This document shows positions 1 through 64,000 of a DNA stretch of 64,000 nt, piece by piece. Below the pieces are notes generated by a model. That model worked only from the letters and a program-made list of their open reading frames with translations. It searched no databases and was not told where the DNA came from. Made by a program: the position numbers and the translations under genes. This stretch comes from Herbidospora sakaeratensis (GTDB lineage Bacteria > Actinomycetota > Actinomycetes > Streptosporangiales > Streptosporangiaceae), in assembly GCF_001570525.1 (NCBI RefSeq), contig NZ_BBXC01000007.1, forward strand, positions 227,085-291,084. Direction: 5' to 3'. Every line of letters starts with the position of its first letter. Positions within the stretch are counted from its first letter, which is position 1.

Positions 1-2
1 GC

Positions 3-857
3 ACCAGCAGAGCGGCTTCCGGAGTTCATCCGAAGGCCTCTCTTGAGGCGGGCTCACTTTTTTTCCGGTCCGCGCTCACCCATCTGTCGCGGGAAATTGC
101 GGCCGGCTCCGACAACCCCACCGAGATCTTCGCGTTGGTCGCCACCGGCATGGAGGAGAGCCTCTCGCGCCGGGTCAGGGAGGCCTCCGAGAGTTACCAC
201 GGCTTCCTGCTGAACGAGGTCCAGCAGGCGCAGGAGGAGGAGCGCCGCCGGATCGCCCGCGATCTGCACGACCGGATCGGCCACGGCGTCAGCGTCGCGC
301 ACCAGCAGCTCGCGCTGTCGGAGCTGCACCGCGGCACCGACCCCGCCCGGGCGGCCATCAAGATCGGGGTCGCCCAGCAGGCGATCCAGGAGGCGATGGA
401 GCACCTGCGCCAGATCACCTCGGAACTGCACCCGCAGACGCCGGTCAAGAGCATGGAGAAGGCGCTGCTCGGGTTCCTGGAGGCGATCGAGGACGACGGG
501 GTCTCGGTCGGGCTGGAGGTGAACGGCGACGAGTCGTGGGCCGAGCCGCGCGTCCTCGACGAGTCCTTCCTGATCATCCGCGAGGCGACCAGGAACGCGC
601 TGACCCACGGCGGGCCGACGGTGATCCTCATGCGGGTCGACGTCGCCCCCCACGAACTCCAGGCGTTCGTCCAGGACAACGGCCGCGGCTTCGAACCGTC
701 GCGGGTCCGGGGCCGCGGCGTCGGGCTGGCCTCCATGCGGGAGCGGGCCGAGCTGCTCGGCGGCCGGCTGGTGATCACCAGTGAGCCGGGCAGCGGCTGC
801 CGGGTCGACCTGTCCATCCCCCTCAAGAGGCAGACCCGTGAGCCCGGCGAGCTCTAG
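3..857 (+). CDS. NarL-family sensor histidine kinase, 5' end outside window
   Basis: Cytoplasmic C-terminal part of a two-component sensor kinase of the HisKA_3 (NarL/DesK) class. The dimerisation/phosphoacceptor box reads RRRIARDLHDRIGH, with the phospho-His in DLHD. An HATPase domain follows, with an N-box (NALTHGG) and a G-box (DNGRGFEP, then GVGLASMRERAELLGG). The frame stays open to the left edge and the residues before the kinase core (for example THLSREIAAG) look protein-like, so I treat the gene as truncated by the window. Internal starts at TTG 135 or ATG 150 are possible. It overlaps the next gene, a response regulator, by 20 bases, so the two form a cognate pair. Signal unknown; the sensory part is not visible. 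Whether the pair controls the cluster is inference from position. Confidence 0.85.
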   Translation, partial: TSRAASGVHPKASLEAGSLFFRSALTHLSREIAAGSDNPTEIFALVATGMEESLSRRVREASESYHGFLLNEVQQAQEEERRRIARDLHDRIGHGVSVAHQQLALSELHRGTDPARAAIKIGVAQQAIQEAMEHLRQITSELHPQTPVKSMEKALLGFLEAIEDDGVSVGLEVNGDESWAEPRVLDESFLIIREATRNALTHGGPTVILMRVDVAPHELQAFVQDNGRGFEPSRVRGRGVGLASMRERAELLGGRLVITSEPGSGCRVDLSIPLKRQTREPGEL

Positions 858-1506
858 CGGGGAGATCTCGGTCGCGCTGGTCGACGACCACGCCCTGTTC
901 CGCGAGGGCCTGCGCGAGATCCTCGAATCCACCACCGGCCTGGTCGTCGCCGGCGAGGCGGGCAACTCCTCCGACGCCGTGCGGCTCGTGCGGGACACCC
1001 GCCCCGACGTGGTGCTGCTCGACGTGGAGATCCCCGGCGACGACGTGCTGGAGACTGTCACCCGGATGCGGGCCTGCTCGCCGTCCACCCGGATCGTCAT
1101 CCTGAGCATGTACGACGGCCCGCACCTGCTCACCCGCCTGCTGGCGGCCGGCATCAGCGGCTACCTGCTCAAGAGCATCCACCGGCACGAACTGCTCGCG
1201 GCCGTCCGCGGCGTGCACGAGGACCCGGGCCGGGTCGTGCTGGCCGTCTCGCGCACCAGCCTGGCCCAGGTGGAGGGCCCGCAGCCGGGGGTGCTGACCG
1301 ACAAGGAGAAGGAGATACTGCAACTGGCCGCGCAGGCGCTGAGCAACCTCCAGATCGCCCGCCGGCTCGGGCTGGCCGAGGCGACCGTCAAGCGGCACAT
1401 GCGCAACATCTTCGTGAAGCTCAACGCGGTCTCCCGGATCGACGCGGTCAACAAGGCGACGGCCGCGTCGCTGATCCCGGCTCAGATCAGAAGAGAGTCC
1501 GACTGA
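838..1506 (+). CDS. LuxR/NarL-type response regulator
   Basis: Two-component response regulator of about 222 residues. The receiver domain has the acidic pocket (LVDDHALF), the phosphoacceptor Asp in VVLLDVEI and the conserved Lys in YLLKSIH. A C-terminal LuxR helix-turn-helix begins at LTDKEKEILQLAA and has the recognition region ATVKRHMRNIF. I chose GTG 838, which overlaps the kinase stop; a reading from 781 would put kinase-coding sequence in an unlikely Ser/Pro-rich leader. Partner of the upstream kinase. Its 3' end overlaps the convergent reductase-like gene by 25 bases, so the two transcripts are antisense at their ends. Possible cluster regulator, or simply a flanking gene. Confidence 0.88.
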   Translation: MSPASSSGEISVALVDDHALFREGLREILESTTGLVVAGEAGNSSDAVRLVRDTRPDVVLLDVEIPGDDVLETVTRMRACSPSTRIVILSMYDGPHLLTRLLAAGISGYLLKSIHRHELLAAVRGVHEDPGRVVLAVSRTSLAQVEGPQPGVLTDKEKEILQLAAQALSNLQIARRLGLAEATVKRHMRNIFVKLNAVSRIDAVNKATAASLIPAQIRRESD

Positions 1507-2402
1507 TCGGCCGCCGCGGGCGGGAAGATCCGGCTCAGCTCGTCGCGCACGCCCGGCGCGAGCCGCACCTCGGAGGCGGCGAGGTTCATCTCCAGGTGCA
1601 CCTCGTCGCGGGTGCTCGGCACCGGGACGACGTGGTCGCCCTGCGCCAGCAGCCAGCTGAGCGCCAGCCGGCCCGCGCCGAGGTCCAGCCGGGCGGCGAC
1701 GTCCTCGACCGCACGCAGCGGATCGAGGCCGCGGCGCAGGCCGGCGGGCTGGAAGCGGGGGTCGCTGCGCCGCCAGTCGCCGGGCGTCAGCTGGTCGGCC
1801 GACCGGATGCGGCCGGTGAGGAAACCCCGGCCGACCGGGCGGGCGGCCACCACGCTGACGCCCAGCCGCCGCGCCTCGGCCAGCAGGCCGGGCTGGGCGG
1901 GCAGCCCCCACAACGAGTACTCCACCGCGAGCGCGGTCACCGGGTGGACGGCGTTGGCCTCCCGGAGTTGCCGCAGCGTCCCGTCGGACAGGCCGACGTG
2001 GCGCACCTTCCCGGCTCTCACCAGGTCGGCCAGCCCGGACATGCTCTCCTCGACCGGGGCGTCGCGGTGGGGGGAGCGCAGGTAGTAGAGGTCGATGGCG
2101 TCGACGTCGAGACGCTTCAGCGACGCCTCGCACGCCCGCGCGGTGCCGCTCCCGCGCGTGCAGACCACGATCTCCGTGCGGCGGCTCGCGACGGCCCGGC
2201 CGATCAGGCGCTCGACCTGGCCGTCGTCGTAGAGGTCGGCGGTGTCGACGAGGCTGACGCCGGCGTCGAGCGCGCGGCCGATCAGGTGGAGCGCGTCGCC
2301 GGGGTCGACCGCCCCGTAGGCCCCGGACAGCGCGAGGGTGCCGAGCCCGATATTGGAGATGACCGGCCCGTCCCGCCCGAGTCTCGTGTAACGCAATTTC
2401 AC
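1482..2402 (-). CDS. aldo/keto reductase-fold protein with altered catalytic tetrad
   Basis: About 306 residues, normal for the AKR superfamily (TIM barrel, NADPH). The start is GTG at 2402. The N-terminal beta-hairpin (YTRLGRDGPVIS) and the DTADLYDDG block supply the tetrad Asp and Tyr. Where other AKRs have a catalytic Lys (ATKFG type) this protein has CTRG, and where the His of LYYLHRPD normally sits it has LYYLRSP, so Lys and His are both Arg. The cofactor-binding end near the C-terminus (VPVPSTRDEVHL) is recognisable, although the usual GxxxxxQ pattern is altered. It may be catalytically impaired or repurposed; as a minimum it should not be called a standard reductase. Divergent from the SARP gene across a 263-bp gap. 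Confidence 0.8.
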   Translation of the reverse strand: MKLRYTRLGRDGPVISNIGLGTLALSGAYGAVDPGDALHLIGRALDAGVSLVDTADLYDDGQVERLIGRAVASRRTEIVVCTRGSGTARACEASLKRLDVDAIDLYYLRSPHRDAPVEESMSGLADLVRAGKVRHVGLSDGTLRQLREANAVHPVTALAVEYSLWGLPAQPGLLAEARRLGVSVVAARPVGRGFLTGRIRSADQLTPGDWRRSDPRFQPAGLRRGLDPLRAVEDVAARLDLGAGRLALSWLLAQGDHVVPVPSTRDEVHLEMNLAASEVRLAPGVRDELSRIFPPAAADQSDSLLI

Positions 2403-2665
2403 CCCATTGACAGCACCGTGTCGGCCGAAGTTCCGTCAAAAGCGTACAGTGGCGTTTCGGCCCTCGCCGGTTCCCCGGAGAAACAGGGGAATCCCCGCCG
2501 GGCGGCGGGGTGGGGGGTAACAGGGGGGTGATAGGGGTGCCGCCGCGGCGGGGTCGCTCATTAGGTTCGGAGCCAGTGGGACGCCCTGCCGGTAATCTGC
2601 GCGGAAGAGATTCTCCAAATGGCTCGAATTCATCTCTTCGTCTTTTCTCCGTGTGACGGCGATAT
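2403..2665. promoter_or_regulatory. divergent intergenic region between AKR-like and SARP genes
   Basis: 263-bp non-coding gap expected to hold the promoters of both flanking genes. It contains two adjacent GC-rich inverted repeats: TTCCCC 2471-2476 with GGGGAA 2486-2491, and CCCCGCC 2493-2499 with GGCGGGG 2504-2510. A run of G follows. The SARP-side end is more AT-rich (roughly 2595-2665). I could not fix -10/-35 boxes or SARP-type direct repeats with confidence. Confidence 0.5.
2471..2510. repeat. two adjacent inverted repeats in SARP/AKR promoter gap
   Basis: First palindrome: 6-bp arms 2471-2476 and 2486-2491 around a 9-base spacer. Second: 7-bp arms 2493-2499 and 2504-2510 around GGGC. 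No T-tract follows on either strand, so operator or leader-hairpin roles are more likely than a terminator. Confidence 0.45.
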
Positions 2666-4108
2666 ATGGGCCCGATGAAGGACGACGGATTCAGATTCCG
2701 GGTTCTGGGCCCCATGCAGGTCCTGCGCGACGGCGCGGAACTGCGCATCTGCGCCAGCCGCGAGCTGGCGATACTGGCCAGCCTGGTGCTCAACGCGGGC
2801 CGCGCGGTCAGCGTCGACCGCCTGATCGAGACGGTCTGGACCGAGTCCGCGCCCTCCAGCGCCCGCCGCCAGATCGCCATCTGCGTGTCCCGGCTCCGCC
2901 GGGTCCTGGGCGCCGGCGTCATCGAGACGTCCAGCCCCGGCTACCTGATCCGCCCGGCCCCCGACAGCATCGACTGGTTGCGGTTCCAGTCCCTGGTGGC
3001 CCGCTCCCGTGGGGAGGCCGCGGTCAAGAACCGGGAGCAGGCGGTCCGGCTGCTGCGGGAGGCGCTCGCGCTCTGGCGCGGCAACCCCTTCGAGGACATC
3101 CGGGGCCTGCGCTACGACGTGGCCCGGATGGAGGAGTCGCGGCTGGAGGCCGCCGAGGCGTGCCTGGAGCTGGAGATCGAGCTGGGCCGCCACCACGAGG
3201 TGATCCCCGAACTGCTGGCGCTGATCGCCGAGCACCCGTTCCGCGAGCGGATCCGGGCCCAGCTCATGCTGGCCCACTACCGGGCCGGCCGGCGTGCCGA
3301 CGCGCTGCGCAGCTACCAGGAGACCCGCCGCCACCTGCGCGACCAGCTCGGCCTGGAGCCCGGCCCCGCGCTGCGCCACCTGCACGAACGCATCCTGCGC
3401 GACGAGTCGGGCCTGATGCGGCAGCCCGTCCACCAGCCCGGGATGGTGGTGCCGTCCCAGCTCCCGCCCCGGGTCCTGCCGTTCGTCGGGCGGGGCGAGG
3501 AACTGGCCGCGCTCGACGCGGTGCTGCGGCCCGACCCCGACGTGGCGTTGCCCGGCACGACCGTGCTGAGCGGCCCGGCCGGCATCGGCAAGACCGCGCT
3601 GGCGCTGCGGTGGGCGCACGACCGGGCCGACTGGTTCCCCGACGGCCACCTGTACGCCGACCTGGCGGACACCGAGCCCGCCGCCGTGCTGGGACGGTTC
3701 CTGCGCGCCCTCGGCGTGCCCCGCGCCGACATCCCCGCCGACCTCGACGAGAAGGTCGCGCTGTTCCGCAGCTGGACGGCCCGCCGCCGGATGGTCGTGG
3801 TGCTCGACCGGGCCGGGGACGCCGCCCAGGTGCTGCCGCTGCTGCCCGGCGGCGCGAACTGCCGCGTGCTCGTGACCAGCACCGACCCGCTCGACGAGCT
3901 GGTGGCCCGGCAGGGCGCGCACCGCGAGTTCGTCCGGCCGCTCGCCGCCGAGGCCGCCAGGGAACTGGCCGGTCTGCTGGCCGGACCGGCCGGGCCGCAG
4001 GCCGTGACCGACCTGCTGGCGCACTCCTGCGGCAACCCGCTGCGGCTGCGGATGGGGGCCGCCCGCATGGGCTCCCGAGGGGTGTCGGTCACGACCGGCT
4101 CAGGATGA
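2666..4108 (+). CDS. SARP-family transcriptional activator with short NB-ARC module
   Basis: About 480 residues. Residues 10-100 form an OmpR-like winged helix typical of AfsR/DnrI/RedD proteins (FRVLGPMQVLRDG, VSVDRLIETVW, SRLRRVLG). The bacterial transcriptional activation (BTAD) domain follows (EALALWRGNPFEDI, RADALRSYQETRR, LGLEPGPALR). An ATPase part starts with Walker A (GPAGIGKTAL) and has a hydrophobic strand like Walker B (MVVVLDRAGD). The protein stops soon after a CGNPLRLR segment resembling the GLPLAL motif, so there is no TPR or sensor C-terminus as in full-length AfsR. Start ATG 2666; an in-frame ATG at 2675 is an alternative. Its 3' end overlaps the convergent flavoprotein by 20 bases. 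Likely pathway-specific activator of this cluster (inference). Confidence 0.9.
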   Translation: MGPMKDDGFRFRVLGPMQVLRDGAELRICASRELAILASLVLNAGRAVSVDRLIETVWTESAPSSARRQIAICVSRLRRVLGAGVIETSSPGYLIRPAPDSIDWLRFQSLVARSRGEAAVKNREQAVRLLREALALWRGNPFEDIRGLRYDVARMEESRLEAAEACLELEIELGRHHEVIPELLALIAEHPFRERIRAQLMLAHYRAGRRADALRSYQETRRHLRDQLGLEPGPALRHLHERILRDESGLMRQPVHQPGMVVPSQLPPRVLPFVGRGEELAALDAVLRPDPDVALPGTTVLSGPAGIGKTALALRWAHDRADWFPDGHLYADLADTEPAAVLGRFLRALGVPRADIPADLDEKVALFRSWTARRRMVVVLDRAGDAAQVLPLLPGGANCRVLVTSTDPLDELVARQGAHREFVRPLAAEAARELAGLLAGPAGPQAVTDLLAHSCGNPLRLRMGAARMGSRGVSVTTGSG

Positions 4109-5639
4109 CGTCGAGCGCCTTCTCCAGGTCGGCGTGGTCGCCGCCCCGGGTACGCCAGCCGACGTGCCCGTCGGGGCGCACCAGGACCGCGCCCTCCGCG
4201 CCGACGCCGTACGCCTCGGCCCACTCCGCCGAGTCGATCTCCACGACCTTCACCCCCGGAGCGTTCGCCCACCCGCTGCCCGCCGCCGTGAGCAGCGTGA
4301 ACTCCGGGCCGAGCAGGTCGAGCGCGGACACGCCGGGCGCCACCCAGACGTGCGGGGCGCGGTGGCCGGGGCGGGCGGTCGGCACGTACGTCCGGTAGGG
4401 ATCGGCCGGGGCGGGCTCCGGCGTGCCGTCCGGGATGACGGCGGCCGAGTCGTAGTGGAAGCCCAGCACCAGTCCCTCCGACCCGCGCCGTCCCGCCTGC
4501 CGCTCGATGGCCTCGTGCATGGACAACCGCCCGGCCATCATCTCAACGGTGATCATGGCGTTGGCCAGGCTTTCCTTGACGGTGCGCTGCGCGATCGGGC
4601 GGCGTTCCTCCGCGTAGGTGTCCAGCAGGCGCGGGCCGGCCTCGCCGCGCAGCACGGCGGCCAGCTTCCAGGCCAGGTTGTGGGCGTCCTGGATGCCGCA
4701 GTTCATGCCGAACCCGCCCTGCGGGGTGGCCACGTGGGCGGCGTCGCCGGCCAGGTAGACGGGGTCGCGGGCGAACTCGGCGGCGACCACGGCCTGCTGG
4801 AGCCAGGGCATCACGCCCACGATCTCGACCGGGTGGCCGGGGATGCCGATCGCCGAGCGGACGGCGGCCAGGCAGTAGTCCTCGGTGAAGTCGGCGGCGC
4901 TGCCGCCTCGGGCGGGGTCGTACCCGGTCTGCATGATCCAGCGACGGCGGTTGTCGACCGCCTCGATCGCGCCGCCCGGGGTGCTGCGGACGAACGACAG
5001 GGCGGCGCGGCGGCCGGGGGGCAGGAAGCCGAAGTCGGCGTCGAACATGATGCTGACCATGTGCCCGAGCGGGGGCGGGCCCTCCACGGCGATGCCGAGC
5101 CGCTCGCGGATCGTGCTGCGGCCGCCGTCGGCGGCGATCAGGTAGCGGGCCCTGACCCGGGTGGCGACCCCGCCGGAGACCACCGTCGCCTCGACCCCGT
5201 CACGCTCGATCCGCAGGTCGGTCATGGTGGCGCCGAAGCGCACGTCGGCGGCCGATTCGGCGACCCTGCGCATGATCACTTCGAGGAGGTCCTGCGAGCA
5301 CAGGTAGGTGTAGGTCGGGCTCTGCGCCGCGTCCGCCGCGATGGCCGCCGCCTTGCGCAGGTAGTCGCCGGCGCTCAGCGAGGTGCCGACGCCGACCGCC
5401 AGCACGTCCTCGCGCGGCATGCCGGCCCGCTCCACCTCGTCCTGGACGCCCCACGAGCGCAGGATCTCCATCGTCCGGGTGGAGATGAGCCGCGCCTTCG
5501 GGAAAAGCGATGTGTCCGGATGTTTTTCGACGAGTAACGACGATATTTCGTGCCGGGACAACTCGATGGAGGCGGCCAGTCCCACCGGGCCGCCGCCGAC
5601 GATCAGAGTCTCGAAGTGCTCGACGCGTGGTTCGTCCAC
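4089..5639 (-). CDS. FAD-dependent aromatic-hydroxylase-type monooxygenase
   Basis: About 516 residues, class A flavoprotein monooxygenase of the PheA/TfdB/PgaE/RdmE group, expected to hydroxylate an aromatic or polyene-derived substrate with NAD(P)H and O2. Evidence: N-terminal Rossmann GGGPVGL, a DG-type motif (AADGGRSTIR), and the FAD-ribityl GD box (YLAGDAAHVATPQGGFGMN) followed by IQDAHNLAWKL. The thioredoxin-like C-terminal domain found in polyketide hydroxylases is present (VLVRPDGHVGWRTRG near the end). The start is GTG 5639, with AGGAG unusually far upstream (about 18 bases); a small upstream ORF occupies that ribosome site. Divergent from the FabG operon, which suggests a tailoring step on the cluster product. 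Confidence 0.88.
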   Translation of the reverse strand: MDEPRVEHFETLIVGGGPVGLAASIELSRHEISSLLVEKHPDTSLFPKARLISTRTMEILRSWGVQDEVERAGMPREDVLAVGVGTSLSAGDYLRKAAAIAADAAQSPTYTYLCSQDLLEVIMRRVAESAADVRFGATMTDLRIERDGVEATVVSGGVATRVRARYLIAADGGRSTIRERLGIAVEGPPPLGHMVSIMFDADFGFLPPGRRAALSFVRSTPGGAIEAVDNRRRWIMQTGYDPARGGSAADFTEDYCLAAVRSAIGIPGHPVEIVGVMPWLQQAVVAAEFARDPVYLAGDAAHVATPQGGFGMNCGIQDAHNLAWKLAAVLRGEAGPRLLDTYAEERRPIAQRTVKESLANAMITVEMMAGRLSMHEAIERQAGRRGSEGLVLGFHYDSAAVIPDGTPEPAPADPYRTYVPTARPGHRAPHVWVAPGVSALDLLGPEFTLLTAAGSGWANAPGVKVVEIDSAEWAEAYGVGAEGAVLVRPDGHVGWRTRGGDHADLEKALDVILSRS

Positions 5640-5653
5640 GGAGCAAGAATCAT
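5603..5653 (-). other. possible 16-codon leader ORF overlapping the monooxygenase start
   Basis: On the minus strand an ATG at 5653 has a good AGGAG four bases upstream and opens a 16-residue frame (MILAPWTNHASSTSRL) that ends at a TGA within the monooxygenase coding region. It is out of frame with the GTG start at 5639. It could mediate translational coupling, or the ribosome site may serve the GTG by itself. Purely sequence-based and speculative. Confidence 0.25.
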
Positions 5654-5786
5654 ATGTCTCCTAATGGGCGTCAATCCTTGGATAACTCGGTGATACAGGC
5701 GTGATATCGGGCCTTAGTAGTTTGAATCGCGAAGTCGCAGACTATTTCCGAGTGTGATTTTCGAATCCACGAATCTGGAGGCGAGG
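5640..5786. promoter_or_regulatory. divergent promoter region, monooxygenase / type II PKS operon
   Basis: 147-bp gap, clearly richer in A+T than its surroundings, which separates the leftward monooxygenase from the large rightward operon that begins with FabG. It should carry the main promoter of the 15-kb operon. GGAGGCGAGG at 5777-5786 is the ribosome site for ATG 5787. No clear palindrome of the kind seen at 25791 or 30921 is present here. Confidence 0.55.
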
Positions 5787-6536
5787 ATGCTGTTTGCCGA
5801 AGGCTCCGTGGCCCTGGTCACGGGCGGCTCCCGCGGAATCGGCCGGGCCGTCGCGCTCGACCTCGCCGCCGAGGGCGCGCACGTGATCGTCAACTACGCC
5901 GGCTCCGAGGCGGACGCCAAGGAGGTCGTCGCCCTCGTCGAGGAGCGCGGCGGCGCCGCGACGGCCGTCCGCGCGGACGTCACCGACGAGGACGCGGTGC
6001 GGGCGATGTTCCGCGAGGTCCGCGCCGGCCACGGCCGGCTCGACGTGCTGGTCACCAGCGCCGGCGTCACCCTGGACCGCTACCTCGTCGCGATGAACCT
6101 GGAGCAGTTCCGCACGCCGATGGACGTCAACATGACCGGCACGTTCCTGGTCTGCCGGGAGGCCCTGCGGCTGATGCAGCACCAGCGGCGCGGCGCGATC
6201 GTGACGTTGTCCTCCACCAGCGGCCTGGACGGCGGCTTCCCCGGCCAGACCAACTACGTGGCGTCCAAGGGCGCGATCATCGCGTTCACCCGGGCGCTGT
6301 CCAACGAGGCCGCCCCCCACGGGGTGCGCGCGAACGTCGTCGCGCCCGGATTCGTCGCCACCGACATGACCCGCAGGGTGCCCGCCGAGATCAGGAAGCA
6401 GTACGAGTCCCGCATCCGGCTGGGCCGGATGGGACGGCCCGAGGAGATCGCCTCGATCGTCAGCTTCCTCGCATCCGACAAGGCGTCCTACATCTCCGGC
6501 TCTGTCGTGGTCGCCCACGGCGGCGGCCTCGGCTGA
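5787..6536 (+). CDS. 3-oxoacyl-ACP reductase (FabG-like SDR ketoreductase)
   Basis: About 249 residues from ATG 5787, chosen because GGAGGCGAGG lies directly upstream; a GTG at 5754 is open but has no ribosome site. Classical short-chain dehydrogenase: nucleotide motif GGSRGIGRAV, TSAGVT in place of the usual NNAG, catalytic Ser in TLSSTSG, and YxxxK as YVASK. The C-terminus (GRMGRPEEIASIVSFL) is typical of FabG. Reduces beta-ketoacyl-ACP with NADPH. First gene of an operon that also encodes ACP, dehydratase and KS/CLF, so it is the trans-acting ketoreductase of a highly reducing type II PKS. The next gene starts 21 bases later. Confidence 0.92.
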   Translation: MLFAEGSVALVTGGSRGIGRAVALDLAAEGAHVIVNYAGSEADAKEVVALVEERGGAATAVRADVTDEDAVRAMFREVRAGHGRLDVLVTSAGVTLDRYLVAMNLEQFRTPMDVNMTGTFLVCREALRLMQHQRRGAIVTLSSTSGLDGGFPGQTNYVASKGAIIAFTRALSNEAAPHGVRANVVAPGFVATDMTRRVPAEIRKQYESRIRLGRMGRPEEIASIVSFLASDKASYISGSVVVAHGGGLG

Positions 6537-6557
6537 AGAACCCAACCTGGAGGACAG

Positions 6558-6848
6558 ATGACCGTCGACGAGCTCCGCGCCAAGGCCGCCGAGCGCCGGC
6601 AGACGTGCAGCCAGATCAAGAAGATGATCGTGTCCCGCCTCGACCTCGAGGTCGATCCCGACTGGATCACCGACGACCAGCCGCTCTTCGGCCGCGGCCT
6701 GGAACTCGACAGCCTGGACGTGCTGGAGCTGTACGTCGCGATCGAGGCCGAGTTCGGGGTGGCCCTGTACGACAGCGAGATGGCCGTCTTCGGCTCCATC
6801 TCGCGCCTCGCCGACGAGGTCGACCCGCACCTGCGGGCGGGCGCATGA
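6558..6848 (+). CDS. acyl carrier protein of the type II PKS
   Basis: 96 residues. The phosphopantetheine Ser is about residue 52 in the LELDSLDVLEL segment. The fold pattern is typical (DDQPLFGRGL before it, EAEFGVALYDSEMAVFGS after it). Strong ribosome site TGGAGGACAG just upstream of ATG 6558. Carries the growing chain between the FabG-like, FabZ-like and KS-CLF proteins encoded around it. The stop overlaps the ATG of the dehydratase gene (ATGA), so the two are translationally coupled. The long charged N-terminus (about 20 residues before helix 1) is slightly unusual. Confidence 0.9.
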   Translation: MTVDELRAKAAERRQTCSQIKKMIVSRLDLEVDPDWITDDQPLFGRGLELDSLDVLELYVAIEAEFGVALYDSEMAVFGSISRLADEVDPHLRAGA

Positions 6849-7318
6849 CGATCACGGCGGCGGCCCCCGTCACCGGGCTGACCAACGACCAGATCCGCGA
6901 GGTGCTGCCGCACCGCTGGCCGATGTTGCTGCTCGACCGGGTCGGCAAGGTCGAACCCGGCGTCAAGGGCACGGCGACCAAGAACGTCACCGGCACCGAG
7001 TTGTGGTTCCAGGGCCACTTCCCGACCGAGGCCGTGCTGCCCGGCGTGGTGATGATCGAGGCCATGGCGCAGCTCGCCGGGGTCGTCTTCGCCCTGGCCG
7101 GGGCCAGCCGGATCAGCTACCTGGCCGGAGTCAGGTCGATGCGGTTCCGCCGCCCCGTCGTCCCCGGCGACCGGCTCGCCCTGACCGCCGAGCGGACCGG
7201 GGGCGGCGCCGGCTTCGCCGAGTTCCGGGTCTCGGCCCGGGTCGACGGCCAGGTCGCGGCCGAAGGAATCCTCACCATCGTCGACCCGGCGGGCAACGCC
7301 GCCGCAGGAAAGGTGTGA
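6845..7318 (+). CDS. FabZ-like 3-hydroxyacyl-ACP dehydratase
   Basis: About 157 residues, single hotdog domain. The FabZ signature is clear: LPHRWPMLLLDRV (catalytic His) and GHFPTEAVLPGVVMIEAMAQ (catalytic Glu). It should dehydrate beta-hydroxyacyl-ACP to trans-2-enoyl-ACP. No enoyl reductase is seen nearby, so the type II chain would retain its double bonds and become a polyene (inference). The start ATG 6845 overlaps the ACP stop; a longer frame reading upstream through the ACP gene is not real. Confidence 0.92.
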   Translation: MTITAAAPVTGLTNDQIREVLPHRWPMLLLDRVGKVEPGVKGTATKNVTGTELWFQGHFPTEAVLPGVVMIEAMAQLAGVVFALAGASRISYLAGVRSMRFRRPVVPGDRLALTAERTGGGAGFAEFRVSARVDGQVAAEGILTIVDPAGNAAAGKV

Positions 7319-7322
7319 CCAG

Positions 7323-8375
7323 ATGACGCTCACGCACCCCGAGGGCACCGTCTACGGCCAGATGGGCGACGCCACCGTCCCGCTCCGCTTCACCGACCTG
7401 TCGGCCGAGTACCAGGTGCTCAGGGACCGGGCGGTGGCGCTCGACCTGAGCGGGCACACGCTGATCGAGATCGGCGGCCCCGGCGCGGTGGACTTCGCGC
7501 AGCGGGTGCTGGCCCGCGACGTCGAGTACCTGACCTCCGAGCGCTGCATGATGAGCCTGGTCCTCGACGACGACGGACGGGTCGTCGACCAGGTCCTGGC
7601 GTTCGGCCGGGAGGACGGGCTGCTGCTGGAGAGCTCGGTCGGCGCGGGCGCCCGCCTGCTGGAGCACCTGCGGGCCGTCGCCGACGAGGACGTGGAGATC
7701 GTCGACCGGTCGGCCGACCTGACCGTGATCGGTCTGGAGGGCCCCTACGCCTGGGGCGTGGTCGGCCGCCTGATCGACGGAGAGCTGGCCTCGTTGCCCT
7801 TCGAGGCGGTGTCGGACACCGTGTGGAACGACGTCGAGATCGTCTTCGCCCGGACCGGGTTCACCGGCGAGTACGGCTACCAGATGATCGTGCCGATCGA
7901 GTCGGCCGCCGACCTGTGGAACGCCACCCTGGAGCACGTCACCCCCTCCGGGCAGGAGGCGCTGGAACTGGCCATGCTCGAGGTGCGCCAGCCCATTCCC
8001 CGCCTGGAGACCACCGGCGACGTCACCGTGATCGAGATCGGCGCCAACTGGCTCGTCGACGTCACCAAGGACGAGTTCGTCGGCAAGGAGGCCGTGCTCG
8101 CGGCGTTCGAGTCGCGGCAGGGCCGCCGGACCGTCGGCTTCTCCGGCGGCGACACCGTGCCCGAGCCGGGCGCGCGTGTGCTGGCCGGCGGCGAGGACGT
8201 CGGCGAGGTGGTGTTCGCGGTGCGCAGCGTCGGCCTCGGCACGACCCTCGGCCTGGCCAGGGTGGAGGCCGGGCTGGCCGCCGCCGGTCTGGAGCTCACC
8301 GTGGAAGGCGCCGACGTGACGACGCTGACCAGCCCTTACATCGTGCCCAAGAGCTGGAGCATTCCGATCATCTGA
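7323..8375 (+). CDS. GcvT-like (aminomethyltransferase/folate-binding) protein
   Basis: 350 residues of the glycine-cleavage T-protein superfamily. Recognisable features are an N-terminal segment like EYQVLRDRAVALDLS, the folate-site motif RTGFTGEYGYQ, a segment equivalent to the family's LRLE helix (LELAMLEVRQ), and a C-terminal beta-barrel-like part (VGKEAVLAAFESRQGRRTVGF, then VFAVRSVGLGTTLGLARV). There is no P-, H- or L-protein nearby, so it is not glycine cleavage. Enclosed between the FabZ-like and KS-CLF genes, it is expected to act on the pathway, perhaps as a folate-dependent one-carbon transfer, demethylation or cyclisation step; the reaction is unknown. Ribosome site AGGAAAGGTG upstream of ATG 7323. 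Confidence 0.85.
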   Translation: MTLTHPEGTVYGQMGDATVPLRFTDLSAEYQVLRDRAVALDLSGHTLIEIGGPGAVDFAQRVLARDVEYLTSERCMMSLVLDDDGRVVDQVLAFGREDGLLLESSVGAGARLLEHLRAVADEDVEIVDRSADLTVIGLEGPYAWGVVGRLIDGELASLPFEAVSDTVWNDVEIVFARTGFTGEYGYQMIVPIESAADLWNATLEHVTPSGQEALELAMLEVRQPIPRLETTGDVTVIEIGANWLVDVTKDEFVGKEAVLAAFESRQGRRTVGFSGGDTVPEPGARVLAGGEDVGEVVFAVRSVGLGTTLGLARVEAGLAAAGLELTVEGADVTTLTSPYIVPKSWSIPII

Positions 8376-8403
8376 TCGGTTCCGCCAGGTAAGGAGATCC
8401 AGA

Positions 8404-10644
8404 ATGGCGCTGCGGCCCGTCGTCGTCACCGGCCTGGGAGTCATCTGTGCCATCGGCCGGAACCCAGAGGAGTTCTGGCACCGGCTCACCACGGGGCAGG
8501 GCGGCCTCACCCCCGTCCAGGACCCGGCCTTTGAGGTCTTCGAGGCCCGGTACGCCGGACAGGTCCCGGACGCGTGGGTCACCGGGCAGCTGCCCGAGGC
8601 CGACACCGCCCTCGACCGCACCGCCGCGCTCGCCCTGATCGCCGCCCGCCAGGCGATCGTCCAGGCGGGGCTGACCGGTGTCGACCCCGCCCGGTTCGGG
8701 ATGATCCTCGGCAAGTGCCAGGCCACCCCGGACGCGGCCGGCCACTACCAGCCCATGCACCACACCCAGGACGTGATCGCCGACCGGCTGGGCATGCGCG
8801 GCCCCCGCATCCTGGTGTCCACCGCCTGCGCGGCCGGCGGCAACGCGGTCGGGCTGGCCAAGGACAAGATCCTCTCCGGGGAGGCCGACGCCGTCCTGGC
8901 CGGCGGCGTCGACCCGCTGCTGTTCGGCACCTACGCCGGCTTCGCCGGCCTCAAGGCCCTGAGCACCGGCCCGTGCCGGCCCTACAGCCACTCCGACGGA
9001 CTGAACCTCGGCGAAGGAGCGGCGTTCCTGCTGCTGGAGCCGCTCGACCTGGCGCTGGCCCGGGGCGCGGTCCCGCTGGCCGAGGTCGCCGGGTACGGCC
9101 TGTCGGCCGACGCCTACCACGCCACCGCCCCCGACCCCACCGGCCGGGGCGGGGTGTCCGCGATGCGGCGGGCGCTCGCCGACGCCGGCCTGACCACCGA
9201 CGACGTCGGCTACGTCAGCGGGCACGGCACCGGCACCCCGGCCAACGACGCGATGGAGGCCAAGGTCATGCGCACGGTCTTCGGGCCGCGCGCCGGGCAG
9301 GTGCCGACCAGCAGCATCAAGTCGTTCGTCGGCCACACCCTGGGCGCTGCCGGGGCGGTCGAGGCGGTCGCCGCCGTGCTCGCCCTGCGCGACGGCCTCG
9401 CGCCGCCCACGATCGGCTTCGCCCCCGATGCGGTGCCGGGCGACCTCGACTTCGTGCCGAACGTCGCCCGCGAGTTGTCGACCGACACGGTCGTCTCCAA
9501 CAACTACGCGTTCGGCGGCAACAACGTCTCGCTGGTCCTCACCACGCCGGGGGCCGGCCGGGAGTACCCGGAGCCGGCCCCCCGAGAGGCCGTGATCACC
9601 GGGCTCGGGCCGGTCAGCGGGCTCGGGGCGGGCGTGGCCGAGATCACCGAGGCCATCCTGACCGGCCGCCGGGCGCCCGGCGAGCGGCCCTCCCTGGAGG
9701 GCCGGACGTTCGCGCCCCGCTCGCTCTGGCGGCACATGAACCACCTGTCCAGGATGGCCATCGCGGCCGCCCGGCTGAGCTGGGAGGACGCCGGGCTGAA
9801 GTTGCCCAGGAAGGAACTCGACGACGTCGGGCTGGTGTTCGCCACCGGCGCCGGGTCGGCCGAGAGCACCGGCGGCTTCGACGACAGCATCGCGGCCAAC
9901 CCGAACAAGCCGGCCGTGCTCAGCTTCTCCAACGTGGTGCTGAACGCCACCGGCGGCGCGGTCTGCCAGACCCTCGGGCTGCGCGGGCCGACCACGACGA
10001 TCTGCAACGGCGGGGCGTCGGCGTCGATCGCGCTCGACTGCGCGGTGGAGATGATCAAGGCGGGCAAGGCCGAGGTGGTCCTGGTGGTGGCCGCCGACGA
10101 GCACGTCGGCCTGACGCCGCGGGACACGCCGGTGTCGCCGTACGACCGGGACTCGGGACGGGTGCCCGGGTCGGCGGCGGTCGCGTTCGTGGTGGAGGCG
10201 GCCGGCCACTGCGCGGCGCGGGGCGGCACCCCGTACGCGCGGGTGCTGGGCACCAGCCACGTCAGCGGGCCCTTCGACGGGCTCACCGGCCTCGCCGGGC
10301 TCACCGAACCGTTCGACCTGGTGGTCGGCGCGGCCACCGGCGGCGGCGACGACGCCGAGGAGGCCGCCTCGGTGCTGGCCGCGCTGCCCGGCGTGCCGCT
10401 GACCGCCTCGGCCGGGCTCACCGGCGACTGCCAGGCCGCGACCGGCGCCCTGAACATCGTGCTGGCCGCCCTCGCGATCAGGGACGGGGTCGCGCCCGCC
10501 CTGGCCGGGATGACCACGCCGGCGGCGGGCACACGCGCCGACTACGTGACCGAACCGGAGTTGCCGGAGCCGGCCCGGCGGGCGCTGGTGCTCAGCTCCG
10601 CGCCCGGCTCGGTGCGCGGCGCCGTCGTGCTGGGGGCGGCATGA
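8404..10644 (+). CDS. fused ketosynthase - chain-length-factor-like protein
   Basis: 746 residues that read as two complete thiolase-fold halves. Half 1 (about 1-385) is a KS: active Cys142 in VSTACAAGGN, His in SGHGTGTPAND, His in FVGHTLGAAGA, C-terminal YAFGGNNVSLVL. A short linker (GAGREYPEPAPRE) leads to half 2 (about 395-746), which starts again with AVITGLGPVSGLGAG. In half 2 the nucleophile position falls in ICNGGASAS (no Cys at the aligned site by my alignment) and both His motifs are gone (GAATGGGDD, SAGLTGDCQ), which is the hallmark of a chain-length factor. Type II systems normally make KS and CLF as two proteins. Neighbours (ACP, KR, DH) indicate a highly reducing polyene-type minimal PKS. 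Ribosome site AAGGAGATCC. Its stop overlaps the nitroreductase start. Confidence 0.88.
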   Translation: MALRPVVVTGLGVICAIGRNPEEFWHRLTTGQGGLTPVQDPAFEVFEARYAGQVPDAWVTGQLPEADTALDRTAALALIAARQAIVQAGLTGVDPARFGMILGKCQATPDAAGHYQPMHHTQDVIADRLGMRGPRILVSTACAAGGNAVGLAKDKILSGEADAVLAGGVDPLLFGTYAGFAGLKALSTGPCRPYSHSDGLNLGEGAAFLLLEPLDLALARGAVPLAEVAGYGLSADAYHATAPDPTGRGGVSAMRRALADAGLTTDDVGYVSGHGTGTPANDAMEAKVMRTVFGPRAGQVPTSSIKSFVGHTLGAAGAVEAVAAVLALRDGLAPPTIGFAPDAVPGDLDFVPNVARELSTDTVVSNNYAFGGNNVSLVLTTPGAGREYPEPAPREAVITGLGPVSGLGAGVAEITEAILTGRRAPGERPSLEGRTFAPRSLWRHMNHLSRMAIAAARLSWEDAGLKLPRKELDDVGLVFATGAGSAESTGGFDDSIAANPNKPAVLSFSNVVLNATGGAVCQTLGLRGPTTTICNGGASASIALDCAVEMIKAGKAEVVLVVAADEHVGLTPRDTPVSPYDRDSGRVPGSAAVAFVVEAAGHCAARGGTPYARVLGTSHVSGPFDGLTGLAGLTEPFDLVVGAATGGGDDAEEAASVLAALPGVPLTASAGLTGDCQAATGALNIVLAALAIRDGVAPALAGMTTPAAGTRADYVTEPELPEPARRALVLSSAPGSVRGAVVLGAA

Positions 10645-11363
10645 CCCCCTTCGAGGTGAGCGAGACCGACCGGCTGCTGACCACGACCCGGTCCGTACGC
10701 CGCCGCCTGGACCTCGACCGGCCGGTGCCCCGGGAGATCGTCGAGGAGGCCCTGGAGATCGCCGTCCAGGCGCCCACCGCGAACAACCACCAGAACTGGC
10801 GCTGGCTGGTGATCAGCGATCCCGCCGTCAAGGAGAAGATCGCCGAGATGACGCGGGCGTCGTGGTTGTTCCACCGCAACGACGTGTGGACCAACGCGGG
10901 GCGGCGGCGGAACACCGCGCAGGCCCGCCGCAACAACGAGTCGGTGATCGCGCTGGACGAGACGATCGCGCGGGTGCCGATCCTGGTCATCCCGTGCGTG
11001 CTCGGCCGCCCTCCGGACATGGAGGCGATCGACGCCGCCTGGCGGGAGCGCATGTCGACCAAGCCGCCGGAGGACCCGGGCCACCACGTCCGGCTCGGCC
11101 CGATGCGGGCCAGCATCTTCTACGGCTCGATCTTCCCCGCCATCTGGTCCTTCCAGCTGGCGCTGCGCAGCCGCGGCCTCGGCAGCACGATCACCTGCAT
11201 GCACGTCCCGCACGAGCGGCAGGTCGGTGAACTGCTGGGCATCCCGACCGGGGTGACGCAGGTCTGCATGATCCCGGTCGCCTACACGGTGGGCACCGAC
11301 TTCCGCCCGGCGGACCGGGTCGGCGCGAAGGAACGCACGTACTGGGAGAGGTGGGAGGCATGA
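10641..11363 (+). CDS. nitroreductase-family FMN oxidoreductase
   Basis: About 240 residues of the FMN/NAD(P)H nitroreductase fold. The N-terminal FMN-phosphate motif TTRSVRRRLDLDRPVP is followed by APTANNHQNWRWLVI, and the C-terminal part FQLALRSRGLGSTITC and ELLGIPTGVTQV is typical. These enzymes reduce nitro groups, quinones or activated enes, or dehydrogenate (as in some tailoring oxidations). The start ATG 10641 overlaps the KS-CLF stop, and the end overlaps the next flavoprotein, so it belongs to the same transcript. Probable role: redox tailoring of the type II chain or of its aromatised product. Substrate unknown. Confidence 0.88.
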   Translation: MTPFEVSETDRLLTTTRSVRRRLDLDRPVPREIVEEALEIAVQAPTANNHQNWRWLVISDPAVKEKIAEMTRASWLFHRNDVWTNAGRRRNTAQARRNNESVIALDETIARVPILVIPCVLGRPPDMEAIDAAWRERMSTKPPEDPGHHVRLGPMRASIFYGSIFPAIWSFQLALRSRGLGSTITCMHVPHERQVGELLGIPTGVTQVCMIPVAYTVGTDFRPADRVGAKERTYWERWEA

Positions 11364-12589
11364 CCGATGTCGTGATCGTCGGAGGCGGCATCGCGGGCGC
11401 GTCGGCGGCCTGCCGGTTGTCGGCCGGTGGGCTGGAGGTCGTGCTCCTGGAGAAGCAGCAGGCCTACCACGACCTGGTCCGCGGCGAGTGGCTGGCCCCC
11501 TGGGGCATCCGCGAGGCGCAACGGCTCGGCGTCTACGACTGCTTCGGCGCGGGCGGCGCCTGGGAGATCCGGGAGTGGATGACCTGGGACGAGGCGGTCG
11601 AGGACGACGAGGTGGAGGCCGTCGACATGACCGGGTTCATCCCCGGCGTCGGCGGCCCGATGTCGTTCCCGCACCACGCCGTGTGCGAGCTGATGGCCGC
11701 CCAGGCCGTGGGTTCGGGCGCCCGCCTGGTGATGGACGCCTCCCGCATCCAGGTCACCGCCGGACCGCAGCCCGTCGTCACCTACCGGACCCCCGAGGGG
11801 CGGCACGAGATCCGCCCGAGGATGGTGCTCGGCGCGACCGGCCGGGGCTGCACCGTCGGGCGGCAGATCGGCGTCACCATGCGCAACTCCATGCACCACT
11901 GGGGCGGCGGCATGATGGTCGAGGGCCTGGACGCCTGGCCGGCCGACGTGCAGGCCATGGGCACCGAGGGCGACGTGATGTTCATGGTCTTCCCGCAGGG
12001 GTACGGCCGCGCCCGCCTCTACCTGAACTTCCCCGCCGAGAACAAGCTGCGCTACCGCGGCGAGGGCGGCGTCGAACGGTTCCTGGCCGCCTTCGAGCTC
12101 GACTGCCTGCCCGACCGGGGCAAGGCCGTCACCGAGGCCGTCCCGGCCGGGCCGCTGTCGGTGTGGCCGTCGGTGTCGAGCGTGCCCGAGGGGCCGCCGC
12201 TGGCCGAGGGCGTGGTGCTCATCGGCGACGAGGCCGGCAACGCCGACACCGTGCTCGGCACCGGGCTCTCCTGCGCGATGCGCGACTCCCGGACCGTCTG
12301 CGACATCCTGCTCGGCTCCGCCGACTGGTCGCCGGCGGCGTTCGAGCCGTACGTGCGGGAGCGCGAGTTCCGGCTCGACCGGCTCGCGTTCGGCGCCGAC
12401 ATCGTCAGCCGGCTGCACGTGGAGTTCGGCGAGGAGGCGGTGGAACGCCGCCGGCGGGCCCGCCGGTTGATGGCCAAGAACTTCGCCGCCCAGGTCACCG
12501 GCCTGCTGAACATGGTGGCCCCCGAGGATGTGCCCGAATTCGGCTTCAGCGAGTTCTTCGCGGAACGGTTGTTCAGGGAGACGGCATGA
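11360..12589 (+). CDS. FAD-dependent oxidoreductase / monooxygenase
   Basis: About 409 residues from ATG 11360 (overlapping the previous stop). N-terminal dinucleotide motif VVIVGGGIAGASAA and an acidic ribose-binding end (VVLLEKQ). The second FAD motif is VVLIGDEAGNADTVLGTGLS followed by CAMRDSRTV, as in UbiH/geranylgeranyl-reductase/halogenase-type group A flavoproteins. The WxWxIP motif of flavin halogenases is not visible, so I favour monooxygenase or epoxidase over halogenase. An epoxide-hydrolase-like gene follows directly, which fits an epoxidation-hydrolysis pair (inference). Soluble, no signal peptide. Confidence 0.85.
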   Translation: MTDVVIVGGGIAGASAACRLSAGGLEVVLLEKQQAYHDLVRGEWLAPWGIREAQRLGVYDCFGAGGAWEIREWMTWDEAVEDDEVEAVDMTGFIPGVGGPMSFPHHAVCELMAAQAVGSGARLVMDASRIQVTAGPQPVVTYRTPEGRHEIRPRMVLGATGRGCTVGRQIGVTMRNSMHHWGGGMMVEGLDAWPADVQAMGTEGDVMFMVFPQGYGRARLYLNFPAENKLRYRGEGGVERFLAAFELDCLPDRGKAVTEAVPAGPLSVWPSVSSVPEGPPLAEGVVLIGDEAGNADTVLGTGLSCAMRDSRTVCDILLGSADWSPAAFEPYVREREFRLDRLAFGADIVSRLHVEFGEEAVERRRRARRLMAKNFAAQVTGLLNMVAPEDVPEFGFSEFFAERLFRETA

Positions 12590-13455
12590 CTGAGAAGAAA
12601 GTGGTGCGCGTCAACGACGTCGACATCGCCTACGTGGACGAGGGCGAGGGCGACCCCGTCATCCTGCTGCACGGCTACCCCGACTCCTCCCACCTGTGGC
12701 GGCACCAGATCCCGGCGCTCGCCGAGGGCGGCTTCCGGGTGATCGCGCCCGACCTGCGCGGCTTCGGCGACTCCTCCAAGCCGCAGGAGGTCGAGGCGTA
12801 CGGCATGCAGACGATCGTCAACGACGTCGTCGCGCTCACCACCAGGCTCGGCATCCGCCGCCCCCACGTGGTCGGCCACGACTGGGGCGCCGCCATCGCC
12901 TGGATGTACGCGTTCCTGATGCCCCGCAGGATCGACCACCTGGCCGTGCTGTCGGTCGGCCACCCGGGGGTGTTCGCGCGGCCGTCGATCGAGCAGCGCG
13001 CGGCCTCCTGGTACATGCTGCTCTACCAGTTCCCCGGGGTCAGCGAGGAACTGCTGCGCCGCAACGGCTGGCGGTTGTTCAAGGAGATCATGGGCCGGGA
13101 CGGCGACCACGACCGCTACCTGCGCGACATGGCCAGGCCCGGCGCGCTGACCGCCGGCCTGAACTGGTACCGCGCGAACCGCTCGCCGGAGGCGGAGCTG
13201 CGGCCCGCCCGGCCGTTCCCGCCGGTCCTGGCCCCGACGCTGGGCGTCTGGGGCGCGGGCGACCAGGCGCTGCGCGAGGAGGGCATGCTCGGCTCGGCCA
13301 AGTTCGTGAAGGGCCCGTGGCGGTACGAGCGGGTCGAGGAGGCCGGCCACTGGATTCCGCTCGACGCCCCCGACGTGGTCAGCAAGCTGCTGCTCGGCTT
13401 CCTCGGCACGGAGGACTCGGCCCAGGCCGAACGACGCCCGCGCCGGCGGCTCTGA
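12586..13455 (+). CDS. alpha/beta hydrolase, epoxide-hydrolase-like
   Basis: About 289 residues. Oxyanion segment LLHGYPDSSHLWR, nucleophile elbow VVGHDWGAAIAW with Asp (about residue 99) instead of Ser, and catalytic His in EEAGHWIPLD. Asp nucleophiles with an HGxP motif define epoxide hydrolases and haloalkane dehalogenases. The start overlaps the stop of the upstream flavoprotein gene, and the pairing suggests it opens an epoxide made by that enzyme. The C-terminus is basic (ERRPRRRL). Stop and next start overlap as TGATG. Confidence 0.88.
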   Translation: MTEKKVVRVNDVDIAYVDEGEGDPVILLHGYPDSSHLWRHQIPALAEGGFRVIAPDLRGFGDSSKPQEVEAYGMQTIVNDVVALTTRLGIRRPHVVGHDWGAAIAWMYAFLMPRRIDHLAVLSVGHPGVFARPSIEQRAASWYMLLYQFPGVSEELLRRNGWRLFKEIMGRDGDHDRYLRDMARPGALTAGLNWYRANRSPEAELRPARPFPPVLAPTLGVWGAGDQALREEGMLGSAKFVKGPWRYERVEEAGHWIPLDAPDVVSKLLLGFLGTEDSAQAERRPRRRL

Positions 13456-14360
13456 TGCTCGGCTACCTGTTCCCCGGTCAGGGCACCGTCCGGGTCGGCA
13501 TGGGCGGCTGGTTGCGCCGCCGCCCGGTCGCCCGCGCCGTGCTCAACGAGGTCGACGAGCTGCTGGAGCGGCCGATCTCGGCGCTCTGCGTGCGCGGCCC
13601 GCTCGACCGGCTGGTGGCCACCGAGCACGCCCAGATCGCGGTGACCGCGTGCAACCTGGCGGCGCTGGCCGTGCTGCGGGAAGAGGGCTACGAGCCGGGC
13701 GTGGTGGCCGGGCACAGCGTCGGCGAGCTGACCGCGCTGCACGCCGCCGGGGTGCTCGGGCTCGCCGGCACGGTCCGCCTGGTGGAGACCCGGTCGCGGC
13801 TGATGTCGGAGGTCGGCGTGACCGGCGGCATGCGCGCGGTGATGGGCCTGCCGGTCGAGCGGGTCGAGGAGCTGGCCGCGCTGGCCGGGACCCCGGACGA
13901 GCCGCTCGTGGTCGGGCTGGAGAACGCGCCGGGGCACGTGGTCGTCTCCGGTGCGACGGCGGCGCTCGACCGGCTGACCGGCCTGGCCGTCGACGCCGCC
14001 AAGATCGTGTCGCTGGCGGTGGGCAACGCGTTCCACTCGCCGCTGATGGCCGCCGCCGTGCCGGGGTGGGCCGAGGCCGTCCGGGCCGCGCCGATGGCGC
14101 CACCCAGGGTGCCGGTCGTGCCCAACGTCACCGGCCGGCCCACCGAGGACCTCGACGTCATCAGGGATTCGCTGATCGCCCAGCTCACCGGCCGGGTGCG
14201 CTGGACGGACACCGTCACGGTGGTGGACGCGCTCGGGCCCGCCGTCGAGGTGGGCGACAGCAAGGTGCTGGCCGGGTTGTCCCGCCGGGCCGGCGCGCGC
14301 TGCCTGAGCATGGCCGACCCCGGCACCCTGCGCCGGCTGGCCAGGGAGCTGGCGGCATGA
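13455..14360 (+). CDS. free-standing malonyl-type acyltransferase
   Basis: About 301 residues of the FabD/MCAT fold: N-terminal LFPGQGTVRVGMG, nucleophile elbow AGHSVGELTA (Ser about 88), and catalytic His in NAFHSPLM (about 194). The AFHS motif fits malonyl specificity. The C-terminal VPNVTGRPTED is typical. Likely loads malonyl units onto the type II ACP at 6558; it could also serve the PCP at 25902 or edit chains. Overlaps both neighbours by one to four bases, so fully coupled to the operon. The type I genes have their own AT domains and do not need it. Confidence 0.9.
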   Translation: MLGYLFPGQGTVRVGMGGWLRRRPVARAVLNEVDELLERPISALCVRGPLDRLVATEHAQIAVTACNLAALAVLREEGYEPGVVAGHSVGELTALHAAGVLGLAGTVRLVETRSRLMSEVGVTGGMRAVMGLPVERVEELAALAGTPDEPLVVGLENAPGHVVVSGATAALDRLTGLAVDAAKIVSLAVGNAFHSPLMAAAVPGWAEAVRAAPMAPPRVPVVPNVTGRPTEDLDVIRDSLIAQLTGRVRWTDTVTVVDALGPAVEVGDSKVLAGLSRRAGARCLSMADPGTLRRLARELAA

Positions 14361-14773
14361 GCCGGTGGGGCAGCGCCATGGTCGCCTTCGCCGGGCTCAC
14401 CCGGCCGCAGGACCTGCTCGGCGGCATGCGGATCGAGGACGTCTACACCCCCGCCGAACGGCTGCGCTCCGGCGCGGGCCGGTCGCTCCAGCACTGGGCC
14501 GGCCGGCTGGCCGCCAAGCGCGCCGTCCTGCGCCTGCTCGACGTCCCGGCGACGGCCGAGCACCTGGCCCAGGTCGAGGTCCTGCCCCGGCCCACCGCGG
14601 CCTGCGCCCGCACCGCCGCCTGCAACGACGGCCATCCCCCTTCCGTCCGGCTCGGCCCCGACCTCGCCGCCCGGATCGACCAGCGCATCCGGCTCTCGCT
14701 CAGCCACACCTCCGGCCGGGCCCTGGCGATGGCCGTGGCGTCGGCCGGGCTCCCGGAAGACGAGGACACGTGA
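14357..14773 (+). CDS. AcpS-like protein A (diverged holo-ACP synthase fold)
   Basis: 138 residues that resemble the second half of AcpS-type phosphopantetheinyl transferases: HWAGRLAAKRAVLRLLD corresponds to the AAKEAxxKAL helix, then EVLPRP, SVRLGPDL and the C-terminal RLSLSHTSGRALAMAV. Two Mg-binding residues of the family are missing: there is no N-terminal GxDIV Asp, and the KE glutamate is Arg (AAKRAV). The N-terminus instead contains AFAGLTRPQDLLGG. The gene at 16406 shows the opposite pattern (has Asp and Glu, lacks SLSH). It may be a partner subunit, a degenerate enzyme or a carrier-binding protein. Assignment rests on short motifs. Confidence 0.6.
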   Translation: MSRWGSAMVAFAGLTRPQDLLGGMRIEDVYTPAERLRSGAGRSLQHWAGRLAAKRAVLRLLDVPATAEHLAQVEVLPRPTAACARTAACNDGHPPSVRLGPDLAARIDQRIRLSLSHTSGRALAMAVASAGLPEDEDT

Positions 14774-15612
14774 TGGACGCCAGGAAGATCGCCGAAGCGC
14801 ATCTGGAGGCGTGGCGGAACGCCGATCCCGCCGCCGTCGCCGCCACCGCCACGATGTTCCAGGACCCCGACACCGGCGGCTGGCTGAGCGGCGACGCGCT
14901 GGCCGCGCACGCGGCGTCCGTCCTGGAGCGGTTCAGGAATCCCCGCCTCCAGGTCGACCAGGTGACGGGGGACGCGGACGCGGTGACCGTCTGGTGGACC
15001 ATCGAAGCCGACCACCGCACCTCATATCTGGGCATTCCCGGCGTCGGCGGCGTCGTCAGGTTCGCCGGGACCGACCTCGTCACCGCCGAGGGACGGGTCA
15101 GGCGCTGCTTCGACCGGCTGGCCGTCGCCGAGGCGCTCGGGTGCCGGGCCGCCTTCGTCCCGGCCGCCGACGAACTGCACGAGTTCGGCGTCAGCGCGCG
15201 GGTGGCGAGCACCCGCACCGACCGGCCCGGCGCGTTCACCCTCACGTGGCTGGAGGTCCGCGACCCGGCGGAGGCCGCCGAGGTCGACCTGCTCAGCGTG
15301 GAGATCGTCAAGGGGCTGCGCGCCTCCAAGGGGTTCCTCGGGGTCGCCACCTTCGACGTCGGCGACCGCAAGTACACCCTCGCCGCCTTCGACCGGCCCG
15401 AGTCGGTGCGCGCCGTGCACGCCCGCCCGCACCAGCGGGCGGTGCGCCGGTTCTTCAAGGCCGGGCTCTGCGCCCGCGCCCTCACCAGCGTCCTGATCCC
15501 CGAGGTCGTCCGCGAGTACGCCCGCTGCGCCGACTGCGGCGCGGTGGTCAGGCCCGGCGACGGCGCGGCCTGCGGCTGCGGGTGGACGCCCGGCGACGTC
15601 CCCCTACTGTGA
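14773..15612 (+). CDS. SnoaL-like domain protein with C-terminal zinc-ribbon motif
   Basis: About 279 residues. Residues 1-120 look like a SnoaL/NTF2-like alpha+beta barrel (IAEAHLEAWRNADPAAVAAT start, WTIEADHRTSYLGIPG and FAGTDLVTAEGRVRRC later). Residues about 130-235 form a second alpha+beta segment, possibly dimeric-barrel-like (FTLTWLEVRDPAEAAEV, GFLGVATFDVGDRKYTLAAF). The tail carries CADCG and then CGCG, a plausible four-Cys zinc site. SnoaL-like proteins act as polyketide cyclases or hydroxylases; the second half and the zinc tail are unusual. Overlaps the previous gene by one base (TGATG). Reaction unknown. Confidence 0.7.
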   Translation: MDARKIAEAHLEAWRNADPAAVAATATMFQDPDTGGWLSGDALAAHAASVLERFRNPRLQVDQVTGDADAVTVWWTIEADHRTSYLGIPGVGGVVRFAGTDLVTAEGRVRRCFDRLAVAEALGCRAAFVPAADELHEFGVSARVASTRTDRPGAFTLTWLEVRDPAEAAEVDLLSVEIVKGLRASKGFLGVATFDVGDRKYTLAAFDRPESVRAVHARPHQRAVRRFFKAGLCARALTSVLIPEVVREYARCADCGAVVRPGDGAACGCGWTPGDVPLL

Positions 15613-15623
15613 CGGGAGCAACG

Positions 15624-16409
15624 ATGACCGACTTCACCTTCGAGCACGCGCCGGGGGACGGCGACCGGCCGGCCGTGGTGTTCATGTCCGCGCTGTTCGC
15701 CGGCGGCTGGATCTGGGAGCACCCCTACCGGCGGCTGGCGGCGGCGGGGACGCCGGTGCTGCGCACCCACGAGGCCATCTGCGCCCTCGACCGGCGGGTG
15801 GCCGGGTCGATCGAACGGCTCGGCGACGCGCTCCTCGCCGCCTGCGACGAGGCCGGCGAGCAGGACGTGATCGTGTGCGCCAACTCGCTCGGCGGGCTCG
15901 TCGCGATCGACCTCGCCGGGCGGCGCCCCGACCGGGTGCGCGGCATCGTGGTCAGCGGCGCCCCCGGCCTCACCCCCGACCCCGACGTCGGCCTCAGCTT
16001 CGACCGGCGGGCCAGCGTGCGGCCGGTCGGCGCGGAGTTCGGCGACCGGATGACGGCCGCGCTCTTCCACGGCGAGCAGCGGTTCTTCACCCAGGAGCAG
16101 ATGGACGGCGTCGGCGCCATGCTGCTGCGGCCCGAGGCGATGGTCAGCATGGCCCGCAGCATCAAGGCCACCCGCCGCTACCAGGTCAGGCCCGCGCTGG
16201 ACAAGGTGAGCTGCCCGGCCGCGTTCGTGTGGGGGCGGCACGACCGGATGACCCCCGTCGATCCCTGGCTGGAGCTGCTCGCCGGCTACCCCGGTGCCGA
16301 GGTCGTCGTGGTGGCCGACAGCGGACACATCCCGATGATCGAACGGGCCGAGGAGTACACCACGGTCCTGGAGTCGTTCCTGGACCGGCACGGCCGGGTG
16401 CCGGCATGA
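15624..16409 (+). CDS. alpha/beta hydrolase (Ser nucleophile)
   Basis: About 261 residues. Nucleophile elbow CANSLGGLVA (Ser about 88), acid in WGRHDRMTP, His in DSGHIPMIE. Unlike the hydrolase at 12586 this one has the usual Ser, so it could be an esterase, thioesterase or C-C hydrolase. In an operon with a type II PKS, chain release from the ACP or hydrolysis of an intermediate is plausible but unproven. Ribosome site CGGGAG upstream of ATG 15624. Its stop overlaps the ATG of the next gene. Confidence 0.87.
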   Translation: MTDFTFEHAPGDGDRPAVVFMSALFAGGWIWEHPYRRLAAAGTPVLRTHEAICALDRRVAGSIERLGDALLAACDEAGEQDVIVCANSLGGLVAIDLAGRRPDRVRGIVVSGAPGLTPDPDVGLSFDRRASVRPVGAEFGDRMTAALFHGEQRFFTQEQMDGVGAMLLRPEAMVSMARSIKATRRYQVRPALDKVSCPAAFVWGRHDRMTPVDPWLELLAGYPGAEVVVVADSGHIPMIERAEEYTTVLESFLDRHGRVPA

Positions 16410-16837
16410 CCGCGGTCCTCGTCGGGGTGGACATCGTGTCGGCCGACCGGCTGACCCGGGCCGTCGCGCGCGGCGGCGCGACCCTCGCCCGCCACGTCGG
16501 CCCGGGCATGGAGGCGTTCCCGGTCAAGGAGAGCTTCATCAAGGCCGTCGGGGCCCGCCCGCCCGGCTTCAGCTGGCACGACTTCGAGGCCGCGGCCGAG
16601 CCGCCGCCGCCCTGGGCCGGCGAGCTGCTCGACGAGGCGGCCGCCGAACTCACCGCCGCCACCGGCCTGATCCTGACCGGCGGCGCGGCGTACGTGCTGC
16701 GCGGGGCCTGCCAGGAGGCCGCCCGGCTCCGCCTGGCCGGTCCGGTGGCGGGCGCGGCCCGCTGGGGGAGCGGCGCGGGGCTGCTCGTCTCCCTCGCCGT
16801 CGTCTACGTCGACAGGAAGGACACCCGATGTCCATGA
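16406..16837 (+). CDS. AcpS-like protein B (diverged holo-ACP synthase fold)
   Basis: 143 residues with the N-terminal AcpS signature VGVDIVSADRL (Mg-binding Asp about residue 9) and a helix FPVKESFIKAVG that keeps the KE pair. In the C-terminal part, where AcpS proteins have RW followed by SLSH, this protein reads ARWGSGAGLLVSLAVVYV, so the SLSH His is absent. It thus complements the protein at 14357, which keeps SLSH but lacks Asp and Glu. AcpS is a trimer with active sites between subunits, so a mixed oligomer is conceivable. It may alternatively be a single diverged phosphopantetheinyl transferase for the pathway carrier proteins. Confidence 0.62.
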   Translation: MTAVLVGVDIVSADRLTRAVARGGATLARHVGPGMEAFPVKESFIKAVGARPPGFSWHDFEAAAEPPPPWAGELLDEAAAELTAATGLILTGGAAYVLRGACQEAARLRLAGPVAGAARWGSGAGLLVSLAVVYVDRKDTRCP

Positions 16838-17832
16838 CCACGACCGTCCGGCCCGGCGGCTCGATCCAGGCCGCCCTCGACGAGGCGGGCCCCGGCGCGA
16901 CGATCCTGCTCGGCGCGGGGGAGTACCCGGGGAACGTCTGGATCAGGCACGACGGGGTGACCCTGCGCGGGAAGGGGGCCGTGCTGGTCCCCGGGCCGGG
17001 GCCCCGCTCCGGCGTCCCGAAGCTGCACGACGCGGGGGAGGACGTCGTCTCGGGCGTCGTCGCGCACGGCGTCCGCGACCTCACGGTCGAGGGGCTGACG
17101 GTGCGCGGCTTCTCCGGCGCCGGCGTCTACGCCCACTCCGTCACCGGCCTGGCCGTCCGCGACGTGACCGCCGTGGACAACGCCGTCTGGGGCGTCTACG
17201 TGCGGGAGTCGGCGGGCTGCGAAGTGTTGCGGTGCCGGGCCTCCGGCAGCCAGTACGGCGGCGTCGCGGTCAGCTTCTGCGGGAGCGGCGAGGCGCTCGT
17301 CGAGGGCAACGAGACCTTCGCCAACGCGTTCGGCGTGTTCGTCGACAACTCCAGCGGGGTGCGGGTGCTGCGCAACGTCAGCCACGGCAACGCGATCGGG
17401 CTGATGCTGCTCAACCAGACGTACGAGGGGGAGCCCGACGGCGGGGTGCGCGACTGCCTGGTCGCCGGCAACGTCGTCCACGGCAACGACCTGGCCTCCG
17501 GCGGCGACGACCCCGGCGCGCTGGGCGCGGCGGGCCCGCCGATCTCGGGGGTGGGCATCGCGCTGATCGGCACCGAGCGGGTGTGCGTGGTCGACAACGA
17601 CGTCCACGACAACCACCCCAGCGGCGCGTCGGTGATGGGCGCCGCGTTCGTGATGGGCTCGTCGAAGGGCTGGGGCGGCGACGACGCGGTCGCCAACCAC
17701 GTGCTCTGGAACAGGGTCACCGGCAACACGCCGCTGGACTACCAGCTGGGCGTCGACCTCGGGCTCCAGACCTTCGCCGGCAACGTGGCCGCCAAGGGAG
17801 AGCCCGCCGAAGCGTTGGGATGGCGGCCATGA
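16828..17832 (+). CDS. cytoplasmic right-handed parallel beta-helix protein
   Basis: About 334 residues with repeating beta-helix coils (pectate-lyase/NosD-like pattern): recurring V-x-G-N/D-x-x-x-x-N turns such as VEGNETFANAFGVFV, VLRNVSHGNAIGLML, VAGNVVHGNDL, VVDNDVHDN and HVLWNRVTGN. There is no signal peptide or Tat motif, unlike polysaccharide-degrading relatives. It starts with a segment like VRPGGSIQAALDEAGPGATI. GACAGGAAGG lies seven bases before ATG 16828, within the end of the previous gene. Its place in the middle of the biosynthetic operon suggests an enzyme or scaffold for the polyketide, for example an isomerase or cyclase. Function unknown. Confidence 0.85.
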   Translation: MSMTTTVRPGGSIQAALDEAGPGATILLGAGEYPGNVWIRHDGVTLRGKGAVLVPGPGPRSGVPKLHDAGEDVVSGVVAHGVRDLTVEGLTVRGFSGAGVYAHSVTGLAVRDVTAVDNAVWGVYVRESAGCEVLRCRASGSQYGGVAVSFCGSGEALVEGNETFANAFGVFVDNSSGVRVLRNVSHGNAIGLMLLNQTYEGEPDGGVRDCLVAGNVVHGNDLASGGDDPGALGAAGPPISGVGIALIGTERVCVVDNDVHDNHPSGASVMGAAFVMGSSKGWGGDDAVANHVLWNRVTGNTPLDYQLGVDLGLQTFAGNVAAKGEPAEALGWRP

Positions 17833-18767
17833 CCAGCACGCTGACCTGCGAGAACCTCAGCAAGAGCTACGGCGGTGTGGCCGCGGTGCGCGACGTCGGG
17901 TTCACCATCGCGCCGGGGGAGGCGTACGGGCTGCTCGGCCCGAACGGCGCCGGCAAGACCACCACGATCTCCATGCTGGTCGGCCTGCTCAAGCCCGACA
18001 CGGGCACGGTCGTGGTCGGCGGCGCGGACCTGTCCGCCGACCCGATGGCCGCCAAGGCGAAGATCGGCTACGTCCCGCAGGAGATCGCCCTCTACCCCGA
18101 CCTGACCGGCCGGGAGAACCTGCGCTTCTTCTGCCGCCTGTTCGGCCTCCCGCGCGGGGAGGTGCGCGGGCGGGTGGAGGAGGTGCTCGACCTGGTCGGC
18201 CTCGCCGACCGCGCCGACGCCAAACTCGACACCTACTCCGGCGGCATGAAGCGGCGCATCAACATCGGCGCCGCCCTGCTCCACCGTCCCGAACTGCTGA
18301 TCCTGGACGAGCCCACGGTCGGCGTCGACCCGCAGAGCCGCAAGTCCATCCTCGACGGCCTCGAACGACTGGTGGCCGACGGCATGGCCCTGCTCTACAC
18401 CTCCCACTACATGGAGGAGGTCGAGCGCGTCTGCAGCCGGGTCGCCATCATCGACCACGGCTCCATCGTCGCCGAGGGCACCCGCCACGAACTGGTCGAA
18501 CTGGTCGGCGGGGCCGACCGGATCGAGCTCACTCTGGACGGCGACGTCGAGACCGCGATCGACAAGCTGCGCGGCCTGGGCGGCGTCACCGAGGCGGTCC
18601 GCACCGCGGCCGGGTCGGTCCGGCTGATCGCCGAGGGCGGGCGGTACCTGCTGCCCTCGGTCATCGCCACGGTCGACGGCATCGCCGCCGTCACCGCCGT
18701 CGAGGTCGTCGAACCCGACCTCGAGGCCACCTTCCTGCACCTCACCGGCAGCACGCTCAGGGACTGA
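17829..18767 (+). CDS. ABC transporter ATP-binding protein (drug-export type)
   Basis: About 312 residues. Walker [12 protein letters not shown]-loop [18 protein letters not shown], signature [12 protein letters not shown], Walker [13 protein letters not shown], and an H-loop His in [12 protein letters not shown]. The C-terminal extension of about 90 residues is typical of DrrA-like exporters. Works with the two permeases that follow to export the product, giving self-resistance. The start overlaps the stop of the beta-helix gene. Confidence 0.93.
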
Positions 18768-18768
18768 C

Positions 18769-19947
18769 ATGGTGCGATCGCTTCTCACGGTGAGCGCCCT
18801 GGAGCTGCGGACCCGGGTGCGGGACCGGACCGCCCTGATCATCGCGATCATCGTGCCGGTGGCCATGGCCACCCTGTTCGGGGTGGCGCTCGGCGGCGAC
18901 GACCCGCCGCTGCGGGCCACCGTCGGCATCGTCGACCTCGACGGTGGCGAGTTCCCCGCCGGGGTCCGGCGCGAGATCATGGCGTCCACGGAGCTGGCGG
19001 GCGTGCTGACGCTGCGCGACCTGCCCGGCCGTGAGCAGGCCCAGAGCGCCCTGGACGCGGGCGACATCGGGGCCGCGATCGTCTTCCCCGCCGGGTTCAG
19101 CGCCAGTGTCGGCGCGGGCGAGGGCGGCCAGGTCGGCGTGCTGACCTCGGCCGACACCCCGCTGGCGGGGGTGGTCGCGGGCGCCGTGGTCGACCGGATC
19201 TCCAGCCTGGTGCGGGCCCGCACGCTCGCGGTCCGCGCCTCCCTGGACGCGGGCGTGCCCGCCGCCGAGGTCAAGGAGTTCGTCGAGCGCAACGGCGCGG
19301 CCGGACCGGCCCTGACCCTGGAGAACGACCCGATGGCCGGCGGCAGGGTCGACCTGTCGGTCTACTACGGCGCCGGCATGGCCGCGCTGTTCGCCTTCTT
19401 CGTGGTCGGCGCGTCCTTCCGTGGCCTGCTGATCGAACGCAAACAGGGCACCCTCGACCGGATGCGGGCCGGGCCGATCCACGGCTGGGTCCCGATCGCG
19501 GGCAAGGCCGTCGTCGGGTTCGTCCTGGCCATGGTCAGCGTCTGCGTCACCTGGGCGTCCTCGGTGCTGATCTTCGGCTCGACCTGGGGCGACCCGGTGG
19601 CCGTGTTCACCCTCCTGCTCGCGCACGTGCTGGCCGCCACCGCGATCACCATGCTGGTCGCCAGCCGGGCCAGGACCGACGCCCAGGCCGACGGGGTGAT
19701 CATGGTGATCTCCTTCGTGGCCGCGTTCTTCGGCGGCAGCCTGGTCCCGCTCTACACCCTGCCGGACGTGCTCCAGAAGATCGCCCTGTTCACCCCGAAC
19801 GCCTGGACCACCACCGGGCTCACCGGCCTGGCCGGGTCGGGCGCCGGGCTCGCCTCGGTGGCCCTGCCGATCGGCGTGTTGTGCGCGATCTCGGCAGCCG
19901 CCTTCGGGCTCGCCGCGACGGGCTTCAGGAAGGGACTGCTCGGATGA
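18769..19947 (+). CDS. ABC-2 type permease, first subunit
   Basis: About 392 residues. One N-terminal membrane segment (LIIAIIVPVAMATLFGV), a large extracytoplasmic loop of roughly 150 residues, then five hydrophobic segments from about residue 200 (GAGMAALFAFFVVGASF, VGFVLAMVSVCVTWASS, TLLLAHVLAATAITML, VIMVISFVAAFFGGSL, ALPIGVLCAISAAAFGL). This is the ABC2_membrane_3 layout. One base separates it from the ATPase gene and it overlaps the second permease as ATGA. Confidence 0.92.
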   Translation: MVRSLLTVSALELRTRVRDRTALIIAIIVPVAMATLFGVALGGDDPPLRATVGIVDLDGGEFPAGVRREIMASTELAGVLTLRDLPGREQAQSALDAGDIGAAIVFPAGFSASVGAGEGGQVGVLTSADTPLAGVVAGAVVDRISSLVRARTLAVRASLDAGVPAAEVKEFVERNGAAGPALTLENDPMAGGRVDLSVYYGAGMAALFAFFVVGASFRGLLIERKQGTLDRMRAGPIHGWVPIAGKAVVGFVLAMVSVCVTWASSVLIFGSTWGDPVAVFTLLLAHVLAATAITMLVASRARTDAQADGVIMVISFVAAFFGGSLVPLYTLPDVLQKIALFTPNAWTTTGLTGLAGSGAGLASVALPIGVLCAISAAAFGLAATGFRKGLLG

Positions 19948-21086
19948 GACCGCACCCCGTCCTGGCGCTCGTCGCCGCCAACCTGCGCCGGCACTCCCGC
20001 GACCGGGTGGGCCTGTTCTTCATCGTGGTGATGCCGTTCGTCAGCATCGTCTTCGTCGGCATGGCGCTGGGCGGCGGCGCCGCCGCCTCGCGGCTGCCGG
20101 TCGGCGTGGTGGCCCAGGAGTCCGACCCGGTGGCCGCCGCCGTCCTGGCGGAACTGCGCGCGCACCCCGACCTGGAGATCACCACCGTCGGCGGCGAGGA
20201 GGAGCTGCGGGCCGGCGTCCGGGGCGGCGCGCTGGCCGCCGGCGTCGTCATCCCGCCGGGCTCGGCCCGGTTCGAGCTGGTCATGACGCAGTCGAGCGGC
20301 AGCGGCATGGCCGCCCGCAGCGCCGTCGACGCCTCCGTCGGCCGGGTCGCCGGCGTCATCGAGGCCACCCGCGCCGCCACCACGGCCGGCGCGACCCCGG
20401 AACGGGCCGCCGAACTGGTGCGCCGGGCGCAGGCCGCCTCGGCCGAGGTCGAGGTGGTCAACTCCGACACGGCGTCCGGGACCCCTCGGGGGTTCGCCTA
20501 CACCGCCCCCGCCAACCTGCTGCTGTTCACGTTCATCAACTCCATGGCCGTCGCCGCCGCGCTCGTCGAGAGCCGCCGCATCGGCATGCTGCCCCGGGCC
20601 TTCACCGCCCCGGTGCGGCGCGGGGCCGTCCTGTTCGGCGAGGCGCTCAGCCGCTTCATCGTGGCCGCCGCCCAGGCGGTGCTGATCATGGTGGTGAGCT
20701 CGCTGCTGTTCGGCGTCTCCTGGGGCGAGCCGCTCGGCGTCGCCGCCGTGGTGGGCGTCTTCGCGCTGGTCGCCACCGGCGCCGCGATCCTGATGGGCAG
20801 CCTGGTGCGCTCGTCGGCGCAGCCGTCCGCGATCGGGCCGCCGCTCGGCATCGTGCTCGGCATGCTCGGCGGCTGCCTGTGGCCCGCCGAGGCCGCCGGT
20901 CAGACGCTCAACGCCATCGGCCACCTGTTCCCGCACGCCTGGGGGATGGACGCGCTCCTGACTCTGTCCCGGCCCGGGACGGGACTCGGCGACGTGCTGC
21001 CGGAGGTCGCCGTCCTGGGCCTCATGGCCGCCGTTCTGCTGAGCCTGTCCCTAGTTCTGTTCAGCCGACGAACGAGAACCCTCTGA
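19944..21086 (+). CDS. ABC-2 type permease, second subunit
   Basis: About 380 residues from ATG 19944. Same layout as the preceding gene: one N-terminal membrane segment (GLFFIVVMPFVSIVFVGM), an extracytoplasmic region, and a C-terminal block of membrane segments (LFTFINSMAVAAALV, RFIVAAAQAVLIMVVSSLL, VAAVVGVFALVATGAAIL, IGPPLGIVLGMLGGCLW, VAVLGLMAAVLLSLSLVLF). The two permeases probably form a heterodimer with the ATPase at 17829. Last gene of the coupled run; the regulator follows after 14 bases with its own strong ribosome site. Confidence 0.92.
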   Translation: MRPHPVLALVAANLRRHSRDRVGLFFIVVMPFVSIVFVGMALGGGAAASRLPVGVVAQESDPVAAAVLAELRAHPDLEITTVGGEEELRAGVRGGALAAGVVIPPGSARFELVMTQSSGSGMAARSAVDASVGRVAGVIEATRAATTAGATPERAAELVRRAQAASAEVEVVNSDTASGTPRGFAYTAPANLLLFTFINSMAVAAALVESRRIGMLPRAFTAPVRRGAVLFGEALSRFIVAAAQAVLIMVVSSLLFGVSWGEPLGVAAVVGVFALVATGAAILMGSLVRSSAQPSAIGPPLGIVLGMLGGCLWPAEAAGQTLNAIGHLFPHAWGMDALLTLSRPGTGLGDVLPEVAVLGLMAAVLLSLSLVLFSRRTRTL

Positions 21087-21100
21087 GGAGGCAGCACACT

Positions 21101-22045
21101 ATGAATTCGACCACCAAATGGCCCGCCGACATCGCGGGCGTCTACCGATACGCGACCAGGAAGGGCGCCATCGACGCTCTCGACGTGGCGGCCGGCGAGC
21201 TCGGCATCGGCATGCGCGAGCTGAGCGAGGCGGTGAACCAGCTCGTCGAGAGCCGCCTGTTACGCGCCGTCGACGGCGCGGCCCACCGGTTCATCCCGGT
21301 CGACCCGCAGGTGGCGGCCAACGCGCTGGTCTCCTCGGTCGAGCGGGAGATCTACCAGCGGCGGGAGCTGATCGACCAGATCCGGGACTTCGTCGGTCCC
21401 GCGCCCTCGCCGATCGAGTACCTGGCCGGGTCGCTGGAGGTGCGCGGCTTCCTCAAGATGGCCGGGGACGCCTGCCGTACCGAGGTGCTGGTCCTGCAGT
21501 CGGGCGAGGACGACGCCGAGGAGCTGGCGCGGGCGTACCTGCCGCTGCTCACGCGCGGCGTCACGGTGCGGATCGTCTGCCAGCACCGCAACCGGGCCGA
21601 CCTGGCCACCCGGATGAAGCTGAAGCAGCTCATCGACGCGGGCGCGGCCATCGGCACGGTCAGCCACGTGCCGCGCTCCGCGGTCGTCTTCGACCGCACG
21701 CTGGTCGTGCTGTTCGGCCTGTCGGACGGCGAGACCAACGTGGCGCGGGTGCACAACGACGGCATCGTCGGGTTCCTGCTCGACCTGTTCGACCACCTGT
21801 GGGACACCGCGACGCCGCTGGAGGGCGCCGAGTCGGGCTACGCGAACGTCGCCGACGACCTGCGGCAGGCCATCGCGGGGCTGATGGCGAAGGGCTACAC
21901 CGACGAGGTGGTGGCCCGCAAGCTCGGCATGTCGGTGCGCAGTTGCCGCCGGCACATCGCCACGCTGATGCGCGACCTGGAGGCCACCAGCAGGTTCCAG
22001 GCGGGGGTGCAGGCGGCGCGCACGTTTCTGGCCAGCGGCGCGTGA
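21101..22045 (+). CDS. TrmB-like / LuxR-HTH transcriptional regulator with a TTA codon
   Basis: 314 residues. The N-terminus resembles a winged-helix of TrmB-type regulators (AAGELGIGMRELSEAVNQLVESRLL). A central phospholipase-D-like or sensor region follows (EVLVLQSGEDDAEELA, GVTVRIVCQH), and a C-terminal LuxR-like helix-turn-helix (LMAKGYTDEVVARKLGMSVRSCRRHI). Ribosome site GAGGAGGC upstream of ATG 21101. Codon 54 is TTA (21260-21262), rare in such GC-rich DNA, so translation may depend on the leucyl tRNA of the bldA type. Likely pathway regulator at the end of the operon. A hairpin terminator follows its stop. Confidence 0.85.
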   Translation: MNSTTKWPADIAGVYRYATRKGAIDALDVAAGELGIGMRELSEAVNQLVESRLLRAVDGAAHRFIPVDPQVAANALVSSVEREIYQRRELIDQIRDFVGPAPSPIEYLAGSLEVRGFLKMAGDACRTEVLVLQSGEDDAEELARAYLPLLTRGVTVRIVCQHRNRADLATRMKLKQLIDAGAAIGTVSHVPRSAVVFDRTLVVLFGLSDGETNVARVHNDGIVGFLLDLFDHLWDTATPLEGAESGYANVADDLRQAIAGLMAKGYTDEVVARKLGMSVRSCRRHIATLMRDLEATSRFQAGVQAARTFLASGA

Positions 22046-22048
22046 GGG

Positions 22049-22074
22049 GGGTCCGCCGCGCCGGCGGCGGACCC
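22049..22074. terminator. bidirectional hairpin terminator between convergent genes
   Basis: Perfect 11-bp stem, GGGTCCGCCGC at 22049-22059 and GCGGCGGACCC at 22064-22074, with a four-base loop. T-rich sequence follows on the plus strand (GTGTTCTCCTCGTG). It lies between the stops of the regulator (22045) and the leftward cysteine-desulfurase-like gene (22096), so it can serve both. Confidence 0.8.
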
Positions 22075-22095
22075 GTGTTCTCCTCGTGTCCTCTC

Positions 22096-23250
22096 TCAGC
22101 GCATCGCCGCCACGACGCCGGCCAGGCCGTGGGCCCGGTCGCAGACCAGGTTCAAGCCTCTGACCAGTTCCTCGACCGTCATGCGGGGGCTCAGGCACAT
22201 CCTGATGGAGCTGTTGGCGTCCTCGGCGCTCACCCCGATGGCGGTGAGCACGGGTGAGGGTTCCTGGGAGTCGGAGTTGCACGCCGACCCGGTGGACAGC
22301 GCCACCGACGGCAGGCTCGCGACCAGGCTCTCGCCGCGCACGCCCGGCAGCACCACGTTGAGCACGTGCGGGACGCCGGCCTCCGGGTTCCCGTTGAGCC
22401 GCAGGCCGGGAACACGACGGGTGAGCAGTTCCAGCGCGGTCGCGCGCAGCAGCGCGACCCTTCCGGCGTCCTCCTCCATCCGGGCGGCGGCCAGTTCGCA
22501 GGCCGTGCCGAGGCCGACCGCCAGGTGGGTGGGGATGGTGCCGCTGCGCAGGTCGTACTGGCCGCCGCCGTAGGTGATGGGGCGGATCCGGCGGCGGATC
22601 TCCGGGCGGACGTACAGGACGCCGACGCCCTTCGGGCCGCCGATCTTGTGGGCGGACATGGCCAGGGTGTCGACGGCCGCGCCGGTCACGTCGATCGGGA
22701 TCCGGCCGGCGGCCGGGGCGGCGTCGACGTGCAGCAGGGCGCCGCTCTCATGACAGATCGCGGCCATCTCGCGGACCGGCTGGATGGTGCCGATCTCGCT
22801 GTTCACCCAGGCCACCGTGGCCGTCCGGGTGTCGAAGTCGAGCTGGCCGGCGAACCGGGTCAGGTCGACCACGCCGTCGGGCCGGATCGCCATGGTCCGG
22901 ATGCCGACGCCGCGTCCGCGCAGGGCGCGGGCGACCGACAACGACGACTTGTGGTCGGTGGGGCAGAACACCGCGTTGACCGGCGAGCGGTCGTCGTGGC
23001 CGAACGCGCCGAGCAGCGCGATGTTGTTGCTCTCGGTCGCGCCCGAGGTGAACACGACCCCGGCCGGGTCGCCGCCGAGGAGCCGCGCGACCGATTCGGC
23101 CGCCCCGTCGACCGCCCTGCGGGCACGCTTGCCCAGCAGGTGGGGGGACGACGGGTTGCCGAACTCCTCGCGCAGGTACGGCAGCATCGCGTCGAGCACT
23201 TCGTCGTCCACCCGGGTGGTGGCGCAGTTGTCCAGGTATATGACGTCCAT
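22096..23250 (-). CDS. cysteine desulfurase-like PLP enzyme (NifS/IscS family)
   Basis: About 384 residues, class V aminotransferase fold. The N-terminus YLDNCATT, SGATESNN, PLP-stacking His100 (PTDHKSSL), Asp in LLHVDAAPAAG, Schiff-base Lys202 in SAHKIGGPKG, and the persulfide Cys about 324 in STGSACNSDSQEPS are all in family order. The Gln that usually follows the PLP Asp (DATQ/DAAQ) is Pro here (DAAP). It would extract sulfur from cysteine as a protein persulfide. Last gene of a leftward operon after a Cys-containing unknown and a condensation-like protein, so its sulfur probably goes into the product and not Fe-S clusters (inference). Ribosome site GAGGA ahead of ATG 23250. Confidence 0.9.
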   Translation of the reverse strand: MDVIYLDNCATTRVDDEVLDAMLPYLREEFGNPSSPHLLGKRARRAVDGAAESVARLLGGDPAGVVFTSGATESNNIALLGAFGHDDRSPVNAVFCPTDHKSSLSVARALRGRGVGIRTMAIRPDGVVDLTRFAGQLDFDTRTATVAWVNSEIGTIQPVREMAAICHESGALLHVDAAPAAGRIPIDVTGAAVDTLAMSAHKIGGPKGVGVLYVRPEIRRRIRPITYGGGQYDLRSGTIPTHLAVGLGTACELAAARMEEDAGRVALLRATALELLTRRVPGLRLNGNPEAGVPHVLNVVLPGVRGESLVASLPSVALSTGSACNSDSQEPSPVLTAIGVSAEDANSSIRMCLSPRMTVEELVRGLNLVCDRAHGLAGVVAAMR

Positions 23251-23260
23251 GGATCCGTCC

Positions 23261-24151
23261 TCAACTCCGGAAGGTGCTGACCGTCACCAGCTTCGAGTAG
23301 ATCTCGTCGGTGGACATCTCGCCGCTGCCGCCGGGGTCGGCGATCACGACGGTCATGCCGGTGAGCCGGTAGAGGCTGAGCGCGATCTCGACGCCGGTCC
23401 GCACCGGGGCCAGGCACTCGCCCGGGGCGAAGATCACGATAGTGCGGTAGCCGGCCTGGTGCACCTCCGAGATCATCTCGGTGATCTCGCCGGCGCAGCC
23501 GGTGACGCCGCAGCTGATCAGGGTGCGGTAGTTGCCCGATTCGTCCAGGAACGAGACCTCGGTGTCCTTCGCGCCCGACTCCAGCACGCGCTTCTCGAGC
23601 CTGCCCTGCTTGACGAACTTGTCGGCGGCCTTCTGGAAGCGGTACTTGAGCCAGGTCTCCGGGAACGCCAGCGGGTGTTTGCGGCTGGGCAGCACGCTGC
23701 CCGCGTCGAGCCCCGCCTCGCGCAGGACACGCTCGTATCCCTCGGGCAGCCCGGTGAAGCCGTCGAGGAACTCGGCGCGCAGCTGACTGGCGGGACGGCC
23801 GCCGGTGGGGACGTACTGCCAGTCGTTGATCAGCAGCAGCAGCCTGGCGTCGTCGACGACCTTCGCGTACGACGTGACCAGGTCGACCGAGAGCCGCCAG
23901 GTGTAGCCGGGGAAGATCCCGACCCGGCCGGCGATGCGGTCGCGCATGACGGTGGACGACTGCTCCTCCAGGACGCCGGGCACGAGCCGGCCGGTGCCCT
24001 CCTCCTCGAACAGCATGAAGTGGCCGCCCATGACGACCAGGTCGTCGAGGTTCGCGGTGGCGAGTTCGCGGTCGATGGCGGTGCGGAGGTCCTGCTCCGA
24101 GGCGACGAGCTGGTCGACCTTGCTTATGGTCTCCGTGAACAGTTCAGTCAT
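23261..24151 (-). CDS. unknown Cys-containing protein in desulfurase operon
   Basis: 296 residues, family not recognised. Visible features: soluble, no signal peptide; an alpha-helical start (ETISKVDQLVASEQDL); LVVMGGHFMLFEEEGTG; hydrophobic strand DDARLLLLINDWQ; basic helical stretch (KADKF-like, ADKFVKQGRLEKRV); then CGVTGC, followed by strand-turn-helix GYRTIVIFAPGECLAPV and TGMTVVIADPGGSGEM. Three Cys (two in CGVTGC, one in GEC) near the C-terminal half could take up sulfur or bind metal. It overlaps the condensation-like gene as ATGA and ends 10 bases before the desulfurase-like start, so the three are coupled. A sulfur acceptor or modifying enzyme is a hypothesis only. Confidence 0.75.
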   Translation of the reverse strand: MTELFTETISKVDQLVASEQDLRTAIDRELATANLDDLVVMGGHFMLFEEEGTGRLVPGVLEEQSSTVMRDRIAGRVGIFPGYTWRLSVDLVTSYAKVVDDARLLLLINDWQYVPTGGRPASQLRAEFLDGFTGLPEGYERVLREAGLDAGSVLPSRKHPLAFPETWLKYRFQKAADKFVKQGRLEKRVLESGAKDTEVSFLDESGNYRTLISCGVTGCAGEITEMISEVHQAGYRTIVIFAPGECLAPVRTGVEIALSLYRLTGMTVVIADPGGSGEMSTDEIYSKLVTVSTFRS

Positions 24152-25710
24152 GATCGAACTCCGGGTTGTAGTAAGTGGCCCGCCAGGGTGCTCAGCGGCG
24201 TGGGGCCGGTGAGCTGGTCGAGGGTGACGCCCGCCCACCCGAGGTCCCGGAGCAGGGCGAGCACCCGCGGGATCCGCAGCACCCTGCCTCCGGCGTCGGC
24301 GTAGTTCCGGGCCGGGTCGACGCCGGCGAGTCCGTTCGCCCGGCCCACGGCGGCCGCGAGGGCCGCTGCCGCTCCCGGTTCCGGGACGTCGCGTGCGTCG
24401 GGGATCCGTCCGGGCGGCGGCGCGGGGGCGAAGCCGGCCAGCGCGGCGATGTCGCTGACCCGCAGGCCGTCCGGCGTGTCGTCGTAGGTGAGGATCGTGG
24501 TCTCCAGGGTGCGCAGGAAACGCTCGACGGCGTCCGCGTCCATGACCGAGGAGCTCGCGTGCAGCGCGACCACGACGGAGTCGAGCCACTGGTCGACGCG
24601 GACGTAGGTGTCGGCGCCGTGGGCGTCGGCCGCCGGTTGCCAGGTGATCCTGCTGCGACGGGCGCGCGACTCCAGGGTGGGCTGCTTGATGAAGTTGAAC
24701 TCCGACGCCAGCCGGACGCCCTTCCCGGCCAGCAGCTCGACCACCGCGTCGTACGGGACGTGGGCGTGCTCCCGCGCCTGCTCGAACCGGTCGGCGACGC
24801 GGGCGAGCAACTCGGCGAACGGCGGGTCGTCGCGCACGTCGACGCGCATCAGCATCGGGGAGAACATGCAGGTCAGGACCTCTGCGTACGGCCCGCTCTC
24901 GCGGTTGCCGGTGAACGTCAGATGGTCGAACGACGGGCCGCCGGTGTAGGCGGCCATCAGCGCCGTGTAGGCCGCCAGGTGCACCTGCGACGGCCACACC
25001 CGGTGACGGGCGGCGATCCGCTGCGAGGCGCCCAGCAGGGCCGGGGAGATCAGCGACGCCCGCAGCGTCTCGGCGGGCGGGCCGGGCCGGCGGCGGTCGC
25101 CGAACCCGTCGGCCGGCATGGCCTCGATCTCCTTCTCCCAGTACGCCAGCGACGGCCCCGGATCAAGGGACGCCTCGTGCCGGACGAGGTCGGATGGGCG
25201 GTGCCGGACCGGTTCGACCGCGGTGGGCCGCCGGGCCACCACGCCCGCGCAACTGGCCCACAACTCGCGCTTGAGCTCGGTGACCGTCCACATGTCGGCC
25301 GCGAGGTGGTTCAGCACCACCACCGCCCGCCGGGGCACGCCCTCGTCGGTGATGACGACGACCCGGATCGGCCATTCTTCGGCGAGGTCGAACTCGGCCG
25401 TGCCGAGCCGCTCCACGACCTCGGCGGGCATGGCCGTGCCGTCGTTCTCCGAGGACAACACGACGAGGGGACACGGGCCGGGCGGGCGGACGACCCGGTA
25501 GGGGTCGCCGTCGAGGTCGAAGTGGTAGGTGGTGCGCAGCGTCTCGTGCCTGCGGACCGTCTGATTGAGAATCGCCCGGCAGTTCTGCACCGTCAGGCCG
25601 GCTGGAATCTCTAGATTCAGAATGATATGTGTATTGTGGCGAGCGCGCGGCGGCAGTTCGTGGTAGCGGAGCCAGATGTAATGCTGGCCCCAGCCGAGAT
25701 TCGTGTTCAT
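24148..25710 (-). CDS. free-standing condensation-domain-like protein C1
   Basis: About 520 residues with NRPS condensation-domain architecture: LNQTVRRHETLRTTYH (C2-like motif), then VLNHLAADMWTV at the HHxxxDG site, where the first His is Asn, the catalytic second His and the Asp are kept, and the Gly is Met. Later motifs such as HLTFTGNRESGPY and DDPPFAELLARV also fit. After the C fold (about residue 420) there is a tail with little similarity to anything I recognise. No adenylation or carrier domain is attached. It should form an amide or ester between two carrier-bound groups. AGGAGG upstream of ATG 25710. Heads the operon with the unknown and desulfurase-like genes. Confidence 0.83.
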   Translation of the reverse strand: MNTNLGWGQHYIWLRYHELPPRARHNTHIILNLEIPAGLTVQNCRAILNQTVRRHETLRTTYHFDLDGDPYRVVRPPGPCPLVVLSSENDGTAMPAEVVERLGTAEFDLAEEWPIRVVVITDEGVPRRAVVVLNHLAADMWTVTELKRELWASCAGVVARRPTAVEPVRHRPSDLVRHEASLDPGPSLAYWEKEIEAMPADGFGDRRRPGPPAETLRASLISPALLGASQRIAARHRVWPSQVHLAAYTALMAAYTGGPSFDHLTFTGNRESGPYAEVLTCMFSPMLMRVDVRDDPPFAELLARVADRFEQAREHAHVPYDAVVELLAGKGVRLASEFNFIKQPTLESRARRSRITWQPAADAHGADTYVRVDQWLDSVVVALHASSSVMDADAVERFLRTLETTILTYDDTPDGLRVSDIAALAGFAPAPPPGRIPDARDVPEPGAAAALAAAVGRANGLAGVDPARNYADAGGRVLRIPRVLALLRDLGWAGVTLDQLTGPTPLSTLAGHLLQPGVRS

Positions 25711-25901
25711 CGGCGACCCGGCCTCCTGCGGTTGAACGTTTCAGCCTACCCAGGCTAAATGAGAAGACGGCCGCCGTCGTGACCGGCCGATGGCAGCTTG
25801 TTCTCGGGAAAAAGCTGCCAGATCCCTTCGTTGACAGTGGTCGCGGAATTCAATGACGCTGAACGAGGTAATTCAGCGCAGGGATTTCGAGGAGACCCGT
25901 G
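25711..25901. promoter_or_regulatory. divergent promoter region, C1 operon / carrier-ligase operon
   Basis: 191-bp gap between divergent starts. It contains AGCCT 25743-25747 with AGGCT 25752-25756, and a strong palindrome TGGCAGCTT 25791-25799 with AAGCTGCCA 25812-25820. AT content rises towards 25861. The ribosome site GAGGAG is at 25889-25894 for ATG 25902. Promoter boxes not assigned. Confidence 0.6.
25791..25820. repeat. 9-bp inverted repeat, candidate operator
   Basis: Perfect 9-bp arms TGGCAGCTT and AAGCTGCCA separated by 12 bases (G TTCTCGGG AAA). The TGGCAGC core recurs in the PKS promoter gap at 30908-30914, where another TGGCA/TGCCA palindrome lies at 30921-30938. Shared regulator binding is possible. 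Confidence 0.5.
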
Positions 25902-26159
25902 ATGGAAATACCTCACGAGTTCCAGACCATTCTTCGCCGGCATCTGCCCTACGCCGGGCCGGGTGACCTGGCCCCCGGTGACGATCTCACCGCGCTGGGG
26001 CTGGATTCGATGGGGGTGGTGCAGTTGCTGGTCGATCTGGAGGACGGCTACGACCGGGAACTGCCCGACGACATCCTCGACGAGGAGACGTTCGCGACGG
26101 TGGGGTCGTTGTGGGCGCGGTTGTCGGCGCTGCTCGACGCGGCGCGGGCCGGGATCTGA
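25902..26159 (+). CDS. stand-alone acyl/peptidyl carrier protein
   Basis: 85 residues with phosphopantetheine Ser about 36 in TALGLDSMGVVQLL. The tail is acidic to amphipathic as expected (LEDGYDRELPDDILDEETF). GAGGAG lies seven bases upstream of ATG 25902. Directly followed by an AMP-forming ligase and a decarboxylase, it should carry the amino-acyl thioester that the decarboxylase acts on, as BtrI does in butirosin biosynthesis or VinL in vicenistatin biosynthesis. Confidence 0.9.
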   Translation: MEIPHEFQTILRRHLPYAGPGDLAPGDDLTALGLDSMGVVQLLVDLEDGYDRELPDDILDEETFATVGSLWARLSALLDAARAGI

Positions 26160-26162
26160 GCC

Positions 26163-27617
26163 GTGCCGACCCGTCTCGACGACCTGCTGCGGTCCGGCGC
26201 CGACGACCACCCGGCGCTCACCTACAAGGACGTGACGCTCACCTATCGCGAGCTGCGGGACCGGGTCGCGCGGGCGGCCGGGGCGCTGCGCGGGCTGGAG
26301 CCGGGCGCCCGGGTCGCGATCTACGCGGAGAAGCGGCTCGAAACGGTCGTGGCGATCTTCGCGGTGGCGGCGGCCGGCGGGGTCGTCGTCCCGATCAACC
26401 CGCTCTTCAAGGCCAGGCAGGTCGAGTACGTGGTCGACGACTGCGGCGCCGTGCTGCTGCTCACCACACCCGAGCGGGCCCGCACGCTGACGGTCCCGGC
26501 GCCCACGTCCATGATCGACGACCTGGACGCGGGACCGGGAGGCGTGACGGCCCCCGCCGCGCGGGTCGCGGCCATCCTCTACACCTCCGGCAGCACCGGA
26601 CGGCCGAAGGGCGTCGTGCTGAGCCACGGCAACCTGCTCGCGGGCGCGCGGAGCGTCGCCGGGTACCTCGGCCACACCGCCGACGACGTGGTGCTCGCGG
26701 CGCTGCCGCTGAGCTTCGACGCCGGCTTGAGCCAGCTCACCACCGCGTTCCTGGCCGGAGCCCACGTGGTGCTGGTCAACTACCTGCTGCCCCGCGACGT
26801 TGTGCGGCTCTGCGCCCGGCACGGGGTGACCGCGCTGACCTGCGTGCCGCCGCTGTGGACCCAGCTCGCCACCCAGCGATGGCCGGTCGAGGCGACCCGG
26901 AGCCTGCGCTACTTCGCCAACACCGGCGGCCGCCTGCCCGCGACCACCCTGGCCCGGTTGCGCGAGACGTTCCCCCAGGCCACCCCCTTCCTCATGTACG
27001 GCCTGACCGAGGCCTTCCGGTCCACCTACCTCGACCCGGCCGAGATCGACCGGCGCCCCGGATCGATCGGCAAGGCGATCCCCGGCGCGGAGGTCCTGGT
27101 CGTCCGGCCCGACGGGTCGGTCTGCGACCCCGGCGAGGAGGGGGAGATCGTGCACCGGGGACCGCTGGTGTCGCTCGGCTACTGGAACGACCCCGCCCGC
27201 ACCGCGGCCCGGTTCCGGCCGTTCCCGCCCGGCGCCGACGAGATCGCCGTCTGGTCGGGCGACGTCGCCTACCGCGACGACGACGGCTTCATCTACTTCG
27301 TCGGACGCACCGACGACATGATCAAGACCTCCGGCTACCGGCTGAGCCCGACCGAGGTGGAGGAGGCGGCCTACGCCACCGGCCTGGTCACCGAGGCCGT
27401 CGCGGTCGGCGTGCCCGACGAGGACCTGGGCGAGCAGGTGGCGCTGCACGCCGTGCTCACCGCCCCCGCCACCACTCCCGACGAGCTGCGCCGGGCGATG
27501 GAACGCGACCTGCCCCGGTACATGGTGCCGCGCCGGTTCATCCTCGCCGCCGCGCTGCCCCGCTCGGGGAACGGCAAGTTCGACCGCGCCGAACTGCGCC
27601 GCCGGGCGATGACATGA
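26163..27617 (+). CDS. AMP-forming amino acid/acyl--carrier protein ligase
   Basis: 484 residues, ANL superfamily. Core motifs: ILYTSGSTGRPKGVVLSHGN (A3), MYGLTEAFRSTYL (A5), SGDVAYRDDDGFIYFVGRTDD (A7/A8), MIKTSGYRLSPTEVEEAAY and C-terminal catalytic Lys in SGNGKFDRAEL. GTG start at 26163, three bases after the carrier stop. It activates a carboxylic acid with ATP and loads it on the carrier protein. Given the following decarboxylase, the substrate is probably an amino acid such as Asp, Glu or a derivative; the specificity pocket was not decoded. It resembles acyl ligases that co-occur with ACP and PLP-decarboxylase genes in other clusters. Confidence 0.9.
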   Translation: MPTRLDDLLRSGADDHPALTYKDVTLTYRELRDRVARAAGALRGLEPGARVAIYAEKRLETVVAIFAVAAAGGVVVPINPLFKARQVEYVVDDCGAVLLLTTPERARTLTVPAPTSMIDDLDAGPGGVTAPAARVAAILYTSGSTGRPKGVVLSHGNLLAGARSVAGYLGHTADDVVLAALPLSFDAGLSQLTTAFLAGAHVVLVNYLLPRDVVRLCARHGVTALTCVPPLWTQLATQRWPVEATRSLRYFANTGGRLPATTLARLRETFPQATPFLMYGLTEAFRSTYLDPAEIDRRPGSIGKAIPGAEVLVVRPDGSVCDPGEEGEIVHRGPLVSLGYWNDPARTAARFRPFPPGADEIAVWSGDVAYRDDDGFIYFVGRTDDMIKTSGYRLSPTEVEEAAYATGLVTEAVAVGVPDEDLGEQVALHAVLTAPATTPDELRRAMERDLPRYMVPRRFILAAALPRSGNGKFDRAELRRRAMT

Positions 27618-28828
27618 CCGGGCAGGGCCACTGGGAAGGTCACCGGGACGGGCGGCTGACCGTCGGCGGCATCCCCGCCGGACTGCTCGCCGCCCGGGTC
27701 GGCGGCACGCCGTTCTTCGCCTACGACCGCGACCTGGTCACCCGCCGGGTCGCCTCCCTGCGTGCCGTGCTGCCCGCCGGGATCGAGCTGAGCTACGCGG
27801 TCAAGGCCAACCCGATGCCCGCCCTGCTGCAGCACCTCAGCGGGCTGGTCGACGGCTTCGACGTGGCCTCGGCGGGCGAGTTGCGGCACGCGCTCGACAC
27901 GCCGGTGCCACCCGCGCGGATCGGTTTCGCCGGGCCGGGCAAGACCGTCCAGGAACTGACCCAGGCGGTCGCGGCCGGCGTGACGGTGGAACTGGAATCG
28001 GAGACGGAACTGGCCCGGGTGCGCACGATCGGCGCCGCCCTCGGGGTCCCGGCCCGGATCGCGATCCGCGTCAATCCCGACTTCACGGTGCGGGGCTCCG
28101 GCATGCGCCTGGGCGGCGGGCCGCAGCAGTTCGGCGTCGACGCCGAACGGGTGCCCGACATGCTCGCCCAGCTGGGCGACGACGTCGACTTCCAGGGTTT
28201 CCACGTCTTCGCGGGCTCGCAGAACCTGCGCGCCGACGACATCTGCGAGGCGCAGCGGCGCACTGTGGACCTGGTCGCCGGGCTCGCCGAGGTGTCGCCG
28301 CCCATCCGCTACCTCAACCTCGGCGGCGGCTTCGGCATCCCCTACTCGCGCCGCGACCGGCCCCTCGACCTGGGGCCGATCGGCGACAACCTGGCCCAGC
28401 TCCTGCGCGAGCGCATCACCCCGCTGCTCCCGGAGGCCCGCGTCGTCCTCGAACTCGGCCGCTATCTGGTCGGCGAGGCGGGCGTGTACGTCACCCGCGT
28501 CGTCGACCGGAAGCAGTCCCGCGGCACCACCTTCGTGGTCGTCGACGGCGGCATGCACCACCAGCTGGCGGCCTCGGGGAACCTCGGGCAGGTCATCCGG
28601 CGCAACTACCCGATGGCCGTGGCCGACCGCATGGGCGAGCCCGCGGACGCGCCGGTCACCGTGGTCGGCCGCCTGTGCACCCCCCTCGACCTGCTCGGCG
28701 ACCGCGTGGAACTCCCGAAGGTCGAGATCGGCGACCTGGTCGTCGTCTTCCAGGCCGGCGCCTACGGCCTCACGGCGAGCCCCACGGGCTTCCTCAGCCA
28801 TCCGGCGCCGGTCGAGATCCTCGTGTGA
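27614..28828 (+). CDS. PLP-dependent decarboxylase, diaminopimelate-decarboxylase fold
   Basis: About 404 residues, fold III (LysA/ornithine decarboxylase). PLP Lys in SYAVKANPMP, FHVFAGSQNLRA, Gly-rich NLGGGFGIPYS, phosphate/PLP-side GRYLVGEAG, catalytic Cys in VGRLCTPLD, and final AGAYG. HVFAGSQ in place of HIGSQ is the form I associate with decarboxylases acting on carrier-bound amino acids (VinO, BtrK and exosortase-associated relatives) and not on free diaminopimelate. Its ATG overlaps the ligase stop. It should yield an omega-amino or beta-amino acyl thioester on the carrier at 25902. Convergent with the C2 gene, only seven bases between stops. Confidence 0.9.
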   Translation: MTGQGHWEGHRDGRLTVGGIPAGLLAARVGGTPFFAYDRDLVTRRVASLRAVLPAGIELSYAVKANPMPALLQHLSGLVDGFDVASAGELRHALDTPVPPARIGFAGPGKTVQELTQAVAAGVTVELESETELARVRTIGAALGVPARIAIRVNPDFTVRGSGMRLGGGPQQFGVDAERVPDMLAQLGDDVDFQGFHVFAGSQNLRADDICEAQRRTVDLVAGLAEVSPPIRYLNLGGGFGIPYSRRDRPLDLGPIGDNLAQLLRERITPLLPEARVVLELGRYLVGEAGVYVTRVVDRKQSRGTTFVVVDGGMHHQLAASGNLGQVIRRNYPMAVADRMGEPADAPVTVVGRLCTPLDLLGDRVELPKVEIGDLVVVFQAGAYGLTASPTGFLSHPAPVEILV

Positions 28829-28835
28829 GACCCGC

Positions 28836-30206
28836 TCACTCCGGCAGGGGCACGGTTGCGGGGAACAGCGACGGCGCCAGGGTCGCGTGGTCGGCGTCCC
28901 ACAGATCCTTGAGGCTGGTCTCGGGGGCCGTCGCGGCGACCTGGACGCCGAGCGCGATCGTGCGCAGCATCCCCGCCATGCCCTCGGCCGGGATGATCGT
29001 CGGGTCGGCGAGCATGAAGACGCTGGTCCGGCCGTTGGCCACCGTCACCCTGACCCGGAACGGCTGGCCGTACTGCTGCGCCAGCGGCGTCCACGACAAC
29101 TCGGCCGGGGTCTCGGCGGTGGCGTCGGACGGCCGGCGGTCGAGCTGCACGTAGTTGAACCAGCAGCGGAACAACTGGTTCACCCAGCAGTCGTGCGCCA
29201 GGTCGTCGCCGCGCTGCGCGGCGACCTCCGCGGCGAGCGCGGCGATCCGGTCGACGTCGTAGGAGGAGTAGCGGTACGCCTTCGCCCCGGCCCAGTGCAG
29301 GCGCTTGACGTGCTCGCCCAGGGGCGCCCCCGGGTCGACCGTCGCGACGACCGGGATGAGCTGGTTCATCGTGCCGATCACGTGGTGGTGCTCCGGTGAG
29401 AACCGGTTGGAGGCCATCAGGCTCATCGTCACCGTGTCGACGCCGGTGTGCCGGGCCAGCCCGGCGGTGACCAGCGCCATCACCAGCGCGGGCGCGGTGA
29501 CGCCGAGCCGCCTGGCGGCCAGCGAGGCCAGCCCGCCGAGGCGGTGCGAGTGCAGGGTGGCCTCGATCCGGTCGCGCTTCACCTTGGCCGGCAGCGTCGG
29601 CAGCGGGTCGGCCAGAACGTCGCCGAGGGTGCGCCGCCAGTACCGTTCGGACGCCTCGTGCCGGTCCCGCCACCGCTCGGTGCGCTGCTCGCGGGCCAGC
29701 TCGCTCGGCGTCGGCCCGAGCTCGGCCACCGCCCCGGGGTCGCCGATCAACGCGCTGAACTGGTCGGTCAGGTGGTTGATCGACCAGACGTCCATGATCA
29801 GATGGGAGAAGGACAACGCCAGGAACACCGCCGACCCGTTGGTGGTGATCATGCGCCCGCGCCAGAGCAGGCCGCCCTCCATCGCGAACGGCACCGCGCA
29901 GAGTTCGTCCTTGGTGTCCTCCGGGTCCTCCCAGTCGCGCACCACCCGGTCGACGCGCTCGATCGGCAACTCGGCCGACTCGTGCACACGCTGCACCGGC
30001 TGCCCGTCGACGACGTGGTAGGTGGTGCGCAGCGGCTCGTGCCGGTCCATCAGCACCCGCAACGCGTTCTCGACCCGGGCCATCGGCAGGCCGCGCAGGT
30101 CGCAGACGATGGGGAGGTTCGCGTCCTGCATCCAGTCGTCGGGATAGCGCTCGATCTCGCGCCAGCTGAAGAGTTGACCGTGGCTGAGGGGGGCGTCGGC
30201 GGGCAT
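28836..30206 (-). CDS. free-standing condensation-domain-like protein C2
   Basis: 456 residues. Condensation-like fold: MDRHEPLRTTYHVVDGQPVQ (C2-like motif), then SFSHLIMDVWSINHL at the HHxxxDG site, with Ser for the first His but the second His and Asp kept, then later motifs TVTMSLMASNRFSPEHHHVIG and MNQLIPVV. There are no other NRPS domains. It is related in style to C1 (the C1 equivalent is NHLAADMW) but clearly different in sequence, so the two may act on different acyl or amine partners. AGGAG upstream of ATG 30206. Co-directional with the membrane protein gene just upstream. Confidence 0.83.
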   Translation of the reverse strand: MPADAPLSHGQLFSWREIERYPDDWMQDANLPIVCDLRGLPMARVENALRVLMDRHEPLRTTYHVVDGQPVQRVHESAELPIERVDRVVRDWEDPEDTKDELCAVPFAMEGGLLWRGRMITTNGSAVFLALSFSHLIMDVWSINHLTDQFSALIGDPGAVAELGPTPSELAREQRTERWRDRHEASERYWRRTLGDVLADPLPTLPAKVKRDRIEATLHSHRLGGLASLAARRLGVTAPALVMALVTAGLARHTGVDTVTMSLMASNRFSPEHHHVIGTMNQLIPVVATVDPGAPLGEHVKRLHWAGAKAYRYSSYDVDRIAALAAEVAAQRGDDLAHDCWVNQLFRCWFNYVQLDRRPSDATAETPAELSWTPLAQQYGQPFRVRVTVANGRTSVFMLADPTIIPAEGMAGMLRTIALGVQVAATAPETSLKDLWDADHATLAPSLFPATVPLPE

Positions 30207-30214
30207 CGGTTCTC

Positions 30215-30802
30215 CTAGCTGTTCGGGACGGACTGCCGTCCATGCCACAACACGTAGATGGCGACGGCGACGGCGATCTCGGCCATGGTCCCCAGCGTGA
30301 CCAGGCTCGCCACGTCGGGATGGATCAGCGGCAACCCCCGCAGATCCTGCATCAGGCCGAACCCGATCAGGCCGGCGTAGGAGCCCGCGAAGGTCCACGT
30401 GAGCCGCACCCTGACCAGCGGGGACCGCACCCGGTCGGTGCGGCGGGCCAGCGGCCGGAGCACCGCGGCGGACACCACGACGACCGGCGGCGCCAGCGCC
30501 GCCAGCGGCAGGGTGACGTCCCCGCCGACGGCGAGTGCGGCCGCGCCCCCCGCCAGGGCGAGCGCGGACCCCCACGTCAGCGCCGACACCGGTTCCGGCT
30601 CGGTCCGCCGCGCGACGACCAGGAGCACGCAGACCACCAGACCGGCCGCCCAGACGGCGACCACGAGCGCGTCGGCCCCCCGGAGCGCGAACAGCACGCC
30701 GCCGGCGACCGGGCAGATCGCGGCCGAGGCGGCCCAGATCAGCGCCTTTTTCGCCGGATCGAATGGCGGGCTCATGTTTTCGGACCCGGCCTCTTCTCCC
30801 AA
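30215..30802 (-). CDS. six-TM membrane protein of unknown function
   Basis: About 195 residues from TTG 30802, which I prefer because AGGAG sits six bases upstream; the in-frame ATG at 30775 has no good ribosome site. Roughly six hydrophobic helices are visible (for example LIWAASAAICPVAGGVLF, LVVAVWAAGLVVCVLL, ALTWGSALALAGGAAAL, LAALAPPVVVVSAAVL, WTFAGSYAGLIGFGL, MAEIAVAVAIYVLW). No transporter signature is recognised. Its stop lies eight bases before the C2 start and C2's ribosome site is next to it, so both are co-transcribed. Perhaps a transport, resistance or membrane-anchoring role. Confidence 0.75.
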   Translation of the reverse strand: MGEEAGSENMSPPFDPAKKALIWAASAAICPVAGGVLFALRGADALVVAVWAAGLVVCVLLVVARRTEPEPVSALTWGSALALAGGAAALAVGGDVTLPLAALAPPVVVVSAAVLRPLARRTDRVRSPLVRVRLTWTFAGSYAGLIGFGLMQDLRGLPLIHPDVASLVTLGTMAEIAVAVAIYVLWHGRQSVPNS

Positions 30803-31097
30803 AGAGTTCTCCTGAAGGATGAATTTCGATTTCGGCTGAGAATAGCGCGTCGTACCAGGATCAGAGCTCGCGCGCGCTCGTGTCAAGGCGCTTCTCCTGG
30901 GCGGCGTTGGCAGCAAGCTACTGGCAACAAGGTGCCAGCACGCGATCGTGGCCCGGCGCGGGGAGCCGCCCGTAGGGTCGCAGTAACTTCCAGCGGTGCC
31001 CATTTGAATAACGCTAGTGCCCGTCATTTTCTCCGAATGGATTTTAGAGAAACCGGCGAGAAGTGCCGGTGACGCCCGAGTCTGAGGTGGCGCATTC
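30803..31097. promoter_or_regulatory. divergent intergenic region before the type I PKS genes
   Basis: 295-bp gap between the leftward membrane/C2 genes and PKS1. It holds TGGCAGCAAGC at 30908-30918 and TGGCAACAAGG at 30922-30932 (imperfect direct repeat), the palindrome CTGGCA 30921-30926 with TGCCAG 30933-30938, and a leader hairpin ACCGGC 31052-31057 with GCCGGT 31065-31070 shortly before the PKS1 ribosome site (GAGGTGG, 31084-31090). The AT-rich stretch around 30995-31050 is the best place for a PKS promoter, but boxes were not assigned. Confidence 0.6.
30921..30938. repeat. inverted repeat CTGGCA-N6-TGCCAG, candidate operator
   Basis: Perfect 6-bp arms with a 6-base spacer, about 160 bases upstream of the PKS1 start. 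The left arm is part of an imperfect direct repeat with 30908-30918. It shares the TGGCA core with the longer palindrome at 25791-25820. Confidence 0.45.
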
Positions 31098-39435
<8,338 letters not shown>

Positions 39436-39446
<11 letters not shown>

Positions 39447-42400
39447 GGACAAGCTGCGCGAATATCTCAAGCGCGCGATCGTCGAGTTGGCGGAGACCCG
39501 GCAACGGCTCAGCGACAGCGACGACCGCCGGCACGAACCCATCGCGATCGTCGGCATGGCCTGCCGCTACCCGGGCGGGGTCACCAGCCCGGAGGAGTTG
39601 TGGGACCTGGTCGCCGCGGGCACCGACGCCATCGGCGAGATGCCGGCCGACCGGGGCTGGGACGTCGAGGGGATCTACGACCCCGACCCGGAGGCGATGG
39701 GCAAGACGTACTCCCGGCACGGCGGATTCCTCTACGACGCGGGCGACTTCGACACCGCGTTCTTCGGGATGAGCCCGCGGACCGCGCTGGCCACCGACCC
39801 GCAGCACCGGCTCGCGCTGGAGACCTCCTGGGAGGCCCTCGAGCGGGCCGGCATCGACCCGGCCACGCTGCGCGGCAGCCTCACCGGGGTCTACGTCGGC
39901 AACATGTACAGCGACTACTCCTCGCGGTTCACCGACGGGGCGGTCCCGGAGTCGGTCGAGGGCACGCTGCTGGTGTCGAGCGCGCCCAGCGTGCTGCCGG
40001 GGCGGGTGTCCTACACCTTCGGGCTGGAGGGCCCGTCGATCTCCGTCGACACGGCCTGCTCCTCCTCGCTGGTCGCCGTCCACCTGGCGGTGCAGGCGCT
40101 GCGGCGCGGCGAGTGCACGATGGCCCTCGCCGGAGGCGTCACCGTGATGGCCACCCCCGACTCCTTCGTCGAGTTCTCCCGCCAGCGCGCGCTGGCGGCC
40201 GACGGACGGTGCAAGTCGTTCTCCGCCGACGCCGACGGCGTCGCCTGGGGCGAGGGCGCCGGCATCCTGCTGCTGGAGCGGCTGTCGGACGCGCGCCGCA
40301 ACGGCCGCCGCGTGCTGGCCGTCATCCGCGGCTCGGCCGTCAACCAGGACGGCGCCAGCAACGGGCTCACCGCCCCCAACGGCCCCGCGCAGGAGAAGGT
40401 CGTCGAGCAGGCGCTCGCCGACTCCCGGCTGGACACCCGCGACATCGACGCCGTCGAGGCGCACGGCACCGGCACCCGGCTCGGCGACCCGATCGAGGCG
40501 GGCGCGCTGCTGGCCACGTACGGACAGGGCCGGTCCAAGGAGGGCCCGCTCTGGCTGGGCTCGGTGAAGTCGAACATCGGCCACTCGCAGGCCGCCGCCG
40601 GGGTGGCCGGCATGATCAAGATGGTCATGGCCATGCGGCACGGCGTGCTGCCCCGCACGCTGCACGCGGAGAACGCCCCCGCCGAGCTCACCGAGAACAT
40701 CCAGCTGCTGACCAGCGCCCGCCGCTGGTTCCGCGAAGGCCACCCGCGCCGGGCCGGCGTCTCCTCCTTCGGCATCGGCGGCACGAACGCGCACGTCATC
40801 CTCGAAGAGGCCCCCGAGCAGCCGGAGCCGCAGACCCGGGCCCCCGCGGTCGCCGGCGCGCCGCACGCGTGGCTGCTCAGCGCCCGCACCGCGACGTCGC
40901 TGCGCGAACAGGCCGCCCGGCTGCACCGGCTCGTCAGCGCCGACCCGGCGACGGCCCCCGCCGACGTCGCGCACGCGCTGGCGTCTCGGCGGGCCCGGTT
41001 CGAACACCGCGCCGTCATCGTCGGCCACGACAGGGAGACCCTGCTCGCCCGCCTCGGCGGCCGCCAGGACGAGTGGATCACCGGCACCGCGCCCGACCGC
41101 CCCCGGCTGGCGTTCCTGTTCACCGGGCAGGGCGGCCAGCGGGCCGGCATGGGCCGCGAGCTGGCCGCCGCCTCGCCCGTCTTCGCCGCCGCGCTCGACG
41201 AGGTCTGCGCCGCCCTCGACCGCTACCTCGACCGGCCGCTCCGCGAGGTCATGTGGGCCCAACCCGGCACGCCCGACGCGGCGCTGCTGAACAAGACCCG
41301 CTACACCCAGCCCGCCCTGTTCGCCTACGAGGTGGCCGCCTACCGGCTGCTCGAATCGCTCGGCGTCACCCCCGACTTCGTGGCCGGCCACTCGGTCGGC
41401 GAGTTCGCCGCCGCGCACGTGTCCGGCGTCTGGTCGCTCGCCGACGCGGCCCGGCTGATCGCCGCCCGGGGGCGGCTCATGCAGGCCCTGGACGTGCCCG
41501 GCGCGATGGTCGCCATCGAGGCGGGCGTCGACGAGGTGCGGCCCGGGCTGACCGGCCAGGTCGGCCTCGCGGCCGTCAACGGGCCCGCCTCGGTCGTCGT
41601 GTCGGGCCCCGAGGAGGCGACCCTCGCGGTCGGGGCGCGCTGGCGCGAGCGCGGCCGCCGCACCCGGCGGCTGCCGGTCAGCCACGCCTTCCACTCCGCG
41701 CTGATGGAGCCCATGCTCGCCGCGTTCGAGGCCGAACTCCGCACCGCCCTGTTCACCGAGCCGCAGTTCCCGGCCGCCACCAACCTGGGCCCCGACGCCT
41801 CCTGGACGGATCCGTCGTACTGGCTGGACCAGATCCGGCACGCGGTGCTGTTCCAGCCGATGATCGCGCGGCTGGAGGCGGAGGGCGTGCGCGCCTTCCT
41901 GGAGGTCGGGCCCGAGGCGGTGCTGGCCGGGATGGCGCACGACTGCGTCACCGGCACCGGCACGGTGATCGCCTCGCTGCACCGCCGGCAGCGTCCCGAG
42001 CCCGACGCGCTCGTCGACTGCCTCGCGCGGGTGGCCGTCGCCGGGGTCCCGGTCGACTGGGCGGCGCTCTCGGGCGGCGGCGCGCACGTGGAGCTGCCCA
42101 CCTACGCCTTCGACCGCGAGCGGTTCTGGCTCAGCTCGCTCCTGCGCACCGGCGACGTGACCTCGGCCGGGCTGCGCGACGCCGGCCACCCCCTGCTGGG
42201 CGCGGCCGTCGACCTCGCCGACGACGGCACCACGATCCTCACCGGCCGGCTCGCCGCCTCGTCGGTGCCCTGGCTGGGCGAGCACGTGATGCTCGGCTCG
42301 GCCGTGCTGCCCGGCGCCGCGCTGGTGGACCTGGTCCTGGACGTGGGCGGCCGGATCGGCTGCGACGCGATCGAAGAGATCATGTTCGAGGCCCCGCTGG

Positions 42401-44817
42401 TGCTGCCCTCGCGCGGCGCGGTCGACGTGCAGGTCGTGCTCCAGCACGCCGACGGCCCCCGCCCGATCCGGGTCTACTCCCGGCCCGCCGGCGAGCCGGA
42501 AGCCGTCTGGACCCGGCACGTCTCCGGCCTCGTCAGCGCCTCGCCCGTCCCGGTGACGGCCGCCTGGGCCGGCGAATGGCCGCCCGCCGACGCCGTCCCC
42601 ATCCCCGTCGACGGCGGCTACGAGCGGCTGGCCGACCTCGGCTACGAGTACGGCCCCGCCTTCCAGGCCGTCCGCGCCCTCTGGCGGCACGGCGAGGACC
42701 TGCTCGCCGAGGTCGCCCTCGACGACGACCAGGACGTCGCCGGGTACGGCGTGCATCCCGCGCTCCTGGACGCGATGTTCCACCCCCTGCTGCTGGCCGA
42801 CACCGCCGCCGCCGGGGAGCTGCGCCTGCCGTTCGAGTTCCGGGGGGTGCGGCTGCTCGCCGCCGGGGCCCGGCGCCTGCGGGTCCGGCTCTCCTCCATC
42901 GACGCCGAGGGGTGCGCCGTGCACGCGGCCGACGGCCTGGGGCAGCCGGTGTTCTCGATGGACTCGCTCCGGGCCCGGCCGGTCCCGGCCTCCGCGCTGG
43001 CCGCCTCGACCGGCCCGGCGCCGCACGGGGTCGACTGGGTGGAGGTCAGCGTGCCGGCCGGGAACGGCTCCGGGTTCGCGTTCGTCGACCCGGCCCACCT
43101 GCCGTCGCTGGAACCCGTGCCCGAGTTCGTGGTGGCCACCCTGACCGCCGGCGACGGGAACGTGCCCGCCGCCGTGCGCGACCTGACCGGCCAGGCGCTC
43201 GACCTGATCCAGACCTGGGTGTCGGGCGACCGCTTCGCCGGTTCCCGCCTGGTGTTCCGCACCCGCGCCGACGACCTGGCCGGCGCCGCCGTGCTGGGGC
43301 TGGTGCGGTCGGCGCAGTCGGAGCACCCCGGCCGGTTCGTCCTGCTGGACGCGGAGCCCGACTTCACCGACTGGAGTTCGGTCGCCGCCGCCGTGGAGGC
43401 GGGCGAGTCGGAGCTGACCGCCCGCGACGGCGCGCTGCTGGCCCCCCGGCTGGCCCGCCGGACCGCCGGACCCGCGACCGGGCTCGGCGACGGCACGGTG
43501 CTGGTCACCGGCGGCACCGGCGGCCTCGGCAGCCTGGTCGCCCGGCGGCTGGTCGAGCGGCACGGCGTGCGGGACCTGCTGCTGGTCTCCCGGCGCGGCC
43601 TGGACGCGCCCGGTGCCGGGCTGCTCGTCTCCCACCTGGGCGGGTACGGCGCCCGGGTGACGGTCGCCGCGTGCGACGTGTCCGACCCGGACGCGCTGGC
43701 CGCCGCCCTCGCGCTCATCCCGCCCGACCGGTCGCTCACCGCCGTCGTGCACACGGCCGGGGTGCTCGACGACGCCACCGTCGACGGGCTCACCCCCGCC
43801 CGCCTCGACACCGTGCTCGCGCCCAAGGCCGACGCCGCCTGGTACCTGCACGAGCTCACCCGCGACCTGCCGCTGTCGGCCTTCGTGTTGTTCTCCTCGC
43901 TGGCCGGCGTGCTCGGCAACCCGGGACAGGGCAACTACGCCGGCGCGAACGCGTTCCTGGACGCCCTCGCCGCGCACCGCCGCAAGGCGGGCCTGCCCGG
44001 CGTGTCGATCGCGTGGGGGCTCTGGGAGACCGAATCGGGCATGTCCGGCACGCTGACCGAGGCCGACACGGCCCGGCTGGCCCGCGCCGGCATCGCCCCG
44101 CTCACCGAGGAGCAGGGCCTCGACCTCCTGGACGCCGCGCTCGGCAGCCCCGAACCGCTCGTCGTGGCGGCCCGGTGGGAGACCGCCGGGTTGCGGGCCA
44201 GGGCCGAGGCGGGCGACCTGCCCCCGATCGCGCACGGCCTGGTCCGCCTCCCGCGCCGGGTCGCCGCCGGCGGACCCGCGGCCGGACCGGGCCCGTCGGG
44301 CGGGCTCGGGGCCCGGCTGGCCGGGTTGTCCCAGCCCGACGCGCTGCGCCTGCTCAGCGACACCGTCCGCGCCCACGTCGCGGCCGTCCTGGCGCACGGC
44401 AACGCCGCGAGCGTCGGCCTCGACCGGGCCTTCAGCGAACTCGGCTTCGACTCGCTCACCGCGGTCGAACTCCGCAACCGGCTCAACGCCGAGACCGGCC
44501 TGCTGCTTCCGGCCACGCTGGTCTTCGACCACCCGACCGTGAACGCGCTGACCGACTACCTGTTCACGAGCCTCGCGCCGGCCCCGAACTCGCCGGTGGA
44601 GATTCTGCGCGGCGCGCTGGAACACGTCGAATCGATGATCACGGCGGCGGCCGGGGACGCGATCAGGAACAAGGTCGTCGCGATCCTGCAGAACGGCCTC
44701 AACCGCTTCACCGCCGCCGACGCCGCGCGCGAGTCCGACGACGCGGACGACGTGGCGGGCCGGATCGACTCGGCCTCCGACGAGGAGATCTTCGCGCTTA
44801 TCGACAACGAGCGGTGA
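39436..44817 (+). CDS. type I PKS 2: module 2 (KS-AT-DH-KR-ACP)
   Basis: 1793 residues. The N-terminal helical docking segment ([18 protein letters not shown]) should pair with the PKS1 tail. KS Cys208 (TACSSSLVA); AT Ser653 (GHSVG) with HAFH at 750-753, the malonyl signature; DH His950 ([10 protein letters not shown]) and Asp1112 (LLDAMFH); KR with [11 protein letters not shown] (B-type) and Tyr1501; ACP Ser1673. Predicted extension: a malonyl unit reduced and dehydrated to a trans double bond. KR and ACP parts share long near-identical DNA with PKS3. The start overlaps the end of PKS1, which implies translational coupling. Confidence 0.95.
43483..43553. repeat. KR-region direct repeat, copy in PKS2
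   Basis: 71 bases in the KR nucleotide-binding segment that match 48922-48992 in PKS3 without a difference that I could see; near-identity continues for at least another 60 bases. It reflects module duplication or gene conversion between the two synthase genes. Confidence 0.7.
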
Positions 44818-44850
44818 CCCGTGGCCACCGGAAGTGAGAAGGCGGGATCG

Positions 44851-47800
44851 ATGAGTACTGAGGACAAGCTACGCGACTACCTCAAGCGCGCGATCATCGA
44901 GCTGGAGGACACCCGCGAGCACCTCGCGGAACTGGAGGAACGCCGGCACGAGCCCATCGCGGTCGTCGGCATGGCCTGCCGCTACCCCGGCGGGGTCACC
45001 AGCCCCGAGGACTTGTGGGAGCTGGTGGCCGGCGGCGTCGACGCGATCGGCGAGTTCCCCACCGACCGCGGCTGGGCCGCCGACCTGTACGACCCCGACC
45101 CGGAGGCGGTGGGCAAGTCGTACACCCGCCACGGCGGTTTCGTGTACGACGCGGCCGACTTCGACGCCGCCTTCTTCGGCATGAGCCCGCGGACCGCGCT
45201 GGCCACCGACCCGCAGCACCGGCTCGTGCTGGAGTCGTCGTGGGAGGCGATCGAGCGGGCCGGCATCGACCCGGCCACCCTGCGCGGCAGCCTCACCGGC
45301 GTCTACGTCGGCAACATGTACGAGCACTACGCCGGCCGTTTCATCGGCACCGTTCCGGCCGGGGTCGAGGGCACGCTGTTCACCTCCAGCGCGTCGAGCG
45401 TGTTGTCGGGGCGGGTGTCGTACACCTTCGGGCTGGAAGGCCCGTCGATCTCGGTCGACACGGCCTGCTCCTCCTCGCTGGTGGCGATCCACCTGGCGGT
45501 GCAGGCGCTGCGGCGGGGGGAGTGCGAGCTCGCGCTCGCCGGGGGCGCGACCGTGATGGCCTCGGCGGAGCCCTTCATCGAGTTCTCCCGGCAGCGGGCC
45601 ATCTCCGCCGACGGCCGCTGCAAGTCCTTCAGCTCGACCGCCGACGGCGCGGCCTGGGCCGAGGGCGTCGGCGTCCTGCTGCTGGAGCGCCTGTCGGACG
45701 CACGGCGCAACAACCGCAGGATCCTCGCGGTGGTGCGCGGCTCGGCCGTCAACCAGGACGGCGCGAGCAACGGCATGACCGCGCCCAACGGCCCGGCGCA
45801 GGAGCGGGTCGTGCGGCAGGCGCTGGCCGACGCGCGGCTCGACACCCGCGACGTCGACGCCGTCGAGGCGCACGGCACCGGCACCCGGCTCGGCGACCCG
45901 ATCGAGGCCCAGGCCCTGCTCGCCACCTACGGACGCAAGCGGGCGGCCGACCGGCCGCTCTGGCTCGGCTCGGTGAAGTCGAACATCGGGCACACCCAGG
46001 CCGCCGCCGGCGTGGCCGGCGTGATCAAGATGATCAAGGCGATGGAGCACCGGACCCTGCCGGTGACCCTGCACGTGGCGGAACCGACGCCACACGTCGA
46101 CTGGTCGTCGGGAGGGGTGCGGCTGCTCACCGAGCCCGTCCCGCTGCCCGCCGACCGGTTGGTGCGGACGGCCGTGTCGAGTTTCGGCATCAGCGGCACC
46201 AACGCGCACCTCATCCTGGAGGAGGCGCCCGCCGCCGAGACCGAGACCGAGGCCGAGGCGCCGGCCCCCGGCCCCCTCGTCTGGGTGCTCTGCGCGAAGT
46301 CCGCCGCCTCGCTGCGCGGCCAGGCCGCCCGGCTGGGCGGGTTCGCCGGTGGCGCACCCGAAGCCGACCTGTTCGCGGCCGGCCGGCTCCTGGCCCGCCG
46401 CTCCGGCTTCGCCCACCGCGCCGTCGTCGTCGCGGCCGACCGCGCCGAACTGGTCGACGCGCTGACCGCCCTCGCCGACGGCGCCCCGCACGCCGCGGTC
46501 GTGACCGGGGTCGCCCCCGCCGACCCCCGGCCGGTCTTCGTCTTCCCCGGCCAGGGCTCCCAGTGGGCCGGCATGGCGGTCGACCTGCTCGACTCCAACG
46601 AGGCGTTCCGCGCGCAGATGCAGCGCTGCGAGAAGGCCCTGCGCGTGCACACCGGCTGGTCGGTCACCGGCGTGCTGCGCGGCGACGAGGGCGCGCCGCA
46701 GCTGGAGGGCACCGACGTCATCCAGCCGGTCCTGTTCGCGGTGATGGTCTCCCTGGCGGCGCTCTGGCGCTCGCTCGGCGTCGAGCCCGCGGCGGTGGTC
46801 GGCCACTCCCAGGGCGAGATCGCCGCCGCCTGCGTGGCGGGCGCGCTCTCCCTGGAGGACGCCGCGAAGATCGTCGCGCTGCGCAGCAGGGCCCTGGTCA
46901 AGCTGAGCGGCACCGGCGGCATGCTCGCCGTGTCGCTGCCCGCCGGGAGGGTGCACGACCTGCTGGAGCCGTGGCTCGACCAGATCTGGATCGCGGTGCA
47001 CAGCAGCCCCGCCGGCTGCGTCGTCGCCGGAGACGTGGACGCGCTCGACGCGTTCACCGCCGCCCACGGCGACACCGTCCAGATCCGCCGGATCGTGGTC
47101 GACTACGCCTCCCACACCCCGCACGTCGAGGCGCTCCGCGAGGAGCTGCTGGCCACCCTCGACGGGGTCGCGCCCCGCGCCACCGACATCGTGTTCAGCT
47201 CCGCGCACCGGGGCACCTTCATCGACACGGCCGAGCTGACCACCGCCTACTGGTACGACAGCCTCCGCAACCCGGTCCTGATCGAGTCGGCGGTCACCGC
47301 CTTCGCGGGCGAGGGCACCCCGCTGTTCATCGAGGCGAGCCCGCATCCGGTCCTCGGCCACGACCTGCGCGAGATCTGCGAGTCGGCCGGGATCCCGGCG
47401 GGCGTCGCGGCGACCCTGCGCCGGGGGGCGGGCGACTGGCGCCGGTTCCTGACCGCGCTGGCCGACGCCTACGTCCTCGGCGCGGAGGTCGACTGGAGCG
47501 CGGCCGTCACCCCCGGGCCCGACCGCAACGTCGACCTGCCGACCTACGCCTTCGAGCGCCGCCGCTACTGGCTGGGGGCCGCCGGGCCGGCCGGGATCAC
47601 GCCCGCCGGGATCGACGTCTCCGGCCACCCGCTGCTCACCGCCGTGGTGCCGACGGCCGACGACGGCTTCCTGCTCACCGGGGAGCTGAGCGCGGCGACC
47701 GCGCCCTGGCTGGCCGACCACGCCGTCGAGGGCGGCGTGCTGCTGCCCGGCGCGGCCTTCGTCGAGCTGGCCCTCGAAGGCGGCGCGCTCGCGGGCTGCG

Positions 47801-50247
47801 ACCACCTGGAGGAACTGGTCATCGAAGGGCCGCTGTTCCTCTCCGAGGGCGACGCCGTCCCCCTGCAGGTCATCGTCGGCCCGCCCGGCGACGACGGCCG
47901 CCGTACCGTCGCGGTCTTCGCCCGCACCGGCGTGACCTGGACGCGGCACGCGACCGGCCTCCTCGTCACCGGCTCGCCGGCCGCGCCGGACCCGTCCGCC
48001 TGGGCGGCCTCCTGGCCGCCCGCCGACGCCGAGCCGTTCCCGATCGAGGGCGGCTACGAGCGGCTGGCCGACCTCGGCTACGAGTACGGCCCGGCCTTCC
48101 AGGGCGTGCGCGCCATGTGGACCCGGGGCGCCGAACTGTTCGCCGAGATCGCCGTGGACGCGGACGTGGACGTGACCGGCTTCGGCATCCATCCCGCCGT
48201 GCTGGACGCGGCCTTCCAGCCGATGGTGCTGGCCGCCGGGCCGGGCGGCGGCACGCGCCTGCCGTTCGCGTTCCGGGGCGTCGGCCTGCGCGCGGCGGGG
48301 GCGACCCTGCTGCGGGTCCGGCTGGTCCCGTCGGGCGACGACGCGACCGTCGAGGCGGCGGACGCGTCCGGCCGCCCGGTGTTCTCCATCGGCGACCTGC
48401 GGGTGCGGACCGCCCCGGCGCGCACGTCCGGCGCGCGGGGCCCGGTCCTCCACGGGATGGACTGGGTGAAGGTCGCCGCACCGGCCGGAGACGCGAACGT
48501 GTTCGTCTTCCTCGGCGCCGGTCCGTTGCCCGCGGACGTGCCCGGTTTCGTCGTCGCCGCCGTCGGCGCCGACCCGTCGAGCGGGCTGCCGGCCGCGCTG
48601 CGCGAGGAGTGCGCTCGGGCGCTCGACCTGATCCGGATGTGGGCGGGCGACGAGCGCTTCGCCGACTCCCGCCTGGTGTTCGTCACCCGGCCCGGAGATC
48701 TGGTCGGCGCGGCGGTGCGCGGCCTGGTCCGCACCGCGATGTCGGAGCATCCCGGCCGGTTCGTGCTCCTGGACGCAGAAGAGGGGTTCGCCGACTGGCC
48801 CGCCGTGGCCGGCGCGGTCGCGGCGGGGGAGAGGCAGCTCGCGGCCGTGGAGGGCGCGCTGCTGGCCCCCCGCCTCGCCCGCCGCACCGCCGGACCGACC
48901 GAGTCTGGCGCGACGCCGGGCCTCGGCGACGGCACGGTGCTGGTCACCGGCGGCACCGGCGGCCTCGGCAGCCTGGTCGCCCGGCGGCTGGTGGAGCACC
49001 ACGGCGTGCGGGACCTGCTGCTGGTCTCCCGGCGCGGCCTGGACGCGCCCGGCGCGGACGAGCTGGCCGGAGACCTGGGCGCGCTCGGCGCGCGGGTCAC
49101 GGTCGTCGCGGCCGACGTCGCCGACCGCGACGCGCTGGCCGCCGCGCTCGCGCTGATCCCGCCCGACCGGCCGCTGACCGGCGTCGTGCACACCGCCGGC
49201 GTCCTGGACGACGCGACCGTCGAGCAGCTGACCGGCGACCGCCTCCACACGGTGTTCGCGCCCAAGGCCGACGCCGCCTGGCACCTGCACGAGCTCACCC
49301 GCGACCTCCCGCTGTCGGCCTTCGTGCTGTTCTCCTCGCTGGCCGGCACGCTCGGCAACGCCGGGCAGGGCAACTACGCCGCCGCCAACGTCTTCCTGGA
49401 CGCCCTCGCCGCGCACCGCCGCGAAGCCGGCCTGCCGGGCGTGTCGATCGCCTGGGGCCTGTGGGACGCCGGCACCGGCATGACCGGCGGGCTCACCCAC
49501 GGCGACGTGGCCCGGATGGCCCGCTCCGGCGTCTCCCCGCTCACCGCCGAGGCCGGTCTCGACCTGTTCGACGCGGCCCTCGGCAGCGCCGAACCGCTGG
49601 TCGTCGCCGCCGGCTGGGACACCGGCGGGCTCCAGGCCCGCGCCGAACGGGGCGACCTGCCGCCGATGCTGCTCGGCCTGGTGCGCGCCCCGCGCCGGCA
49701 GGCCGCATCGGGCGGCGCCGCGTCCGCGCCCGCCGGCGGCGACCTGCGCGGACGGCTGGCCGGCGTGCCCGAGACCGAGGCCAGGCGGCTGCTCACCGAC
49801 CTCGTCCGCGCCCACGTCGCCGCCGTGCTCGCGCACGGCAGCGCCGCCGGGATCGACGTCGACCGGGCGTTCAGCGAGCTCGGCTTCGACTCCCTGACCG
49901 CCGTCGAACTCCGCAACCGGCTCAACGCCGAGACCGGCCTGCGGCTGCCCGCGACGCTCGTCTTCGACCACCCGACCGTCACCGCGCTGACCGGCTACCT
50001 GTTCCGGCACCTCGCCCCCGCCGCGCCCTCGCCCGAGGAGACGCTGCGGGGCGCGCTGGAGCGGGTGGAGGCCGAGCTCGGCTCCCTCAACGGCGAGGCC
50101 GACGCGGTCAGGAACAAGCTCGTCGCCATCCTCCAGACCGGCCTGACCCGGCTCGCGCCCGGTCCGGCCGCTCCGACCGAAGTGGTCGCGAAGATCGGCT
50201 CGGCCTCCGACGAGGAGATCTTCGCGCTGATCGACAACGAACTCTGA
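44851..50247 (+). CDS. type I PKS 3: module 3 (KS-AT-DH-KR-ACP)
   Basis: 1798 residues from ATG 44851; an upstream GTG at 44821 would only add a short leader that lacks a docking function. The docking helix ([18 protein letters not shown]) is very like that of PKS2. KS Cys206; AT Ser653 (GHSQG) with YASH from 752, methylmalonyl type; DH His957 ([10 protein letters not shown]) and Asp1119 (VLDAAFQ; a Gln variant is normal for this motif); KR with LDD (B-type) and Tyr1509; ACP Ser1681. It adds a methyl-branched, unsaturated unit, so modules 1-3 together give a methylated triene. PKS4 starts 42 bases later. Confidence 0.95.
48922..48992. repeat. KR-region direct repeat, copy in PKS3
   Basis: Partner of 43483-43553. 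The 71-base match encodes the TGGTGGLG part of the KR and the helix after it, and similarity extends downstream through the catalytic region. A hot spot for recombination or assembly collapse. Confidence 0.7.
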
Positions 50248-50289
50248 CCACGTCCCGACCACCCCCTCGCTACTGGAAAGGCTCGACAG

Positions 50290-55077
<4,788 letters not shown>

Positions 55078-55088
55078 GGACGCCCGAC

Positions 55089-58000
55089 ATGAGAGCTGAC
55101 GACGTGGTTGACGACGTGGTTGACGGCGAGGGCACGGACATCGCCATCGTCGGGATGTCCGGCCGGTTCCCCGGCGCGTCCGGGGTGGCCGAGTTGTGGG
55201 CCGCCATCCGGGCCGGCCGATCCGGAGTGACCCGCTTCACCGACGAGGAGCTGCGGGCCGCCGGCGTGCCCGAGGACCTGCTCGCCGACCCCGGTTACGT
55301 GAAGGCCGGGGCCGTGATCGACGGCGTGGAGCTGTTCGACGCGGGCTTCTTCGGGTTCAGCCCGAAGGAGGCGCAGATCCTCGACCCGCAGCACCGGCTC
55401 TTCCTTGAGCACAGCTGGGAGGCGCTGGAGGACGCGGGTTGCGACCCCACCCGGTTCGACGGCGCGATCGGCGTCTTCGGCGGCTCGGCCTGGAGTTCCT
55501 ACCTGCAGAACAACCTGGTGCCCAGCGAGATCAGCGCCGTCATGGGCGAGCTCGCGGTGGGCCTGGCCAACGACAAGGACTCCCTCACCACCCGGGTCTC
55601 GCACACCCTCGGCCTGTCGGGTCCCAGCTACGCGGTGCAGAGCTACTGCTCCACGTCGCTGGTCGCGATCTGCGCCGCCGCCAGCAGCCTGGCCGCCTTC
55701 GAGAGCGACCTCGCGCTGGCCGGCGGCGTGGCGGTCGGCGTGCCGCAGCGGGTCGGCTACCTCTACCAGCAGGGCGGCATCGCCCCGCCCGACGGCGAGT
55801 GCCGCGCCTTCGACGCGGGTGGCCTCGGCGCGCCGCTCGGCAGCGGCGTCGGCGTGGTCGCGCTGCGCCGCCTGGAGGACGCGCTCGCCGACGGCGACCA
55901 GATCTACGCCGTCATCCGGGGCTGGGCGGTCAACAACGACGCCGGTCGCAAGGTCGGCTTCACCGCGCCCGGCGTGCAGGGCCAGGCGGCCGTGATGGCC
56001 GAGGCGCTCGCCGCCGCCGGTCTGGCCCCGGCCGACATCGACTACGTGGAGGCGCACGGCACCGGCACCGCGCTCGGCGACGCCGCCGAACTGGCCGCGC
56101 TGCAGCAGGTGTTCCAGGGCCGGAACCTGCTGATCGGCTCGGTCAAGCCCAACGTCGGCCACCTCGACCGGGCCGCCGGCGTGACCAACCTGATCAAGGC
56201 GGCGCTCGCGCTCCGGCACGGCGAGATCCCGCCCACCCGCAACCTGACCACGCCCAACGCCCAGCTCGGCGCGGGCGAGGCCCGGCTCGACGTGGTCACC
56301 GACCTGCGCGCGTGGCCGCGCGGGACCGGCCGGACCCGGCGGGCCGGCGTCAGCGCCTTCGGCATCGGCGGCACCAACGCGCACGTCGTGCTGGAGGAGG
56401 CCCCGCCGCTCACGCGGCCGGCGGGCCCGTCCGGGCCGCAACTGCTCGTCTGGTCGGCCCGCTCGGCCAAGGCCGCCGACGAGCTGACCGCCGGTCTCGC
56501 CGGCCACCTCGCCGACACCCCGGACCTGCGGCTCGGCGACGTCGCCCACACCCTGCGGGTCGGCCGCCGCGTCTTCGAGCACCGCCGGTTCCTGGTCGCC
56601 GCCACGGCGGAGGAGGCCGCCGCCGGGATGCGCGACGCCGGGGTGCTGGGCCGCGCGGAGAGCCGCGCCGACCGCCCGGTCGGCTTCCTGATCCCGGGCA
56701 CCGGCGAGCAGTACCCGGGCCTGGCCGAGGACCTCTACGCCGCCGAACCCGCGTTCCGGGCCGCTCTGGACGAGTGCCGCGCGATTCTGCGCGATCACAT
56801 GGACGGCGCCGACCCGCTGGAGGAGATGCTCCGCCCCCGCGACACCCGTTCGGGCGGCGGCCTGAGCGCCCTGCTCGGCCGCGACGCCCCCGCCTCCGGC
56901 GCGATGCCGACCGCGCTGCTGCACCCCGCGCTCTTCTCCGTCGAGTACGCCCTGGCCACCACCCTCATCGGCTGGGGCGTCACCCCGGCCGTGCTGGCCG
57001 GGTACAGCCTCGGCGAGTACGTCGCCGCCTGCCTGGCCGGGGTGCTCTCGCTGCCGGACGCGCTCGCGCTGGTTGCCCACCGGGCCACGCTGATCGACAC
57101 GCTGCCCGAGGGCGTGATGAGCGCGGTCCCGCTCGGCGCGGCCGACCTGGCCGCCCGGATCACGCGCGCCGGGATCACCGGGCTCGACGTGGCCGCGGAG
57201 AACGGCCCCGACCTGACCGTGCTCGCGGGCGAGCCCGCCGCCATGGAGCAGGCCCGGGCGCTGCTGGCGGCCGACGGGATCCCGTGCCGCCCGCTGGCCA
57301 CCGGGCACGCCTTCCACTCCCGGATGATGGAGCCGGTCCGGGCCCGGCTGACCGACTGGATCGCCGCCAACGTCGAGCTCGCCGCGCCGCGCATCCCGTA
57401 CGTGTCGAACGTCACCGGCGCGCTGATCACCGACGCGCAGGCCACCGACCCCGGCTACTGGGCCGAGCACATGTGCGCGCCCGTCAGGTTCGACGCCGTG
57501 CTGGCCACGCTGCTGGCGCAGGGCGACCACGCCCTGCTGGAGCTGGGCCCCGGTCAGTCGCTGGGCGCGATGGTCCGGGCGCACCGCGACTGCCCGCGCG
57601 ACCGCTGGCCGCTGGTCGTCTCCACCCTCCCGGCCGCCGCCGACCCGCGCCCGGCCGGGGCCGTGCTCGCCGAGGCCGTCGGGCGGCTCTGGCTGGCCGG
57701 CGCCCCGATCGACTGGGCCGGCTACCAGCAGGACCGGCCGGCCGCCAAGGTCGGCCTGCCCACCTACCCGTTCCAGCGGGAGCGCTACTGGATCGACGCC
57801 CCGGCCGGGCGTCCCGCCGAGGCGCCGCGCCTGGCCGCCGACCCCGGCCATGAGCACGTCGAGCTGCTGGAGTCGCGCTGGGCCGCCGAGCCGCTGCCCG
57901 CCGAGACGCACACCACCGGCCCCTTCGTCCTGTTCGCCGACGGCACGGGGGTCGCCGAGGCGCTGGCCCGGTCGCTGCGCGCCGACGGCGGCGAGGTGGT

Positions 58001-61000
58001 GACCGTCCGGGCGGGGGACGTGTTCGCCGAGATCCCCGGCGGCTTCACCGTCGACCCCGCCTCGGCCGCCGACCACGTCGCGCTCGCCCGGCGGCTGGCC
58101 GAGGGCGGCCCCGTCGTGGTGGCCGACCTGCGCCTCCTCGACCCGGCTGACGGCCCGGACGGCCGCGCCGTCGTGCCGCTCGCCCGGCTCATGGACGCCT
58201 TCGGCGACGAGGGAGGCGACAACACCCGGGTCGTCGTCGCCACCCTGGGCGGCCAGGCGGTCGCGCCGGGGGAGCACGCCGACCCGGCCCAGGCGGCCGC
58301 CGCGACGTTGCCGGTCATCGGCAACCAGGAGTACCTCGCCCTCGACTGCCGCGGCGTCGACCTGGACCCGCGCGCGGCCGCCGCCGGTCACGCCGACGCC
58401 CTGGCCGCCGAACTGCGGCGCGCGTCGGCCGACGTCCTCGTCGCCTACCGGAACGGCCGCCGCCACGTGCGGGAGTTCGTCCCGGCCGCCGCGGCCGCGC
58501 CCCGCCCGGGGGTGCGCCCCGGCGGCACCTACCTGATCACCGGCGGCCTGGGCGACGTCGGTCTGCTCGTCGGGGAGCACCTGATCCGGGCCGGCGCGGG
58601 CCGGCTGGTCCTGACCAGCCGGAGCGGACCGCGCGGCGACGCCGCCGAGCGGCTGCGCGCTCTCGGCGCGGAGGTGCTCACCCCCCGCGTGGACGTCACC
58701 GACGCCGCCGCGATGCGCACGATGCTCGCGGATGTCGGCCGGGTCGACGGGGTGGTGCACGCCGCCGCCGAGACGGGTCCCGACACGTTCCTCCCGCTCC
58801 GCGACGTCACCGAGGCCGCCGTCGCCCGCCACTTCGGCGCGAAGGTCACCGGCGCCCGCGTCCTGGCCGAGGTGCTGGCGGACCAGGAGCCCGACTTCTG
58901 TGTGTTGTTCTCGTCCACCTCCGCGATCCTGGGCGGCATCGCGTTCGGCAGCTACTCGGCCGCCAACGCCGCGCTCACCGCCCTGGCCCGGCGGCCGGGA
59001 TGGACGGCCGCGAGCTGGGACACCTGGTCGGTCACGCTGGAGCGCCTCGAAGGCGGGATGGGCGCGACCATGGCCGCCCACTCGATGACCGCCGCCGAGT
59101 CCCTGGCGGCGCTCGACCGGGTGATCGCGACCGGGCGGCCCGCCGTCGTGGTGGCCGCGGGCGGCCTGGCCGACCGGCTGCCGGCGGTCGCCGCCGAGAC
59201 CGGACCGGCGCACGCCGCCGAGCGCTTCCCCCGCCCCGAGCTGCCGCAGCCCTACAGCCCGCCGCTGACCGGCACCGAACGCGCGCTGGCCGAGTTGTGG
59301 TCGGAGGTGCTGGGCGTCGAGCCCGTCGGCACCCGCGACAACTTCTTCGACCTCGGCGGGAACTCGCTGGTCGCGCTCCAGATGCTGGCACTGGTCAAGA
59401 AGCGGTTCGGCGTCGCCGTCCCGACGGTGCTGCTCTTCGAGGCCCCGACGGTCCACCGGCTGGCGGCCATCCTGGACGAACGCGGCGTCACGGCCTCTCC
59501 GGTCAAACCGGCCAAGCCCGCCGCCCCTGTTGTGGCGACCCGGAGCGACGACGACCGGCGGATCGCCATCGTCGGCATGGCCGGCCGGTTCCCCGGCGCC
59601 GGCGACGTGGACGCCTTCTGGCGCAACCTGCGCGACGGCGTCGAGTCGATCAGCTTCTTCACCCCGGAGGAGCTCAAGGCCGCCGGCGTCGACGAGGCCC
59701 TCGTCCACGACCCGGCGTACGTGCCCGCCCGCCCGATCCTGGACGACGTCGCCGGCTTCGACGCCCAGTTCTTCGGCCTCAGCCCCCGCATGGCCGCCCT
59801 CACCGACCCGCAGCAGCGATTGTTCCTCGAAGTCTGCTGGGAGGCCCTGGAGCACGCGGGCTACGGCGCCCCCGAGCACCGCGGCCGGGTCGGCGTCTAC
59901 GGCGGCGCCAACATCAGCACCTACCTCCTCCAGATGGGGGAGCGCCTGCTGCGCGAGGACGAGGACGTCAGCCACTACGAGATCATCATGGGCAACGACA
60001 AGGACGCCCTCACCACCACCGTCTCCTACCTGTTCGACCTGCACGGCCCGAGCGTCGCCGTGCAGACCTTCTGCTCCACCTCACTGGTCGCCACCCACCT
60101 CGCCGTGCAGAGCCTGCGCGCGGGGGAGTGCGAGATGGCCCTGGCCGGGGGCGTCTCGATCCGCGTCCCGGACAAGGTCGGCCACGTCTTCGGCCCCGGC
60201 GGCATGGAGTCGCCCGACGGCCACGTGCGCACCTTCGACGCGCAGGCCAGGGGCAGCATGTTCGGCGACGGGGCCGCCGTGGTCCTGCTCAAGCGCCTCT
60301 CGGACGCGATCAGGGACGGCGACCACGTCTGGGCCGTCATCCGCGGCTCCGCGATGAACAACGACGGCGCGCTCAAGGTCGGCTACACCGCGCCCAGCGT
60401 GGTCGGCCAGGCCCGGGTGATCGCCGACGCGATGGCCGACGCCGGGGTCACCGGTGAGGACATCAGCTACGTCGAGGCGCACGGCACCGCCACCGAACTC
60501 GGCGACCCGATCGAGGTGGCCGCGCTGACCCGCGCGTTCGGCCCGACCGAGGAGGCGGGGTACTGCCCGATCGGCTCGGTCAAGACCAACGTCGGCCACC
60601 TCGACCGCGCGGCCGGCGCGAGCGGCCTGATCAAGACCTCGTACGCGCTGACCAACCAGGTCATCCCGGCGAGCCTGCACTACACGGCCCCCAACCCCGA
60701 GATCGACTTCGACAACAGCCCCTTCTACGTGAACGCCGAGCTCTCCCCGTGGCGGACCCGCGCCGGCCGGCCGAGGATCGCCGGGCTCAACTCGCTCGGG
60801 ATGGGCGGCACCAACGTCCACATGGTCATCGAGGAGGCCCCGGCGCGGCCCGCGAGCGTCGAGGACGAGAAGGGCCGCCGCCACCAGATCCTCCCGGTCT
60901 CGGCCCGCAACGCCGTCGCCGCCGAGGAGGCCGCCCGGCGGCTCGGCGACCACCTGGCGGCCGCTCCCGGCACCCGCCTCGCGGACGCCGCGTACACGCT

Positions 61001-64000
61001 CCAGGTGGGCCGCAAGACGTTCGAGCACCGCAAGGTCGCCGTCGCCACCACCACCTCCGAGGCCGCCCGCGTCCTCACCGGTGACGGGCTGCTCTCCCGG
61101 GTCGACACCGTGCAGGGCCGCCAGACGGCGTTCCTGTTCGCGGGCGTCGGCGAGCAGTACCCGGGCCTGGTCACCGAGATCTACCGGCGCGAACCCGCTT
61201 TCCGCGCGGCCCTGGACGAGTGCCTGGAGATCCTGCGCGGGCCGCTCGACGGCGTCGACCTGCCCGGCCTGGTCGCCGGCGGGCGCGGCGCGGGCGCCGA
61301 CCTGGCCGTCCTGCTGGGCCGGGCCGAGCAGACCGGCGACGACCGGGCCGGCACGCTGAAGCGCACCGAGATCGCCCAGCCGGCCCTGTTCGCCGTCGAG
61401 TACGCCCTGGCCCGCACCCTGACGGCCTGGGGCGTGCAGCCCCGGCTGATGCTCGGCTACAGCCTCGGCGAGTACGTCGCGGCCTGCCTGGCGGGGGTGC
61501 TCTCGCTGCCGGACGCGCTCGCCCTGGTGGCGTACCGGGCCGAACTCATCTCCACGTTGCCCGCCGGGTCGATGGTGGCCGTCTCGATGGCGGCCGAGGA
61601 CGTGCGCCGCAAGTTCCGGCTGGAGCGGCGCGGCCTTGACCTCGCCGCCGTCAACGGCCCGCAGGTCTCGGTCGTGGCCGGACCGTCGGACGAGATGGAG
61701 CGGCTCGTCGCCGAGCTGCGCCGGGCCGAGATCCCGTGCCGGGCGCTGGACACCACGCACGCGTTCCACTCCCGCATGCTCCGGCCGGTCGGCGGCGAGC
61801 TGACCGACTGGGTGAAGGCCAACATCCGGCTGAACCCGCCGGAGCTCCCGTACATCTCCAACCTGACGGGCGAACTCGCCCACGCCGACCTGGTCTGCGA
61901 CCCGGGGTACTGGGCCGAGCACATGTGCGGGACGGTGCGTTTCGGGGCGGGCGTCGAGACGCTGCTGGCCGACCCCGAGCTGGCCGTGGTCGAGATCGGG
62001 CCCGGCCAGTCGCTCGGCGCGCTGGTCCGCGGCGCGGGCTGCCCGCCGCGGCGGTGGCCGCTGATCCTGCACGCGCTGCCCGGCGCGAGCGACCCGCGCC
62101 CGGACGACGAGGTGCTGGCCGGGTGCCTGGCCCGCCTCTGGCTGGTCGGCGCGGAGCTGGACTGGAACGCCTACCACGGGCGGCTGCCCGAGGCCGCGAC
62201 CGCCGGCCTGCCGGGCCGGATCCCGCTGCCGACCTACCCGTTCCAGCGCCGCCGCCACTGGATCGAGGGCACGCCGGGCGTTTCGACGAGCCCGGCCGGA
62301 CCGGCGAAGCCGACGGCCGTGGACGCCGGGACCATCTTCGACGCGATCACCAGCCTGCCCAAGCTGCCCGAGGAACAGTGGCTCCACCTGCCGGTCTGGC
62401 GGCAGACCGCGGCCCCCGCGCCCAGCCTGGAGCGGCCCGGCTCGTGGCTCGTCCTCACCCGTGAGGGGGCGGCCGACGACGTGACCGCCGAACTCGCCGC
62501 GACCGGCGCGACCGTCACCACGGTCCGCCCCGGCGAGGGCTACGCCGCCACCGGAGCCGGTTACACGATCCGCCCGGGAAACGTGGCCGACGCGCTCGCC
62601 CTGCTGCGCGACCTGCGCGCCGCCGGCCGGGGCCTCGACCGGGTCGTGCACCTGTGGAGCCTGGAGCCCGGTGACGACACCGCCGAGTACGGCCTGCACA
62701 CCCTGGTCGCCCTGGCCAGGGCGGCGGGCGACTCGGGCGTCGACCGCTGGTCGCTGGACGTCGCGGTCTCCGGCACCCAGGAGGTGCTCCCCGGCGAGGT
62801 CCGCGACCCCGACGGCTCGACGTTGCTCGGCCCGGCGCTGGTGATCCCCCTGGAGTACCCGAGGGTGACCACCCGGTTCATCGACGTCGACACCCCCGCC
62901 GGGCTGGTCGCCGAGCTGGCCCGCCCGCAGACCGACCGGATCGTGGCGCTGCGCCGGGGCCGCCGCCACCTCCCCGGCTACGAGACCATGGCCACCCCGG
63001 AAGCCGCTCCGCTGCGCGACGGCGGCGTCTACCTGATCACCGGCGGCCTCGGCGGCATCGCGCTCGGCCTGGCCGAACGCATGGCCCGCGACGTCAAGGC
63101 CAGGCTCGTCCTGCTCGCCCGTTCCGGCCTGCCTGGCCGGGACGAGGCCGCCCGGCGGGTCCAGGCCGTCCGCGACCTCGGCGGCGAGGTCGAGATCGTG
63201 GTCGGCGACGTGTCCGACCCGGCCGCCGTGCGGCGGGCGGTGGACACCGCGATCGAGCGGTTCGGCGCGCTCCACGGCGTCCTGCACGCGGCCGGCCTCC
63301 CGGCCATGGGCCTGATGCAGTTCAAGCGGCCCACGGAACTGGACGCCGTGCTCGCCCCCAAGATCGCCGGCACGCTGGCGCTGGCCGAGGCGCTCCGCAT
63401 CGGCGAGCCCGGCGAGACCGAGCTGGACTTCCTGGCGCTGTTCTCCTCCATCACCTCCGCCACCGGCGGCGGCCCCGGCCAGGTCGACTACTGCGCCGCC
63501 AACGCCTACCTGGACGGCTACGCGCTGCGGCTGGCCGCGACCGGCCGCAGGGTCGTCTCGATCGACTGGGGCGAGTGGACCTGGAACGCCTGGGAGGCCG
63601 GCCTGGCCGGCTACGACGAGGGTCTGCAGACCTTCTTCAAGGAGAACCGGGCCAGGGTCGGCATCGGCTTCGAGGAGGGCTACCGCTCGCTGCTGCGCGC
63701 CCTGGCCAGCGGCGAACCCCGGGTGATCGTCTCCACCCAGGACTTCGAGACCGTCGTCTCCGGCAGCGCGCTGTTCAACCTGGAGGCGGTGACCGCGCCC
63801 GCCGTGGCCGGCGTCGCCGGGGACCGGCATCCCCGGCCCGAGCTGCTCACGCCCTACCAGGAGCCGTCCGGGCCGAAGGAGGAGGCCATCGCGGCCATCT
63901 GGGGCGACGCGCTGCGCCTCGACCAGATCGGCGTGCTCGACAACTTCTTCGAACTGGGCGGCAACTCGCTGCTGGGCGTCACCATCGTGGCCGCCCTGCG
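55089..64000 (+). CDS. type I PKS 5: module 5 (KS-AT-KR-ACP) and module 6 (KS-AT-KR-ACP), 3' end outside window
   Basis: At least 2970 residues, open to the right edge. Start ATG 55089, with GAGGA overlapping the PKS4 stop. Module 5: KS Cys187 in QSYCSTSLVA; AT Ser640 (GYSLGEY) with HAFH at 740; KR with TGGLGDVG and Tyr1289 (GSYSAANAA); carrier Ser1426 (FFDLGGNSLVA). Module 6: KS Cys1662 in QTFCSTSLVA; AT Ser2125 (GYSLGEY) with HAFH at 2224; KR with TGGLGGIA and Tyr2801 (VDYCAANAY); carrier Ser2960 (FFELGGNSLLG), cut shortly after. No DH or ER seen. Two malonyl units left as hydroxyls are predicted. The KS and ACP types match PKS4, not PKS1-3. No N-terminal coiled coil like that of PKS2-4; the short acidic start is different. 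Later modules or a release domain lie outside the window. Confidence 0.92.
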   Translation, partial: MRADDVVDDVVDGEGTDIAIVGMSGRFPGASGVAELWAAIRAGRSGVTRFTDEELRAAGVPEDLLADPGYVKAGAVIDGVELFDAGFFGFSPKEAQILDPQHRLFLEHSWEALEDAGCDPTRFDGAIGVFGGSAWSSYLQNNLVPSEISAVMGELAVGLANDKDSLTTRVSHTLGLSGPSYAVQSYCSTSLVAICAAASSLAAFESDLALAGGVAVGVPQRVGYLYQQGGIAPPDGECRAFDAGGLGAPLGSGVGVVALRRLEDALADGDQIYAVIRGWAVNNDAGRKVGFTAPGVQGQAAVMAEALAAAGLAPADIDYVEAHGTGTALGDAAELAALQQVFQGRNLLIGSVKPNVGHLDRAAGVTNLIKAALALRHGEIPPTRNLTTPNAQLGAGEARLDVVTDLRAWPRGTGRTRRAGVSAFGIGGTNAHVVLEEAPPLTRPAGPSGPQLLVWSARSAKAADELTAGLAGHLADTPDLRLGDVAHTLRVGRRVFEHRRFLVAATAEEAAAGMRDAGVLGRAESRADRPVGFLIPGTGEQYPGLAEDLYAAEPAFRAALDECRAILRDHMDGADPLEEMLRPRDTRSGGGLSALLGRDAPASGAMPTALLHPALFSVEYALATTLIGWGVTPAVLAGYSLGEYVAACLAGVLSLPDALALVAHRATLIDTLPEGVMSAVPLGAADLAARITRAGITGLDVAAENGPDLTVLAGEPAAMEQARALLAADGIPCRPLATGHAFHSRMMEPVRARLTDWIAANVELAAPRIPYVSNVTGALITDAQATDPGYWAEHMCAPVRFDAVLATLLAQGDHALLELGPGQSLGAMVRAHRDCPRDRWPLVVSTLPAAADPRPAGAVLAEAVGRLWLAGAPIDWAGYQQDRPAAKVGLPTYPFQRERYWIDAPAGRPAEAPRLAADPGHEHVELLESRWAAEPLPAETHTTGPFVLFADGTGVAEALARSLRADGGEVVTVRAGDVFAEIPGGFTVDPASAADHVALARRLAEGGPVVVADLRLLDPADGPDGRAVVPLARLMDAFGDEGGDNTRVVVATLGGQAVAPGEHADPAQAAAATLPVIGNQEYLALDCRGVDLDPRAAAAGHADALAAELRRASADVLVAYRNGRRHVREFVPAAAAAPRPGVRPGGTYLITGGLGDVGLLVGEHLIRAGAGRLVLTSRSGPRGDAAERLRALGAEVLTPRVDVTDAAAMRTMLADVGRVDGVVHAAAETGPDTFLPLRDVTEAAVARHFGAKVTGARVLAEVLADQEPDFCVLFSSTSAILGGIAFGSYSAANAALTALARRPGWTAASWDTWSVTLERLEGGMGATMAAHSMTAAESLAALDRVIATGRPAVVVAAGGLADRLPAVAAETGPAHAAERFPRPELPQPYSPPLTGTERALAELWSEVLGVEPVGTRDNFFDLGGNSLVALQMLALVKKRFGVAVPTVLLFEAPTVHRLAAILDERGVTASPVKPAKPAAPVVATRSDDDRRIAIVGMAGRFPGAGDVDAFWRNLRDGVESISFFTPEELKAAGVDEALVHDPAYVPARPILDDVAGFDAQFFGLSPRMAALTDPQQRLFLEVCWEALEHAGYGAPEHRGRVGVYGGANISTYLLQMGERLLREDEDVSHYEIIMGNDKDALTTTVSYLFDLHGPSVAVQTFCSTSLVATHLAVQSLRAGECEMALAGGVSIRVPDKVGHVFGPGGMESPDGHVRTFDAQARGSMFGDGAAVVLLKRLSDAIRDGDHVWAVIRGSAMNNDGALKVGYTAPSVVGQARVIADAMADAGVTGEDISYVEAHGTATELGDPIEVAALTRAFGPTEEAGYCPIGSVKTNVGHLDRAAGASGLIKTSYALTNQVIPASLHYTAPNPEIDFDNSPFYVNAELSPWRTRAGRPRIAGLNSLGMGGTNVHMVIEEAPARPASVEDEKGRRHQILPVSARNAVAAEEAARRLGDHLAAAPGTRLADAAYTLQVGRKTFEHRKVAVATTTSEAARVLTGDGLLSRVDTVQGRQTAFLFAGVGEQYPGLVTEIYRREPAFRAALDECLEILRGPLDGVDLPGLVAGGRGAGADLAVLLGRAEQTGDDRAGTLKRTEIAQPALFAVEYALARTLTAWGVQPRLMLGYSLGEYVAACLAGVLSLPDALALVAYRAELISTLPAGSMVAVSMAAEDVRRKFRLERRGLDLAAVNGPQVSVVAGPSDEMERLVAELRRAEIPCRALDTTHAFHSRMLRPVGGELTDWVKANIRLNPPELPYISNLTGELAHADLVCDPGYWAEHMCGTVRFGAGVETLLADPELAVVEIGPGQSLGALVRGAGCPPRRWPLILHALPGASDPRPDDEVLAGCLARLWLVGAELDWNAYHGRLPEAATAGLPGRIPLPTYPFQRRRHWIEGTPGVSTSPAGPAKPTAVDAGTIFDAITSLPKLPEEQWLHLPVWRQTAAPAPSLERPGSWLVLTREGAADDVTAELAATGATVTTVRPGEGYAATGAGYTIRPGNVADALALLRDLRAAGRGLDRVVHLWSLEPGDDTAEYGLHTLVALARAAGDSGVDRWSLDVAVSGTQEVLPGEVRDPDGSTLLGPALVIPLEYPRVTTRFIDVDTPAGLVAELARPQTDRIVALRRGRRHLPGYETMATPEAAPLRDGGVYLITGGLGGIALGLAERMARDVKARLVLLARSGLPGRDEAARRVQAVRDLGGEVEIVVGDVSDPAAVRRAVDTAIERFGALHGVLHAAGLPAMGLMQFKRPTELDAVLAPKIAGTLALAEALRIGEPGETELDFLALFSSITSATGGGPGQVDYCAANAYLDGYALRLAATGRRVVSIDWGEWTWNAWEAGLAGYDEGLQTFFKENRARVGIGFEEGYRSLLRALASGEPRVIVSTQDFETVVSGSALFNLEAVTAPAVAGVAGDRHPRPELLTPYQEPSGPKEEAIAAIWGDALRLDQIGVLDNFFELGGNSLLGVTIVAAL

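Follow-up and report, generated by a model that had tools for sequence, protein, structure and literature searches.

A conserved gene pair for a three-cysteine protein and a cysteine desulfurase as a candidate sulfur-insertion module in a Herbidospora polyketide cluster

A protein of an undescribed family is paired with a desulfurase in three phyla

In the window, that is, the whole stretch of 64,000 nucleotides of Herbidospora sakaeratensis DNA analyzed here, we found two adjacent genes, one for a three-cysteine protein of an undescribed family (hereafter mid) and one for an IscS/NifS-type cysteine desulfurase, that form a conserved unit in Actinomycetota, Bacillota, and Pseudomonadota and that probably add sulfur, by a previously unseen route, to a small amino compound. 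We tentatively read the pair as a dedicated sulfur-insertion module whose amino product would be acylated in actinomycetes by a free-standing condensation-like protein (C1), and we give this reading somewhat less than an even chance. The three genes constitute one leftward operon in the order C1 (positions 24148 to 25710, minus strand; 520 aa), mid (23261 to 24151, minus strand; 296 aa), and desulfurase (22096 to 23250, minus strand; 384 aa). The TGA of C1 and the ATG of mid, which is internal to a longer mechanically called ORF, overlap by 4 bases, and a 10-base gap separates mid from the desulfurase, exactly as the initial annotation had described.

The two genes adjoin each other in 46 of the 48 fetched loci, the exceptions being L050, which has no desulfurase, and L055, which terminates within mid. 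In 44/46 genome loci, the start of the desulfurase gene lies on the shared strand, −4 to +124 bases past mid, so the pairing is not due to chance; two plasmid loci have the same order. C1 was seen only in the 26 actinomycete loci, immediately before mid (spacing −22 to +27 in 25/26, with L018 left out since a contig end truncates its C1), and it was near mid in 0/22 non-actinomycete loci (tblastn within 7 kb; some loci are short). The triplet was therefore rejected as the conserved unit, which is the pair without C1. Thus, the three-gene block, for which the initial annotation had suggested a search elsewhere, recurs in actinomycete loci, whereas other phyla keep mid and the desulfurase only. 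A regulator gene with a weak LuxR-type HTH (20879 to 22045, plus strand) adjoins the desulfurase in 25/26 actinomycete loci, L030 stopping before the regulator position.

The pair is very rare among the sampled genomes. Other genomes of Actinomycetota (395), Bacillota (397), and Pseudomonadota (397) contained no close full-length copy, and yielded one fragment and one distant relative. The 46 loci themselves are no census, as the genome scan behind them relied on exact peptide patterns of the query, by which distant members are missed. Such rarity argues against a house-keeping role of the pair in sulfur metabolism or stress, with its place in biosynthetic clusters owed to chance, as do the carrier-protein, quorum-sensing, or exporter genes that repeatedly stand beside the pair. 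Although a methyltransferase was the sole biosynthetic gene noticed nearby in the listed Photorhabdus, Xenorhabdus, and Burkholderia loci, we regard a house-keeping role as very improbable. To our knowledge, no locus with the pair has a known product, and no paper on the pair was found among the open-licence papers searched.

Cysteines and predicted fold of mid

Comparison of mid with Pfam and NCBIfam gave no match reaching a cut-off. LPD16, considered as its identity, scored 18.2 of the 27 bits demanded by Pfam and was rejected; the same name is given to mid in Priestia records. A viral origin was likewise discarded, with no relative among viral_contigs and a single weak PHROG match in 1/30 members. 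Three cysteines (C214, C219, and C246) are invariant in 42/42 members, forming a CX4C..C pattern, and beyond them no cysteine is conserved in half of the rows.

These residues bear on the main rival explanation, in which the desulfurase only assembles a [4Fe-4S] or similar cluster on C214, C219, and C246, so that mid would be a cluster-dependent enzyme and its product free of sulfur. In nitrogenase maturation, a dedicated NifS-type protein likewise stands next to a single client. Furthermore, the cysteine stretch has a weak local resemblance to a Bacillota protein, L124, read as the beta subunit of pyruvate:ferredoxin oxidoreductase (20.1 bits, E = 2.3e-4). A second weak Bacillota match, L125, had an E-value of 3.9e-4. 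However, two matches at such E-values over 398 genomes are about what chance would give, neither a scaffold nor a ferredoxin or different redox partner was noticed next to the pair in loci with listed neighbors, and the distant mid relative has no desulfurase match in its 19.5-kb stretch. Taken together, we consider a purely cluster-building desulfurase unlikely, though by no means negligible.

Two AlphaFold models of mid, built from different lead sequences, have a class I aminoacyl-tRNA-synthetase core with arginyl-tRNA synthetase (ArgRS) as the top match (Z = 15.2 and 14.5, where the best value in models without a clear match is usually 7-8). The higher score refers to 4oby, with 198 residues at 3.1 Å rmsd. 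MshC (Z = 11.7) and CysRS (Z = 12.0) also appear among the matches, ArgRS scoring higher than both. Foldseek superposed mid and ArgRS loosely (TM-score 0.36-0.43, rmsd 11-14 Å). The predicted models have the class I catalytic Rossmann/HUP fold, which by itself is no proof of function. A pattern search found HIGH, KMSKS, and PP-loop motifs in 0/42 members, and for this reason any ATP use by mid is putative. Kinship with ArgRS or CysRS was not found at the sequence level (hhalign probability 0.3 and 0.2, from shallow alignments), and the best E-values against PDB sequences, 0.093 and 0.049, were both to unrelated proteins.

The initial annotation spoke of an unknown Cys protein and noted that no ThiI/MnmA-type gene was visible. 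The latter observation holds, as the sole MnmA-type (PF03054) and the sole ThiI-type (PF02568) gene of the genome lie on other contigs. What changes is the role of mid: class I aminoacyl-tRNA synthetases share the broad HUP fold with MnmA and ThiI, so with its predicted fold mid may itself be the sulfur-transfer partner thought to be missing.

Active site and grouping of the desulfurase

The desulfurase matches Pfam Aminotran_5 with 222.9 bits (cut-off 21.5). Its PLP lysine (K202), catalytic cysteine (C324), and stacking histidine (H100) are intact in 20/20 module members compared, and its cysteine loop aligns gap-free with that of the mitochondrial cysteine desulfurase, which makes the persulfide supply postulated by the initial annotation plausible. 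The enzyme missed the equivalog cut-off of every matching NCBIfam desulfurase model, the best score being 325.9 of 548 bits, and was therefore assigned to a clade of its own rather than to IscS or NifS proper. Module desulfurases form a group (SH-aLRT 100) distinct from the remaining class V enzymes of their genomes in trees that used 20 of the 47 gathered module rows, four duplicates of module genes (L151, L155, L158, and L161) having been dropped beforehand. The first tree lacked five rows and had four with less than half of the columns filled. In the repaired comparison (50 rows, 20 from the module and 30 others; L149 gave no match), the module label needs two changes because L159, tagged as "other," corresponds to the L039 module gene, and L159 is most likely the row lying within the module group.

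The missed cut-offs and the separate grouping would also suit a class V PLP enzyme that acts in vivo on another substrate, giving an amino building block that mid then ligates or activates. Nevertheless, the catalytic cysteine retained in 20/20 members and the gapless loop speak for a desulfurase, and we judge the alternative improbable.

Neighbors of the pair outside actinomycetes

In non-actinomycete loci, the pair adjoins a methyltransferase gene in 14 loci, an EamA exporter gene in 6, and, in 4 loci and on the split contig L078, short D-Ala-D-Ala-ligase-like (Ddl-like) genes that make up a separate clade (tree drawn without two further Ddl rows, L060 and L088). These partners fit a small compound that is exported or conjugated. 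The short clade has GCS in place of GSS in 4/4 rows and F in place of Y at another acceptor-site position in 3/4. A linked extra Ddl homologue, as expected for D-cycloserine-like immunity, is present at L035, L052, L056, L057, and L078 and absent in Herbidospora, whose Ddl matches all lie on contigs other than that of the window; neither Ddl nor EamA genes occur in the window, and most loci lack them as well.

The first four of these loci carry both Ddl-like and EamA genes, reminiscent of the cycloserine genes dcsI and dcsJ, and together with the altered acceptor site they bring to mind a special case of the sulfur-insertion reading. Here, mid would activate cysteine in an MshC-like manner, giving a cysteine thioacid or the cyclic disulfide derived from it, an S-S analogue of cycloserine, with the Ddl-like proteins serving immunity or ligation. 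MshC and CysRS are indeed among the fold matches of mid, but ArgRS fits better than either of them; moreover, neither the methyltransferase group nor the actinomycete loci have a Ddl-like or EamA gene close to the pair, and no paper among the open-licence papers searched joins dithiolan-3-one, cycloserine, and biosynthesis. We therefore deem this special case about as improbable as a non-desulfurase role of the PLP enzyme.

The polyketide cluster and its condensation-like proteins

C1 matches PF00668 (Condensation) with 71.5 bits (cut-off 30.6) and ends in a carrier-like tail without the phosphopantetheine serine. Instead of the full HHxxxDG motif, it has NHLAxDxWT in 26/26 rows, retaining the second histidine and the aspartate, while the first histidine and the glycine are substituted. 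A second free-standing condensation-like protein, C2 (28836 to 30206, minus strand), carries SHLIxDxWS, with the second histidine and the aspartate present in 25/25 rows; its mechanical ORF reaches 30575, and the start at 30206 was chosen by the match to relatives. Divergently from C1 lie genes for a free-standing acyl carrier protein (ACP; 25899 to 26159, plus strand; GLDSMG), with a homologue in 25/26 actinomycete loci (L018 is cut by a contig end), an acyl/amino-acid ligase (26163 to 27617, plus strand; TIGR03098 over cut-off), and a PLP decarboxylase (27614 to 28828, plus strand; TIGR03099 over cut-off), with a homologue in 10/26 actinomycete loci (L013 and L018 stop too early to judge).

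Type I polyketide synthase (PKS) genes occupy positions 31098 to 64000 (plus strand), the last gene of the run continuing beyond the window end to about 64190. No name of a leinamycin-type DUF-SH or thiocysteine lyase domain appeared in Pfam scans of the PKS proteins. The ligase, decarboxylase, and ACP could in principle form a beta-amino-acid starter set modelled on the vicenistatin-like genes; however, the first ketosynthase is KSQ-like (DTGQSS), which disfavors this option and makes it more likely that the set feeds chain release rather than the PKS start. The last 1424 residues of the final PKS gene in the run contain no Thioesterase domain. Downstream lie another PKS gene on the opposite strand and, close by, a free thioesterase gene, so C2 and C1 are not the sole possible release route.

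Discussion

Our data support in part the interpretation of the initial annotation, with the pair in place of the triplet. In the mechanism that we propose, the desulfurase would draw sulfur from cysteine as a persulfide, and mid would accept it, directly or via a metal or iron-sulfur site, and transfer it to a small amino compound. By analogy with MnmA and TtuA acting on tRNA, mid would most likely exchange the oxygen of an activated carboxylate or carbonyl group for sulfur. The resulting compound might then be exported, methylated, or coupled to a partner by the Ddl-like ligase in Bacillota and Pseudomonadota. In Streptosporangiaceae, we infer that C2 couples the polyketide to aminoacyl-ACP, and that C1 uses the amine of the compound (its thiol is less likely) to free the acyl-aminoacyl chain from the free-standing ACP.

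A bolder version, speculative and in our opinion unlikely, is that mid is the first of a new class of synthetase-derived three-cysteine sulfur transferases, which would combine an amino acid with the persulfide sulfur of the partner desulfurase to give a small amino thioacid or a ring-closed disulfide of the S-S cycloserine type. The product would be a free antimetabolite in several phyla, sometimes controlled by quorum sensing and accompanied by Ddl-type ligation or immunity; in Streptosporangiaceae, the free-standing condensation enzyme would graft it onto a polyketide.

If sulfur insertion by the pair is true, bacteria have a further route of sulfur into small molecules besides thiouridylase-type and lyase-type enzymes, and a family that has no curated domain model gains a function. 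Searches for the two genes together could also lead to unexplored sulfur metabolites, as 46 fetched loci carry the pair. Through the Ddl-like genes linked to it, cell-wall D-Ala-D-Ala synthesis becomes one possible, directly testable target.

Several known systems resemble parts of this arrangement. In D-cycloserine biosynthesis, a Ddl homologue and an exporter (dcsI/dcsJ) stand next to the biosynthetic genes, as they do in some relatives of the pair, whereas the remaining biosynthetic genes are unrelated and the window has neither. The predicted catalytic-core fold of mid is shared by MshC and by class I aminoacyl-tRNA synthetases, most of all ArgRS, but mid differs from the synthetases in having no HIGH or KMSKS motif, only 296 aa, and no sequence-level match to them. 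In the iron-sulfur tRNA thiolases TtuA and TtcA, the core for ATP-type activation has the broad HUP fold, a further likeness to mid. TtuA, according to a published account (PMC6225789), has three conserved cysteines, as does mid, and a [4Fe-4S] site, and its sulfur comes ultimately from cysteine. Unlike these thiolases, mid has no PP-loop, finds its fold match in aminoacyl-tRNA synthetases, and adjoins metabolite genes, and TtuA depends on a thiocarboxylate carrier protein. The paulomycin cluster also harbors a desulfurase, Pau31, but this is described as nearest to SufS, with a MoeZ/ThiF-like partner (PMC4425429; cf. Pau31/Pau30). Another parallel is given by thiotetronates (StuS/StuJ and TlmS/TlmJ), whose polyketide pathway, according to a published account (PMC5518548), requires a dedicated NifS-like desulfurase and a thiouridylase-like enzyme for sulfur transfer. 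Whereas StuJ carries the annotation of a tRNA 2-thiouridylase, mid has three invariant cysteines and no PP-loop (0/42), and the only PF03054 gene of the genome is on contig C25, outside the window on C7. Finally, the thiotetronate sulfur genes form a separate locus, whereas here they lie within the cluster.

The operon and its conserved core

The operon at positions 22096-25710 consists of three leftward genes that encode a condensation-like protein (C1; 24148-25710, 520 aa), a member of a family without a curated model, here called Mid (23261-24151, 296 aa), and an IscS/NifS-type cysteine desulfurase (22096-23250, 384 aa). The three-gene arrangement proposed in the initial annotation was confirmed by the open reading frames, their common strand, and the coupling through one 4-base overlap and one 10-base gap. 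C1 scored 71.5 bits against the Condensation family. The desulfurase scored 222.9 bits against Aminotran_5 and reached none of the NCBIfam equivalog cut-offs; for Mid, Pfam yielded LPD16 alone, below threshold, and NCBIfam no match. The genome containing the window comprises 8.6 Mb in 35 contigs, and the closest named relatives by Mid are Herbidospora species (91-93% identity). The same region encodes a glycine-cleavage-T-like protein (7323-8375) and a right-handed beta-helix (NosD-like) protein (16828-17832); homologues of the latter occur in 23 actinomycete loci besides L010.

A pattern-based scan with Mid over 84,980 species genomes gave 46 loci, to which a plasmid search added two. The desulfurase gene lay downstream of mid on the same strand in 46 of the 48. 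In one exception (L055), mid is cut off by the contig end, and another contig from this genome opens with a desulfurase of the module type and a short Ddl; in the other (L050:10016-11569, Photorhabdus thracensis), no desulfurase match was found, and a methyltransferase gene without a start sits directly behind mid. When searched for within 7 kb of mid, C1 was present in 26/26 actinomycete loci and in 0/22 others. There is good support for a two-gene module that spans phyla and includes one undescribed protein. Of the loci from other phyla, 14 (Photorhabdus, Xenorhabdus, Burkholderia) have a SAM methyltransferase gene next in order, and six (L035, L036, L038, L052, L056, L057) have an EamA exporter gene near the pair, which is upstream and on the opposite strand in L056 and L057; the stretch of L037 covered contained no methyltransferase, EamA or short Ddl-like gene. 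In Photorhabdus khanii, three paralogous secreted-looking proteins of ~210 aa are encoded either side of the module (L040:8792-9421, 13477-14109 and 16235-16894).

The Mid family is rare. Searches of 396 Actinomycetota genomes found no match besides the window's own genome, those of 398 Bacillota genomes found the centre genome and two weak matches (one read as an oxidoreductase), and those of 398 Pseudomonadota genomes found the centre genome, one fragment in an apparently decayed copy, and one distant relative. The latter (281 aa; L129:9260-10105, minus strand, the same gene as L128:1129-1974) has the same residue as Mid at 50 of 265 aligned positions and retains GH, NDWQ and CAGE; no desulfurase match was present within the surrounding 19.5-kb stretch. 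It adjoins a protein that reads as sodium:solute symporter-like. Like L050, L127 has a seemingly decayed copy, in which a mid fragment lies next to an exporter-like ORF.

Properties of the desulfurase and Mid

The catalytic loop of a mitochondrial cysteine desulfurase aligned without gaps to the desulfurase in the two alignments shown. In a comparison of 20 of the 47 gathered module rows with 30 other rows, the module enzymes grouped together (SH-aLRT 100), separately from the remaining class V enzymes that these genomes encode; the module label needed two changes there, presumably because L159, labelled 'other', is the module gene of L039. The initial interpretation, an operon directing sulfur into a polyketide or amide product by an unfamiliar route, is partly supported and sharpened: Lys, Cys and His are retained in 20/20 module desulfurases, whereas the conserved unit is the pair, not the trio. 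Sulfur insertion is the likely, putative function of this module.

C214, C219 and C246 of Mid, in the contexts CX4CAGE and PxEC, were each found in 42/42 aligned members, and no other Cys occurred in at least half of them. AlphaFold models of two lead sequences (pLDDT 85.3 and 84.5, pTM 0.86 for both) resemble class I aminoacyl-tRNA synthetases. The best match was the ArgRS 4oby (Z 15.2 with an rmsd of 3.1 over 198 residues for one model, Z 14.5 with 3.5 over 199 for the other), followed by CysRS, MetRS, GlnRS and MshC (Z about 11-12). The ten Foldseek matches at ≤1e-3 were without exception to ArgRS, in one case within an ArgRS-GlnRS complex, with TM-scores of just 0.36-0.43. Profile comparison, with shallow alignments, detected no sequence kinship to ArgRS or CysRS, and HIGH, KMSKS and PP-loop patterns occurred in 0/42 members. 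In the predicted secondary structure, C214 follows one strand, C219 opens the next helix, and C246 starts the helix behind the following strand; because of these places, the three cysteines should share one edge of the sheet.

Ddl-like genes and putative signaling

A short Ddl-like gene lies behind the desulfurase gene in four loci (L035, L052, L056, L057), of which L056 and L057 are plasmids with an identical Ddl accession. The short proteins of L035, L052, L078 and L056 clustered together (SH-aLRT 99), separately from 12 other Ddls, two of them module-linked too. All four retain ATP-grasp signatures; GCS replaces GSS in 4/4, and F replaces Y of YxxK(Y/F) in 3/4, changes at positions reminiscent of the DdlB acceptor-site triad E15-S150-Y216. 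Brucella pecoris and Pseudomonas guariconensis (L052:2335-13989; L055 and L078) have in common mid, the desulfurase, the short Ddl, a full-length Ddl that keeps the usual residues, a B12/radical SAM protein (TIGR04434, 799 bits in L052) and a cystathionine-lyase-like PLP enzyme. This co-occurrence points to a ligase acting on a new partner for the short form and to immunity for the full-length form, although either could serve as immunity. The window holds no Ddl or EamA gene.

In the Priestia plasmids (L056:12041-20864 and L057), mid, desulfurase and Ddl genes are followed by those for a polyprenyl synthetase, comX and a histidine kinase/response regulator pair; AcpS, ACP and an acyl-CoA dehydrogenase-like protein are also encoded, and L056 additionally has an amino acid:[carrier protein] ligase. 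This is apparently an unexplored, pheromone-controlled plasmid-borne pathway. As quorum-sensing genes, comX in both plasmids and a LuxI-like ORF read from the sequence of L035 fit a secreted compound.

The polyketide surroundings

The condensation motifs were NHLAxDxWT in 26/26 C1 rows (window and 25 loci) and SHLIxDxWS in 25/25 rows of the second condensation-like protein, C2 (28836-30206, minus strand), with V or I variants; C1 and C2 thus retain the motif's second His and its Asp. The C1 tail resembles a carrier domain lacking its serine (Ser in 0/23 readable rows, with two gapped rows and one misaligned row set aside). A separate, divergently oriented ACP has its serine and is accompanied by a ligase, with a decarboxylase alongside in 10/26 actinomycete loci. 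The first PKS protein begins with a KSQ-like module, the final 1424 residues of the last PKS protein of this run contain no thioesterase domain, and downstream lie a free thioesterase gene and, on the opposite strand, a further PKS gene. We infer that the ACP/ligase set, C2 and C1 may form an apparatus for chain release and capping: C2 would couple the polyketide to an amino acid bound on the ACP, and C1, presumably acting second, would hand the polyketide-aminoacyl chain over to the product of Mid and the desulfurase.

Comparison with known sulfur systems

In accordance with the claim that no ThiI/MnmA-type gene is in view, the genome's single MnmA-type and single ThiI-type genes are on contigs other than that of the window. 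The nearest precedent for the pair is the thiotetronate sulfur locus. Compared with the thiouridylase-like enzyme of that locus, Mid would represent a separate solution built on a broadly related fold. According to one report, a NifS-like desulfurase and the thiouridylase-like enzyme supply sulfur to the PKS product, which is abolished when the desulfurase gene is lost (PMC5518548). TtuA is an example of a single sulfur-transfer enzyme that combines adenylation with a three-Cys [4Fe-4S] site (PMC6225789). In the paulomycin system, the desulfurase is partnered by a ThiF-like protein, unlike the desulfurase paired with Mid (PMC4425429).
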